Shown: positions 1-64,000 of the stretch, piece after piece | Layout: the number at the start of each line of letters is the position of its first letter | How positions within the stretch are numbered: the first letter of the stretch is position 1 | From: Flammulina velutipes | Lineage: Eukaryota; Basidiomycota; Agaricomycetes; Agaricales; Physalacriaceae | NCBI GenBank assembly: GCA_011800155.1 | Contig: CM022372.1 | Coordinates: 434,001-498,000, forward strand | Length of the DNA stretch: 64,000 nucleotides | Direction: 5' to 3' | Made by a program: the position numbers and the translations under genes | Notes under the pieces: model-generated | Databases searched by the model: none | Told to the model about the DNA's origin: nothing | What the model saw: only the letters and a program-made list of their open reading frames with translations

Positions 1-706
1 ACAATCACTTTCACCACGCTCTCAACATTGCTGGCTGCTTTGGCGCTTCATTGGCGCATTGATACTCGCAAGCGAACGTCTCATGAGCGATATTTCTGTG
101 TGTTGTCACCTCCCCTTGGGTTCGACTCTGGGATGGAATCCTGCGCGCCAACAACCCTTGGGATGTGATTCGTTCACGATCAAATAACTTTCGGACTGTT
201 TGGTAATTTACATCTTCCAGGCTAATCGTGATAACGCAGGTCCAATACACTGATGATCAATGCAATGTACACCGCCTTTGCTGTCGCCGAAACATCTACT
301 TTCCCTTCCTCAGAACCATTCCTGTGAATTCCACTCTGATACTTAAACTGGAAGCTCCACCGGCCTTACCTGACGCTCCTGTTCCCGTCAACATTTCAAG
401 ACCACGTGAAAGTCGAGCGCCACACTATATGTCCTTCTCTTCCGGAACGGTTTCTGCCCTTGTGTTCATACCTGACTTCCCTCGAATGAATTTACATTCT
501 TTCTCCCATGCGCCGGGAACATACGGACAGACTTGGAGCTACCTTCACAGCTACTAGCTGCTAGCTGTCTCTCGGCTGTGTATACCAAGTCTTAAAGCCT
601 TCCAAAAGCGAGCTATATGTCGTCCTTTCGTCCCCCCGTCCGTGAAACCCAACAGTCCCTCCCTCCTGCGTTATTTTCGTTCACGATCCAGTAAATCTCT
701 GCGTAC
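1..706. other. No gene recognised
   Basis: Only short open frames without splice-consistent extension, domain or start context. I see no RNA gene or repeat here. It may include the promoter of the small membrane protein gene that starts at 707. Confidence 0.4.
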
Positions 707-1153
707 ATGGGGGAACAAGACACAGACTTGGGCGAAAGGTCGCTTGCAATTTATGTTGCTCTCGCTGTCGTCCTTGCAGGTGTGTCCTATTCCAAGTATT
801 GTCATATTACCCCTCTCATTGTTGCAGTTGTTTTCATCCTCCTCATCGTCTATGTCCTCCGCCAGTCTTGTGCGAGGATGCAGTGGGGTTGGAACGATGC
901 GTGGGGAGCAGCGCCAGGCGCTGTCGCTGCGTTCTTTGCAGAGAGATGCAAGAACGTCTTCAAAGCCACTCCTGGCCTCGGCTTGAGCCAGGAATTCAAC
1001 AGCATTCGAAGTGCCTGTGCGAACATGCCGCCGATTCGAATCCTGCTTCCCGTCCCCGTCGCTACTACACGTGGTCGTGGTCGCTCCCAGAGGCCCTTCA
1101 ATGTCTCTGTTGGTGTTGGTGGGAGGAGAGGAGGACTTACCCCATCTTTATGA
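707..1153 (+). CDS. Small one-pass membrane protein, family copy A1
   Basis: Spliced model 707-779 and 828-1153, 132 aa, with one 48-nt intron in phase 1. Splicing gives a short polar N-terminus ending in SLAIY, one membrane segment (about residues 15-36, ending in ILLIVYVL) and a basic, Gly-rich tail with the motif RCKNVF.TPGLG near the middle and NVSVGVGGR near the end. The same SLAIY, RCKNVF and VGGR motifs at the same spacing occur in copy A2 (3117-3523), which also has its intron at the same point of the membrane segment; that conservation is why I believe the gene. I recognise no known family. A membrane-anchored role is inferred from hydrophobicity only. It is convergent with the related gene at 1625-1951. 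Confidence 0.65.
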   Translation: MGEQDTDLGERSLAIYVALAVVLAGVSYSKYCHITPLIVAVVFILLIVYVLRQSCARMQWGWNDAWGAAPGAVAAFFAERCKNVFKATPGLGLSQEFNSIRSACANMPPIRILLPVPVATTRGRGRSQRPFNVSVGVGGRRGGLTPSL

Positions 1154-1624
1154 TCATAGTCTCTTATTTTCTTCAGCGTCAGTGATCCCGCCGCTTGCTA
1201 TGCAACTGCTTTCCATATAATTGCTTTCTATGTATGTATGCCGTCGATGTTCTCATGTTCCTTTACCCTACTTGTAACGTTTGAAAGCCAATTGGCTACA
1301 TGTTCGTGTCTGACCATGCCTAGCTGGGCATCTATATTCATATTACTTTCGAAAGCTGAGTTCAGTCAGAAGCTGAACCTCAGTAGATGCCCCCCACCAC
1401 TGTATAATAATACATGTTAACGTTGAATATGATGTATACCTCGAAGACAACGCCACGCGAAAGATTTTTCAAAGAATAGCCTATTAGCATATGTTAGGAA
1501 TTACAACTGGTTAAATCGACAGAAAACTCTTCATCGTAATTTTCGTTTCCTGGGTCGTGAAATTGCATGACAAGAGATGGACGAGAGCGAAGTGCGAGTC
1601 TGAGGGTTGCTCGGCGGTAATAAA
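1154..1624. other. Intergenic gap between convergent genes, nothing seen
   Basis: AT-rich sequence between two convergent small genes. No coding exon with a splice-consistent neighbour, and no repeat I could recognise. Confidence 0.4.
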
Positions 1625-1951
1625 TTACACAGAAGGAGCGTAAGAAGCGACTCCGCCGCCATCTTCGACTGGCTTCATGTCGCTGTCAGCGACCCTCTCG
1701 TCGATAAACTCGAAAGTTATGAAGGGTAGCTGAATATGCCCTGATGCACGCCTTTCCTGCCTCTTTCCGCAGAGGAATACGACGGTTGCGGCAATTGCGC
1801 TACACACTAAGAGCACGCCGACTGCGCTAGATGTGTGAGGATCGTAACAAAAATCAGGAAGTAGTAAACACTGACGGATCAGGACGACGAGGAACATGAT
1901 ATTCTCCGCGTTATTGTCCTCTTCAACACGGCGTGGATAATGAATGAGCAT
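1625..1951 (-). CDS. Small one-pass membrane protein, family copy B1
   Basis: Spliced model: exon 1 is 1951-1876 and exon 2 is 1821-1625 on the minus strand, 90 aa, with a 54-nt phase-1 intron. After splicing, the halves LVVLI and GVLLVCSAIAA join into a single membrane segment of about 25 residues, followed by a basic stop-transfer stretch (CGKRQERR) and a conserved tail QLPFITFEF. Copy B2 (4856-5223) has the same intron position and phase and the same GVLLVCSAIAA, CG.RQ and QLPF.TF.F motifs, which makes a chance reading frame unlikely. Function unknown. The type-A genes also carry a phase-1 intron inside the membrane segment, so A and B may belong to one superfamily (inference). Confidence 0.7.
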   Translation of the reverse strand: MLIHYPRRVEEDNNAENIMFLVVLIRQCLLLPDFCYDPHTSSAVGVLLVCSAIAATVVFLCGKRQERRASGHIQLPFITFEFIDERVADSDMKPVEDGGGVASYAPSV

Positions 1952-3116
1952 GACTCAATTGAAGGTTACAAAGGATGCTGAGTTAGATACACTGGTATGT
2001 GAATGGAGTGCATGGGTACGTCCATATGTCTTTTATAGGGATGCGTTTAGGATGTTTACTGTTGACGTTGAGTCTTGATGCTGATTGTCCTGAGCCACTC
2101 TAGAATCAACAGCTGTCGAAAGTTGTCCAATCGCAGAGCTGGATTTGCACATCGTATTAAGTAGCTGTTCAACAGCCGCGTGAATAATGCCGGGTCGATA
2201 TATTTGCCATATGGACAGCACCTCGATAGCTGTAAGTTCTCAGCGCTACGCAGTTCGGAAGATTCTTTACATTCCATGAGGCGCCGACCGGGAGATTATA
2301 GCGATACAAGTGCGATTCGAGGGATTAGGTTTTGATAATCCGCAGTTGATTCGGATCCATCCTAGAACGAAGCAGAGTCAAAGTTACGAGGCAAAAGACG
2401 TTGTAGAGCGTTTGCCAAAAACGACGCGGCCAGCCGGGTCGTAGGGACGGTCCTGAAAATCGAGAGCGATCTTGAGGATATTCCATCCAGGATTCATGGT
2501 CGTCCTCAATACTCCTTATGTGGACTTGTAAAGGAACACACCGCAGTGATGGTACGAAGTAAGGATCAACCACCCGGGAAACTCCGGGCGCTTATCCCAC
2601 GATTGTAAACAAGATTTAACACAAGTGTAACGGTAAGTACAGAGCGCTTCCTGGCGGACGGACGAGGAACCCTTCTCTAGATCCCGGATGTCTACAGACG
2701 TCAAGGATTGGAGACATACAAGAATGTTGGGCTGACAGTAGCTGTCGACACTGTGTGGAGGCAGTGACAACGTACATAAACCTGAGGCGAAGCGCCACTA
2801 CTAGCCTTCCTCCCATCTTAATTTCCCAGCACCCGTCCAGATCTTTACTACTCATATTCAGCCCTATGTCACCCGAAAGGGGGCACGGTCTTGTCCGACT
2901 TTCTTCAAGTTACTCATGAGTGTGCTCTCCTGTAGTATACCGAATCTGTCAGGTAATACTCTACAGCACATCTGCGTTAACAGCTAGCTATGTCAAAGCT
3001 GCTGTCCTTTTGCTGTGCGCTATCCTCGCCGAGGTTAATATAAAGCCAAGCACTGGTTCATTGTCCTATCTGTTGTTTCCCCAAATCGTAAATTCAAGTT
3101 GTTCAAGCGGCTACGT
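1952..3116. other. No gene recognised
   Basis: About 1.2 kb with only short unsupported frames. It lies between the B1 and A2 small membrane protein genes and could hold their promoters or a decayed family copy, but I cannot point to one. Confidence 0.35.
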
Positions 3117-3523
3117 ATGGAAAACTATGGAGATAAGCCGGTAACATGGAGTGGACAGTCACTCGCGATTTATATGATTTTGGCCGCTATGTTCTCGGGT
3201 GAGGTCTCCAGTAAAACGTTCATCTGGGTTGTATTGACGATTATATAGCTATCTTTATATTCCTCATCGCTTATTCGTTCTGTCGGTGCTTAGGGAGGCA
3301 CGACTCAGACCGGAACACCCCTTCGCTGGTCGCGTTCTTCGTGAACCGATGTAAAAATGTCTTCAGATCCACACCGGGACTTGGCGTCAACGGGGAGATC
3401 GACAGCTTTGGGGATGCATACAGGAATATGTTTCCATCGAGAGCGTTTCCTTTACCCGCACCCGCTGTGACACGTCATACGACAATGCGATACAATGTCT
3501 CTTTTGGGGTTGGAGGCAGGTGA
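3117..3523 (+). CDS. Small one-pass membrane protein, family copy A2
   Basis: Spliced model 3117-3198 and 3249-3523, 118 aa, with a 50-nt phase-1 intron (GTGAGG...TATATAG) inside the membrane segment, as in A1. The start is the ATG whose N-terminus gives QSLAIY, matching ERSLAIY of A1. After the membrane segment come a short Cys/Arg stretch, then AFFVNRCKNVFRSTPGLG and a C-terminus YNVSFGVGGR, all alignable to A1. The divergence between copies is clearly older than the sequence errors one would expect, yet the frame is kept, so both look maintained. Role unknown. Confidence 0.7.
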
Positions 3524-4214
3524 AAACTGTGGCCTTTCTTTTTTCTCGTCATTCTTTGTCGTCTCTAAGTTATATGCTATCATGGAAGTATTTACTATTA
3601 CCTTCATAGTTTCCATGATGTTATACCTCTAATACTTCCCATGATTTGTATGAACAATATAATCTCTCCAATGATCAAGAAGCACATCTCCGTTTAGGTA
3701 GAATTGTGTTCCTGGGTTTGCGCCACACTTTCAACATGCTTTCGCATTCATGACATAGCTTAACCTTGTGTCTTCGACTGTAGAATTTCAACTATACATA
3801 CATACTCCTATGCTCAATCCGTATCTATCTCACTGTATTGACGACGAGAGTTCTGGTTAGTTTGCGCCACATTCGCCGAACTTGGAGCACCGGAGGTATT
3901 CTAAGCATTATTCACGTAACACGCGCAATACGCTCGCTGTAGGTACTACCCTTTATGCACACCTTGCCTCCTCTTCCTGTGCTCGGCACAGCCCTTCTGA
4001 TAATGATGTGTTCCCACACAACAACACAAGGATCCCCACCAACATCTAAGGGCTAGCTGTAGGCTACGCAGTTGAATCTATTCAGTTGTACCAAAACTCC
4101 GAGAGTAGGTACGGCAGGATGCCCCTGCCTTCTTCACTTTGCTGTAGACAGCTTTGTATGATCCCTTCAGCACGTATAAGAAAAGGCCAGTGAGGGATTT
4201 TCTCCAACTGTATC
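3524..4214. other. Intergenic, nothing assigned
   Basis: About 0.7 kb without a supported exon. It lies between two + strand small membrane protein genes and presumably contains the A3 promoter. Confidence 0.35.
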
Positions 4215-4540
4215 ATGAATCACCCCGCAATGTTGAACAATGACGGTTGGTGCTACCATAAACGTTCTCCCATCCACGACGCTCATCTTACCTCGTAGAA
4301 TACAACAACGGCGAAGATAAGATCAGTGTCAAGACGTTGGTGGGGATTGTTCTAGGAATGTGTAAGTGAGGCTATCTTCGCGGATCCCTTGGTTCTCATC
4401 TACGTGCAGTGTTTCTCGTCGGCATTTTTCTCTGTTTGTACCTCGCTATCACCGAGTTGAACAGGCGTCGCTCTGAGAATGTTGGCACACAGCCTGAGGC
4501 TATGGCTATGAGGCATGTGCTCGTCCCATCTTCCCAGTGA
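4215..4540 (+). CDS. Small one-pass membrane protein, family copy A3
   Basis: Spliced model 4215-4245, 4299-4361 and 4410-4540, 74 aa; both introns are phase 1 and 48-53 nt long. The second intron again interrupts the membrane segment, between VGIVLGM and FLVGIFLCLYLA, with a consensus GTAAGT donor. The short extracellular side is acidic/polar, and the post-membrane side starts NRRRS. The sequence is less similar to A1 and A2 than they are to each other. An alternative 3' end is possible: from about 4560 another open stretch encodes NVFSPINARVSRP up to a stop near 4651, recalling KNVF in A1/A2, but it needs a non-canonical donor. Function unknown. Confidence 0.5.
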
Positions 4541-4855
4541 TTAATTCTTAAACAGCAACGTCTTCAGTCCCATCAACGCCCGTGTCAGCAGGCCTGCTGC
4601 TGCCGTCTCTGTTGAAGGAGGGAGCGGACAACAGATCTATATGGCTACCTGATGTTTGATGCTTTAAATTTTGTTTCAATGGCTCACTTATTTCGAATGC
4701 GCCACAGTGTATGAATATATTTCTGATTCTGGATAAATAAAGGCGAAACCGCCAGAGAGACGATGTGCATATGTCGTAAAAATCAAATACAATAGAAAGA
4801 GCGAGTGAACGAGGAAGAACGAATAAATGTACGAGTAGAGAGATGTATCCAGTAT

Positions 4856-5223
4856 TCAGTGAAACGATGATTTCAGAGCTGCCGGAACGAGTGCTTGGAT
4901 TTCCTTCGAGCTTTCCTCCACCCTTGGAAGTACGTGACCACGTAGATCGACCACAACGACGCCTTCTTCAGCGAACTTCACGTCGTCGACGTTCAGCCTG
5001 TCGTCGATCTTGAATTGGAAAGTGACGAAGGGTATCTGTGGTTCGCAAGATTTGCGTTGCCTCCTTCCGCAGAGATGTAGAACTGCTGCAGCAATAGCGC
5101 TACAAACTAGCAGCACGCCTACTGTAAGAGGTATCAGCGATTGCAAAGTAAGGTGCAGAAGGAGGACTAACGGATTAATACGACGAGAAAGAGAATATTC
5201 TCATTATAGATGTCGTTATTCAT
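4856..5223 (-). CDS. Small one-pass membrane protein, family copy B2
   Basis: Exon 1 is 5223-5172 and exon 2 is 5121-4856 on the minus strand, 105 aa, with a 50-nt phase-1 intron. The N-terminus contains NENILFLVVLI (B1 has AENIMFLVVLI); splicing joins it to LGVLLVCSAIAAAVLHLCG, followed by RRQRKS, then QIPFVTFQFKIDDRL, which aligns with the tail of B1. It has a longer acidic C-terminus than B1. It is convergent with A3, just as B1 is convergent with A1, which suggests that an A-B convergent pair was duplicated as a unit. Role unknown; a membrane location is inferred. Confidence 0.7.
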
Positions 5224-6639
5224 CTAGAAAACTGGTTAAATGGCACTGAGTGTTGTGTCTGTGTTGCGGTATGGGAATGAACTGACCAGAACTCGCTTTA
5301 TATATATACCGAGGTTGGGTGGTTTTTGGCGCCATATGATTTCGATTTTTAAACGATGCATAGAGTTAGGCATGTTTCGCCACATCAACGGGCTTGGGGC
5401 ATGACGTGAAGCCGACACGGAGGTGGATAAAACAGCTGTAGAATTTCGACAGCAACATCAATGATAGCTGTCTGGCATGAGGCGGAAGGATGATCTTGGG
5501 ATCCGAGTCTCCTACTCTCCACGCCGAGCAGAGCCTTAGTATAGATCAGTCATAAGCCGAAACGAGTAGGATAGCTCCAGTAGATGGGGGATACAGGCGC
5601 CCATATACCTCAAAGTCGAAACAGCTAGTTTATAACAAGTGAGAGCCACGGCACCGGACCAAGGAAGGAGGCATTTGAGTGCAGCTAGACGGAATTAGGC
5701 GAATTAGGCTCGAGTACACTATCTTTTTGCCGACAAGGTATGTAGGATTAAGCAAGTACCTCGGGCGTTTCTAAACGGCATTGTCGAGGTAGTCTGCTGT
5801 GCATCTGCTTTGAGGGTGGATGGATAGTCAGCCATGACGTGTATATGTACGAAATGAGCGGACTCACGTAGACATCGCTTCCCGCTGCACCGAGAACTAG
5901 AATACCTTATGTCCATCTTGTTTGAGAAGGTATCAGGTCGAGATTGGGCGTCTGTAGATGAATGATTTTCTTCTTGCAAAGTAGCGTAGGGTAATTGATT
6001 GAAGATAATATTAGAATCACACGAAGAAGATAGCTTCGGCCGTGCGTCGTGCAGCCAGGAAGCTGGCAAGAAAAGGAGGATGGCCGTTCGGAAATAGATT
6101 GGTCGAATCCCGGCGTCTACGAGAATTCGCACAGGCCATGGGCAATCAAGGGAGAGTCAAGAGTTTGGAAGACAGCTAGATGATGCGGGATTAGGCGAAG
6201 CGAGCTTGAGGTAGGCGCAACTACTTCGCCGACGAGGCCTGGTTCTCTTTCCATAGAGACTGTATTAATGGTTGGAACGATGGATAGTGAGTAGATTTAC
6301 CTCGCGATGGGTTTCCGCGGTTTCCAGTCGCGATGTGGGTAGCACTAGAGACCAGCGTTGACGCTCATAGAGGCGCATGTTATACTTGAGGAAGGAGCAT
6401 TGGAACGAGTAAAGGCAGTATCAAATTCCTATGGAGAAGATAGCTTGTCCGTACGTCGCACCGATACCAAGAAACGCGATGATGGTCGTTTGAAAACAAC
6501 TCGCTATGCTGCGTGACAGCGTGACAAAGCACTTGCTCATCGACGAGCACGTCGCCGACGACCGTTCCCATCTGCTCATCGTCGCCGCTCACATCCATAG
6601 GCAGTCATATACAAACTCGAATTAACTCTCGCAGCTCAC
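5224..6639. other. Decayed relatives of the B-type small gene
   Basis: No intact gene. Two stretches, about 5960-6100 and 6400-6500, resemble each other (shared AGAAGATAGCTT and a CGTCG-rich block followed by AAG.AAA.G.GATGG.CG). On the minus strand each encodes a short hydrophobic piece. In the first a frame gives NQLPYATLQEE, recalling QLPFITFEF of B1. I read these as old, disrupted family copies. The evidence is weak because frames break repeatedly. Confidence 0.3.
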
Positions 6640-7075
6640 CACGTTCGACATCAAGAGTATGAATAAACCAGGCCATTCCTCCGTCCAGCACGACGACGAG
6701 TCGACTTAATGCCACCCACAGGCCAAGAATGTCGTCCTCAACGTCAGCGAAATAGAGGTCAAGGTCCAGAAGGCCACCAACGAGGATTCCTGGTACGCTT
6801 TTTGCACCGGAACACGTCGCAGCATTGTTGACAGCTCCATAAAAGCGCCAGCTCTTCGCTGATGTAGGACATCATGGCAACCGATACGTGCACTACTACT
6901 GCCATGAACTGCGGTTGTTGACGCTATAATAGGACATCCAGCTAGTCTGTTCTTTCTCGCGCGCAAACACATTCTTTACTGACAGTGAGGTAGCCCCGTC
7001 TTCAAAAAAATTATGCGGAACATCTACGGGCGCTTCATGGAAAAAGAGGACAAACAGTGGCGCCAGATATACAAG
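6640..7075 (+). pseudogene. ENT3: Epsin (Ent3-like ENTH domain) relic, 5' part
   Basis: Three blocks of an ENTH domain can be read in order: FDIKSM near 6640, then AKNVVLNVSEIEVKV.KATNEDSW from about 6723, then ASSSLM followed by an in-frame TAG at 6865-6867 where relatives have Gln, and finally IMRNIYGRFMEKEDKQWRQIYK ending at 7075. These match the helices of the Ent3/epsinR ENTH domain, which binds phosphoinositide at the trans-Golgi/endosome and recruits clathrin adaptors. The in-frame stop and altered exon junctions mark it as a pseudogene. Its 3' half continues at 22962, on the far side of the transposon. Confidence 0.85.
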
Positions 7076-7107
7076 GCAAGCTGTTCTTTCCCTTTCCGTT
7101 GCTGTAT

Positions 7108-7116
7108 CTCACACGT
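7108..7116. repeat. Left target site duplication, CTCACACGT
   Basis: The 9-mer CTCACACGT abuts the left end of the KDZ element and is repeated exactly at 22947-22955 at the right end. It lies in the epsin intron that begins with a GC donor at 7076. Confidence 0.8.
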
Positions 7117-7578
7117 AAACGCTGACAGGTGGAGAATCGATTCGTAGTGGTCGGGACCACAAGCGATCCGAGACGATCCGATCCTCGAATCCTGTAGAAT
7201 ATTTCACTTGTCTTAAATAAATTCTCCAAATCGACTGGAATTTGAGTTGGCTCGAGGCGAATCGATCCAAATAAGTAGGACTCCAATCAGAGAGCAGTCC
7301 GTTTGTGAATATAGGGATCGAGACAGATCGATCCTACTCTTGTATCCTCGGAGAAGGGATCACTCAAGCTGTGAGACGGATCGATGTATGGGCAGAATCA
7401 TGTTATATTTCGATAGTAATCAAACACATTAAGATATACAGATCGATTTGACTCTTGTACGCACCATGTTTCGATCCTTGCGCCACACCTCGATATTGCT
7501 CGATCCTCGTTCGAATCGAATCGTATCACGTACTCAAAATGTTGTCTGGCCTACTCGATCCCGCTCGAATGTATTCAC
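7117..7578 (+). repeat. Left inverted terminal repeat
   Basis: Aligns block by block with the reverse complement of 22536-22946. Shared blocks include CTGACA.GT near the tip, GTGGTCG.GACCACAAG.GATCCGA, CGATCCGATCC, TCTCCAAATC, CTCGAG.CGAATCGATCCA, GAGACAGATCGA, GATTTGACTC, TGCGCCAC, GAATCGAATCGT and CGATCCCGCTCGA. The two ends are clearly homologous but well diverged. GATC and CGAATCGA-type motifs are strongly over-represented. Confidence 0.85.
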
Positions 7579-7816
7579 CTTCGAAAGCATACGTCCTTTC
7601 TATGTCTTGTATTCGAACTGATTAACTCAAGCCTCCTCCCGTGTTTCCCACCTTCCGGTCCGTAGATCGCACGCAGTGCGCACCTGCCTATCTCGTCTTT
7701 GATTTTTGCCCAACAGACATTCAACGCCTGGGTGCGTCGGTCGGCGTCCTATGGCTGCGCTGATCCAACCACAGTTTTCAACACCTAGACGAACATTGAA
7801 TAGGCGAGCAGGCTAG

Positions 7817-8728
7817 GGCATCGCGCTGCAACGACTCTTACCTTTATTGCCCGCGGCGCCAACGATAGGTGCGTCGCGTCGTTATTCTTTTGTTTCGCCG
7901 CTTCGACTGATATATCTAACGCATCAGCTATCAATCCCCAGCGTCAACCCCTACCAAATACAACATCGCGCCCGCCAATACGCGAGGTACGTGGCGTAGG
8001 ACTCACACTTTGTAGCATAACACCATTAGCTTCTCATAGACAGTCTTCACCGAACACTTCCAACGTTTGTTTCTCCAAGATAGTGTGCGCGCGGCATCCC
8101 CTCCACTCAAAAATACTTGTACACTCCCTGGTGCGTCCCGATTCCCTAATCGACGTCTGTGTGAGTAACCTTGCGCGTCCCGTAGCCGGAGACAGACACA
8201 TACCGTTCAACGCCATCGTCGCCAACAATCTCAAGTGAGCGGTATTCCCCATGCTCACGCACTCTTCTTTGAACAAACATCGAATAGCAACAAATATACT
8301 CATGTCCCAGCACCACTTCCCCCAACTCTACTATCTCTCCACAATCTCATCTAGATTGCGTGGATTGACGCCGTCCTCGATCAATTTGGCCACTTTGATA
8401 TTGCGTCAGCTCAGCTACGATAGTCATGCGTACGGTGGGCGCGCTGCATATCTAGTGCTATTGTGAGTCACGACGTTCATTTCATCTGGCATCTCACCCA
8501 AGTCGGCATAGGAATGATCTACATGCTTCCACCCCGGGTGGCATGGACCATATCACGGTGAGGGTCTATCGTTCGGATGGATGTACCATTGGAACCATGC
8601 ATTGGTATGAGATGTTACCTTGCGAAATCTTCCAACATTCTCCTCGAACAGTCCGTCGCCATCGCAGGGAGAGTCGAACCATCCAGCGCTTCTTTGATCC
8701 TGCAGATCCTTTGTATGTTCATACCTAA
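7817..8728 (+). CDS. Unrecognised protein carried by the KDZ element (5' end unresolved)
   Basis: Exons 7817-7868, 7928-7986, 8040-8130, 8186-8234, 8355-8462 and 8512-8728 splice in one continuous frame. Introns are 53-59 nt except one of 120 nt and one of 49 nt, all with GT...AG ends. The protein is at least 190 aa, Pro/Arg-rich at the start, with a middle block NNLKLRGLTPSSINLATLIL and a C-terminal half with VRVYRSDGCTIGTMHWYE and RFFDPADPLYVHT. No domain recognised. The first exon has no convincing ATG: one candidate at about 7750 runs into a stop, so one or more upstream exons are likely. It is convergent with the next gene. Confidence 0.5.
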
Positions 8729-9031
8729 AATTCCAGTAGTCTTGTAGAATACCGACACGATAAAATCAACACACCTCTCAACCTGCCTCAACAGTTGTAA
8801 GAGCGATGCAAAGATACTGAGACAGGCAAAAGATCATATAACATACATCATAAATCATAGGGAATCAACTCCGACCTATATACGACACAAGAGATACAAC
8901 TATCTACAGGAACATAATGCCTTAACATTTCCCAGACGATTATTCGCCTTGTACACCGACCATGGCAGCCCTGCGCGCACTCTTGCGACTGGAATATGAT
9001 TAGCTGGCGGATATCTAGATTCATTAATTAC

Positions 9032-11218
9032 TCACATTATGGGCCCCTCTTGGTCGTCTGCCACACGTTTCTTCTTCCCTTTGGGTTTCAATGAATCTGA
9101 CGTTCCCGCCTGCTCCTCCCCATCCTCCGCACGCTTTCTCTTCCCTGTGGATTTTGAGGTCGACGCCGCTGCTTTCTTAGGCGCCGCTTTCTTTCCCTTT
9201 TTTGGAACCTTCTTCTTGGACTTGACCTCCTGTGGCGGCTCATGTTGCTCCACCCCCTCGTTCTCTTTCTCCACCCTCATAGCAGATGCGCTTGATAACT
9301 CCGGATCCTCCACATGAACCTCGCTTTCATCGTCGGGCTGCAAAGGCTTGGCGGATTTGCCTTGCTCCTTTGATTGCTCCTTGTCTTCATCTACGCTGTC
9401 GTTGTCGTCTGCGGTATTCATACTCTGAAGTCGAGTAGCTGCCTCCAGTAGATCAGGATGTGCAGGTACATCTTCAACTTCCATGTCGTCCTCGTCGTCG
9501 AGCTCCAAAGGCTGCGTGCCAATTCCCTTATCCGTTGGCCCTCCCGCCTCGTCATTGTCGCTGTCCGACGTCACTGCTTTTAAGGCAGCACTGAAGTCCT
9601 CTTCCTCTGCTGCGACATCCTTTCCGACAACAGGATTCTTTGCGGCCTTAAATCGGAAAGGTTTGCCCGAAACGGTATACTCTTCAAGTAGGCATGCCAA
9701 ATCGAGAACTTCGTTGATACGCCCTTTGACGACGAGGAGTTCAGGCCGCGTAATGGGAGTCGAGTCCGCTAACTCCGGCCATGTCTCGACGTTGAAGTAC
9801 ACGCTGGGATCTGTGGAGATCTTGTCGTAGGGTACTGGTAATTGGCGCCCGCCCATAGCAGTTTCTATAAGGTAATTAGTACATCGCAGCACCGCCGAAC
9901 CAAAAAATCACGTACTGTAGTTTAAACGGAAGTAATCATCTAACAGAATTCTCAAGGCTGCCACAGTCGCGTTCTCAATGTCCACTTTAGGGAAGATAGG
10001 AAAACCGTCGTCGGAATAGTCGAACTTTGTATGTATTGGCGCCTGTCGCGACGCTACACGGTTTTAGCATCCTGTTAAAGAATAGTATTCAATCACTCAC
10101 GAAAATGGGTTTGCTGTAACAACTCTAGCTTCTCAGCAAAATCGTCCGGCAAAAGCTCCATCAAGTTCGGTCCTTCTGTTTGAATGCTGGCAAAACTCGT
10201 CAGTTCCTAACCATTAGGTAGAATATATGACATATGACATACACATTAACTGACTCGTCGTTTGGGTTCTCCGTTGGCTTCCAAACGGCTATGAGTCCGA
10301 AGACAGCTTCATCGTTCAAAATTGTCCTCACAGACGCAAGGAGAGCCCACAGTCGATGGATTAATTGTGACTTGATCCTAGCGCAGAACTACATCAGTTT
10401 ATTTTGGAGGGTCTAAACCGATCACTTACTCGTCGATGTCCTGCTGCTGCTTTGGCTGCTTAGCTCGCGTCTCATATATACCCTTTTCATCCTCCGTTAA
10501 AGAATTCCAGAGCTCGGCGAGAGCTTTCTGACGAGCACCTCCCTGATTATTGTCCTTGATCGTAGGCAGGAGTTCAGCTGCGCGCGCTTCGATATCCGGC
10601 TTGTGTTCGCGCTTATAAATATCCCTACCCGTCGGAACGAACTGAATGTTGAGAAGAGCCGCCAGTTGAGCACGAAGATACTCGTCCAAAGTAAGGTCCT
10701 TTTCCCCGGCGTCTTCCTCAACATCTAGCTTGCCGGTGAGATTTTTCGATCCCTCTTCACCCTCTCTTTTGACGCCCTGCTTCTTTTTCTTGTTCTGCTT
10801 TCGCTCATCCGTCACTCGCAACCAGTTGTTAAGCCATTTCCCATATTGCTGTGTGGATCGTCAGTAATGGCATACCCCGTCACCTTGGCGGACCACTTAC
10901 CATCCTCCTGGCATCCGTCATCTTTTCCCTTTCGTCGGAGTCCAAGTCATCCCAGTCGTCGACATTCGTAGGGATTAGAACAGGATGCGTAAGCATTTGC
11001 GAGATCAAGCGCGGCCACCAGTCCTCTCGGGTTTTTTGTTCGCCTATCATCTGGACAGCGCGCAGAGTCTGTCGCTTGCAGAAATGTAGGAGAGTTTCTC
11101 CTTCGGACGACAACGGGTCCAGCCTATGCGGCATCGTGCGTTTGCGCTCGCACTGCGGTGTCGCTTCAAACGACCAAGTCGTTAGATCGGGTACGGAGGG
11201 CAGTTCGTCGAGAGCCAT
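9032..11218 (-). CDS. Unrecognised 648-aa protein carried by the KDZ element
   Basis: Six exons on the minus strand with consistent phases: 11218-10901, 10848-10430, 10377-10245, 10206-10101, 10053-9916 and 9864-9032. The N-terminal part is mixed and carries a WWPRLI motif. Residues from about 106 begin QYGKWLNNWLRV and run into a Lys-rich stretch. The middle contains helical, Leu-rich segments (LMELLPDDFAEKLELLQQ). The last 240 residues are low-complexity: acidic blocks, then a Lys/Ala-rich region (KKKVPKKGKKAAPKKAA) ending in KRKRAED and KGKKKRVADD. This suggests a nuclear, chromatin- or nucleic-acid-associated protein (inference). I do not recognise the family. No frame break seen, so it is probably expressed. 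Confidence 0.75.
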
Positions 11219-11399
11219 TGCGATATGTTATGGGAGAAAGGATGGGTGAGGTTGGCTCGTCTTTTGTCCTTTAAACCAGAACAATCGTTGTTCTCCTGTC
11301 ATTAATACGACATCAGCCATTGTACACTTCGAACAATGTATACTCACACGTCCGGGCCGACATAATCGTTCGTTTTCCGTCCTACTCGTAAATAATCTA

Positions 11400-11932
11400 C
11401 TAGAACCTACTGTCTACTTGAATGTCATGTATTAAATATTCCCACATCGTACACGTCTCCACGCCAACAGCACGTAGTGCCAGAAGGAGACGTCGATTTA
11501 CTACAATCTCCTCCCCAACATCCCATTCTACCCATGATCTCGATTCAACGTCGTACCGTTGCAGTGATGAGGTCTCTAGCAATCGGATGCGCACGAAGCT
11601 ATTGACATTTCCCTCTGCTGGCCATGCTACGAAATCAACGATTGAAGAGTCCTATGATACTGATAAGCAGGAGACTTTGAGACCTTGCCACAAGAGCAGC
11701 TTACCTCACGCCATATAGCAGTCCACACCGACAAATGTCCACTTCGGGTGTTATCATCATCAGGCGAATCAACATTACTACTGTCACTGCTCCCATCCAG
11801 CCCCTCCTCGGAAAAGATCGAGTCCTCGTCAGACTCATTATCCACGACGGTATCCTCGTCGGAATCTACCAATGTTGCATCATCATCGTCATCGGCGGCT
11901 TCGCGAGTATGTAGTGTATGGATATGTGCCAT
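11400..11932 (-). CDS. Unrecognised acidic 159-aa protein carried by the KDZ element
   Basis: Two exons on the minus strand, 11932-11705 and 11651-11400, with a 53-nt phase-0 intron (GTAAGC...CATAG). Residues 14-60 are almost entirely Asp/Glu/Ser (DDDDDATLVDSDEDTVV and similar). The remainder is a compact folded-looking segment with SSIVDFVAWPAEGNVNSFVR and WVEWDVGEEIVVNRRLLLALRAVG. The acidic N-terminus could be a histone- or basic-protein-binding surface (inference). No known domain recognised. It lies head-to-tail with the neighbouring minus-strand element genes, about 180 bp from each. Confidence 0.65.
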
Positions 11933-12114
11933 GATATGTAGTGAATGAGTGTATGTGTGTATGTGTGTACTTAAATATAAATGGAAGAGTATGTACAACG
12001 AACGGATCAGGGATCCGCGTGGACAACGATCGTCTCGGATCACACGTCGATCCCATAATCAACAACGAAAACAAAGGTATTAATAATAAGTAGTAGGAGT
12101 CCATTGTGTGGAAG

Positions 12115-12673
12115 TCAAAGGGGGGCCAGATAGTCAGCCACCTCGCTCATCCACGCGTCGGGAAGCGCCTCGTTCGTAGCGTGGAAGAAGATTGGTGTTG
12201 TGACATCTGCTGGTGTGGCAAAGAACGAATACCATCCGATGGTAGTCCATGCCTCTGCATCTACGTATGTCCGACCTGCGGTGGCTAGCATCCTGAAGTG
12301 CGGACGTTGCGCGACACCTGCTGTGGCCAAGGTGAAGGCGTGATCGGCTAATCTAATTCTTGGCCCTACGTCCTCCAAAAACAAAGTCTTCCTCCGCCCA
12401 TTCTAGGAAATCATGAGCATCGCGCACTGTATTATAGCAAGGCTCACTCACGGCAAGGTAGAAGTTCAAGGTTATTTCACGAAGAACCTCGCGTTGCTTC
12501 CTAACGCGAGCTCGCCGTTTCTTCACAATGTGTTCTGTGATTTTGGTCTGGAAGATCTCCCGTGCCTTCACTGGTGCGCGAGCTATGCCGGACGAACGCT
12601 TCATCTGTTCAGCGACAGCGTTCGTGAGCGATAATGATGATGGTAGGAACTAACTTACCACCTGCATCGACAT
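12115..12673 (-). CDS. Unrecognised basic 151-aa protein carried by the KDZ element
   Basis: Three exons on the minus strand: 12673-12659 (5 codons), 12604-12452 and 12402-12115; introns are 54 and 49 nt, phase 0. The N-terminal third is basic and helical (ITEHIVKKRRARVRKQREVL). The rest contains AGVAQRPHFRMLATAGRTYV and an aromatic segment TTIGWYSFFATPADVTTPIF, ending ADYLAPL. A basic first half is compatible with DNA or RNA binding, but no known fold is recognised. It sits immediately downstream of the KDZ transposase gene on the same strand. Confidence 0.6.
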
Positions 12674-12816
12674 TGTTCTTTTGAGGCCCTCACGCAGGTC
12701 ACGCGAGGGCTTGTTTGAACCAATGTTCATTTAGTAAATATATACACAAGTTGGACATATCAACGAAATAACTGAGTATACATGTTGCATATATCATACA
12801 AAACATAAACATATCC

Positions 12817-15800
12817 CTATTTCCGCTTTCTCCCCTTGGGCTTGTAGGTAACCTTCTCTTTCTCTTTCTCCTTCTCCTTCTTCCTGGCCTCCTTCTCCTC
12901 TTTTTCCCTCACCGCCCTCTTTTGTCGCGCCTCAACATTCCTTTCTTTAATTCCCATCAACTTCTTCACTCGCTCTAGCATGGCCTTGGGAGCAGTGGGA
13001 TAGACCCTTCCGATTTCATCCACACTCATCTGCAAAGAGATTTCTTTTTGGCGAACACCCATCATGTGTTTCCACAAGGGCTTTTCCCCCAAATGAAGAA
13101 TGTGGCCATACCCACATTGGTAAATCTGCTCCTCCAGCCTTGTTGTCAAGACTTCGTACATCGAGGCATGCTCTCGAGCATACGCCGCGTGACCAGCCAT
13201 CGATCTCTTCGCAAAGGTATTTCCGCGCTCCAGCCAATCCTTCAGCGTTCGTGAGAAGCTCTTCTTTGTCAACCAGAGACTGGCTTGCTTATATTCAACA
13301 GCATCGCGCCACCGTGCTTTTTCAGCTTTCAAGCGGAAGTATTTGACACGTTCCCCTGCAATGTATTAGTCTCAAATCGGTATCACAAATGCATGGCTCG
13401 CGCACCGTCCTCTCGCCAGTCTTTGATGTCTTGAGTGTTCTTGTTGGAGCGTTCCATGAGTACGTAGATCCAACCGTCACCAGTATTGAACTCTGGGTCA
13501 TCGCGAACCGGTACAGAAGTTTCTTCGCCCTGACCGTCTGTGCGTGGTTTCGTCTTCATGCGTTTCTTGGGTCGTGTAGAGTCGTCTAAAGCAGAATGAG
13601 TACACCGCATCCTCGACATCAGCAGGACGTACCATCTTCGTCAGCATTGTCGTCAACACGCGTCGCCTGGCGTTTCTTTGACCGTGTGGATGGGCCTGGC
13701 GGAATCAGCATGTGAGGGACTCAATAACTTGAACACGTACCAGCTTGCGCATTTGACTGGCTTGTCGAACGGCTTGGATTTTCCACTACCTCGGCTGAAT
13801 CAAGAGTGAGCTTCTTCCCCACTTCCGGACGAGGAAAAATAATACCTGGGGCAACAGCGAGTTCTTCATCTTCTTCGATAACTCCTAGGTTTCCTTTCTG
13901 CTTCACTGTTCCTGCCTGCAATCTTGGTCCACGGTCAAATGACAAAGCCCGTCGCGTACGACCATTCAATCCCTTTCCCATCTCATGCGTGCTGTTGCTC
14001 CGGTTGTAGAAATCGATAGTCTTTTCGGCACGCCTAGATTCATGGGGGGCACGATTGTGGTGGGATGACTTTTTCAAGAAGGTATCCTCCTTCGTAATGC
14101 GCGCCAATCCTTTCAAATCCGAAGAATCCAGCATACCAGCGTCCTTGACAGCATCGAAGTGAGCGTTCCAGTCGGCGATGGCCTTGTTCCTCTCCCATTC
14201 ATAACGTCGTGCCTTTGTTCCTCTCTGCGTCGTGATGTCGGACTTGACCAACCTCGCCAGAGCTTCTGCTACTTTCTCTCCTTGGATGCGTGTGGTGTCT
14301 GCCAAAGACCTGAGTTGATCCGCCATATCTATTATGACTTCAAGGGCTGCAAATGCTGACGCTACCCGCAGGCGCATCTCCATATCACAAAGAGATGGAA
14401 TATCACTCCGTTCCATGGGTGTGAGGGCCAAAGGCAGACCGAGCAGACGATCTTCAATCCGGTCAGATCCTCCTGAAATATCTCGTTCTCCCGACAAGAG
14501 ATTCGGGCGCTCACGCAACCATTCTTCGGTGCTCGTCGTTAGGTTGACGCGGGCTCTGGCCACAGTCTCCTCGTCTACTTGGGAGATGTATTTTTTGACC
14601 TTGACGGACAGCTGTCGACAGTCCCGCCTCGAAAAACATTAGATCTCTCAATAACAATCACCAAATGTGAAACTCACTGTTGTTTCTCCAGCTGTAATCC
14701 TTTGACCAGAAATTTGCAGGCAGCATCCGACTTGACTCCCTGCCCGGGTCCAATGGCTAGCACAATCGGGTTTTCGTTGTACATGTCGATGACGGCCTCC
14801 ATCGATGGTACTGCATGATTTTATCAATTCTCCACACCATTGAGGGAAATTGTGAGTGCTTACTTTTGGTCTTTCGATGTTTGTAGGGGCTGATGACCTC
14901 CCCGTTAACTTTGCCTTTCATCCTGCCCCAGCCCCAATGCCCAAATTCCAGATTACCGAACTCTTTTTCCCATGCTTTTATGAGTTCAGGTTCGGTCGTC
15001 GACACGCATTCCTCGAAACGCGCCGTATACTCCTCTAATTTCTCGGTGCAGTCGGTAAGTTCTTTGCAAAGTATTTGAGCTAAGGATCATTAGACCGGTC
15101 CAACAAAGGTACTAGAAAACTCACGTATAGCTATCGTTTTCCGCCAATTCCAATCCATGGCCACATGGAAATAGATTTCGTGACCATGATTGAGGTTCAT
15201 CTGGGCGATGATTGCTCCAAAGCGGTTGGTGTAGGACCATGTCTGTTCAGAGGTTTCCCCGTACAGGTGGCCAGCATGCGGCACGTAGAACGGAGAAAAG
15301 ATGTACAGGCAGTTGTCAACATGGTTGTAGACGTGCGCCGCTCCTATCAGTTTGACGAAGTCGTTCATTAGATCCTCGGCTTCGCGTAATTCTGGGTTCA
15401 GATAGTAGCGATCTGCTACGTGTTTGCCCCATGAGCACATAGCATCGTAAGCCACGAACAGCGGGACCCATGCACCCTTATATTTTACTCGGAGAGCACC
15501 GCTGCGATACAAGCCGAGGAAATGTGCCATGTCGATCGATTTGTGACTGCCAAAAGAATGAGCATCTGAAAGAAACGCCTATAGGGGAAAGTAGAAAACG
15601 TACTCCTCGCCTTTCGGAATGTCGCACGTGCCAGAGATGAAAACATGAGAACATTGACTTTGCGCGATACCATTGTACTGGCAATATCCTAACCTAGGAT
15701 TGGTTTCAGGATCAGCCGCCTTGATTTGCGCGCAAGGACGTTGCTGCAGGGATGGGGTAAATATGTGTCACATTTGGGACTGAGCGACTTACATGCACAT

Positions 15801-17327
15801 CCTCCCCTTCAGCTTTTTTAGCCTTAGGCAGTTCCCTGGCGCGGTAGGCCTCCATAATAGCAGGGTCCGGATACAAACCGCGTGACCCGATAAGATCGAT
15901 GTCCTCGTTGTCTGAGTTAGCAGCTCCACAACGAATTTTGAAGTTCCCATCGAGAGTCTTTTGGAGACAGATAAGATGTCTATAGGCTGTTAGAACTGCA
16001 GGGCGAAATCACTGTTCGACAACACATACTTGAGTTCGGCTGGAATGTCCTGGAGGTCGTCTTGCTCGACGTTATACCCCATCTCTGGGCAAGATGGGCA
16101 AAGGACCATCAGGTGATTCTCTTGACGCGAGGGTACGACTTCGTGAATATCATGGACATTGCCAGCACGACGTTCTGCTTTGATTAAGCACCAGATACGA
16201 AATACTCGACGAAGTTGTTTATCCAGCTCCTGCGGAGTTGTTTAGAATGGTGTCGCTGAGTAAAACGGAGACTCACAGGTACGTCCCAAGGGGAATAATT
16301 GTTGGTCATTCTTTGCCAAGTCGAGCATATGGAGTTCACGTTAACGGCGGCCTCCACATGCAACAGCTGGAATTGTCGAAGGAGATCAAAGGAAAATGCG
16401 ACGCCGGGCTGCTTTGCACTTCCAGGGAACAACCGTGCCTCTACGAGTTGCTTTGCGCGATTGATTGGACCACAGTTGCAGAAGTACACCTCCAGGTCGT
16501 GTACACCGTGAATGTCCATGACTATGAGGGGGGAGCGAGTTTTCTGGGGATGAGGACACGGACGTCCTTTATGACCAAACTGTGGCCAGCAGTGAACTTT
16601 TTGATTTTGAGCCTGAAGGAGCTCGTGGAACTGGACCAGATTCAGAGATTCGAAAAACCCTTTCTCCTTGTTCCAGACTTGAGGAGTATGCGTGAAAGCG
16701 TTACGATGGTTCTCCGCCCAGCACGCAGCACATGTCGGTAAGCACTGATAGCACTGTTGGCAGCGTACTATCCTGAGGCCACGAGATGTCGATCCTCGGC
16801 AGCTGCAGGCCTTCACCACTGCTTCGTCAGCCTCCTGAGCCATCATCCAGGCCTGGAGATCGGGTAGAAGTTGGCGAAAGTCCTCCATAGCAGCTCGCGT
16901 CTAGTAAAAAACATTAGTTAGGCAAGCTGACACGTAGACAGAGCAAACATCTCACCTGGGACAATTGGGACTGGTCCTCGTTGCCATCCATATCCGGCTC
17001 GTTCGGTAGCGTAGGCCCTTCAATGACGTCGGGGACAAACACGTCTTCCATGACATCTTCTGCCACCGGTTGAGAGTGTTCCGCAACTGTTTGTTGTGCA
17101 GGAGGGTCTCGCCTCTTTCCCAGGGGATACGGATTCCAAGAAGGGGGAATGGTGGGTGCAGCTCGACTAGCGGTTTGCTTCTGGGGTGACGTCGTTAAGA
17201 TATGTTTCGCCGTCAACTGGGGCAGTGTGGGCGGCCCTCCCTTTGGTTTCGTCGGGGACAGTCTATATTGGGAAGATAGCTGGGCTAGGGCAGCGATCTC
17301 CCTCTTTTTTTGGGGGGAGAGTGTCAT
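12817..17327 (-). CDS. KDZ transposase with CxC2-like cysteine cluster
   Basis: Twelve exons on the minus strand (17327-16956, 16900-16277, 16229-16030, 15979-15793, 15743-15604, 15546-15125, 15079-14864, 14810-14678, 14627-13741, 13695-13633, 13585-13406, 13355-12817), all phases consistent, 1320 aa. After a Pro-rich N-terminus, residues about 150-310 hold a cysteine cluster (CSCRG, CQQCYQCLPTCAACW, CNCGPINRA) like the KDZ-associated CxC2 domain. The RNase H-like core follows with DGNFKIR (first acidic residue), YDAMCSWGK (second), AHVYNHVDNC and GETSEQTWS (Glu), then DWNWRKT. The long helical C-terminal region ends in Lys-rich repeats that could serve as a nuclear signal. KDZ enzymes cut and join transposon ends. 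No stop or frameshift was found. Confidence 0.92.
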
Positions 17328-17558
17328 GACGGTAACTAATGGAGAGGTGAGTTCAGGGGACCCTCGTTTTATCCAATTGGACCTACAATGGAGCGCTCCT
17401 GATCATGTGACCGCATTGTGTGCGTTGTTCTGAGAATGACAATGCTCTACTTGATAGGCAACTGTTTGGGGTCAAATAAATATGTACGCATGTAGGTAGA
17501 TAGATAGGTAGGTAAAACATAGATAGTGCAAATATAAGATATGGTACCATTATTATTT

Positions 17559-18760
17559 CTACACTGTGTCCGAAGTTCCAGTTACTGTATCGGGCTCTTT
17601 GAGCACAACAACAGTGTGCTCCGTAGGTAAACGAATGGGTTCGTCCCAACCCCATGCTCGCCAGGTATCGAAGGCAGGGAAGTATCGCTCGAAAATAGTG
17701 GTCGTCTCGACACCATGCTCACCCAGAGCGACTTTGAAACGGCTCATCTTGGGCTCGTTTGCACCTTGCACCTCCACAGTGATGTTTGTTGGTAAGTCCT
17801 TCTCCTGTATGATGGTCAGATTGAATGAATGGCGGGGAGAAAGATCCCTTGCCTTGATATATACAGTAAATGTCAATAACTTGGTTTCGTCTTCACTGTC
17901 CGAGATGTCGATAACGTCGAGGCGCCGTTTTTTGGCCACGGGGCGACGGGGCTGACGAAGGATCTGTTTCATGGCAACCTCGTCGTCATCGTCGTCGTCC
18001 GAGATCACAATAACATCGGGCACCTTTGGGGCAATAACATCGGGCACCTTTGGGGGTAGCCCGCGATCCTTTCCTGTGCGGACGCGGAGGGGAGTGGGTG
18101 TTTGAGGAGAGGGATTTCGAGGACGTTTGGCCCGACGAAAGGGGGTAGAAGGAGAGCCAGCTCGGTCAAGACGATGAGTGGTGGGAGTACGGAATCCAGA
18201 AGGGCCTGCGCGGGGTGTCACAGGTGTTTGAGGGGAGGGGCTTCGAGGACGTTTGGGCTGACGAAGGGGGGTAGAACGCTGGCGAGCTTGGTCAACATGA
18301 CGAGCAGAGTCGTCATCGCGTTTAACTGCAACATGGGCTCTGGGGGTCCTCGTCTTAGATCGAACATGTTGGTTGTAGGGTGTTGGAGGAGGCCGGAATT
18401 GTAGTTTGGGGCCGATTTCCTCGGTAAGCAAGTCGAGGGGAAGACATTTACCGATGAGGATAGGACGTTGATGGTGATTGCACTACCTTAAAATAAATAT
18501 CTGCGACATGAAAGAAGAGGGAGACGTACCCATGTCATCCAGGATCCCAGCAGACCAAATCGGGGGTGGGTTGGATCAAGGACGGGGCCCATCTTACTGT
18601 GGAAGCCCTTTCCTCTGTAAATGAAGGGTGTCTCAATGTTGTCGCAACATCGATTCGCCCACGCAAGGTCATCCCTATGTTCATCTTCCGCGTCGAGGCC
18701 GTTTTCTCTGCGAAGACGGTATAAATCTACGAAGAGCTCTTCTTCGAATGCGGCGCTCAT
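17559..18760 (-). CDS. Nuclear-looking protein with SUMO-interaction-like motifs, KDZ element
   Basis: Two exons on the minus strand, 18760-18530 and 18482-17559, with a 47-nt phase-0 intron, 384 aa. The first 77 residues form a compact region (FVDLYRLRRENGLDAEDEHR). The middle is Pro/Arg/Ser-rich with a partial internal duplication (PKRPRSPSPQTP and AKRPRNPSPQTP) and a basic RRPVAKKRR patch. Two hydrophobic-acidic motifs, PDVIVISDDDDDDE and LDVIDISDSEDE, have the form of SUMO-interacting motifs. The last 110 residues look like a beta-rich domain. A nuclear, SUMO-reading role is inferred from motifs only. It is divergent from the KOW-protein gene across a 0.8-kb spacer with a palindrome. Confidence 0.7.
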
Positions 18761-19534
18761 AGCGGTTTTGGCAGGAACTATTGCATATATGATGTTTTAT
18801 ATGAAACGTCTAGCCGCGGGAGCCGCTCGAGTACAATCGACTACACCTACGAAATTGAGAATAGGATCGCAACAATGAAAAGACACTCACCGGGGGCCAG
18901 CGAAACAACGAGCTGACGAGACCGTGATTTCCATGACAATGAGTGGACGTCTCGAGTGGGGCGCCGTTCGACTACAATCGATTCCCACTGCGACAGATTG
19001 AGTATTTTTTGCGAACAATGAGCATCTAGCTAGAACGTACATGGAGACTCGCCCAATCATGTGGACGACGATATGTTTATCCCTAATCGTTTTTCTATTC
19101 AACGAGCTTCAAGACTGGCGTAGGTGAATTTACAGACTTTTCTAATGAGCCATTGGCTCTACGCTATTCATTGATACATCCTACAGACGATAACTAAAGT
19201 ACGGGCATGGAGAGTCGTTGCCAATGATGGTCAGAAGCAAAGCGGAAAAGATTATGTAAGCCCAACGGTGGGTAGGTTGTAGTCCTCCATCAAACGCATC
19301 GGGTACACCCGATGCGTTTGATGGCCAGGCAGTAATACACCAGCCAGACAATTACATAAGCTTTCCATTCTTTGGTTCGCGCCACGATCATATACTCTGC
19401 CTAAGTCGCCTTTCAAAGTGAGTTTGGCTCGGTGTAGTAGACAGGTAGTAGATAGATAGATAATATAATCAAAAAAATGTGCATGCTTCCTGTGGTGTTC
19501 GGGCTGTTTACACGTTTACAGGATAGGACCAGTC
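18761..19534. promoter_or_regulatory. Divergent promoter region of the KDZ element with a perfect palindrome
   Basis: Spacer between the outward-facing genes at 18760 (-) and 19535 (+). At 19287-19324 it has a perfect inverted repeat: arm CCATCAAACGCATCGGGT, 2-nt spacer, then the exact complement. About 18826-18881 and 18966-19020 also resemble each other (TACAATCGA.T, GATTGAGTAT-like, GCGAACAATGA), suggesting a diverged local duplication. The palindrome could be an operator, a replication or protein-binding site, or an RNA hairpin in a 5' leader (inference). Confidence 0.5.
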
Positions 19535-22467
19535 ATGTCAGCCCGCAGAGCTCGCAATCCATTCATCGACGACGAGGCTGAAGAACATGATAGTGATTCC
19601 GAAGGTGAGCTTCTCCTCACTGTGCTTGTATGACTCTGAGATTCCCGTCCTAGTTGAAGGTTTCTTGGATGACTCCCGCGAAGCAGAGTCTTCGAGTCAA
19701 GGTCTTGGTAGGACAGAACAGAAAGAACAAAGACTGCCACAGCAGCCTCGATTCATGGCCAGACTACAGGAGATAATCGACGCGTACTCGCAGTCCTCTA
19801 TAGAGGCAAGGGATGACGAGGCAGCGGACATTAATGTGGAAAACGACGAAAATATCGACAATGCGAGTGGCTCGGAGGATGAGGAGGATGAGGACGAATC
19901 CTCTGAAGGAATGTCGCATTTGCATGACATGGGTGCGAAAATCGCCGATAACCCTGCTATTGGTATGCTACGGTATACCGTCCGTTCAGTACACTGTTTT
20001 CCCCATAGTACATAATTTCATATGATGCTCATCGTCCGGTAGGGAAGTCGACAGCACGTCCTACGCCGACTCAAACGCCTATCCCGTATCCACGGCTTAT
20101 ATTGCGACTTCTGGATTGCCCGTGGAGTAGGGCCCTCTCGCTATCTGTACATTGTTTTCTTGCCAGAGGACAACACGGACTGGAACGCCAAACTAACGCA
20201 GCTTGCAAGAGTTTGGGATATCTCACCATCGGGAGATTCTACTCCTCTGTCTCTGAATATCGAGGAGGCCGAAGATCAATCCTTTGTATCAAAAGCAAGC
20301 GCATTTATCACGATTCACGAGTATTTGAAGAAGCTGCCCAGCTTGTTGGATATACGGTCAGCCCATCCCATCCTCGATAGGGAAGATCGCTTTACCACCG
20401 TCCTGACACGAACGTCTCGTCGTCTTCCGATGAATTGGGCTGGAAAGTGGGTGGTGATTCGCGATGGCGAATATCAAGGCGCCGTAGGGTTTGTGCGCCG
20501 CCCGGGTCCTGATGTATGGGTTCTTGGAGGGCGTGACCGTTGGGTGGACGTCCTCGTAATTCCACGTGTTTTCAACGACCCTACGCTACGTGAATATGCA
20601 GAGGGTACGAATGGGAATGGGAAACGACGTGCTGTAGGGTCTGGGGAAGTGTCTAAACGTTTGCGGTCGGAGGGAAATAGCTCGGGCAGACCGCTGGAAC
20701 CGCGTCTTTTAGTGGATCGCGAGGGTCTCACCATTACAAACGAAGGAAGGGATCGGCAAGTGTACGAACAATTTGGGAACAGGGCTTTCGCTACGGACCT
20801 CGAACTCATTCGCGTTCGGGCCAAACACGTCACTCTTGCGTTGATGACTCCTTGGCCTGTGCGACTGCAGTACCTAGCGTCGGAAAATCAGGAAATCGAC
20901 ACGACGACCTTACCACCCCCAACAATTGTCAAGCTGGAACCAGAAGAACGCATCATCCACGTACCCACACGTTGGATTGGGTATATGTTAGAATGGCGGG
21001 GCGAAGATATTGCAGCGTACAATGTCGTGGACGGAACCAGGGAAGAACGACTGGTTCCAGCGTCGGAAACGCACAAGTATTTTGATGTAGGAGAGTACGT
21101 TGAGGTTGTCATACACTCAGAATCATCTACGGACATTGCTGGTTCAGGATGGGTTATACAGAACACGCGAGGATCACTACTGGAGATCTTTGATCATAGA
21201 CTGACACCAGAAGGACACAGAGGCGAGGCAAGTTTTCTATCAATGTAGGTATATAAACTGGTGCTAAAACTCATTCAGCTCTATGACATTGAACCAAACT
21301 TCTGTCGCGCCACTACTGCCTTCTGGAAAGGAGCGAATGCATTACTTCGTCATGTTTCTGAAGCACCTCCATTGGTCGACACTCTTACCGTACGTCCACA
21401 GGTCAATCTCCCCCCGCACATGATGCTTCCTGACTACCACACCGGACCAATCCCTTGGAAAGGCCTAAATGTCATCGTCACCGGGAAGCATCAATTTAAA
21501 GGCCAGCGAGCGAACGTAGTAGACGTCAACATCACCCCAGGAGAAACGAAATCGGGCTTACGCATTTCAATTGTCATGTACAACTCGGTAGCACAGACTT
21601 CATCACGAAAATCTGGATTATGCGGATATCCTTGATGAAAGGTGCGTACTTCTTTCTACATACTCTACTACAACGCTGACATCGACATGAAGGACGGGAT
21701 GGCCTTTGCGTGTCGCAAATCCTCCAAGTCCTCGTCATGTCCACTTCGGATTCTGTGGAGACAAGAAGGATTGGCACGAAGAGATGGTTCACTACTTTGG
21801 TCGAACCTATAACTTGCGAGACATCAGTCGCACGTCACCGCCGCCTCCACAATTCGACACCGCTGGGGGAGGTGCATCCACCTCCAGTACTACACAGGCC
21901 ATCACACCAGAAGAGTGCTGGATCGGACGTGATTTTTTGAGTGGTGTCGTGGTTCAGGTCTTCCGCAAGACTTCCAGAGCAGTAAGGCCCAAAAGCATAC
22001 CAGTCATGTACCGTCAATCTTTCCAGGCCGGCATCCCGGGACAAGTCCACGAAGTGGTTCCCAACAAAGGAAACATGAGAAAGGGTGATCCTCTGCCCGC
22101 CGATGACCTAGTAGTTCAACATCCAGGCCAACGACCAAGTTCAGGAAAGTGTTGGATCGTGCTGGAGGGTCCTTGGCAAGGGACCTACGTCCGTGCTGTC
22201 AGGTACAGGGCTTGGAATGAGGAGTTTGAAGGGCAAAGCAATGAGAAAGTTCCTCACTGGGAGGTGTTGGAGGTGACACGGCAGGGTGGAAAAACAGACA
22301 CTGCTACGGGGAGGAGACTGTTGATCCGCAATGACCATCTCGCAATCATCGGAGATAGTCAACATATTCTCAATATCAACAAACCGTTTATCTCATACCA
22401 GTTGGGCTCCCGGGACGATGATGATCATCAGAACCCTTGGGTAGTGCATCCGGAGGACTCATTATAA
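19535..22467 (+). CDS. Spt5-like KOW protein carried by the KDZ element, apparent frameshift
   Basis: The model starts 19535-19604 (MSARRARNPFIDDEAEEHD...), then 19654 onward, a long exon from about 20043 to 21227, then 21279 to about 21620, and 21693-22467. The N-terminus is strongly acidic, as in Spt5. A YCDFWIARGVGPSRYLYIVF segment near 20,100 resembles an NGN-type start. KOW-like segments follow: GKWVVIRDGEYQGAVGFVR, WKGLNVIVTGKHQFKGQRANVV and CWIVLEGPWQGTYVRAVRYR. Spt5 is a transcription elongation factor; a transposon-borne version may act on element transcription (inference). The intron at 21228 appears to use a GC donor. Near 21,590 the frame must shift by one base to reach LDYADILDE, so this copy may be broken unless splicing is different. 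Confidence 0.7.
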
Positions 22468-22535
22468 CTGCATTACCATACAATACAGCCACGCAGGACT
22501 TCAATTTCACTTTCATTGTATGGATCGATTGGGAT

Positions 22536-22946
22536 GTGAATAAACTCGAGCGGGATCGATGTGCAAAGGACCAACTGAGTGCGCGAAACGATTCGATTCA
22601 ACTCAAGGATCGCGCAACTTCGAAACGTGGCGCAGGGATCGAAACAGTGATCACTCGAGTCAAATCGAAATCTATATATGAATATACTCGAATTGTATCG
22701 AGTTCAAAACATGACTAGATTCGAGGCGTTTCGATCTGTCTCAATAACTAGCTGATGTTTCCCGAAATTACCAAGGGCCTCACACTTTCACCTGGATCGA
22801 TTCGTCTCGAGACGACTCAAAAGCTAACTGATTTGGAGATTCTTTTTGAAAAAATACATTTTTTTCTAATATTTACGGATCGGATCGGATCGGATCACTT
22901 GTGGTCTCGACCACCCAGGATCGATAGTTGACTTGTCAGGAGTCAG
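22536..22946 (-). repeat. Right inverted terminal repeat
   Basis: Reverse complement aligns with 7117-7578; it has the same palindromic GTGGTC..GACCAC core and a tandem GATCG run (about 22878-22896). It begins 68 bp after the stop of the KOW-protein gene. Confidence 0.85.
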
Positions 22947-22955
22947 CTCACACGT
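22947..22955. repeat. Right target site duplication, CTCACACGT
   Basis: Identical to 7108-7116. It is followed directly by CTATAG, the acceptor of the interrupted epsin intron, and then by ENTH coding sequence. Confidence 0.8.
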
Positions 22956-22961
22956 CTATAG

Positions 22962-23251
22962 GCCCTACATCTCTCGAAGTATCTCATCAACCATGGCGCG
23001 GAACGCGTTGTTGACGATGCGCACGCTCACGTTTCAACTATTAAAATCCTCCGCAACCTCCCCTGCATAGACGACAAGGGGAAGAAGTTTGGCATCAATG
23101 GTACATATACTTCCTTTCCTTTTCCCATCATGCACCTCTCATATGTCGCAGTGCGCAAGGAGATTGTCGAGCTGCTTAGCGACGTCGAGAAAATACGCGC
23201 CGAGCGGAGGAAGGCAAAGACCAACAAGCACAAGTACATTGGGACGTTGGG
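22962..23251 (+). pseudogene. ENT3: Epsin (Ent3-like ENTH domain) relic, 3' part
   Basis: From 22962 the frame encodes ALHLSKYLINHGAERVVDD, AHAHVSTIKILRN and IDDKGKKFGIN; after an intron (GTACAT...TCGCAG) come VRKEIVELLSDVEKIRAERR and KAKTNKHKYIGT. This is the second half of the ENTH domain, directly continuing the helix that ends at 7075. Relative to typical Ent3 sequence a few residues are missing after GINVR. No continuation of the clathrin/adaptor-binding tail is seen downstream, so the relic is truncated as well as interrupted. Confidence 0.85.
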
Positions 23252-24284
23252 TGAGAAGTATTACCTTACATCGGTACGTCTTGGTACCCCCTAACGATAT
23301 ACATTTCACCAATGTTCTCGGTGATGGTAGGCGCGGTAACTTGCTAAGCTGTGTTTGGACCTACAACCTCCTGATTTAAGGGAGTTTGAGCAGCGGTGGA
23401 AACGCCACAGTCCCATACCGGTGTGTCGGGGCTATGACGAAGAGGTTTGTTCCTCAGGTCTCCTGGATTGATTAGTGCATTTCGTACTCTAGCGTCGAGC
23501 GATCGATCTTCATAGGTCCGCGCCGTGTAATTGTTGTTGATGATGATTCTAAGCGTGGATTTAGCTTCAACATGCCCACTGTCAAGCATGAACGCTTCGT
23601 AACTCTAGAGCCCGTCTCGTGCTAACGACGGGGAAGTCGGATCTGGAAGCAATCAGCTGGCTTCCAACGTATTGCTATAGATATTGCTCTCGAGGGAAAA
23701 GACGTCCCAAGAGAGCAGTCATGAAAACACTGCCCACTATGCTTGCACCTTGGTACAATGCTGTTCTTTACATCACTAAGCCTCGATCGTGTTCAATAAC
23801 AGGAGGAGTGTCGTATGTGTGGTAAGGTCCTCTTCTCAACACTCTAATATTCTCACGTCGCTTGATAGAACAAAACAATATGATGCCTACCAGAGGTTCC
23901 AATATCGCTGAGTACATCAGCTAGTATCTCGTGACAGATATTCCGACAACCGTTCAAGTGTGAGTCTCGGGCGCCGCTCCATAGCTTGCAGGAACCCATT
24001 CAAGTGCCCCCTCGCTGCAAGTCGGGCATCGCCAATTCGCGATTCGGGAACTGTCAATCATTCTCTCAGTTCTCATATCCATCAATCGATACTATGTTCT
24101 CAATACTCCTGTTGAGTCGACTTGGGGAATCCACATGTGTTGAGCTCATTCTTTTGATCTTGTGGCGAACAACTCACGAAAGCAACGTAACGATGGCTGC
24201 CATTCGATATTATTCTGTGTACCTCTTTTCTGTCATTTAAAAGCTGCTCTATGTGTGTTCTTTCCTCAGCTTCTTCTCGCTGCG
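23252..24284. other. No gene recognised
   Basis: About 1 kb after the epsin relic. Only short frames with no family resemblance; probably decayed sequence plus the promoter of the glyoxal oxidase gene. Confidence 0.4.
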
Positions 24285-26641
24285 ATGAGCTCTCGTTTCT
24301 TTCTCGGTCTCTCTCTCATTCTACATGTTTACGCATCGGCGCATCTCCCGGAGCATCACCTTCAGCATCGCGCGGTCGTTTCTGGCCCCTGGTCTCTCGA
24401 ACAAAGAGGGTATGCCTCATTTATCGTGATATCTGCCTAGATACTCAATCACCTACAGACTGTCTGGCGTCAGTGCGCTGCAGCTCGCTGTTGTTTCCGA
24501 AACGACAGCAATCATCTATGATAAAGTGTACGTATTGTTCCTGCATGATAGCCGTGCAGCCTGATAGCCTCTTAAGTGAACGAAACGCCTTGACGGTCGA
24601 CGGACACTTTGCGTGGGCTGTCGAAGTCGACTTGGTCAACGCCACAGTTCGCGCTCTCAATCCTCTCAGCAATAGCTTTTGCGCGACTGGGAGCTTCCTA
24701 AGCAACGGCACTTTTGTTAGCATTGGCGGTAACCCCGTAGTTATCACCGGTACGCTATGCTTAGTATCTTCGTTGATATCAAGTATCTACTAAATTTGTT
24801 TAGGTCAGAACGGACTGCAGGCCATACGCTTGTTCGATCCTTGCTCTGACCGTAGATGCGATGTGCGAGAGTGGCCTAGGACGCTGAGAATTACTTCTCC
24901 TCGATGGTATCCATCTTCGGTTCGCCTCGAAGACGGGTCAATCCTCATATACGGGTAAACACGATGGATTATTTCGAACGCAATATTGTCTGAATTTTGT
25001 TACTTACAGTGGTTCCACTTCTGGCGGTTACATAAACTCCCAACGCGTCAATAATCCGACCTATGAATTCTATCCCCCGAAGAACATCAATGGTGAAATA
25101 CCATATTACATCTTGCTGTCCTCTGTATCTCATTCTTCTAGGATTCAACGGCACGAGGATCCCAAGCCAATTCCTGGTTGACACTCTCAATGGGAACCAG
25201 TATCCCATCATGGTATATCTCCCGGATAGCACAATCTTCATTGCAGCCAATACGAGAGCTATGATCTTCAATTGGAAGACCAACACGCAAACACCCCTTC
25301 CTGACATCCCTAATGGTGTACGCATCACGTTCGTCCTTCTTTCTTCCCCCCGATCAAGCACGAGTCTTACACCAATCTCATAGATCACCCTTCTCTGCTG
25401 GTGCTACTCTTCTTCCATTAACGCCGGAGAACAACTACACGCCGGAGATTCTTATATGTGGCGGGTCGACATTATCTGATACCATCCAACCAATTACTAT
25501 CTCCGCCCAGGCCCCAGCGTCTGCTCAGTGTTCGAGGCTTGTCTTGACTACAGCTGGAATCGCTGCAGGATGGCAGGTAGAGACAATGCCGCAGCCGCGC
25601 CTCATGCCCGAGATCGTTCTCTTACCGGACGGGCGCTCTGTCATTGTGAACGGGGCACAATCCGGTGTTGCCGGCTACGGCTTTGCAAGTGGTTGCTTTC
25701 TCCTCTCTGATTGTGTCTGATTGAAGACAATATGTAGATCAGGAACCCTGTCGGGCAAAGTAACGCGGATAATCCTGCTTTCACGCCCGTGATCTATGAT
25801 GCTGCTGCTCCGGCTGGCAGTAGGTTCTCGAGTGAAGATATCCCAGCTTCGCCCATACCAAGGATGTACCATTCAAGTGCCACACTGACTCCGAATGGGA
25901 CCATTTTGCTGGGTAAGACTTTATGTCCCATTCTACAATGGGCAACTCATTATCGTTCGTATTGTAGCGGGATCTAACCCAAATGACGATGTTACTACTG
26001 TCCACTATCCCACTGAATATAGGTATGTCTCATCCAACTCGCCTCGTTTTCTTGTTGATATTTTATGTGCAGAATGGAGTGGTACAGTCCCCCGTACATG
26101 GCAAGGCCGCGACCTACGTATACTGGCCTTCCAGCAACAGTCAACTACGCTTCAACATTTACTCTTACCGTTGATCTTCCATCGACTGCAACGAACGTAT
26201 CAGGTAATCCTTTCTACTTGAATTGTACTTCCTCTCTCAAATATGTCAGTCTCGCTTATGGACCTCGGCTTCGCGACACACGGCGTTCATATGGACCAAC
26301 GTCTCGTCACTCTCGTGTCATCGCTATCCGCAGACAGGAGAACACTGACAGTAACAGGTCCCCCGCGAGCGCAAATATACCCACCTGGCCCGGGATTTTT
26401 GTATGTCGTGACGAACGAAGGTGTTCCAAGCTTCGGGCACAAGACGATCATTGGGACGGGGGCGTCCCCACCTGTCGATAGAGGAGCCATCGCCAAGTGA
26501 GTTCTCCATAGTATTGTATTGGACATTGAACACATTCGCTGATACACCACTAGTCTGCTCATCCAGCCCCTTGTGGATGACGTGACGCCCGTGCAAGGGG
26601 ATGGTAGTCCGATCGCTACTGCCGTTATACCTGTTCCTTGA
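24285..26641 (+). CDS. Glyoxal oxidase (AA5_1 copper radical oxidase), secreted
   Basis: Twelve exons, all phases consistent: 24285-24409, 24459-24527, 24577-24749, 24804-24954, 25010-25092, 25142-25328, 25384-25684, 25738-25912, 25968-26022, 26073-26203, 26250-26496, 26554-26641; 594 aa. Signal peptide (FFLGLSLILHVYASA). The copper-radical residues are all present: the cross-linked Cys in NSFCATGSFLSNG, the Tyr in SPRWYPSS, the Tyr-His pair in PRMYHSSATL and the His in ATHGVHMDQR. These enzymes oxidise small aldehydes and release hydrogen peroxide outside the cell, feeding peroxidases during wood or litter decay. The C-terminal part has the Ig-like fold sequence (DLGFATHG, GPPRAQIYPPGPGFLYVV). 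Intron 7 uses a GC donor (GCAAGT). Confidence 0.93.
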
Positions 26642-27334
26642 AGACCTCCTTGATTCTTTCTGTATATTTTCATGTTTTTCTGGGACTTTTGGTCGTGAGC
26701 CGTTGATACTAGCCTTTGGAAGAAATACAAAAGTTGATGCTACAGAGTCCGGGAGAAGGAAGATCATGACGAAACTATGCATAAGCGCTTGGATTTCCTA
26801 CTCTGTCTGGCTCCAGCTATGTAGAAGGGAACAAACCCGTACTATAGTTTGCGCTCACAGCTTCCCAATAGTATCCACATCGGCTTCTTAGAGGATGACT
26901 CTCCGGACGAGAACAGCCGTCGCATGAGTTGTACAGGATATTCAACAGATGCGCGTTGAGGTCGTACAAGACCTGATACTCTCAGTTATATCCACTCATC
27001 GTCAAGATTTTCGGCTGTCGACCTAATTTAGGCCATACCACTGCCACTGCAGTGCCACAACCGGAGTCAATCCTAAAAGCGATCATGATCAATCATCATT
27101 CCGTTCCGAATTCGTGGCACATACACCGTAGTGGCCTCGTGCAGAAGTGAAACGGAGAGAAAGGAGGCAGGTTGGTACCGATGCTGACCGAATAGCCTTG
27201 GCAGATCATTATTGTACAACAACTTGGGAAGTGGTCACGCACCGGCTGGCTTCTCTTATAACCTCTCTCTCGGGACCTCTGATCTAACTCTTCCCACTAT
27301 CATCTTCGAGCGATAATCTCGCCCGTCTGGATTG
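26642..27334. other. Intergenic, nothing assigned
   Basis: 3' flank of the oxidase gene and 5' flank of the metacaspase gene; no supported exon, RNA gene or repeat. Confidence 0.4.
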
Positions 27335-29019
27335 ATGCAGCATTCACACTATCCACAGCGCCAACGGGCGAATTCTGCCTATTATCCGACTTCGGCGGCT
27401 CAGGCTCGGGATATCAACAACGAACATCTTCGTCGCCCAACCCGACGTGCATCTGGAGACCATTATGATTTCGACGACGTCGACCATGATCGTGGCTTTG
27501 GGACCAAGTTCCGGAGACATTTCTTCCAATATTCCAAGTGTACCGGCCGGAAGAAGGCGCTTTGCGTGAGTCCGGTCCAATTCCACAAACCATGCACACT
27601 CTGGCTAAGCGCTGCCTCCAGATCGGAATCAACTATGTCGGGCAGAAGCAAGAGCTGAAGGGATGCGTTAACGACGCGCGCCATGTACATGATTTCTTAC
27701 TTCGTGAGTGCACCGTTGTTCTCTGAGACATTGTCCTCCTCATGACTCGCGCAGGACACCATGGGTTCAAGAATCGCGATATAATGGTCCTTACAGATAC
27801 CGACCCCAACCCGCGCAGACATCCGACAAAGGCGATTATCCTCGGCGCGATGCAGTGGCTCGTCGAGGATGCCCGATGTCATGACTCTCTCTTTTTACAC
27901 TGTAGGTCCGAGCCCGTTCCTTCATGTTCCTCGTCTGACTGAAAGCTTGGAAGACTCGGGCCACGGAGGACGGACTCCTGATTTGAACGGCGATGAGCTT
28001 TCTGGATTCGACGAAAGTAAGTTTCAAGTTCTTGGCTTCACCGGGCGTTAGCCCAACTAATTCCTCCGTCGCGGCTAGCCATCTACCCCGTTGATTACAT
28101 GAGAACTGGGACTATCATAGACGATGTGGGTTACTGAAAGGTTAGTAATGGTGGCGCACCGCTGATTACGTTACATAGTTTATGCACGAGCTGCTGGTAA
28201 AGCCACTTCCAATGGGCTGTCGACTCACGGTGAGTCACTCTGGTCATACCTCGCGGTCATTATTCTTACGGGCACGCACGGCGATAAGGCGCTGTTTGAT
28301 GTAAGTCCAAACTGAAGAATGGACGGATGAAATGTCTGACCGTTTAGTGCTGTCATTCTGGGACAATCCTAGGTACGAGTCCACTGTCCTCATCACTCGA
28401 TCTACAACTCAACCAACGCAATTCCAGACCTTCCCTTCTCAGTGAGCCATTATCGAGCCAAGAAGAACAATGACTCATATCCAGTACAACACGGATGGCA
28501 CCCTGATGCCTCAAACGCTCACTCGCAAGGCAATGGAAATGAAGAAGACCTCAGCTGACGTCGTACGTCCCAATTTATCCTTCAAGTCTCCGTGCGCTCG
28601 ACGAAAACAACAGATATGCTGGTCCGGGAGTAAAGACGGCCAGACCAGTGCAGATACGTTTCAAGGAGGCGTTCACGTCGGAGCCATGAGCTATGTACGT
28701 TCTCCGTTCTCCGTACCAAAGATCTTGCGCATCGATATCTGATCCCTGGTAATGGTAGGCTTTCATAACATCACTCAAGAGGAACAAATGCCAGTCTTAC
28801 CAAGGGTTGTTGAAGTCTGTTAGGTTTGTGGCTAACGTTCGATTACGCCTCCTCAATCTGATGAAGTTTGAATCGTATATATAGGCAGATTCTACACCCA
28901 CGATACAGCCAGACGCCCCAGCTTGGGAGCTCGCACCACATAGTAAGTTACACTAGCCGTGAAAGATTTCACCGCCTAAAGACGTCATGTAGGATACAAG
29001 ACTCCGGTTTGTGATTTAA
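27335..29019 (+). CDS. MCA1: Metacaspase (caspase-like cysteine protease, C14)
   Basis: Fourteen exons with consistent phases, 326 aa: 27335-27565, 27622-27703, 27755-27901, 27954-28016, 28079-28125, 28179-28229, 28289-28300, 28348-28372, 28428-28441, 28485-28562, 28614-28694, 28759-28823, 28885-28942, 28993-29019. The N-terminal Gln/Tyr/Arg-rich prodomain is followed by KALCIGINYVGQ and LKGCVNDA. The catalytic His is in HYSGHGG and the catalytic Cys in DCCHSG, which is created by joining exons 7 and 8. The C-terminal part has WSGSKDGQTSADT and GAMSYAFI. Fungal metacaspases cleave after Arg/Lys and act in proteostasis and stress death. Three exons are only 12, 25 and 14 nt. Confidence 0.92.
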
Positions 29020-29444
29020 TGTCAACACCCACGATATAATGCATCCTATACGGTATTCCCGAGTAACCTACAGTACATATATAATTATCTTACCTACGAT
29101 GTATCAACTCCAAAGAATATTGCGCCACCTGTACCACAACATTGTCGCATTTCATTCCTATCCAAAGAAATGCAAACGAAATACGCGGCATTTTCATAGG
29201 TCTCATCAAGACGAGTACTTGTAAGTAGCACGACATGCATCATCGCCACACTCCCCTTATCGTGAGAAATCAACATCTGTACAGACCAACCCAAAGTATA
29301 CGTACGTAACTAAGATAATTTACGCCAGAAAATCATATCCAATCCAGCCCCGCAGGGAATAAGCGAAGAACATGGGTATATGACACGCGTTCGTTGCAAA
29401 AAAGAAAGGAAAGAAAAACAAGAAAACCGCATCTTCTAACTAGC
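29020..29444. other. Convergent 3' flanks, nothing assigned
   Basis: Space between the metacaspase end (+) and the Msb2-like gene end (-). AT-rich; no exon or RNA gene seen. Confidence 0.4.
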
Positions 29445-31939
29445 CTACCAGTTCATACTGCTCTCCCTCAAAATAGGAGGAGAGATCGTAGCAGGCATGA
29501 CATGCCTCCGCTGCCCCATCTGCGGGCTAACCCTATCGGGCGTGATCCACTCATCCTGATCTCCCCTTCCACCAGCACTAGTCGCTCCACCCCCATCGAA
29601 CCCTCTCAACGAATCCTCCGCATAGAAGAAACTCCTCCTCCTCTGCCCCCCAATAGTATCCTGATCAAACTCTCTTCCATCCGGTCGAATGCCAGCAGCA
29701 TCGTACCCGCCAGGTGGGTCACTCAACCGTCTATGCGCCTGCTCCTTGCGCCTCTGCACAGTACGCCATACGAGGAACAGAAGCGTGATCACCGCGATAC
29801 CACCGAGCGCAGATGTGACTCCGATAATCGCGTCCTGGCGGGTAGACGAAGAGCTCGCACCGCTGTTTGACGGAGAGTCGCCACCGCTGCCATCACCCTC
29901 CGGTGCATCAACGCTCAGTAATGACGACGAGGCCATTACATGCGCGACTAACGCTTGGGCATCAGAGATCGTCCCGCCAGTGTAGAATTCGGAGGTCTTG
30001 ACACGTAGCTGCGACGCCAACGCATCAACCTGGTCGGTCGGGATGTACATCAGGCATTGCGTCCCCAGTTCGTCGATGTCTGAAGCATCCTTGTAGCTGT
30101 CAGGAATGTACACCTGGAGGGAATATGGGAGCACATCGGCGTCTGTAATAAAGAAAATCAGGAAGTGATATGAAAGATCATAGAAGTTACGCACTTGTCA
30201 AACCAAGAGCCACGCCAACCTGCACTCTAGTGTACGCAAGGAGCTGCGCAGAAGCCACAGAGCTCCCCACAACGAATTCCCATGGGTAGGCATCGTCCAT
30301 CCGCAACGAAATGAACGTAAGATCACTCAGATCCTTCCCATTCACATACCCCTCACGAGGGTAAATTCTGTACGGCAAGTTGGAAGGGATAGGCGCCGCC
30401 GAAAAGGTCGTAACAGGCGTAGGATCCGCAGTGCCCTGGCTTAACGTCGTTGTAGCAGCGTCAGGATCCGTCAACGTTGAATCTGCAGAAGCAGTGGTTC
30501 GCGTAACAGTCGCGATGGCCAAGCCAGAGATGGTCTCCCACCATTCCTGGGTCGATGTCTCTTCTTCAGTAGCGGACGAAGGGCTAATGCCAAAGCTCGA
30601 GGTTGGTGTACCAGAGGGGAAGGTGATCACTACGGATGAAGAGGGAGGAGGAATGGATGATCCCGATCCCGAACCAGAAGCCGACCCCGAGGGGACGACA
30701 GATCCTGATCCAGAAGGTGGTAGAGATGAGGCGGAGCCAGAGGGAACGCCAGAGGGCTCTTGAGAACCAGAAGGGATTCCTGATGAGGCGGAGCCAGAGG
30801 GCTCTGGGAATTCTGATGTAAAGCTACCTGACGGGAATCCTGATGGCTCGGGGAAGTCTGACGTGCCAGAGGGGACACCCGACGGCTCAGGGAACTCGGA
30901 CGACACACCTGCCGATCCGGAGGGGAAGACAGATGGGAAACCCGAAGGCTCAGCGGACCCAAAGATGCTCGAAAAGATGCTGGAGACCGGCAGGTCAGGC
31001 GATCCAGAAGAGACAGGAGGGTCGGTAACTTGAGGACCACCCGAGGAGGACGATGGGTCGGGAAGAATATCGGTAATCTCTGAAAAGATGCTGGAGAAGA
31101 ATCCGCCACCTGATGACGAAGGTTCGGGGGCTTCTGTGGTAATGGGCGCATCCGACTGCGATGCTTCCGGCTCCGAGGTGGATGAAGGAGCTGGGATGAT
31201 ACCAGAGAGGATACCGCTGAGGATTCCTCCACTTGTACTTGCGGGAGCCTCAGAGGTGACTTCCGCCTCCGAGGACGACGAAGGGGCAGGAAGTATACCG
31301 GACAGAATGCCGCTGAGGATACCTCCATCTGAGCTGGAGGAAGTAGTCTCAGTTGCGCTTTCCGCGGTAGAGTCAGTAGTAGTGGTTGGTGCATCAGTAA
31401 TTGTGGGGTCAGAGTCAGAGACAGTGGTGGACGTGGGGTCAGTGGTAAGAGCGCTGCCGACGTCGCCTACAACGCTCGTGACACCACCGAGAACGCCTGA
31501 GAGAATTCCACCCAATCCACCGTTGGACGTGGTAGTAGTCTCTGCGTCTGTGGCGGTGGTGGTGGCGGAGACAGACGTGTCTGTTGCAGAAACGGAAGCG
31601 GACGAATCCGTGCCAGACGTGGAGGCAGAAGAGAGTGAAGACGAAGAAGGGGAAGAGGAAGTGCCAGTGGACGTGCCAGACGTGATGTCGGTCGACACTG
31701 GGCCCAGGAGGCTGAACAAAAAGTCGCCGAGCGCACGGGGATCTACGCAGCAGTCGTTAGGTCGCGGTGGCAACGGACGAAAAAGATATGCGCGCACCTT
31801 TTGAGTGGACCTCAGAGTCTTTCCTGGCTGCGACGAAGCCTCTGCTCACGCGCCTCGAGTGTGTGCGGGCGTCATCATGGGCAGAAGCGTTGGCGAAGAT
31901 GGATAGAGAGAGGACGATAAACAGAGAATAAATGTGCAT
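29445..31939 (-). CDS. MSB2: Msb2-like signalling mucin (osmosensor type)
   Basis: Three exons on the minus strand, 31939-31798, 31742-30195 and 30142-29445, 795 aa. Signal peptide (MHIYSLFIVLSLSIFANASA) is followed by about 400 residues of Ser/Thr/Pro-rich mucin with repeats such as GGILSGILSGI and EPSGxPSG. A conserved membrane-proximal domain follows (LTFISLRMDDAYPWEFVV, SSVASAQLLAYTRVQVGVAL, CLMYIPTDQVDALASQL), which matches the Hkr1/Msb2 homology region. One membrane segment (IGVTSALGGIAVITLLFLVW) precedes a cytoplasmic tail of about 110 residues. Known Msb2 proteins sit at the plasma membrane above Cdc42/MAPK pathways. Family assignment rests on domain order plus the HMH-like block. Confidence 0.85.
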
Positions 31940-32249
31940 TTGGTGTGTGACTGTCTGGCCCGGACAGTGGGTCGTGCGATGGCCAAAGATGAAAGAGTGT
32001 GGGTGCTACGGGAGCTGTCTTTGCGGCGAGGAAGCCAGATTCAAAGTGTACAAGCAAAAGAACAAGAGCACTTTCTTTCGAAACGCATCAAAGCACCCGT
32101 CTCGGTCAAACATGTGCAAATAGGCCGCATTCGGACGTCAGATCAGGTTTCGCAATATTCAGGTTCTGATTCTCAGGTTGTGGGTCTAGGGCGCATCATA
32201 GAAATCATGGCATGGTAGCATACAGACAGACTACATACACTGCGTATAC
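31940..32249. other. Spacer between two minus-strand genes
   Basis: Promoter side of the Msb2-like gene and 3' side of the ribosomal protein gene. No further feature recognised. Confidence 0.4.
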
Positions 32250-32936
32250 TTAGATGAAGCCAATCTGGAGAATGGGGATGAGCGACTGAGGAAAACCCCT
32301 CTAGTAACCAACATACCTTGTTGGCAACATCAAGCGCATCGTGGTCGGATGTCAAACGAACGTACGCCTTCTTCTTTCCATCAGGCCTGGCCATCCATTC
32401 AGTCCAACCCGAAAGGAAACAGTAGCAAATGATCACATACCGAATAAGAGTGTTAACCTTCGCCGCCTGGACGTCGTACAGCTTCTTCACGGCATCCTTG
32501 ATTTGACGCTTGTTTGACCTGATGTCGACGATGAACACCAGGGTGTTGTGCTCCTCAATCTTCTTCATCGCGGATTCCGTGTTCAGCGGTCTGAAATGGC
32601 TTAGTTTACATACACCCACACAAACAGTGTTCGACGTACGACACGATGGTCCTGAACTGGTCCATACGGGGGGCATGGGGCACCGAAGTCCGTGGGTATT
32701 TGGGATCACGGGGAAGGCGGAGGGTCTTGGGTCGGTGGAAGGAGACCGAAAGACGCGTCTTGCGCTTGGAATGCGAGTTGGCACCCTGGAGAGCAGCTTT
32801 TTTGGCGGCCTTGGCCTTGGAGTCCTTGGGCGACGGCTTAGCTATTGCAATGCGTAAATCAACAGATCCAGTCTGATTGCTAGTCGAACGTACCAGCAGC
32901 GGCCTTTCCCTTCGTAGATGCTTTTGTAGCGGCCAT
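32250..32936 (-). CDS. RPL25: 60S ribosomal protein uL23 (Rpl25/L23a)
   Basis: Five exons on the minus strand, about 156 aa. The first exon ends at 32894; the last is only the IGFI plus stop codons at 32250. The N-terminus is Lys/Ala-rich as usual, followed by [79 protein letters not shown] and [20 protein letters not shown]. uL23 binds 25S rRNA at the exit tunnel and docks SRP and nascent-chain factors. All introns are 50-65 nt with GT...AG ends. Complete. Confidence 0.96.
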
Positions 32937-34338
32937 GATAGTCTAGATGAGCGCAAAATGATGAGCTTCCTGGTTTGGGGAGTATGAAAGAGTCGAATAG
33001 GCGCCCTGTCCCATCTGAAAATTTTGCCTAGTCCATCCAAGTCATCTCGACTGCATCCAACGCTTCACGTCCTCCATTGACTCCATTTCATCTTCCATGC
33101 TCTCCACAGGACGCCTACCGGCCTAGATTCGACGTGACGATTGCTTACCTTGAGGGTGCCGACGGTTGTGGAGGACGATGAGGACGACTTGTCTTGCAGA
33201 TGAGGTGTGGGAATTTCGTGATCGCCTGCCGGGCTCGGCTCCTTCCATCTTCCAAGTTCCCACATTGCCTGGTACGTTTGCGTTCGCCGTATTCCTATAC
33301 ATAGCATTACCTGAAGACGTGAGTTGGTCCTTTTAGGCTGTAAGAGTCCTAAAAATGTGTCCATATTTTTGTATCTCTTATCACCGCGATTATTTCAGAG
33401 TACTAGCGTGCGTGTCCATCAGCTCGATTCCTTTATCTCTATACATAATTTCATCGTGAGCAACATAACTTTATAGGTATGGATATGAAAGAGACGTTTC
33501 TCGTCGTTTTCCCCTCACTGATTTGGTGACTTGGGTATTCCTCGCCGTACGATGTAGCCTGATTTGCACTCCTTGGGCTTAGAATATACGAGTCTTCCAC
33601 CCTCCTTATGCATTATCCCAACCGACCAGCGCTCCATTAGACATGAAACGAGGCACTCGGACTATTGATACAGTTTACAACGATACTTTGGAGCATTCTG
33701 CAGGACATCAATGATGCTACCGCTCCGCATTATGGCCGTATCGTTTACAATATTGCTTGTCCCGCTATTTCACAAAGTCTCCGACTTGGACGCACTTTTA
33801 TTTATGTAGGTTCTAAGAACCATATCCATCCCCCACGCTAGTTCGATGTATTTTTACAATGATACGATCATGGCTATATGTATAACACCTTTCTTTCTCA
33901 AGCCCAGACCTACCAGCCGCAGCCAATCGACCATATTAAACATTTAGGAAATCTCTACGCAGCAGATTGCTGCGTAGACCACGTCCGCGAAGTTCACGCG
34001 AGTACCGTTACGCCACGATTACGCGGAAGAAAGCACGTGGATCTCGGATCACCCAGTAACCGATTTTGTAACTCTCCTCAACCCACATCACCCAGTGACC
34101 ACACTGGTGCTGATTGAACTCTCGTCTCACGGTCTTTTCTTCTACTGTCACTGCCAGCACGCATCCACTAGCCAAGTCCTTCCCTTTTTTGCATGGCGCC
34201 CGTGTCGTTCTGAACAACAACAACAACAAAAAACAAAAACAAAACTGCTTTCTAGGCAAAGCGCATAGTAACGCGAAAACATGTGTACGCTCTGTTAAAT
34301 AAATGACTTGTTTGGACGGTGCTGATGTGGTTTTTTAG
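32937..34338. other. Intergenic about 1.4 kb; unresolved 5' exon of the next gene
   Basis: Holds the uL23 promoter region on the left. On the right, around 34110-34300, it probably contains the signal-peptide exon of the surface protein gene that follows, but I could not find a start codon that splices in frame. No RNA gene or repeat recognised. Confidence 0.35.
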
Positions 34339-35651
34339 CATCTACTACTACTACTGCGGAAGAGACGACCTCGATTGCGACTACGACGAGCGTATCGTCT
34401 TCCTCGTCGTCCACAACGTCCTCATCGTCGACCACGAGCACCACATCTCAGAGCAGCAGCACCACAGAGACTACATCCGACTCAACAGAAGGCCCGTCGA
34501 CCTCGTCCTCGTCCTCCTCCACGACCACAGGCGAGACTTCGGAAGACGTAACGACCACGACATCTCAACAGCCAAGCAGCACTCGGCAGGTGACCACCGT
34601 CACCAACGCGGAAGGAGATGCTGTCACCGTTACGCAAACTATCCCATTCACCGCTAGTATCACAGGGAGTCAAGCCACACAGAGTGAAGCTTCCAGTGGA
34701 GATTCGAACGGGTCAGTCATCCTCATACTTTCCCCCAAATGTACATGTACTGAACACACACCCACGCGCAGATTCTTCTCCAACACAGGCGCCGTCGCAG
34801 GAACATTCACAGTCGTCGGCCTAGTCGTCCTCGCCATCCTCTTCCTCGTCGGTACCGCCTTCCTCCGCCGCCGCCGCGCCAAGAAATACGACCGCGAACT
34901 CGCCGAAGCCGCCTCCTCCGGGCCTGCCCCCATCTACCTCGACGACGAGCCCGATCCCGATCCGCGCTCTCTCTACTCCGGCCAAGGCGGAGGCGGAGGC
35001 GCGTACTCCGATCTATCGAGCCACGGGACGTACGCCCAAAACCCCATGAGTCCCGAGAGCTACAGCATGCATGAAATCGGCGCGGGTGCAGCAGGCGTTG
35101 GGGTGCAGAGGACGCGGTCGATGGGAGGGCAGGGGTGGGGCGCGGGGGAGAGTGCGAGTCCGTATCCTGCGTTTGCTGCCCCCGGGGGATATCATCCATC
35201 GCAGGGGTATGACGGGCCGGCGTACGATGCCTATGGAGGCGGGGGACCATACCCCCAACCAGGACAAGGCGTGTACGAAGACTCCCATGTCGTTGGCGCA
35301 GCTTATGCGTACGGATACGACCACGAGCAACCCCGACACGTCTCTCCGCCCCCTCCATCGCACTCCCCTCCGCACGACCAGCTCTCGCGGACCCCGTCCA
35401 AGTCGCTCTTGAACTATCCGCAGCAGACGACACCCCCGTCTCCTCCCACGCCGCCTTCGGAGAGCTACGCAGCGCATTATGCTGTTGGAGGGAGCGCGAG
35501 CGCTGGGGGACATTCGCCTGGCCCCCTGCCGAACCCGCATACTGGGGACAGGGATAGTCAGGTTTTTGCTGATAGTGGCAGCGGGGAGGATTTCGACGAT
35601 GATGAAGAGGATAGGAGGGGGCCAAAGGTGTTGAAGGTGGCGAACGAGTAG
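34339..35651 (+). CDS. Ser/Thr-rich one-pass surface protein (5' end unresolved)
   Basis: Two resolved exons, 34339-34711 and 34772-35651. The ectodomain is almost pure Ser/Thr (STTTAEETTSIATTTS and on), ending in VTQTIPFTASITGSQ. A membrane segment (FTVVGLVVLAILFLVGTAFL) is followed by RRRRAKKYDREL and a 240-residue Gly/Pro/Tyr-rich tail ending in an acidic stretch DFDDDEEDRRG. This is the layout of fungal wall sensors and mucin-like receptors, but no WSC or other defining domain is visible, so I do not name a family. The upstream exon carrying the signal peptide is missing from the model. Confidence 0.7.
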
Positions 35652-36043
35652 GAGATGGATTCTGTTGATTTATTCTAGCCTCATACCCCTTCGGCTGCTC
35701 ACCCGTACATACTTACGCTTACTGTATCTATCTGCCTGTATATCTCGAGAGAATGCCGTCCACTCTTTTTCGACTCTTGAACTTTTACTTATTCATATTT
35801 TCGATACTCCCGTCTTTACTTACCTTGCTATTTTCCTCCCATGTGCTATTACTTGTGAAAGAACATCGCCCAGCCCACTCCCCACTACACAATCCCAGGC
35901 ATATGTAACATATCGTCCGCCGAATACAAACGGCCCCATACACGTCCGTTCAGCACAAGTGCAACCCCGACCAGAAAGAAAGTGTATTGAAGTACTCGTC
36001 CTGCGTAAATCACATCGGCCCGAATCCCTAACCAGAAACTATC
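35652..36043. other. Intergenic, nothing assigned
   Basis: 3' flank of the surface protein gene and 5' flank of the next gene; C/T-rich, no exon. Confidence 0.4.
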
Positions 36044-37196
36044 ATGTCATCGACGTTTCGTGCTCCCCTCATACAAACACTCGCTCGTCTAGAAGAAGCC
36101 AGGGCGGCTCTCGAGGGGGACGAACGCACTGGCGTTTCTGAATACCCCGAGGAAACCAATTCGGACAACACGACTGACGACGGTCCACTTGTGCGTGTAA
36201 ACAGATTACTCTTACTTACTAGATAGTCTTCATACTCCATCTATAGAGTATATCCACCCTCAAAGAGAACCTTGGCATCGTGAGAGGTGACCACCTCGCT
36301 TTTCGTACCAGCATCTTGAACACTTTTGAGCGGGGTCGGATTGAGAGTGCTGCTCAAGGTGGGGACGAGTATATGACGTCCAGGCAGATGTATCAACACC
36401 TCGACGTGATCCAGTCTTCAGTCCCGGGAAATGTAAGTCGGCTCTGCGTATGGACGGGCTGTAACTGAATGCAACGACTCGGAGGTATCAGGCCACCAGT
36501 GGGTTAATACCATATTACTTCGTGTGTCTGCGATGGTCTCCTCGCAGACCGAAGGTATGGTGTTCAAAAGCGACGATACCACCCGTCCTATCAACCATAC
36601 TGTAGTTCTCGCCTCCAATACATACAAGCGTAAGTTTTTTTTTTCAGCTCACTCCACATATGTATATTCAGTCCTCCAGCATTCCTCCTGTCCCTACCCT
36701 CCGCGTTCACGGAGAGAAGGCTAAAGCGCCTTCTAGTCGTCGAGGCCCCGCCCGGCGTTGATTCTCTACCCCAAGCAGTCAGAGAGATGTACTCGGCGGC
36801 TGTAAGCCTCAAGTTGGTTCACTTTATTGATGCGAGGCCTGTAGCTGATTCAATATCACAGGCAGAAAATAATCCGCGGTGCTCTCACTGACGGCTTCAC
36901 CTGGACGTTCATCATCCTTCGAACACTAGGAGGGGCGTACAGCTGCTCGGTGCCCTTCAGGATCCCCCACGAGGGGCTCTATCCATTCCGTGTGGGGCCA
37001 AGTCCTGTGGAAGCAGATGTGGTCACTGGAATTCTGGCACACTGGGTTCGTTGTTTCACATATACATATCAATGTTCCTTACGCGATTGCGATGCAGCTC
37101 CAGCATAGCTTGGAGGATATTGACCAGTGTGATGAGAAGGAGTGGTTCCAGAGATTTGGGGACGACGGCGTGCCAGTGGGGTCAACTTGCCCTTGA
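36044..37196 (+). CDS. Unrecognised protein, duplicated family member
   Basis: The start ATG at 36044 gives MSSTFRAPLIQTLARLEEAR and an acidic run to GPL. A second exon (about 36247-36431) follows with STLKENLGIV and YMTSRQMYQHLDVIQSSVPG, then further exons with MVFKSDDTTRPINHTVVLAS, KIIRGALTDGFTWTFIILRT, GGAYSCSVPF, HEGLYPFRVGPSPVEADVVT and a C-terminus HSLEDIDQCDEKEWFQRFGD ending at 37196. About five to seven exons; the middle junctions (36600-36870) are not resolved. I do not recognise a domain. A second first exon of the same family lies at 39316-39456 on the other strand, so the gene has been copied locally. Confidence 0.6.
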
Positions 37197-37668
37197 GCGG
37201 TGACACCGATAGTCTTAAATATCTATGTGTATGTGATTTGTAGAAAAGTTATGTATTTCCGGGCCAGATTGATCTCTTCCTCGTCAGCCCGTCAAGATTC
37301 AGGTGCTCTACCTTGTACTGAACGTGAGGTATTTCTCCTCAACCACGTTCCCTCCTGTGTTGAACCGAACTTGGTGTACGTCCTCCCGTCCAAAATGATC
37401 AAACAAACTTGTCGTTCGTTCTAGATGCCTCGCTTTGCCGAGATGCTTGTGGAGCGCGAATGAGTTGGGTTGAGACTGTGCTCTGGCTCTTTGCCTGCTG
37501 CGTTTGGGTGCGAAACATCGTGTTCGGGTCTACGCGGTCATGTGTCGCAGACCCCATGGAAGCCAAGAAACCCGAGATGGCGACTGACACGGGCCAACAG
37601 AAAAACGGCGCGAAAGACCGGAGGGCTGAGAGAGCCGGACCCGAAAGGCGCCACAAATGATCCACACC
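37197..37668. other. Spacer next to a retroelement fragment
   Basis: On the minus strand the reading continues past the reverse transcriptase fragment with weak Ser/Pro-rich frames broken by stops, possibly a decayed extension of that element. Nothing else seen. Confidence 0.3.
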
Positions 37669-39180
37669 TCAAGCAGAAAGGACGACAGAAGGATGTGCAG
37701 AGGGTCCCGAGAAAGGGAGGGAAGACGATGACCCAATAGAAAACACTTTGGTGCTTGACTTCTTCAATAGATATGGGGCAAGAGAAAATAATCTCTTGAA
37801 CTCAAAACGGGAGGCCGCATCCGCCAGGGAATTGGACGCTGAAGGTATCCAGCTGACTTCAAAGGTAAAGTCCAGCTGTGATGCCAAACCAAGGAATCGG
37901 CGAAGAAGATCCATGGATGGGCAGGAACGGGTAGAGAGATTGCAAAGTGCGTGGAAGACATCAGTGTTATCTGTCATGAATACAACATGAGAATGTGCAA
38001 AAGCTGGTCCCCAACAGAGGATGGCATGAACCAGAGCATAAAACTCCTTCACTTGAATGTCACGATGTCGGAAACGGAGCGGCAATTTGATAGAGTACCA
38101 TTGGCAGCCAAATACACCGTCTGCACCCTTTGTACCACTGGCATCCGTGAAGATCGTGTGTGTGATGCGTAGTCCAGGGGAGATGATATGAATGCCGTTC
38201 CATGCACACGCGTGGGTGAACCACCAATCCACGTCTTGGCGAGCGGCAGCCAGAGACGCCGACGCGAAAACCGGCATGAGAAGGAAGATTTGAAGTCAAT
38301 GAGGGAGCGAATGAATGCGCGAGAATAGGGGATAACTTGCGAGCAGAATTGCAGGTATCCAATAAGCTCTTCCAGTTCTTGTTGGCTACAGCGAGATTTG
38401 CAACGCCAGGTGGTAAGAAGCTCCTTCAGATAGGAAAGCTTGTCCATAGGAAGACGTGCCTCCATCGCTGTTGATTCGAGCTCAATCCCAAGAAAGGAGA
38501 GCTGTGTAGAGGGTCCTTCAATCTTGGATTCCTTCAAGGAAAGACCAAGCAAAGAAGTGAGACCACGGATCCAGTCAATTGCAGCGGTAAGAGTAGAATG
38601 TGGGGTATCCGGGGCAAAAATCTTGAGAAAATCATCCAAATAGTGCCGGACCCGGGAAGGTCATAGAAAAATTTCGGCGACCATGTATATCCAAGAAGCG
38701 GCCAGTCCAATGTGACGAAATGCATCCTCCAAGCCAATCTTGATCATAAGAGAATGCTGCCCGGAATCACAGAGGTCACGGACGGCACAATGGAAACGGT
38801 CATAAGAAATTGACGCCTCCTCGTCTGGAATACCATTATTCACCGAAGAGTCCCGAGGCCATGAAAGGTGGTTTGTCTGAACGCTTCCGGGTTGCAACAC
38901 CAATCGGTGAAGTACGGAAGTGGGTAAATGGTGGAGAGGAATGTGGGCCAGAAAGGCGACCTTTTGACAGGAGTGATGATATGTTTTTGTCAATTGTAGA
39001 TGCATGATCAAAAGCCGAGGAAAGATTCGAGCACGACTGATTGATGTCTCTATTCCCCCGGAATCCAATATTGGCCCTGAAGTCTATGATGCCCAAAAGG
39101 GCGTCAACAAAATCTCTCTCAGGATAATCCTGCAGAAACCAGGCCCATGCCTCGCGGTTCAATGTGGATTTCACATGCTT
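37669..39180 (-). mobile_element. DIRS-type retrotransposon fragment (RT and RNase H), decayed
   Basis: Read from right to left, the minus strand encodes LNREAWAWFLQDYPERDF and GRLSGPHSSPPFTHFRTSPI, then LSWPRDSSVNNGIPDEEAS and ALI..EDAFRHIGLA-like RT motifs. Next come the active-site block HYLDDFLKIFAPDTPHS, FLGIELESTAMEARLPMDKL and ELEELIGYLQFCSQVI. An RNase H-like part follows with IFTDASGTKGADGVFG, HIQVKEFYALVHAILCWGP-like sequence, FMTDNTDVFHAL and ADAASRFEFKRLFSLAPYL. These are typical of DIRS-group elements of basidiomycetes. The pieces lie in at least three different frames, so it is dead. No tyrosine recombinase domain is seen, so it is also truncated. Confidence 0.85.
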
Positions 39181-39315
39181 GTCAGATGAAGAGCGTAGAG
39201 AAGCGTTATTGCAGCGCGGTTCTGTATTTGGACGAGAGGGAGGTATAGAGTGAGGCGGGAAGATAGATGGAGTATGAAGAGACTATGTATAAAGGGGTGA
39301 TCTATGTATACGTAC

Positions 39316-39456
39316 AAGTGGGAATTTGTCAGTGGCGTCGTCCGAATTGGTTTCCTCCGAGCGTTCAGAGCGTTCGTTTTCCTCGAGAGCTGCCTTGACT
39401 TTTTCCAGACACGCGAGGGTTTGCATGAGGAGAGGTCTGGACCCACGAAACGACAT
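39316..39456 (-). pseudogene. First exon of a second copy of the 36044 gene
   Basis: On the minus strand from 39456: MSFRGSRPLLMQTLACLEKV, KAALEENERSERSEETNSDD, ending PL before a GT donor. It aligns across its length with exon 1 of the gene at 36044 (QTLA.LE.., ALE..ER, EETNSD, GPL/FPL, donor at the same place). The following sequence does not continue the gene; within about 130 bp it enters the DIRS reverse transcriptase fragment. Either the retroelement interrupted this copy, or only the exon was duplicated. Confidence 0.7.
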
Positions 39457-39821
39457 GACAGTTACTGTTCAAAGGTTTCCTTTCGGGGTTAGGCTTCGAC
39501 GCAAACACATCAATCTATATTGTTTTTCGCAGCTGCATTATAGCTGTGCGCTACAAATTGTTTTGATATCAAGGACCCTACCTTGAGACCTGTACGAGAA
39601 ACCACATTTGTCTGCTCAATAACAGAATCCACGTACAGAGCGATATATTTACAAGGGAATACATAACGCATGGTGCAATTGGGACATGCACCTTTATTTG
39701 AACCCCGGGGGGATTTCTATACACATGACATTGTGACAAACCGCCACTCTTGACTTGAGTGGGCAAATCAGGGGCAAATGTTTGCGCTAAACCAGGCACA
39801 AATAGTTTACATCACCTAATC

Positions 39822-41158
39822 ATGACTCTCCCAGAATCGACCATCCAAGATGCATTCCACAGCTACCTCAAATCATCCCTCACACACGCAAAGGCCGAAC
39901 GGCTACTCGACCCCGCCTTGCTGGAGAGCGCAGAGGCCGATCTCATGGTCACCGGCCCCGCCCTGTGTTTGTACTTTGCCGCTCTGAGATGTACGACCAA
40001 CCCACCCAGCGTTCCCCTCCCCCGTTCCCGTAAAGGAGGAGAAGGGGAAGAACCAATCGATCTAAGCCCAACGAACTGCCCCCCGACGTTCATCCCATTC
40101 CTCACAGCCTGGGCATCGCTCGTCCCCCCCATCCAAGCTCTCCCGCCCGAGCGCCAGCATGACCTTGCGCGGGTCATATGCGGGCTCTCGCCTCTATATG
40201 GACAAGGACAAGGGGAAGGAGTGGGAGTGGGAGTGGGAGAGACGGCTCACCGCCTGCGCGCCATCGCACTTGAGATAAGCCAGCGCCGGTCCTTCCAGGA
40301 TCGCTTCGCAGGGGACATCCAAGCTGCGCTCGACGGAGGAGGGGGGGAGAAGAGGACGACGAGCTTCGTTCCGCCTCCTGGGTATGACTCCGCTCCACCC
40401 CCTACTCCTCCTCCACCCCCTACTCCTCCTCCCCGTCCTACTCCTCCTCCCCGTTCTTCCCCCCCCTCCTTCCTCTTCCTCTTCCTCCTACGAACGAGAA
40501 GCGATCCTCACGATCCGCGAAACGCTCTACGCAGCCCTGGGCGACGTCCTGAGCGCCCACGCGCGCGTCTTCCGGCCTCTTATGGCGCGCGACCCCCCGA
40601 GGGCGTATTTTGGGAGTGTGGCGCTGGCGGTGTTGGATGTTGCCGTGGGGGGGGATGGTTTGGTCTGCGAGCGTTGGCGAGGGGGAGAGTGTTAGCGAGG
40701 GAGGAGGCGAGGGAGGAGGCGAGGGAGAGGGGAGGAGGAGTATAGGTGGAGAGAAAGAGGGAGAAAGAGAAGGGAAGATGAAAGCAATAGGCGTCCGCAC
40801 GCCCCTCCCGCACACCCCGCCTCTCACCCTCGAGGCATGTCCCCCTGCGCTCCAGCCGTTCATGCGTGAGCTGTGCGGCGTCGCGGAGGAGTGGAGGGAG
40901 CGGGACGATCGGGAGGCGGTTTCCACTGCCAACCCGAATTCCGACTCCTCTCGTCTCAATCCGAACTCCAACTCGCTGGAGCGCGTCGTGGACCTCCTCA
41001 TCCAAGGCGCATATTCGGGGGGAAGGACGAGCCCGGAGGGACGCACGTTGGCGTTTGCGAACCGCGTGAGCGCGCTGGCGCTGGGCGTTACGCGCCTCGC
41101 TGCGTTTAGGGAGAGGCAGGATGAGGTCTTTGGGATTCTTAGGGCCGTCATGGGCTGA
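39822..41158 (+). CDS. Unrecognised protein, about 370 aa
   Basis: Exon 1 starts at 39822 (MTLPESTIQDAFHSYLKSSL) and runs to about 40381, with LLDPALLESAEADLMVTGPA, PTFIPFLTAWASLVPPIQAL and FQDRFAGDIQAAL. After a C/T-rich intron, exon 2 (from about 40499) encodes ILTIRETLYAALGDVLSAHA and PPRAYFGSVALAVLDVAV. After an intron of about 95 nt, the last exon (about 40790-41158) has LEACPPALQPFMRELCGVAE and ending FRERQDEVFGILRAVMG. Mostly helical; no domain recognised. Long Gly- and Pro-coding simple tracts flank the introns, so junctions are approximate. Confidence 0.6.
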
Positions 41159-42234
41159 CGCCACGTCGGGACTGGTATAACTTCTTTCCCTTGCAGAACC
41201 AGTTGATAACATCTGTTTATGTGTCATGATGCGCAGTTATCCTAAAGGCATACATACAAGTCAAAGTCACCCAAAAATACACTTTTGGTCTACATCCATT
41301 CCCCGTCTGATTCTGATAAACCCCTTTTGTACCTTTCAGTACTATGATATGCCCAACTCGTCTTTCCGCGTATGCTCAGTGTACCAGGGAGGCTTGGTCG
41401 TCATCATGCCAGGTAACCTATCCCTCAGATGCTAAGTTACCTAGTGTACCTTACCCAACACCGAGGCACCATCCCTTCGCTAAGTGGCAATGAAGCGATC
41501 CAATAGTGATGTGGAATAGTAATGGAGAATGGGGGTATATAAAAGTCCAAGCGGGAAGTAGATATCTCGTCTCCGCCAGTGTTCAAGCTGCGTGTCCTTC
41601 CCAGACGCGTGCCAGTGAATGAGGTCGCCCAACCCTCTCGCACGCATTTCGTACGTATGTACTTTGCTCGTCAAAAATTAATAGAACTTGGACTCGCTCC
41701 TGCTGTTTTATTCTCTGTCTGTTCTCCCCGGGTCGAACTGCAAAGAACCAACGCCAGCAAGGTAGGAAATATCCTCCTTGCGTGCTGTTTCATCTTCCGT
41801 AGGCGTTTCTGCTTTGTGTTGCTGGATCGGGTCTGCAATATACGAGAAGTTTGCGCCCGACCAGCTCTGGTCGGATTTCTGGTCAGATGTTCCATAGCAT
41901 ATGTAAGTAGGATTTACATGTCGGGAGCTGTTTTTCGCGCAAGTTCTTTGGCGGTTACAGTATCTCGGATGAGGAGGATGGTGTGTGTTGTTATCTATCT
42001 TTTCTCTTTACAATTGCCCCAGAGAAGAACTTTTTCGCTCGACGTGCGGTAGGTGGCCCACGGAAGGAACGGCATCGAGGTGAAATAGAAGGGAGAGAGC
42101 GTGGGCGCAGAAAGTGGGAAGTGACGTAAGGGAAGAAGGGAAGGGGAAGACCGGACCGGGACCGGGATAAAAATTGGACACGCGAAGGTTCGAGGTGTTT
42201 GTTTTTTTCTACCACCACTTTCAAGACTAAAATA
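41159..42234. other. Intergenic, nothing assigned
   Basis: About 1.1 kb between an unrecognised gene and Hsp10; purine-rich stretch before the Hsp10 start. No exon or RNA gene recognised. Confidence 0.4.
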
Positions 42235-42674
42235 ATGGTGCGTGTCGTCGAGTTTGGTTGAGGAGGATGAGACTGACGTGTAGGGAACGGATAGGCAGCG
42301 CAAGCGACGTTCAAGAGCATCAAGAGTGTAGTGCCCCTTCTTGACCGGGTGTTGGTGCAGAGGTTCAAGCCAGAGACTGTGCGTTCCCCCCTTCCCCCCT
42401 TCCTTTCCTCACTTTGTAATGCTCGTATGTTTAGAAAACAGCGTCTGGGCTGTTCCTACCAACGACGTCGACCGCGTCGTCCCCTCTGCCCGAAGCGACG
42501 GTCATAGCCACCGGACCTGGCGCACCGAACAAGGACGGCGTTGTGAGCCCCGTGAGCGTGCAAGCAGGCGACCGCGTCCTGCTTCCGGGGTGGGGCGGGA
42601 GCGCCATCAAAGTGGGCGAGGAGGAGTACTACCTATTTAGGGACGCGGAGATTCTCGCAAAGGTCGTCGAGTAA
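42235..42674 (+). CDS. HSP10: Mitochondrial 10-kDa chaperonin Hsp10 (GroES)
   Basis: Three exons, 42235-42237, 42295-42378 and 42435-42674, 108 aa. The first exon is only the ATG. The protein has SIKSVVPLLDRVLVQRFKPE, the mobile loop TASGLFLP, EATVIATGPG and GDRVLLPGWGGSAIKVGEEE followed by YYLFRDAEILAKVVE, which is the full GroES fold at normal length. It caps Hsp60 in the mitochondrial matrix. The 3-nt coding exon is supported because the following exon continues in frame from AAQATFKSIKS with an AG acceptor and no other in-frame ATG nearby. Confidence 0.95.
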
Positions 42675-42845
42675 ATTCGTGTCGCGAGGGATTACTACAT
42701 TACACAGCGCATTATAATCGAAGATCCCCACTCTGTCTCACTCAGCATGTGATATGTCATCTGATTCGCCATCCTTGTGTGATCGATGCCAGTTGGTTTA
42801 TAACCCTCATGCTTTTCTCTGTGTGTGCCGCATACCACCACCACC

Positions 42846-44162
42846 ATGACTCTCACCCTCTCGAACGGACACGTTAAACAGCCGCTGGGGTTCAGCACGC
42901 GGGCTGTGCATGTTGGGTCTGAGCCTGATCCCGCCACTGGCGCGGTTATCCCACCCATCTCGCTCAGCACGACGTACCAACAATCGGCCATCGGGGTTCA
43001 CAAAGGGTGCGTGCATCTCACAGAGGGTGAATGTCTCTGACCTAGCAGCAGATACGAGTACTCGAGATCCGGGAATCCCAACCGCGACGCCTTGGAAGCG
43101 TTGCTCGCGAGCCTGGAAAGCGGGGGCAGCGACAGCCTTGTCTTCTCGTCCGGAAGCGCTGCGACGTCCGCAGTGGTGTCGAGCCTGTCGTTCCTGTACC
43201 CGAACGAGCCCATCCACATTCTATGCGTCAACGACGTCTACGGTGGAACGCACCGCTACCTCTCGCGCGTCGCCTCTACGCTGCAAGGAATAACCGTGTC
43301 CACCATCGACCTCGAGTCCGCCTCGCCCTCCACGCTCCTCTCCGCCCTCCTCCCCACGACCCGCCTCGTCTGGATCGAAACCCCCACAAACCCCACCCTG
43401 CGCATAATCGACCTCCCCCTCCTCCTCTCCGCCCTCCCCTCCTCCATCCTCTCCCTCGTCGACAACACCTTCCTCTCCCCCTTCTACCAATCCCCCCTCC
43501 TCCACTCCGCCTCCCTCGTCCTCCACTCCCTCACGAAATACATAAACGGCCACTCCGACGTCCTCGCCGGCGCCCTCATCCTCCCCGCCTCCCAACCCCG
43601 CCTCCTCGCCCACCTGCGCTTTCTCCAAAACGCAATGGGCGCCGTTCCCTCCCCTTACGACTGCGCCCTCGTCCAGCGCGGCGCAAAGACCCTCGCGCTC
43701 CGCATGAAAGCCCATGGGCTCTCCGCTCTCGCTCTCGCCTCCTACCTCTCCACCCACCCCCTCGTATCATCCGTGTCATACCCCGGCCTCGCCACCCACC
43801 CCTTCCACGCACGCGCACGCGCCTCCCTCGCCCCGCACGCTGCGAGGTGGATATCCACCCTCCACCCGAACCCACATGGGATCCCCTACGGCGGGATGTT
43901 ATCCTTCACCCTCCCCTCGCGCGCACATGCCGAGGCGTTCCTCACCTCCACGCGCCTCTTTGTCCTGGCAGAGTCTCTGGGCGGTGTGGAGAGTCTTGCA
44001 GAGCACCCGGCTGCTATGACGCATGCTGGGGTCCCGGAGGAGGAGCGCGAGGCACTGGGTATCACAGAGGGGCTCATCCGCCTTAGCGTAGGTGTCGAAG
44101 ATACAGACGACCTCATCACAGACGTCGCGCGCGCACTCGACGTCGTAGCTAGATTAGATTAG
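42846..44162 (+). CDS. CYS3: Cystathionine gamma-lyase (PLP enzyme)
   Basis: Two exons, 42846-43006 and 43052-44162, 423 aa, phase-2 intron of 45 nt. It has the family landmarks STRAVHVGSEPDP, PPISLSTTYQQ, YEYSRSGNPNRDALEALLAS, VNDVYGGTHRY, WIETPTNPTL, VDNTFLSPFYQSPL and the Schiff-base Lys in HSLTKYINGHSDVLAG, plus LAESLGGVESLAEHPAAMTH and RLSVGVED. The enzyme splits cystathionine to cysteine, 2-oxobutyrate and ammonia in transsulfuration. A gamma-synthase cannot be fully excluded on sequence alone, but the overall match favours the lyase. Very C-rich coding strand. Confidence 0.9.
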
Positions 44163-45683
44163 ATTACTGTATGTAGCGGAATGGACGGACTGACTTTGAA
44201 TAATGACATATCTCATTCAGACGGCATATGCGAGGTCTATCAAGTATGTAGAATACTTTGACGTACTTGGAACTTTTCTCGTCTTGAGAAAGAACTGACC
44301 GTGGGACTTGGGAGTGAACAATCATCGGGCAGAGTGTGGCGTCAGTGAGAGAAACCCACAGTCGAGGTCAAGAGCGTCTAGTGGGAATCCGGGTACGCAA
44401 CCTGAGAGGTAACACCAAACAGACAAGTTGTTCCATACTTGGCTCTCGTGTTATTCATCATACAAAAATTATCTCTTTGTGCTCGTGGATGGAATGGACT
44501 TTGAATAATGACTTGTGTCTACAGCATATACGAGTTATGAGTAGAATGTATTGAGGTAGAATAGAATGACTTTGTCTAACACTTGGAGCGAGCTTTCCGG
44601 GAGGCGGCATTGACGACTTTCCACACAGACAGCGGGGTCCAGCAATCCCGGCCGGACACATATAGATCTGCACAGAATGATTATGCTTTATAGAGACACT
44701 ACGTAAAGAGAAAGCTTGTTCCAAGCACTGCGAGCTGTATGTGAGCCGAGCAAGAAGGACAAATGAAGGCAATATTAGCTTAGATGGTAACAGCGTAGAA
44801 ATGAAAGTTTATAACACGAAACGGCATGTGTATACTGGTTGCAAGATAGAGCAGGCAAGTACAGCAAAGAAACAGATGCAGAGTGACGCCAAGTGGCGAG
44901 GGCCTGTAGAGTGACATGCACAGATGGGCAAGGACACAGCGCAGGAACGTGGTGCAATGAGACGTCATCAAGATAAGCAGCACATATGAATGGCGCGAAC
45001 GGCGCAAGACGAGCACCAATGACAGAAAGAGAAAATACCTTGGTTCAAGCACAAATGGCAAAGAAGACACGCACTAACAGCGTAAAGAGAACACAAAAAG
45101 TTGCAAGCACAAATAGTGTCCCAATGCGACACGACAACGAGCCAATTACGAGAAAAATGTCAAGAGCAGGTAGAAAAGGATACTTCAGTAGGAGTAGAGA
45201 GCACAACATTGGATTTTATTGATGATACGGGGGACAATATTGGATAGATCTTCTAGACGAGGCATCGCAATGCCAGAGGTAGGGTGCATGCGCCTAAAAA
45301 TGTAGACGACCTGAAGGTAAGAGGTGGCCGCCCGACGGGATCTTCGGTGTTGAATGCTCCGAGCAAGAGATGAGCCAGCGCAGGGGAAGGCGGCCAGTCT
45401 GAAAGCGGGAAAAGGTCCACCGTGCCCATGAATGTTAAACAGAATAGACAAGGCGGATGGCAGAGTGCATCGCGTCGGGGTTGCTGGTGCGTTGAAAGTT
45501 CGAGCTAGAAACCGAAAGGAAACCATAAATACGGACAAAAGACGCAAGAAAAAGCAAAGAATCCAGCGTGGAGGAACGACACGATAATGAGAGAGAGAGA
45601 GCAAGGCGGGAACAGCTTAGATTAGATTAGATCACAATTGCTTGTACCTGTTTATAATCACACCTTCCGCTCTCACCTCCACC
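44163..45683. other. Gene-free 1.5 kb with short direct repeats
   Basis: No supported gene. A block of about 95 bp is repeated imperfectly at 44181-44273 and 44493-44590 (shared ATGGAC, GACTTTGAATAATGAC, GCATAT.CGAG, TAGAAT). The motif TTAGATTAGATTAGAT-like occurs at 44151-44166, overlapping the end of the cystathionine gamma-lyase gene, and again at 45614-45631 just before the VPS29 start. Confidence 0.4.
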
Positions 45684-46351
45684 ATGGTCCTCGTCCTCGT
45701 AATCGGAGACCTCCACATCCCTCATCGGACACACGACCTCCCCCAAAAATTCAAGAAACTCCTCCTACCAGGGAAGATCCAGCAAATCCTGTGCACGGGG
45801 AACGTATGCGATCGGGAGACGCTCGAGTACCTACGTACCATATCCCCCGATGTGTACCTCGTCTCCGGGGACTATGACGATCCCTCCCTCTCACATGCAG
45901 GCGTCTCGCATACCCTGACGCACCCCCCAATCCGCATTGGCCTGCTGCACGGACACCAAGCCGTCCCCCCCGCTTCGCTCCCCGCCCTCTCGGCTCTGGC
46001 GCGCCAGATGGACGTGGACGTCCTGGTGTCGGGGCATACGCACCTCGTTCAGGCAGTCGCGTACGAAGGGCGGTTCTTCCTTAACCCTGGGAGCGCGACG
46101 GGCGCGTGGGCGCCGGGCGTACAAGGGTGCGTTATCTTCTCTCCTCTTGGACGACGCTGAAGCTTTGTAGGGAGACGACGCCTGCGTTTGCGTTGATGGA
46201 TATACAGGGGCCGGTGGTGGTTACGTATGTCTATCAGCTCGTGGAGGGGGAGGTGCGGGTGGAGAAGGTCGAGTGGAGGAAGGAGGACCCCGTTCCCGTT
46301 CCCGTTAATGTTAACGCGCCGAGTAGTCCAGTGCAGCAGGCTGTTTGGTAG
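45684..46351 (+). CDS. VPS29: Vps29, retromer subunit
   Basis: Two exons, 45684-46126 and 46171-46351, 207 aa, phase-2 intron of 44 nt. The start is at VLVLVIGDLHIPHRTHDLP, followed by FKKLLLPGKIQQILCTGNVC, YLRTISPDVYLVSGDYDD, LLHGHQAVP, DVLVSGHTHLVQAVAYEGRF, FLNPGSATGA and, in exon 2, FALMDIQGPVVVTYVYQLVE. These are the metallophosphoesterase-like motifs of Vps29, which acts as a scaffold between Vps35 and Vps26 in endosome-to-Golgi recycling. Length is slightly above usual because of a C-terminal extension. Its exon 2 is partly duplicated at 47275-47397. Confidence 0.95.
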
Positions 46352-46438
46352 TGCTAGGGGGGAATTCCATATTTCATTTCACAGAACTTGTTTGATAGCG
46401 CGAACGAACGTTAAATAAGCGTCTTTCAGATGCGGTAG

Positions 46439-46534
46439 TACGCCGAGGGGCAATCGAACCCCCACCGCTTGCTCAGGACCTATGAGATGCGTAAAGATGG
46501 AAGGCAAGCATGATAACCATTTTACCATCGGCGT
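46439..46534 (-). tRNA. tRNA-Gly(UCC) with intron
   Basis: Reading the minus strand, a perfect 7-bp acceptor stem ACGCCGA/TCGGCGT with discriminator A, a D arm around GGTAAAATGG and ATCA, anticodon stem CTTGC/GCAAG with loop start CTTCCA (anticodon UCC), an intron of about 23 nt after position 37, and a T arm GGGGGTTCGATTGCCCC. One T-stem pair is mismatched compared with an ideal GGGGG/CCCCC. This is the most complete member of the cluster. Confidence 0.8.
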
Positions 46535-46608
46535 ATAGATCATATGACATGTGGCGCTAGTATCTCACGTCGAATGATATAGCGTGCAAAATATGCACCA
46601 TTACCTAT

Positions 46609-46682
46609 CACGCCGAGGGCGAATCGAACGCCCGCCGCTTGCGCGTCCGTTCCATGGAAGGCAAGCATTTCACCATCGGCGT
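46609..46682 (-). tRNA. tRNA-Gly(UCC)-like gene lacking the D arm
   Basis: Perfect acceptor stem ACGCCGA/TCGGCGT. The D region is shortened: GATGGTGAAATGCTTGCC instead of GATGGTAAAATGGTTATCATGC. Anticodon arm CTTGC-CTTCCA...GCAAG with a short intron. The T stem is GGGCG/CGCCC, a compensated change from GGGGG/CCCCC. Whether it is functional is unclear: loss of the D arm argues against it, the compensated pair for it. Confidence 0.5.
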
Positions 46683-46733
46683 GGCACGATGAAGCGCAAG
46701 CGTGCACAAAAAAAATTAAATCGAACATGCATG

Positions 46734-46783
46734 ACCGAAGGGGAATTGAACCCTTACCGGTAAGCATTTCACCATCGGCGTCT
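46734..46783 (-). pseudogene. Truncated tRNA-Gly-like fragment
   Basis: The minus strand carries GACGCCGATGGTGAAATGC, then a shortened anticodon region and a T-arm-like AGGGTTCAATTCCCCTTCGG. The anticodon and D arm are missing, so this is a remnant. Confidence 0.5.
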
Positions 46784-46961
46784 TGACATGTTGCGCAACT
46801 AAGTCTATGAGTAATTCTTCTTTGATGCACGGAAAGAATCACTGGCGTCCCGGCAAATGTACCGAACCCACCTCCTTAACGTTGAAGCATGATAACCGCG
46901 GCAATATGTGGCGCATCAACCATTCCTCTTGAGAAAAAGAATTGTTATCACTGCTGTCGAG

Positions 46962-47042
46962 TACACAGAGGGGGAATCGAACCCCCACCGCTTGCTTATA
47001 ATGTAATCACGCTGTGGAAGGCAAGCATTTCACCATCGGCGT
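46962..47042 (-). tRNA. tRNA-Gly(UCC)-like gene lacking the D arm, second example
   Basis: Same shortened D region (GATGGTGAAATGCTTGCC) as 46609-46682, anticodon loop CTTCCA followed by an intron of about 25 nt, intact T arm GGGGGTTCGATTCCCCC. The acceptor stem pairs imperfectly (ACGCCGA with TCTGTGT), so it is likely weakened or dead. Confidence 0.4.
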
Positions 47043-47274
47043 AGTTCATGACTGTGGTCAGTGGGCTCGTACTTGCAACCTTCGGCGGTGGTTCTGACTA
47101 TAGAAACACGACTGAGCATCACCCATGGCAGCATGCGTGATTGGAACAAAAGCAGGACGTTGAATATTGATTGGGGGGAATCGCGTCGACGCAGGCAAGT
47201 GCGAAGACCGTTTCATCGTCGGTGTCTGTAGTAGATCTTTCCTAGTCTATGCATTCAAATTTGCTCCGTTTCAG

Positions 47275-47397
47275 CTCTTTAGAGAGACGGCGTTCGTGCT
47301 GGCGATATACAGGACCAGGTGGTTGGAGGGAGATGTGACGGTCGAGTGGACGAAGGGGGATAAGAAAGTACGGGTTCAGGTCGGGGGTCTTTGGTAG
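47275..47397 (+). pseudogene. VPS29: Duplicated fragment of VPS29 exon 2
   Basis: After an acceptor-like CTCTTTAG, the frame reads RETAFVLAIYRTRWLEGDVT, then VEWTKGDKKVRVQVGGLW and a stop. It parallels the last exon of VPS29 (ETTPAFALMDIQ, LVEGEVRVEKVEWRKED, ending W-stop) with an internal deletion. A tRNA-Gly-like sequence follows it at the same relative position as the tRNA after the real gene, so gene end and tRNA were duplicated together. Confidence 0.6.
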
Positions 47398-47480
47398 GGG
47401 CGACCAAATCTCCCGTATATATTTGATAGTAACGTGCACAGAGAAAATCTGAGTAAAAACTTCTTGTCAACACTTCACAA

Positions 47481-47571
47481 TGCGCCGAGGGTAATCGAAC
47501 CCCCACCGCTTGCTATACCAGTATGAACACTGTATAGAAAGCAAGGATGATAACCATTAGCCCATCGGCGT
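47481..47571 (-). tRNA. tRNA-Gly-like gene with altered anticodon loop
   Basis: Full D arm (GATGGGCTAATGGTTATCATCC) and anticodon stem CTTGC/GCAAG, but the loop starts TTTCTA, so in the register of its relatives the anticodon would read UCU instead of UCC. It has a long intron. The T arm has lost one base and the first acceptor pair is mismatched, so it is probably a pseudogene. Confidence 0.4.
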
Positions 47572-47773
47572 ATTTACATTACGTAGATGCTGGATGTCTT
47601 TCAACTGCGTCTAATCTACAGCGTCATCTGCTCTACTCTGCTTTGCTATCAAGTTGCCCTCAGCAACGCAAGATTCTTCAACGGATAACCAAGTATGGGA
47701 ACCCAAGAACGTTCAAACGATCGGGATCACTTGATATGATACCATCACTATCACCACCACCTTCAATTCCAAA

Positions 47774-48535
47774 ATGATTCTCTTCCTTACCCTCCTGTTC
47801 CTCCTCCTGCTCCTCTCCACCCTCCTCTCCAAACTCGACTTCGCCTACCTCTCCCCCCGAATCCGCTGGTGGACATACCACCTCCTCTCCACACCCTCCC
47901 CCTGGTCCGCCCGCACGTGCCTCTTCCGCTTCCGCATCCCCCTCGTCCTCAAAGCCAGCGGCGGAACCAAAAACACCGAAGCGGACGCTCTAAAATTCCT
48001 CAACGCCTCCCTCCAAAATCAAACTCCCATCCCAATCCCAATCCCGAGGTTATACGACTCGTTCTACCTATACGGCTTCACCTACGCCCTCATGTCCAAA
48101 CTCCCCGGTACACCCCTCTACTCCTCCTCCTCCTCCTCCTCTCCAGACCTCGACACCCTATGCGCCCAACTCCACACCACAATGCAACACATCTGGGCCA
48201 TCCCCCAGCCCGCACACCTGCACGGGCAGGTAATGGTCAGCGCGCACGGGGACGGGATATTCTCCCATTCTTCCGACGACTTTGTCGGGCCTTTTGCGGA
48301 GTCGAAGGAAGAAGGGGAAAGGCGGGTATACGCCCATACGGACCTTTTCCCGCAGAATATCCTGGTTGATGAGCGGGGGCGCCTCACAGGTATTATTGAC
48401 TGGGAGAGCGCGGGGTGGGTGCCCATGTCGATGCAGTGGGGGATCTTGAGAGGGAAGGGGAGGTATTCGAATGGGGCGTATGGGGAGGCTTGGGCGAGGA
48501 TCGAGGAGCAGGAAAAGAGGAGGGGGAGGGGATGA
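47774..48535 (+). CDS. Aminoglycoside-phosphotransferase-like kinase, membrane-anchored
   Basis: One exon of 253 aa as read. The N-terminus is a hydrophobic anchor (LFLTLLFLLLLLSTLLS). The kinase-like fold shows FRIPLVLKASGG, LYGFTYALMSKLPGTPLY, the catalytic loop AHTDLFPQNILVDE (H.D....N) and the metal-binding segment GIIDWESAGW. Fungal members phosphorylate unknown small molecules; they are commonly expanded. Family members normally continue with an aromatic W.PEYWE-type motif; here the sequence after ESAGW is unusual and may hide an intron, and another open stretch follows to about 48,840. Decayed copies fill the next 4 kb. Confidence 0.7.
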   Translation: MILFLTLLFLLLLLSTLLSKLDFAYLSPRIRWWTYHLLSTPSPWSARTCLFRFRIPLVLKASGGTKNTEADALKFLNASLQNQTPIPIPIPRLYDSFYLYGFTYALMSKLPGTPLYSSSSSSSPDLDTLCAQLHTTMQHIWAIPQPAHLHGQVMVSAHGDGIFSHSSDDFVGPFAESKEEGERRVYAHTDLFPQNILVDERGRLTGIIDWESAGWVPMSMQWGILRGKGRYSNGAYGEAWARIEEQEKRRGRG

Positions 48536-48869
48536 ACGTTAACTGGGTTGGGCTGGAAGAGGTGTGTTTTCTTCATTTCTGTTTACTGAGAAGTATCCTT
48601 ACATCTAGACAGACGTCGGGGAGAGTGGACGCGGTAGATCCAAGGGAGACGTTCGAGCGAAACGTATCTTTCTCCAACAACGACAACTATATCTTGCTAC
48701 ACGCGTTGAGGTTAGTGGCGAGAAGCTGTATCGCTGGGCCTATCACTCATAATACCCCTCAGGACACCCATCTTTCCGTCTTAGCCCTCCTTCCAACCCT
48801 CAAAGCACAAGGCCAGATATCTCGAGCGCGGTTTCACTAGAAGGCAAAATCAAACCACTCGCATTACAT

Positions 48870-51800
48870 ACTCATTCCCCCTCCGATGTCGATCCTCGAA
48901 TTCGTTTACTCTTCTCAGGACGCTTTTCCATTCCAACCCCGTCGACTCAACACGCTAGTTGTGTATCCCCCTTCCCTCCGAACCGTTCACGGGTGGGAGA
49001 GCGCGGGAGGGGAGGTACTCGAATGGGGCGGGATGGAGGAAAAGAGGGGAAGGGTCGGAAAACGTACGTTGTCTTCATTTCTGTTTGTTGAGGAGTATTA
49101 TTATGTACTTATAGCGAGATAGACTTGTTTCGAACTGTGAAAGCCGAAATCCTTCAATGAAGCTCTTGTTTTCCTGTATCCAACCATCGAAGCACGGGCC
49201 CGGGCATCTCGAGCACTCTCCAAAGTATCGGAAGGCAACCTTCCAACGGCTTGCCCCCCATAGAAACCAATAGAACATCATCCTCCAGAACCCGTCAATT
49301 CCCAAGGTCGTATACTCATCCATCCGCCTTTCCCAAGCCCGTTTCCTCCATACGCTGGCAAAGATTCCCCTCATGGATGTATCTCGTCATGTTCGAGAAA
49401 CATTCTTGTCCCACTCGAATTCCTTCTTTTGTTTGGAATAGAGCAGAGCAGCAGCTTAGCGATTCAACTATAAGTCTCCGACCTTTACTCCATATCCTCC
49501 GTTGTGGGCGTGGATAGAGGTGTAGGCGAAGGAGGAACGCGGGGGTGGCGTCCTCTTCGGATCCAGTGTAAGTACGCCAATCTTAGAGAGCGGCGGCAGG
49601 TCGTTAACGATATTAAAAAGCAGAGACATCAACATCGTTCAGTAGTCAAATGGAGTTTGATTTACCCCTCGATCGTTCCTCGCTAGCGAATGAAGCTGGG
49701 CATCCTGCTACTGCCGTGGCCAATTTTTGCTATAAATGGTGACGGTCTCGTATCATCCGAACGAACCGCCGAACGTGACTAGGTGTATAATTGAACCAGG
49801 TCAGGAACCTCAATTCGTCACCTATGCGCGTTGAAGGCAACGTTCCTACGACACTCTCCTTCGTGTGCTTCGCCCAAGGAAACCTTCTAAAACTACCAGA
49901 ATTTCGTCCTCCAAAACCCGTCAACCCTCGAGATCGTATGATCATCTATACGTCTTCTCGATACATCCAGCGGGGACGTATTTGCGCATCCCCCTCACAA
50001 ACACATTCCCTCTGAATCGTCATAGTTGGGAATCACTCCCGTCTGGGCTCTCTCCTTGTCCGATTCGAGTTCCCTGGACCATATGTTCCCTCTTTCTTTC
50101 GGAGTAGAGCAACCGCGTCTACAAACGTTCTCCACACGCTCAAACATATCCTCTGTTCCCGAGAGCTGTGGACGCGTACAGAGGAGGAAGAGGACTTAAC
50201 ACGGGGACGGCGTCTGCTTCTCTTTTCGATGCCTGATGTACGGCAGGTCCGTTCGTCGAACAGAGGGTGTTCTAGTGATCAGAATTCAGCCTCCCTCCGA
50301 ACACTATTTCTTGCTCAGTGAGTGGCGCCGACTATTACACGAACAGACCACTGAACAATGTGTAGGATAACTCATCGTCAGACCCATCCAAAAGAACTCA
50401 CGAAACGAAGCCTGCCATGATTTCTCTCTCTTGAACTTTTTGTTTCGCCGAATCGAACAGAACTTTCTCAATCCTGCAATCCCGCGGATCTGAACCCCGT
50501 CACCTCGCACTCCGCAACATGCTTCCACCTCAATGGAATATCCTACGTCAAACATGCCATGTCGTCGATGGCGATGGCGATGTCGATGCTCAAGATCGTA
50601 AAACACGGAAGAAGAAAAGGCGGATCGTGGGTCGAAGAGTATGTTTGGCTCGTGGGTAAATGTCAGTTTTCTCTTTATCAGTACATGCGTACTCACATCC
50701 TGCATAGACAGGGAAGATGGATCCAAGGGAACTTCTGAACGCTGCAAGCCGAATCACACACCGCAAGTCGTTTGCTTTCGTCTATCAAGCCACTATGCCC
50801 CGTATTGTGTGAGTAGCGAAAACTATGTGTTATCCAAACAAATCGCTGAACAACTGTCTAGGATGGCTCGTACTCCTTCAACTCGTTATCATACCGCGAC
50901 GGCCGTATCACTTTCACCCCGAAGATCGATCGACTCCAATCCCACCTCTGTCGAAGTTAACACCGATGGCAGCCAAGAAACTCTTCGTCGACGTGATGGA
51001 ACAGAACTGGCAGTCGGCGGGATTGCTGACGACACCATCTCCTACAGAAGGGGCTAGATATTCGCCACACGTCATGTTGCTGGGAGGTTGGATGGTAGAG
51101 ACGATGCGCTGCTGACCTCAACCCCACGTCCAGCGCTAAACCATGATGTCGGTCCTTCCAACTTCCGACGAACAGTGGGGAGTTCCCATGGAAAGCGTCG
51201 CGATTACTTGGGACCTACACGATGCTCGTTAAGAAGGTTATGAAGGAGGAGCGTGCGAGTGGATGCGCGATATGACGTCTGTTCGTCGAAAGACGAAGTG
51301 GGCTGGTCAACACGGTACGTTTTGATTTTTGATTACTTATAAGCGCGTGCGTACTTATACTGTGTATAGACGTCGGGGGGAGTGGCATAGGAGGATCGTT
51401 CGAATGAATCACAAGTTGACCATCCGAGAGAAGAACCTAGTACCCTCCGGATGCCCATATCTTTCTCCCTGCGGACATTCCCCCTGAGCCCTCATACTGG
51501 CGATGCACAGATCCAACGTTCAAGTCGGAACGAAACTCGGGAAACTCCCCGCAATGAATGTCGCCATCCTGAGAAAGCACCTCACTCGACTTCGAGTTCG
51601 GCTTCGCCGAACCTCGTCAAAGGCAGAGAACGTCCTGTCGTTGAGGGCGAGTTTAATCAGCTCGGGACCTAAACTACTCATCCCTCCCCTATCACCCACC
51701 TTTAATAATACGCGCTACCCACTGCGGAGACGTTATGAAAGCGCGCGCGTCCCCTCCACCGACCCTCCATGCATGGATCATCTCGTCGTGTTTGGGAAGC

Positions 51801-52440
51801 GCTGCCGTCTGGGCTCTGTCATGATTCGGAATAGAGCGCATAGTTCTTAAATTGGACAACGTCCGACTCAAGCAAGCTTGACGTTTTCGAGGATCCCACT
51901 GCACTATCACTCGCAAGGCCCACTGCGCGATCTCCCTTCCCAACGAAGCCAGGCTAGTGACCTACATAGGACGACCACATCCCCGCTGATGAGTGTTTCT
52001 CGCATATCACGTCGAACGTACGAAGAGTGTCACTGTCGAGGTGGTTGACCTTCGTTTGGTAGCCTCGTCCATGATCTCCGAATCGGACAGTCATCTCAAG
52101 TACGTATACTTGCGAGGAACGTTCAGATCCGGCGACATTCTCCACTGCTTGGAAACACTCCAACGCCCCGTCCCCAACGATTCTATGAAGGAAATTCTGG
52201 CAGTCTCCGTGTATATGCACAGCGAATGGGGATGATAGCACAGGCGGGAATGGCCTCTTATTTTCCTCCCCCTCGTCGATGCTTCGCCGTCCGCATTTTA
52301 TGTTTGGTTCATCCTCCAGAGTTTAGATAGGTCGTACACGGGCGTCTTGGCGTCTTGCCGAAGAAAATGGTATCGTGGGGAGGAGCACGTCGAGGTAGAT
52401 GCCATGTCGAAGTAGCGGGGGATGCTGTACTGCTACGGTA
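48870..52440. repeat. Array of decayed copies of the kinase gene
   Basis: No intact gene. About 48990-49110 repeats the 3' end of the kinase gene (GGGAGAGCGCGG, GGGGAGGTA.TCGAATGGGGCG, GTCTTCATTTCTGTTT). Later segments near 49250-49530, 49800-50230, 50640-51110 and 51490-51860 share further blocks with each other, for example CATCCTCCAGAACCCGTCAA against CGTCCTCCAAAACCCGTCAA, and CTGGGCTCT. with GGAATAGAGC. Frames are broken throughout. I read this as several rounds of tandem duplication followed by decay; exact unit borders are not resolved. Confidence 0.5.
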
Positions 52441-52692
52441 GGGAGTGTTCGGGTTCGGGTCTATGAGTATACTTTAAACACTTACCGGTACTGGATTTGA
52501 TTTTGTGTATGTGTCGGTGGATACTTACTTCGATTTGGGGGGCACTTGAATTACTTGCTCGAACTTCGGGAGGATTACTTAGACCATTCGTAGCACCGGG
52601 CAGGCGTAGAGTAAGATTGGTAGGAGATAGGAATTGCATAGTTTTGAACACAATATACAGTAAGTACATGAGAGCAATGAGAATGAGTAACA

Positions 52693-55600
52693 CTAAAGTT
52701 CAGAAGGTTGGTAACAAGCTGCCCAATTGGTACCTATGTTTGCCCCGGAAAATTCTAATGAGGTAGATCCTTGAGAAGAAATCACAGCCTTACAAGGCCA
52801 GTGGAGGAAACCATGATGTAAATACTTTGGTAGCCACATCAAGTGTTCATTCTGGGCTGTCATAACCCAACCAGATGGCTGAAGGGTCCAGTCAGGCTTT
52901 TGCCCTTCCATTTGAGTTGAAAAATTCCAGATTCGTAATGAGTTGTCAAGAGAGCCAGAGACAATAAATGATCCATCTGGAGAGAATGCAACAGAGGTCA
53001 CCCAATTGTCATGACCCCTCAGTCTCAATTTCTCTTGTCCAGTTGATACATCCCAGACACGCACTGTTTTGTCCCATGAGCCTGAGACAATAGATGCTCC
53101 ATCTGGAGAGAATGCAACAGAGGTCACTGAATTGTCATGACCTCTCAGTGTCAATTTCTCTTGGCCGGTTGACACATCCCAGACACGCACTGTTTCATCA
53201 TTTGAGCCTGAGACAATAAATGCTCCATCTGGAGAGAATGCAATAGAGTTCACCCCTCTGTCATGACCTCTCAGTATTAATTTCTCTTTGGCAGTTGACA
53301 CATCCCAGACACACACTGTTGTGTCCCATGAGCCGGAGACAATAGATGCTCCATCTGGAGAGAATGCAACAGAGGTCACCTGATCATCATGACCTCTCAG
53401 TATCAATTTCTCTTGGCCAGTTGACACATCCCAGACACGCACTGTTGTGTCCCATGAGCCAGAGACAATAGATGCTCCATCTGGAGAGAATGTAACAGAG
53501 GTCACCTCTCTGTCATGGCCCCTCAGTGTGAACTTCTCTTGGCCAGTTGACATATCCCAGACACGCACTGTTTTGTCCCATGAGCCAGAGACAATAGATA
53601 CTCCATCTGGAGAGAATGCAACAGAGGCCACTGAATTGTCATGACCCCTCAGTGTCAATTTCCCTTGGCCGGTTGACACATCCCAGACACGCACTGTTTT
53701 ATCATTTGAGCCTGAGACAATAAATGCTCCATCTGGAGAGAATGCAATAGAGTTCACCACTCTGTCATGGCCCCTCAGTGTCAATTTCTCTTGGCCAGTT
53801 GATACATCCCAGACACACACTAATTTGTCCCATGAGCCTGAGACAATAGATGATCCATCTGGAGAGAATGCAACAGAGTTCACCCAACTGTCATGGCCCC
53901 TCAGTGTCAATTTCTCTTGGCCGGTTGACACATCCCAGACACGCACTGTTTTGTCCCTTGAGCCTGAGACAATAAATGCTCCATCTGGAGAGAATGCAAC
54001 AGAGGCCACTGAATTGTCATGACCCCTCAGTGTCAATTTCTCTTGGCCGGTTGACACATCCCAGACACGCACTGTTTCATCATTTGAGCCTGAGACAATA
54101 AATGCTCCATCTGGAGAGAATGCAACAGAGGTTACCCAATTGTCATGACCTCTCAGTATCAATTTCTCTTGGCCAGTTGACATATCCCAGACACGCACTG
54201 TTTTGTCCCTTGAGCCAGAGGCAATGATTGATCCATCTGGAGAGAATGCAACAGAGGTTACCCAATTGTCATGACCTCTCAGTATCAATTTCTCTTGGCC
54301 AGTTGACACATCCCAGACACGCACTGTTCTGTCAATTGAGCCTGAGACAATAGATGCTCCATCTAGAGAGAATGCAACAGAGGTCACCCAACTATCATGA
54401 CCTCTCAGTATCAATTTCTCTTGGCCAGTTGACACATCCCAGACACACACTATTTTGTCATCCAAGCCTGAGACAATAGATGCTCCATCTGGAGAGAATG
54501 CAACAGAATTAACAGTTGATTTTACTACAATTGTTATTAATGTGCCTCCATAATTATCCACACCAAAACACTTCATTTTGGGTAGACCTATGAAAGGCTC
54601 TCTTTGAATATGTGACTCAGCTGTGTTCAGTGCAACACATGTTGTTAATGCAGAGATATACAGATGTGGAGTAGACAGAGAAGCTGGTGTCTTTAGAAAC
54701 AAAGTAGCAACTCGTTCAATTGTAGACATTGCATTGAGCAAATTCTGTCCCATGTTGAATGTCTGTTTTGGGAAAATGTCAGATTATCAATGACCTGGTA
54801 ATAAATGTATAAATCATACCTTGCACCATTTCTGAAAGATTGTAATAGTTGTCAAACACTCTCTTTTGATTTCCAAGAGGTTCATCACCTCAATCCAGAA
54901 TAGTCCTTTCTTCTCTACAAAATGTAGTAACTCTTCATTAAAGTGTTCTCCATCTTTGCCTCCTTCAATAAGATGTTTGTTCCAGTAGCGGCATGCATAC
55001 TCAAGAGCACTAACTGATGAGATATACTTTTCAACACGCTCTGGCAGAGCTGGGCTTGTCACCTCAGAGTCAAGAAGATATGATGAAGGGAGTCTACACA
55101 TGTTGAAGTGTAGAGAATTAGACATAACACGTAAACATCCTTGCAAGAATGCAGTGTGAGTTTGTATGTTTTTGCATACAAAATCAGAGCCACAGCGCTG
55201 CTCATTGAGCAGGAAGTCAGAGAATGATGTGTGATATATGTACACATGATCCTTGGACAATTTCAGGACAGCATGAAGGGATTCAACAATGATACGAACA
55301 GCACCAGTATCATTCTCTTGTCCAACAAGTATAGACAGTTCACTAACAGTGAGAGGTTCATATGCAAGGAGAATAGCATGAAGAATAATAAGACGTATAT
55401 CATGGTACTCTGGTGGAGGAGCATTAATAGCTGCACTCACAACTTGCTGATAAAGTGTGTCAATGAGCACATCTCCTCCAGCAGAAGGGACAGCATCATG
55501 ACTGGCAAGAACCTTGGAAACCCTATCCATAACTTGTGAGGGAACAAGCTTGCTTCCGGGTGGTTCAATAAAGCGCAGCATAGTAGCAGCATAGATGAAT

Positions 55601-58021
55601 AGGCCATTGGTACGAGCCACAAGCTGCTCAAGCTGTGGTGAACCTACTATACTAGACAGTTCCTTTGAAAAGAACTTCCGCACATCGGCATGCGCATCCA
55701 CCTCTGTGATATTCACAAGGTCATATACAGCACTATCCAAAAACTGTCTTGTCATATTGACAATATCAGGCTGGGGACGGCTGGTCACAAGAACCTTCAA
55801 TCCACGTGAATCACCTTGCATGCTCCCCATTACACTGATGAGACCTTGAAGAAACTCTTGCCCACCATCATCCTCAATCTCATCAAGTGCATCAACAACA
55901 ACAAGAACAGGAGGAAGCTCCCGGGCCTGCCGATCCATGGCAGAGTGCTGCCATGGAGCAATCAAGAGCTCCTTGATATGCTTCCCCGAGACGAAGATCA
56001 CATCCTCGTCTACATCACGGAGAGCGGATGCAAATGACCGTGAATGACGAGCTAACTGGTAGACCAATGTGGGGGTGATGCTTTTGAATTGACGGAGCGA
56101 TTCAGTTTGACGAGAACAGAAAAACGAGGCACCCAAAGAAGTACCAAGGCTTGCTGGTTCTTTGTCATCGTGTAAATTGTCGAAGTGTTGGCAGATCGAG
56201 AAGGCGATCGTGGATTTGCCTGTGCCCGCCATCCCGCAGAGCCAAAAGATTGACGGACTATGCGGGTCGTTGGCCCATTTGATGATGCGTTCAATGACCT
56301 CCACCCGTGTCCCTTCTGTACACGCTCTGCGTGAAGGCACTCCCTTCACTGTGTCCGTCTTGTAGATGGCTTCAGGTACCTTCCGCCATTCTCGTAGCTT
56401 GTTCTCCTGAGAAATCTATGAGTCCTTCTAGCAATCTAAGGGTGAGACAAGTATGTACCACTAGGACGTCAATGACTGCCTTCGTGTCTCTTTCAATAGC
56501 CAGGCAGACAGAAAGCTGATAATCAGGTTCAGTCATGATCCAAGTGTTGCAATAACGCACTCACTTGAAAATCAGTTGTACCATGATCAATATCGTCGAT
56601 GATCGCTTTGGCCGCATCCCGCAGGTCGCCAGTTTCAAGGACCTTTTCCCATGTGGCAATGTCCTGTATTTTCTTTGCAGAGATGGCTTTGCGAATGAGA
56701 AGTCTAGCAGAAGGGTAGTTAGCTCCACGAACAGAACGAGAATGAGAGCGCCTTACTGAGCGAACGTGTCAATCCTTTTCCACGATTCCGGATTTTTCGT
56801 GTCCATGAGTGCATTCTCGATGACCTCGAGGCGGCTTGTCAAGGTGTCGAGGATCTTTTCTGAATCTTCATTCACACCCTTGACACCCTGTGTGATACGC
56901 AACATGTCAGTAAAAGGTTGACACCAAAACCTAGTGATCGTATATACCTCAACGACATCCGCAATGGCAGTGAATACCGCAATGGGCGTCTCAAGGGGTG
57001 TACCCTTTACAAAGGGCTCGATCCTTTGTACAAGCAGTTTGAAGCCTAAGCAGATGCGCGTCAAGTTTTGATGGGCGCGAGATTTGGTTTGTGTCTTGGC
57101 CTCTTCGATAGTAGGCTTTGCTTGACTAGGAGTATCCGCCAACATCGACGCAGAAGCTTCTGTGGGGTTAATAATCAGCACGATCGGATCAGAGTACTGT
57201 ACTATAACGACGCGCCTTGAGTGGACGTTGGTACCCCGAGATTGGCAGGCTTGGGTGGTACCGGCGGCGGTGGATGATCGTCATCTATCGCACTTTCCAG
57301 TTAGCAAACAAAGAAAGATCACAGAACAATACAGGTGCCCACCTGGGTTATCATGCCCCACAGCTATCTTGCCCGACGAACTTGGACGGTCGGGTTGCGA
57401 GGCTGATCCTTGATACACCGCAGGGGCAGAAGATGCACTACCACCTACCACTCACGTCAGTTCGAGCGATGTAATCGATAGCGATGAAGCGTACCCAACG
57501 ATGCTTGCGGAATATTGGATCCTGTATCTGCTTCTGTAGCCAATAATCAGCACGATCAAATCAGATTATAGTACTATAACGACGCGCTTTGAGTAGATGT
57601 AGGTACCCCGAGGTTGGCAGGCTTGGATGGTACCGGCGGTGGATGATCGTCATCTATCGCACTTGCCAGTTAGTAAACAACGAATAATCATAGAGCAATA
57701 CAGATGCCCACCTGGGTTATCATGCCCCACAGCTATCTGGCCTGACGAACTTGGAAGGCCGAGTTGCAAGGCTGATCCTTGATACACACTTGGCGCTGGA
57801 GCCAACGATGAAGCAATGCTGCCACCTACGACTCATGTCAGCGCGAGCGATTGTCATCGATAACGATGAAGCGTACCCAACGCTGCTTGCGAACTTTGAT
57901 TGGATCCTGTATCCGCTTCCGGAAAATTCGAGTGAGGAGACGAGGATCGCCCGCGATGAAAGAGCTTCTTCAAGCCATGTAGGAGATTTTTCCTCTTCTT
58001 TCCTGCCTGCGGGGTTGCCAT
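52693..58021 (-). CDS. NLR-type STAND protein: NACHT ATPase plus 13 WD40 repeats
   Basis: Minus strand; starts at 58021 with a basic segment (KKRKNLLHGLKKLFHRGRSS). Pro/Ser-rich exons follow, then a helical domain (RICLGFKLLVQRIEPFVKG, LTSRLEVIENALMDTKNPES) in the position of a fungal N-terminal signalling domain. The NACHT exon has the P-loop CGMAGTGKSTIA, Walker B VLVVVDALDEI and sensor VTSRPQPDI. The last exon (about 54766-52693) carries a linker and 13 WD40 repeats of 42 residues, each close to SVAFSPDGASIVSGSWD and TVRVWDVSTGQEKL.LRGHD. Such proteins act in non-self recognition and programmed cell death; the WD40 part is the presumed sensor. The 5' exon junctions are unresolved because that block is duplicated. 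Confidence 0.88.
52915..54515 (-). repeat. WD40-coding minisatellite, 126-bp unit
   Basis: Twelve full units plus one divergent terminal unit. The units are nearly identical at DNA level, with differences concentrated at a few codons: the residue after DG, the residue after VSGS, the two after D, and the two residues after GHD. This is the pattern of recombining, high-identity WD40 arrays in fungal NLRs. Confidence 0.9.
57167..57910. repeat. Tandem duplication of NLR 5' exons, unit about 374 bp
   Basis: 57167-57540 and 57541-57910 are two copies of one block. Shared sequence includes AATAATCAGCACGATC, GTACTATAACGACGCG, TGGATGATCGTCATCTATCG, CCCACCTGGGTTATCATGCC and GATGAAGCGTACCCAACG. Each copy contains, on the minus strand, the small exons encoding EADTGSN.., ..VYQGSA..., AVGHDNP and DDDHPPP.VP.KPANLGVPTS. 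Confidence 0.8.
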
Positions 58022-58318
58022 GAGCGGCGAGCTATGGTGACGGTGGGAGGAGAGTGTGTGGTGGCCTCGTGCTGTTACCCATCCTCGTGAGAAAGTTCCC
58101 ACCGTCAGAAACCAAACGCCGCATAATATTCTCAGGATTTTGACGCCTAATCCTTCCCGTCATGTTCAAAGCCAAGGTAACCCTATGCGAGTGTAATAAT
58201 GCATGCTGTAATGTACAATTGAGCAACGAGACAATGATGGATAAACAACGTGATGAAAGAAAGAAATCCACAGAAAAATCGAGAAGAAACTTGAAAGAAA
58301 AGGAAAGGCTTAACACAT

Positions 58319-60981
58319 TCATCCATCCATACCACGCTCCTCCTCCTCCTCTTCCTCCTCCGTCCCATCAACACTCGCATCCGTATCCAACCACTCCACA
58401 TCCCCACTCCCACTCCCCTCCCCATCATCAGAACCCACGCCCCCTCCCCGACTCAACCACGGATCCCGATGTACCACATACTCCCCACCCACCTTCACCT
58501 TCCCATTAACAGGAACAGGAGACACGAACGGATCCCCCCCTTCCCCTTCTCCGTCCTCCCTCTTCACACCCCTCCGCCGCACCTCATGCAGATGCGCCGT
58601 CCTCGCCCACCGCCGCGCGCTCTTCGGCACCCCACTCATCACCAGGTGGTTGGAGTTGGACCGCATGAGCTGCGCGGGACGCGTTGGCGTCGAGGGACGG
58701 ATGGACTTCGAGTTTATAGGCGTGCGCAGTGGATTGGGGGTATGCGACCTTGAGCGGTCGCGAGATGGTTTGATGCTATTCACAACCCGCGGTTCGGTGA
58801 ATGGAAAGAGGAGAGGAGCAGATATCATCGGCTTCGGCTCGGGTTTTGGGGAGGTGTACCGCGAGACGCTATCTATCGCAGACGCGGATGGGAAATGGAC
58901 TTTGTTCACTGGAAGCCCATTCGTTGAGTATGAGTTTGAGAACGAAAGAAAGGATAGACGCTTACCATCGTTCGCTGGGCGAGGCGACCTCTTGAACGGA
59001 TCGTTCACTCGAAAGTCTATAGGTTTGGGGGATCGCTTGATATCGGGGGTGCGGTCACGACTCCGAGCAAACCAATCCCCACTAAAGCTCAAATGCCTCC
59101 TCCCCCACTCCCGCATACCCTTCCTAAACATCAACGGAGCATGATCAGCCGAGTCATTCCGCGACCCCCTCGTAAGGCCCATAAACACCAACACAGCAAG
59201 CAGCAGACACAGCTGAGCTATCCCCAGGCGTTTCTCTAGTATTACCTATGAGAAAAAGAAAAGTCTCAGAACGGATGCCCAAAATCATGGAGAGGAAGCT
59301 TCCTACCTCATCTGAGAGATGGCTGACCCTATGCGAGAGCTCCATATACTCCAGCTCTATCCGTCTACGCTGCTTCTCCCACTCTCTAAGCTTCTTCTGA
59401 TACGTCTGCGCCTGCGCTTTGCCAATGCCTTCTAATCGACCGATATCCTCTCCGAGCCTTCGAATCAGCTCTCGCGAGCCGGTTGTCTGCTCCTCCACGT
59501 AGCGTACGTACAGCGTGTGGTTTCCTTCTAACGCCGTCAACCTATTCATGATCGTGCGGTATATGGACTCGCCACCCGTACTTGGCGGCACAGGAGGAGG
59601 CGCAGGAATGGTTATCGATATCGAGGGAGATAGCAACGTGGTAGCTCTGGTGGGAGTTGGATTTGAGGAGATGGTGTCATGCGATGTAACATCTGGGGGG
59701 TGAGAGGAGGATGACGGGCTAGCTGGGACCGTGGATTGTTTACGCTGACTCGGAGAAGATGAAGGCTTTGAGGAGGCGCGAACACCGGAAGAGATATCAT
59801 CGCTATAGATATCGGTCGGGTGTCTGTTGGCTTGATCATGGTCGTCGTTATGATCTGACAGAGGAACATTATCAGTCTTTGATGTCGACGTGGTAGACGT
59901 GGAGGCGTCAGGCAGTGCAGATTCGTAGGTCGAAGGTCCGTATACTGGAGACGCGAAGGGCGATTCGGGTGAGGGTGGGTCTTTAGAATCCTGCGAGGTG
60001 GGTATATCGCTCTCCACTACGGGTATATGAACCTGTTCTGGTTCTTCGACAAGCTGAGCTATTTGAGACTCTTCTTCGCGATATTCCGCTTCCCAGGTAT
60101 CCCATTTCCATTGCTCGAGATGTGTGAGGCCGTAAACACGGAGAAGGGAGATGGGGCAGTAGTATTCGTTCCCGTAGTGGGAGTGGAACTGAATGCGGAT
60201 GTAGCGGTAGAAATCCCGGATAGAGCTTTTGGGATGGAAGAAAAAGGACTGGGAGGTGGATGAGGATGAGGAACTCGTGCGCGCCAAAGGAAGATAGTCA
60301 TACCTGGACACCACGGACGTTATCGGCTGTGTATGTTCCAACGACAGTCCAATGCTTTTCGCTGGTTGCATGGGTCTTGGCCACGCTGACCGTAAATTCC
60401 TTGAACACGCCGCTGAAGAATTCGAAATTGGCGAGCTGCACGGTGTCGATGCGGATATCGTCGCACAGCTCGACGACGACGAACTTTTCCTCGGGCGAGT
60501 TACATGGACTGAGCATGTATCGGTCCTTTTTTGAAGATAAGATGGAGGAAGGGGACTTGGCAGAGCGATGAGAGAGGTGGACGCGCGCGGAGCAGTCGAG
60601 GCCTGCGTAGTTGAAGCGGTCGATGAGAGGGACTTTGAAATGCGGGGAGAGCTGTTCGAGTTGCGACTCCGAGGACTCTTGTACGGCCGTCCCAGGTACA
60701 GGATCTGAAGGTGGACTGGCTTCGACACGGTGAGCCGTCGTTGGGGCTGTCGACCGGTTCAAACTGTGTATCGATGCCTGCTTTTCCTTCCATTGCTCGA
60801 AGGAGAGGAGGACGTCGTCTTCGTGCGATTCGGTGTCCTCTGGCGGTATGAGGCAACAGACGGGTTCGTCTGCTGCACGGACCACGCGGGTGCTTATGGC
60901 TCGGAAGAGATCATTAGGAGACGTCTTGGCGGCCAGAGATGTCGTGAATAAGGATAGTAAGATGAGTGAGTTGGCGCGCAT
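58319..60981 (-). CDS. SLP1: SUN-domain protein of the Slp1/SUCO family
   Basis: Three exons on the minus strand, 60981-60304, 60248-59307 and 59245-58319, 848 aa. Signal peptide (RANSLILLSLFTTSLA), an LLSFEQWKEKQ motif, then the SUN domain: RFNYAGLDCSARVHL, SSILSSKKDRYMLSPC, KFVVVELCDDIRIDTVQLAN, FEFFSGVFKEFTVSVAKT, WTVVGTYTADNVRGVQ and, in exon 2, FYRYIRIQFHSHYGNEYYCP. A Ser/Thr-rich stretch, a coiled coil (about residues 440-540) and one membrane segment (LGIAQLCLLLAVLVFMGL) precede a cytosolic tail rich in Ser/Arg and ending acidic. Yeast Slp1 works with Emp65 to protect folding ER proteins; ER membrane location is inferred. Confidence 0.9.
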
Positions 60982-61679
60982 TGAAATAAATAGCCCCCCA
61001 AGTCAAGTCGTGTCGACACGTAAACTTGGGTGACGGTTTAGTTGTTGGTTCGTCCGGGGAGGTAGAGGAGCACACCTTGAGACTCTAGAGTGCCCGAATT
61101 ATACCCCCAGGTAGTAAAAAGTCAGAATTCCATAGAAACCAATGGTGTAATGAAAGCCAGAGAGGGTCGATTCAAGGCCGATGGCACTATCAATGAGTGT
61201 TGACCAGATCGGGAAATGCTTTACCACGCGTCGTAGACACTGGATGCGCTGATACCGACGAAACAGTGGACTTTATTTATCTGGGTTGATATATGGCAAT
61301 GGGTATCCTTGGGAGTGGTCTGAACGACTCGAACCGGGCCTTCAAGTACTTATTTCCTAATAGCCCCGTACAAACGGAATTATTGTGCATATATGATTTG
61401 CATAACTAGCGAGCGCCACAACTGCAGCGGCCGTACGGTATGGTCCGATGCTAGAACAGCTGTTAGCGACACCACCCGCCGTGGTGAAGCCTGATATCAA
61501 TGTACTCTTACCTAATCAGTCTCTCTTCACTTTCTACACTCATCAGGACGCGCCGTGCTCTACTCTCGCAAGTCTCCCCACGAATCAACAGCCCTTTCGC
61601 TGAACCTCTCGACAGCTCTCACTCCTTCAAAAACCCATGCCGAATAGGATGGGCCTCGGTCTGCGTCGTCGTATGGGCA
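60982..61679. other. Intergenic, nothing assigned
   Basis: Promoter side of the SLP1 gene and 5' flank of the RBM25-like pseudogene. No supported exon. Confidence 0.4.
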
Positions 61680-63250
61680 AGGTCCCTCAATGTCTGCGCA
61701 GAACCAACAAATGCATTTCGCGCCCCCTCAAGCCCAAAAGTTCACCACGCTCTTCATTGGATCGATTTCAGGCGGTATTCAAGACAGTTTTCTGAACCAG
61801 CTTTTGATTGTGCGTATCTATACCCGCCTCATTCTTGTGACTGACAACGACTAGGCATGCGGACCCACACGATCCTTCAAATGTTTAATCACATCCGCGA
61901 ACAAGCCTCAAGGATTCGGTTTCGCAGAATTTAAGAACCAGACGGCGCGTGTCGAGCTCCCTGCTCTAGAAGATGGTTGTGTCAACAAAAACCTACTCGT
62001 GCGTCTACCCATTCTTGTACGCGCCTACGTCGACGTTACATTTTCCAGGTCAAAGCAGACAAAAATACGCGCTCCTTTCTGGACGCATATCAATCGCAGT
62101 GCATGCTCACCGACGTACGTATCCAAAGCCTCAGCAGCAACAGGCGTTTGGGCAAGGCCCGCAAGGTTACCACAAACCACCGGGGTTCGTAAAATCCGGG
62201 GGCGAGGAGCGCAAGACATCTGCCAAGTAATCAAGGACGGATGAGGAGAGTGCGCAGGAACGGCAGGAGTCGAGGAAGCGTGATGAGGAGGTTTCATTTC
62301 GAGATATATGTGCTGTCACTTTTCTTCGGTCGTTGCTAACGGAGGACAATGACAGAGGGAACGCCGATACGAGCCTAGGGAGCGGACGCGCTGGAACGTG
62401 CGATGTACCGTGCTCAGGCTAATAAAGAGGCGGAAGATAGAGAAGCGCACGCGACTTGTTGTTTGGGACGACGACGAGAGCGATGAACTTTTCTACATCA
62501 ACCGCGTGCGGAGGCTAGAGGTGGAAGAAGCTGCCGATGCCAAGTCGAGGAGCAGGAGGCAGAGAACCTGAGGTGCGAGTCGGAGGACTTCTTAGCGCGG
62601 CAGATGGATGATATGCAGGCGTTGGCTGAGGAGCAAGGGAAGGCTGGGATGATGGGGCGCCGCTCAAGCTTAATGTGGCCTTGCCCATCCTAAGCAGAAG
62701 GAGAAGAAGGAGCGATCGATGGTGTTTGGGCAGGATGACGAGGAAGATGAGGTTAAGAAGAAGAAGGCACGACTGGTGAAGCTTGATTTCAGTGTGGCGG
62801 AGAGTGAGGAGGAGAGGCTGGAGAAGATCCAGAGTCTGGTTCCTCAGGACAAGGAGACCCTTTTCAAGTCGAAGGTTCGGTGGGATGGGTTGTCTGATGT
62901 GCGTTTTTTATCCCGCTTTTGGGTTAGTGGGTGTCGCTGACCGTTTTATAGATAGGAAGCTAGAACCGCTGGTGAAGCGTCTTATGTTCAAGTATCTCGG
63001 TGAGGTTGAAGAGGAAGATCTAATTATGTTCGTTTTTGGAGCACCTAAAGGACCATAAAGGCCCGCAATAGCCTTTTGAGGGGCTTGAGCCGGTATGTTG
63101 CGTACTACTCGGCGTGGTCTGGATATTGATTTCGGACAGGTACTCGAGGAGGAAGCCATTGAGCTAGTGACTAGTGTGTGGCGACAGGTCATTTGCGAGA
63201 GTATGGCGTGTGGGGAGGGTCTTCATAGTGAGAAGATCTACGTTGATTGA
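61680..63250 (+). pseudogene. RBM25-like splicing factor (RRM + PWI), decayed copy
   Basis: RRM fragments read in order: MSAQNQQMHFAPPQAQKFTT, LFIGSISGGIQDSFLNQLL, ACGPTRSFKCLITSANKPQG, FGFAEF and VELPALEDG, then VKADKNTRSFLDAYQSQ. After a broken Arg/Glu-rich linker the PWI domain appears: SLVPQDKETLFKSKVRWDGL, DRKLEPLVKRLMFKYLGE and EEEDLIMFV. At about 63035 one extra T shifts the frame; the next frame continues LEHLKDHKGPQ and then meets a stop. The linker also contains frame breaks. RBM25 acts in alternative splice-site choice with U1 snRNP; this copy cannot make the full protein, so a working gene probably exists elsewhere. Confidence 0.8.
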
Positions 63251-63606
63251 TGGATTGAGGCCAGGTGCGTCGTTCATATATAGGAACCTGGACCTAGAGA
63301 TGAAGTTTGGGGAGGGGAGGACGCGCCCGGGGCCGTGGGTAATGTTGCTGTGAGTTCATTATTTGAATGCGCGCTTGCGAGACATAATGATATTCCTATT
63401 TTTTTGCTCTCTGAGTCTGTCTCTGTGTGTCTTTATGTTCGCCGGTGGATGCTTGGACCGATCAGACATCTCCGCGTGGTGATGGGGTAAAGGAACGGAC
63501 ATGTGATGGGGGCGGTCAGCTGGGCGCACGGCGTTACGTAGGGATCGGTGGGAGTGGACGGATATAAAGCGTGAATTCTGCGTGAGGGGTTGCCTCCATT
63601 CCCATC
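63251..63606. other. Intergenic, likely trehalase promoter
   Basis: No exon seen; contains CT/GT-rich simple sequence around 63400-63440. Confidence 0.35.
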
Positions 63607-64000
63607 ATGCTTGTCCCGGTATTGCTCTTGGGTGTCGCTGGAAGCGTTTATGGCCAAAGTTCTAGTGCGACAGTGTCGACTGCCGTAGCGAACCCCTCTG
63701 CATCTGCTGGAGCGAGTCTGCCCTCACAAGCGCCTCTTCCTCCAAAGCAGGATTGGTGCCCCTCTGAGATCTTCTGCGCTGGGGAGGTAGGCGTTCCCGT
63801 CTTTCCTTTCGTCTGACTTCCTTTTTAATCACATGATAGCTCCTCCAAACAGTCAACCTCGCCGCGCTCTTCCCGGACGACAAGACATTCATCGACAAAC
63901 CCACGACTAAAAACGCATCTTCGGTCCTCGCCGACTTTGCTTCGCTTTCCTTGGCTCCCACAGTCGGGGATGTGGAGGAGTTTGTCAATAGCGACTTTGG
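63607..64000 (+). CDS. GH37 trehalase, secreted, 5' part only
   Basis: Runs off the window. Exon 1 is 63607-63786 and exon 2 starts at 63840. Signal peptide (LVPVLLLGVAGSVYG), a Ser/Ala/Pro-rich spacer, then WCPSEIFCAGE joined to LLQTVNLAALFPDDKTFIDK and LADFASLSLAPTVGDVEEFV. The CxG-E-LL..V..A.LFPD.KTF.D block is the start of GH37 trehalases, which split trehalose into two glucose units outside the cell or in the vacuole. The catalytic part lies beyond the window. Confidence 0.85.

Follow-up and report, generated by a model that had tools for sequence, protein, structure and literature searches.

A probable complete, gene-carrying KDZ transposon within an intron of a decayed epsin gene copy of Flammulina velutipes

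The window, that is, the whole stretch of 64,000 nucleotides analysed here, contains a copy of a host epsin (ENTH) gene that is split within an intron by an interval of 15,830 bp (7117-22946, hereafter element A), with perfect 9-bp repeats on either side. The following features were assigned to this locus.

6720..7107, + strand: 5′ portion of the epsin (ENTH) host copy as far as the GC-AG intron split by the element, with a TAG at 6865-6867
7108..7116, no strand: left target-site duplication CTCACACGT, occurring singly in an uninterrupted epsin paralog
7117..7604, + strand: left terminal inverted repeat, whose outermost motif, (GT)AAACGCTGAC, is common to copies A and B
8320..8725, + strand: g1, a small gene with matches in B (48% at the amino acid level) and C12 (46%)
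9032..11221, - strand: gene for an HMG-box-like, Lys-rich protein, in pieces 11221-10934, 10860-10429 and 9907-9035
11399..11932, - strand: g4, a small protein with an acidic N part and matches in B and C12
12115..12730, - strand: T1 partner gene, modelled as 3 exons coding for 170 aa, the last exon 88% identical to B
12817..17327, - strand: KDZ transposase of 1,320 aa, modelled in 12 exons with no internal stop, a CxC2 zinc cluster being followed by the KDZ core
17559..18781, - strand: g5, matched only in parts in B, with no match found in C3 or C12
19535..22467, + strand: Spt5-like gene, modelled with five exons; in copy A its reading frame shifts near 21603
22514..22946, - strand: right terminal inverted repeat, whose outer motif, CTCCTGACAAG on the reverse strand, is common to copies A and B
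22947..22955, no strand: right target-site duplication CTCACACGT, an exact repeat of the left 9-mer
22956..23260, + strand: rest of the interrupted intron and next ENTH exons of the host copy, from the paralog alignment and the ENTH profile

An earlier sequence-only reading had described perfect 9-bp repeats at both ends of the element and inverted repeats of about 411-462 bp just inside them. The 9-mers were indeed present at 7108-7116 and 22947-22955. Alignment of the two ends (7122-7604 against 22939-22514) gave a score of 283 with 325 of 494 columns identical (65.8%), from which the proposed length of the inverted repeats was right and their identity was moderate; among 200 shuffles used as the control, the top score was 68. 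Chance as the source of the 9-mers and arms was ruled out by these shuffles, by a second copy (copy B, described below) and by the uninterrupted paralog.

This paralog is located on the same contig (C5, about 105.0-106.05 kb), 335 kb from element A, and carries one copy of CTCACACGT, in a GC-AG intron at the matching place. When the flanks 6401-7116 and 22956-24200 were joined and aligned with it, 838 of 1034 columns were identical (81%), and all of the 55 gap columns fell away from the junction. The peptide put together from the host flank exons matched the ENTH domain (PF01417, E 2.8e-22). It had been predicted that removal of the element plus one 9-mer would rejoin the epsin intron and the ENTH halves, and the paralog is joined exactly in this manner, gapless at the junction, with no sign of the differently joined halves that would have spoken against the prediction. 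The interrupted copy itself looks like a pseudogene, because it has TAG at 6865-6867 in place of the CAG of the paralog (reading frame inferred), has lost the apparent donor site just past this TAG and contains small indels; insertion into a working epsin gene is not favoured on the same grounds.

The claim of a KDZ transposase inside the element was confirmed by Pfam: the first 648 aa of the spliced model contained the KDZ catalytic core (PF18758, E 1.2e-28, profile positions 5-217 of 217) and an N-terminal CxC cysteine cluster (CxC2 E 6.8e-23, CxC1 E 5.1e-7). Both features of the KDZ superfamily, i.e. the catalytic core and the N-terminal CxC cluster, are thus present in the transposase of element A, and terminal inverted repeats, as in Zisupton and KDZ1, are present in copies A, B, C3 and C12. 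The features given for two Kyakuja families in the available part of Kojima 2025 (7-bp duplication, CA..TG termini and no inverted repeats; PMC12730594) do not describe the present element, whose termini are GTAAA.. and CTCCTGAC.. and which does have inverted repeats. Among the other genes, the HMG-like one consists of three pieces taken by inference as one gene; it matched HMG_box_2 at E 1.8e-3, which is under the curated cut-off, and its pieces were all found in the same order in C12 and two of the three in C3.

It is therefore highly probable that 7117-22946 is one complete large DNA transposon of the KDZ superfamily, inserted in an intron of an epsin gene duplicate that is now decayed; the sequence-only reading thus stood in that the KDZ element is bounded, has long inverted repeats and contains several genes, its boundaries being shown by the restored intron. 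The transposase would bind the inverted ends, excise the element and insert it at staggered cuts in a different target, which would leave a short target duplication. This is the mechanism expected of DDE transposons from knowledge of the family, and the ends, the duplication and the empty site were observed directly.

A search of the genome for other copies with the same ends, as the earlier reading had proposed, recovered copy B on the same contig as A (C5:2031084-2050095, 19.0 kb). It has its own perfect 9-bp repeat CCTCTTCCT, terminal motifs like those of A, colinear genes with 73-74% DNA identity in two long matches, and inverted ends identical in 63% of 571 columns. Transposase copies with different ends would have told against the proposed boundaries, and copy B has the ends of A. 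Two more distant relatives were also delimited, namely C12 (C12:1967307-1987459, 8-bp repeat GCCGGATG, 80-bp inverted repeat at 95%) and C3 (C3:3641382-3660332, 7-bp repeat CCGAGGT, inverted repeat of about 520 bp at 81%). In both of them, the matches to the transposase, Spt5-like, T1 and HMG-like genes all lie within the ends, in a gene order different from that of A. On C19 the same four genes are scattered across about 59 kb; this seems to be a broken-up relative, whose unity is an inference because of this scatter. Element A is a member of a small lineage of this genome (A, B, C3, C12 and C19) with a recurring gene set and element sizes of 15.8-20.2 kb. The dN/dS values between A and B were 0.13 (transposase), 0.19 (Spt5-like gene) and 0.05 (last exon of T1); they are rough because dS is near or at saturation (0.95-1.34 for the genes with better conservation, reaching 3.0 for small ones).

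The Spt5-like gene was compared with the PDB using a profile of five exon-3 sequences (A1). All seven matches obtained at E up to 1 were to Spt5, four of them below 1e-3 (best whole-chain E 1.6e-4, best single stretch E 0.013), which weakly supports homology of this cargo gene to Spt5. A KOW domain was a weak match in the single-protein Pfam search (PF00467, E 0.74; its 10.2 bits lie below the cut-off of 22.3). The NGN domain (PF03439) was found nowhere in the element, for which reason the gene is named only Spt5-like, and the whole-genome profile search gave one match, on C1 and outside the elements, by which the host SPT5 was identified as a separate gene. Recent capture of the host SPT5 is not favoured, as the NGN profile matches C1 alone. 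When 8000 candidates were scored with the Spt5-like model, from a collection that may hold few fungi, no homologous protein reached an E of 0.001 or lower. Nine more Spt5-like loci lie outside the KDZ lineage of A. A duplicated 6.3-kb unit with a Spt5-like gene is present at C5:2738908-2745251 and C9:659766-666128 (99-100%) and on C3 (88-93%); it has no long inverted ends and 0 of 3 KDZ-end motifs. In copy A, the Spt5-like gene has a 2-bp deletion causing a frameshift relative to B and D, so this copy is possibly partly decayed, unless the deletion is an assembly error.

T1 was found at eight loci of the genome, seven of them within 13 kb of a KDZ match, and its protein had no match in Pfam or the PDB. 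Three of these seven loci adjoin KDZ genes that are only 29-33% identical to the transposase of A. Since T1 also accompanies such far more diverged transposases, its most likely role is that of a second protein of transposition. For the Spt5-like and HMG-like proteins, the most likely prediction is an action on chromatin or transcription that would sustain expression of the element against silencing by the host.

Arrival of the interval by repair or by a Starship-type recombinase, with KDZ a mere passenger, appears very improbable. Giant elements of other kinds are similar in length and gene load, and element A is akin to them in both; but A and B have common ends, perfect repeats flank A, B and also C12, and copy B together with the empty site largely refutes a non-KDZ arrival. 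Moreover, KDZ was the sole transposition enzyme named by the Pfam scan of ten open frames of element A. The captain of Starships is a DUF3435 tyrosine recombinase, and no match to it was obtained in the ten frames scanned, a subset of the exons. It is unlikely that the Spt5-like, T1 and HMG-like genes travel by chance and form no functional set, though several observations would fit this view: Spt5-like genes also occur at other loci and in the 6.3-kb unit without KDZ ends, the only further matches found were in B and C12 for g1 and g4 and in B for g5, and the KDZ loci with T1 on C8 and C9 had no Spt5-like match nearby among the matches listed. Against this, A, B, C3, C12 and, in scattered form, C19 all have the transposase together with the Spt5-like, T1 and HMG-like genes, despite two gene orders, and pN/pS was 0.10-0.46 in all 11 pieces compared (g1 left out).

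The length of the target duplication is an even call. Copies A and B have exact 9-bp duplications, C12 has one of 8 bp and C3 one of 7 bp, so the 9 bp may be 8 plus a chance base. A true length of 8 bp agrees with C12 and with the duplications given for Zisupton and KDZ1 in the available parts of two reports (PMC12730594, PMC12810828), and simple arithmetic puts the chance of one extra matching base at either side at about 44% for an 8-bp duplication. A duplication of 8 bp is also characteristic of Dileera. On the other hand, A and B each have nine exact bases, and if the terminus is placed at GTAAA, as in B, C3 and C12, the duplication of copy A is only 7 bp.

The earlier reading had regarded a bounded, large and cargo-bearing KDZ element as new, which did not hold, as publications already describe large KDZ elements that have inverted repeats and target duplications, as well as giant ones with accessory genes. 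According to the available part of its report, KDZ1 of Cryptococcus neoformans, which was caught inserting, is about 11 kb long with 241-bp inverted repeats and 8-bp duplications (PMC12810828). It resembles the present elements in its KDZ transposase with a CxC domain, inverted repeats and short target duplication; it differs in its size (15.8-20.2 kb here), in having CxC1 where CxC2 is the best match in element A, and in that the available part of its report makes no mention of a Spt5-like or T1 gene. The giant KDZ elements of Ectocarpus and Chlamydomonas, reaching 30.3 and 31.7 kb, are likewise large KDZ DNA transposons but algal, and the Ectocarpus families often carry extra transcribed genes, as far as the available text describes (PMC12477816). 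Also comparable are the TET+ Kyakuja and Zisupton elements of Agaricomycotina, fungal KDZ elements with a captured gene that supposedly counters silencing (PMC12730594, available part); their cargo is a TET/JBP dioxygenase, for which no Pfam match at E up to 0.1 was found in the ten open frames scanned of element A. A Spt5-like gene and the small T1 as recurrent companions of KDZ were not found among the papers listed for KDZ, Spt5 and giant cargo transposons.

With these results, a fungal KDZ lineage now has bounded members and an internal empty-site control, T1 is a candidate second transposition protein, and a putative relative of Spt5 is borne on a transposon. By analogy with the TET/JBP genes carried by other KDZ elements of fungi, to which the Spt5-like, HMG-like and T1 genes may be a parallel, we tentatively raise the possibility, itself rather doubtful, that this KDZ lineage carries, as a conserved anti-silencing module, its own transcription-elongation factor (Spt5-like, with no NGN domain recognised), T1 as an obligate second protein of transposition, and the HMG-like protein. 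If it is true that the Spt5-like gene aids escape from silencing, this would be a route distinct from TET/JBP demethylation and one that is directly testable.

Element A, the KDZ transposon (positions 7117-22946) within an intron of a host epsin (ENTH) copy, was compared with the genome (38.1 Mb in 23 contigs; the window is C5:434001-498000). It measures 15,830 bp between two identical 9-mers.

Flanking repeats of element A
7108-7116: left repeat, 9-mer CTCACACGT
22947-22955: right repeat, 9-mer CTCACACGT, identical to the left

Inverted repeats of about 430-480 bp were found at its ends, with 325 of 494 aligned columns identical and an alignment score of 283, against a maximum of 68 in 200 shuffles. 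The left end, used as a whole-genome query, matched A's own two ends and nothing else among the matches found. Such a search for further copies sharing A's ends had been proposed from the sequence alone, and it was the right end that recovered, besides A's ends, both ends of a second element, B; these searches pass over common words, so match counts are lower bounds.

It had also been predicted that the epsin halves would rejoin with one 9-mer, and this was indeed seen, at a paralog rather than an allele. The paralog lies at about 105.0-106.05 kb on C5 and aligned with the joined flanks of A plus one 9-mer over 1,034 columns (81%), gap-free near the junction; it carries a single CTCACACGT at the corresponding point, within a GC-AG intron. 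The interrupted copy reads TAG at 6865-6867 (frame inferred) where the paralog has CAG, its apparent donor site just past this TAG is gone, and small indels are also present; by these features the host copy looks decayed.

A search with the KDZ core returned 42 matches across the genome, five of which (A, B and copies on C3, C12 and C19) showed at least 52% identity. Besides A, three could be bounded, and the apparent target duplications were 9 bp in A and B, 8 bp in the C12 element and 7 bp in the C3 element.

Further bounded members of A's lineage
C5:2031084-2050095: B, 19,012 bp, own flanking 9-mer CCTCTTCCT
C12:1967307-1987459: C12 element, exact 8-bp repeat, inverted ends of 80 bp (95%)
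C3:3641382-3660332: C3 element, 7-bp repeat, inverted ends of about 520 bp (81%)

A and B have terminal motifs in common and colinear gene order, with 73-74% identity across two long DNA matches. Much of B's added length is made up by a palindromic 2.6-kb insertion (C5:2034476-2037115), whose inverted arms are about 1.15 kb long and 98.4% identical; more arm-like copies were noted in both flanks. Divergence between A and B reached a dS of about 1 or more, from which we infer an ancient split. The insertion of A itself looks younger than this split, because A's duplication is still perfect and its transposase frame still open; the matches listed in the assembly included no closer source copy.

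The genes of A are g1, a Lys-rich HMG-like gene, g4, T1, the transposase, g5 and an Spt5-like gene. A stop-free transposase of 1,320 aa was predicted from a 12-exon model that follows the splice consensus and the reading frames that B conserves. Both C12 and C3 contain matches to the transposase and to the Spt5-like, T1 and HMG-like genes, but there T1 and the HMG-like gene form a block on the far side of the Spt5-like gene, so that gene order is unlike that of A and B. The small genes g1 and g4 were matched again in C12 and not found in C3, and g5 was found in neither. The C19 locus has an HMG-like piece, T1 and the Spt5-like gene at 49-56 kb, ordered and oriented as in C3, and transposase pieces at 98.7-107.9 kb that enclose a long terminal repeat; the set probably represents a single element split by nested insertions. 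No inverted ends were found around it within the 40 kb examined. The repeat inside this transposase gene is one copy of a sequence of about 1.74 kb (L053, an extracted C5 stretch, 800-2543), read as a long terminal repeat and present at 97-100% in at least 37 other places (39 of 164 candidates scored).

A query made of T1 and a portion of the HMG-like gene gave T1 matches at eight loci, seven having a KDZ match within 13 kb (A, B, C3, C12, two on C8 and one on C9); from the eighth, on C19, it is about 17 and 27 kb to the closest KDZ matches. The C8 and C9 KDZ genes show 29-33% core identity to A, and the corresponding T1 genes 46-51%. Matches to the HMG-like part were found at six loci (A, B, C3, C12, C19 and C9, the one on C9 with a KDZ match about 10 kb away). 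Among the 11 pieces for which A and B were compared, conservation was highest in the last T1 exon (88% aa, dN/dS 0.05; exon 2, 0.17), and T1 matched no known family in Pfam or PDB. Because of its occurrence near KDZ matches and its well-conserved last exon, we think that T1 is probably a second transposition protein.

For the Spt5-like gene, a profile built from five exon sequences retrieved seven sequences from PDB at E up to 1; every one is an Spt5, and four fall below 1e-3. Since the best stretch alone gave E 0.013, the Pfam KOW model reached only E 0.74 and the sole NGN gene found in the whole-genome search lies on C1, the predicted protein is termed Spt5-like, short of an Spt5 assignment. 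The family was found at 14 loci among the matches listed, five in A's KDZ lineage and nine elsewhere, one of the nine having a weak KDZ match about 10 kb away; none of the matches listed lay near the C8 and C9 KDZ loci. A dN/dS of 0.19 (dS 1.1) between A and B suggests selection on this gene over much of the time since their split. A 2-bp deletion near 21603 shifts the frame in A relative to B and D, a further Spt5-like copy.

Outside the lineage, a 6.3-kb unit without KDZ ends, containing an Spt5-like gene and another gene (C5:2738908-2745251), has duplicates on C9 (99-100%) and C3 (88-93%), and at its right end it is similar to a short repeat present elsewhere. Two further Spt5-like copies away from the lineage, with near-equal scores (C5:206846-207667 and C3:3112528-3113349), belong to another subfamily.

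Elsewhere in the window, open frames at 52693-56415 (-) resemble, by eye, a NACHT-type NTPase and, after it, WD40 repeats; in the WD40-like part a 126-bp unit is repeated 12.3 times in tandem (52952-54507, 88% matches). Fungal NLR-like genes show such tandem repeat parts. Rfam placed two tRNA genes at 46439-46534 and 46962-47042 (-) (42.0 and 30.8 bits), neither reported by ARAGORN in its bacterial setting.

To the sequence-only reading, a bounded KDZ element of this size with long inverted repeats and several cargo genes had looked new. This was not borne out, as large and giant KDZ elements are already described in published work (PMC12730594, PMC12810828, PMC12477816). No report of Spt5-like cargo in KDZ elements was found in the literature searched, which covers few subscription journals. 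We have filed A within the KDZ superfamily, as a new variant.
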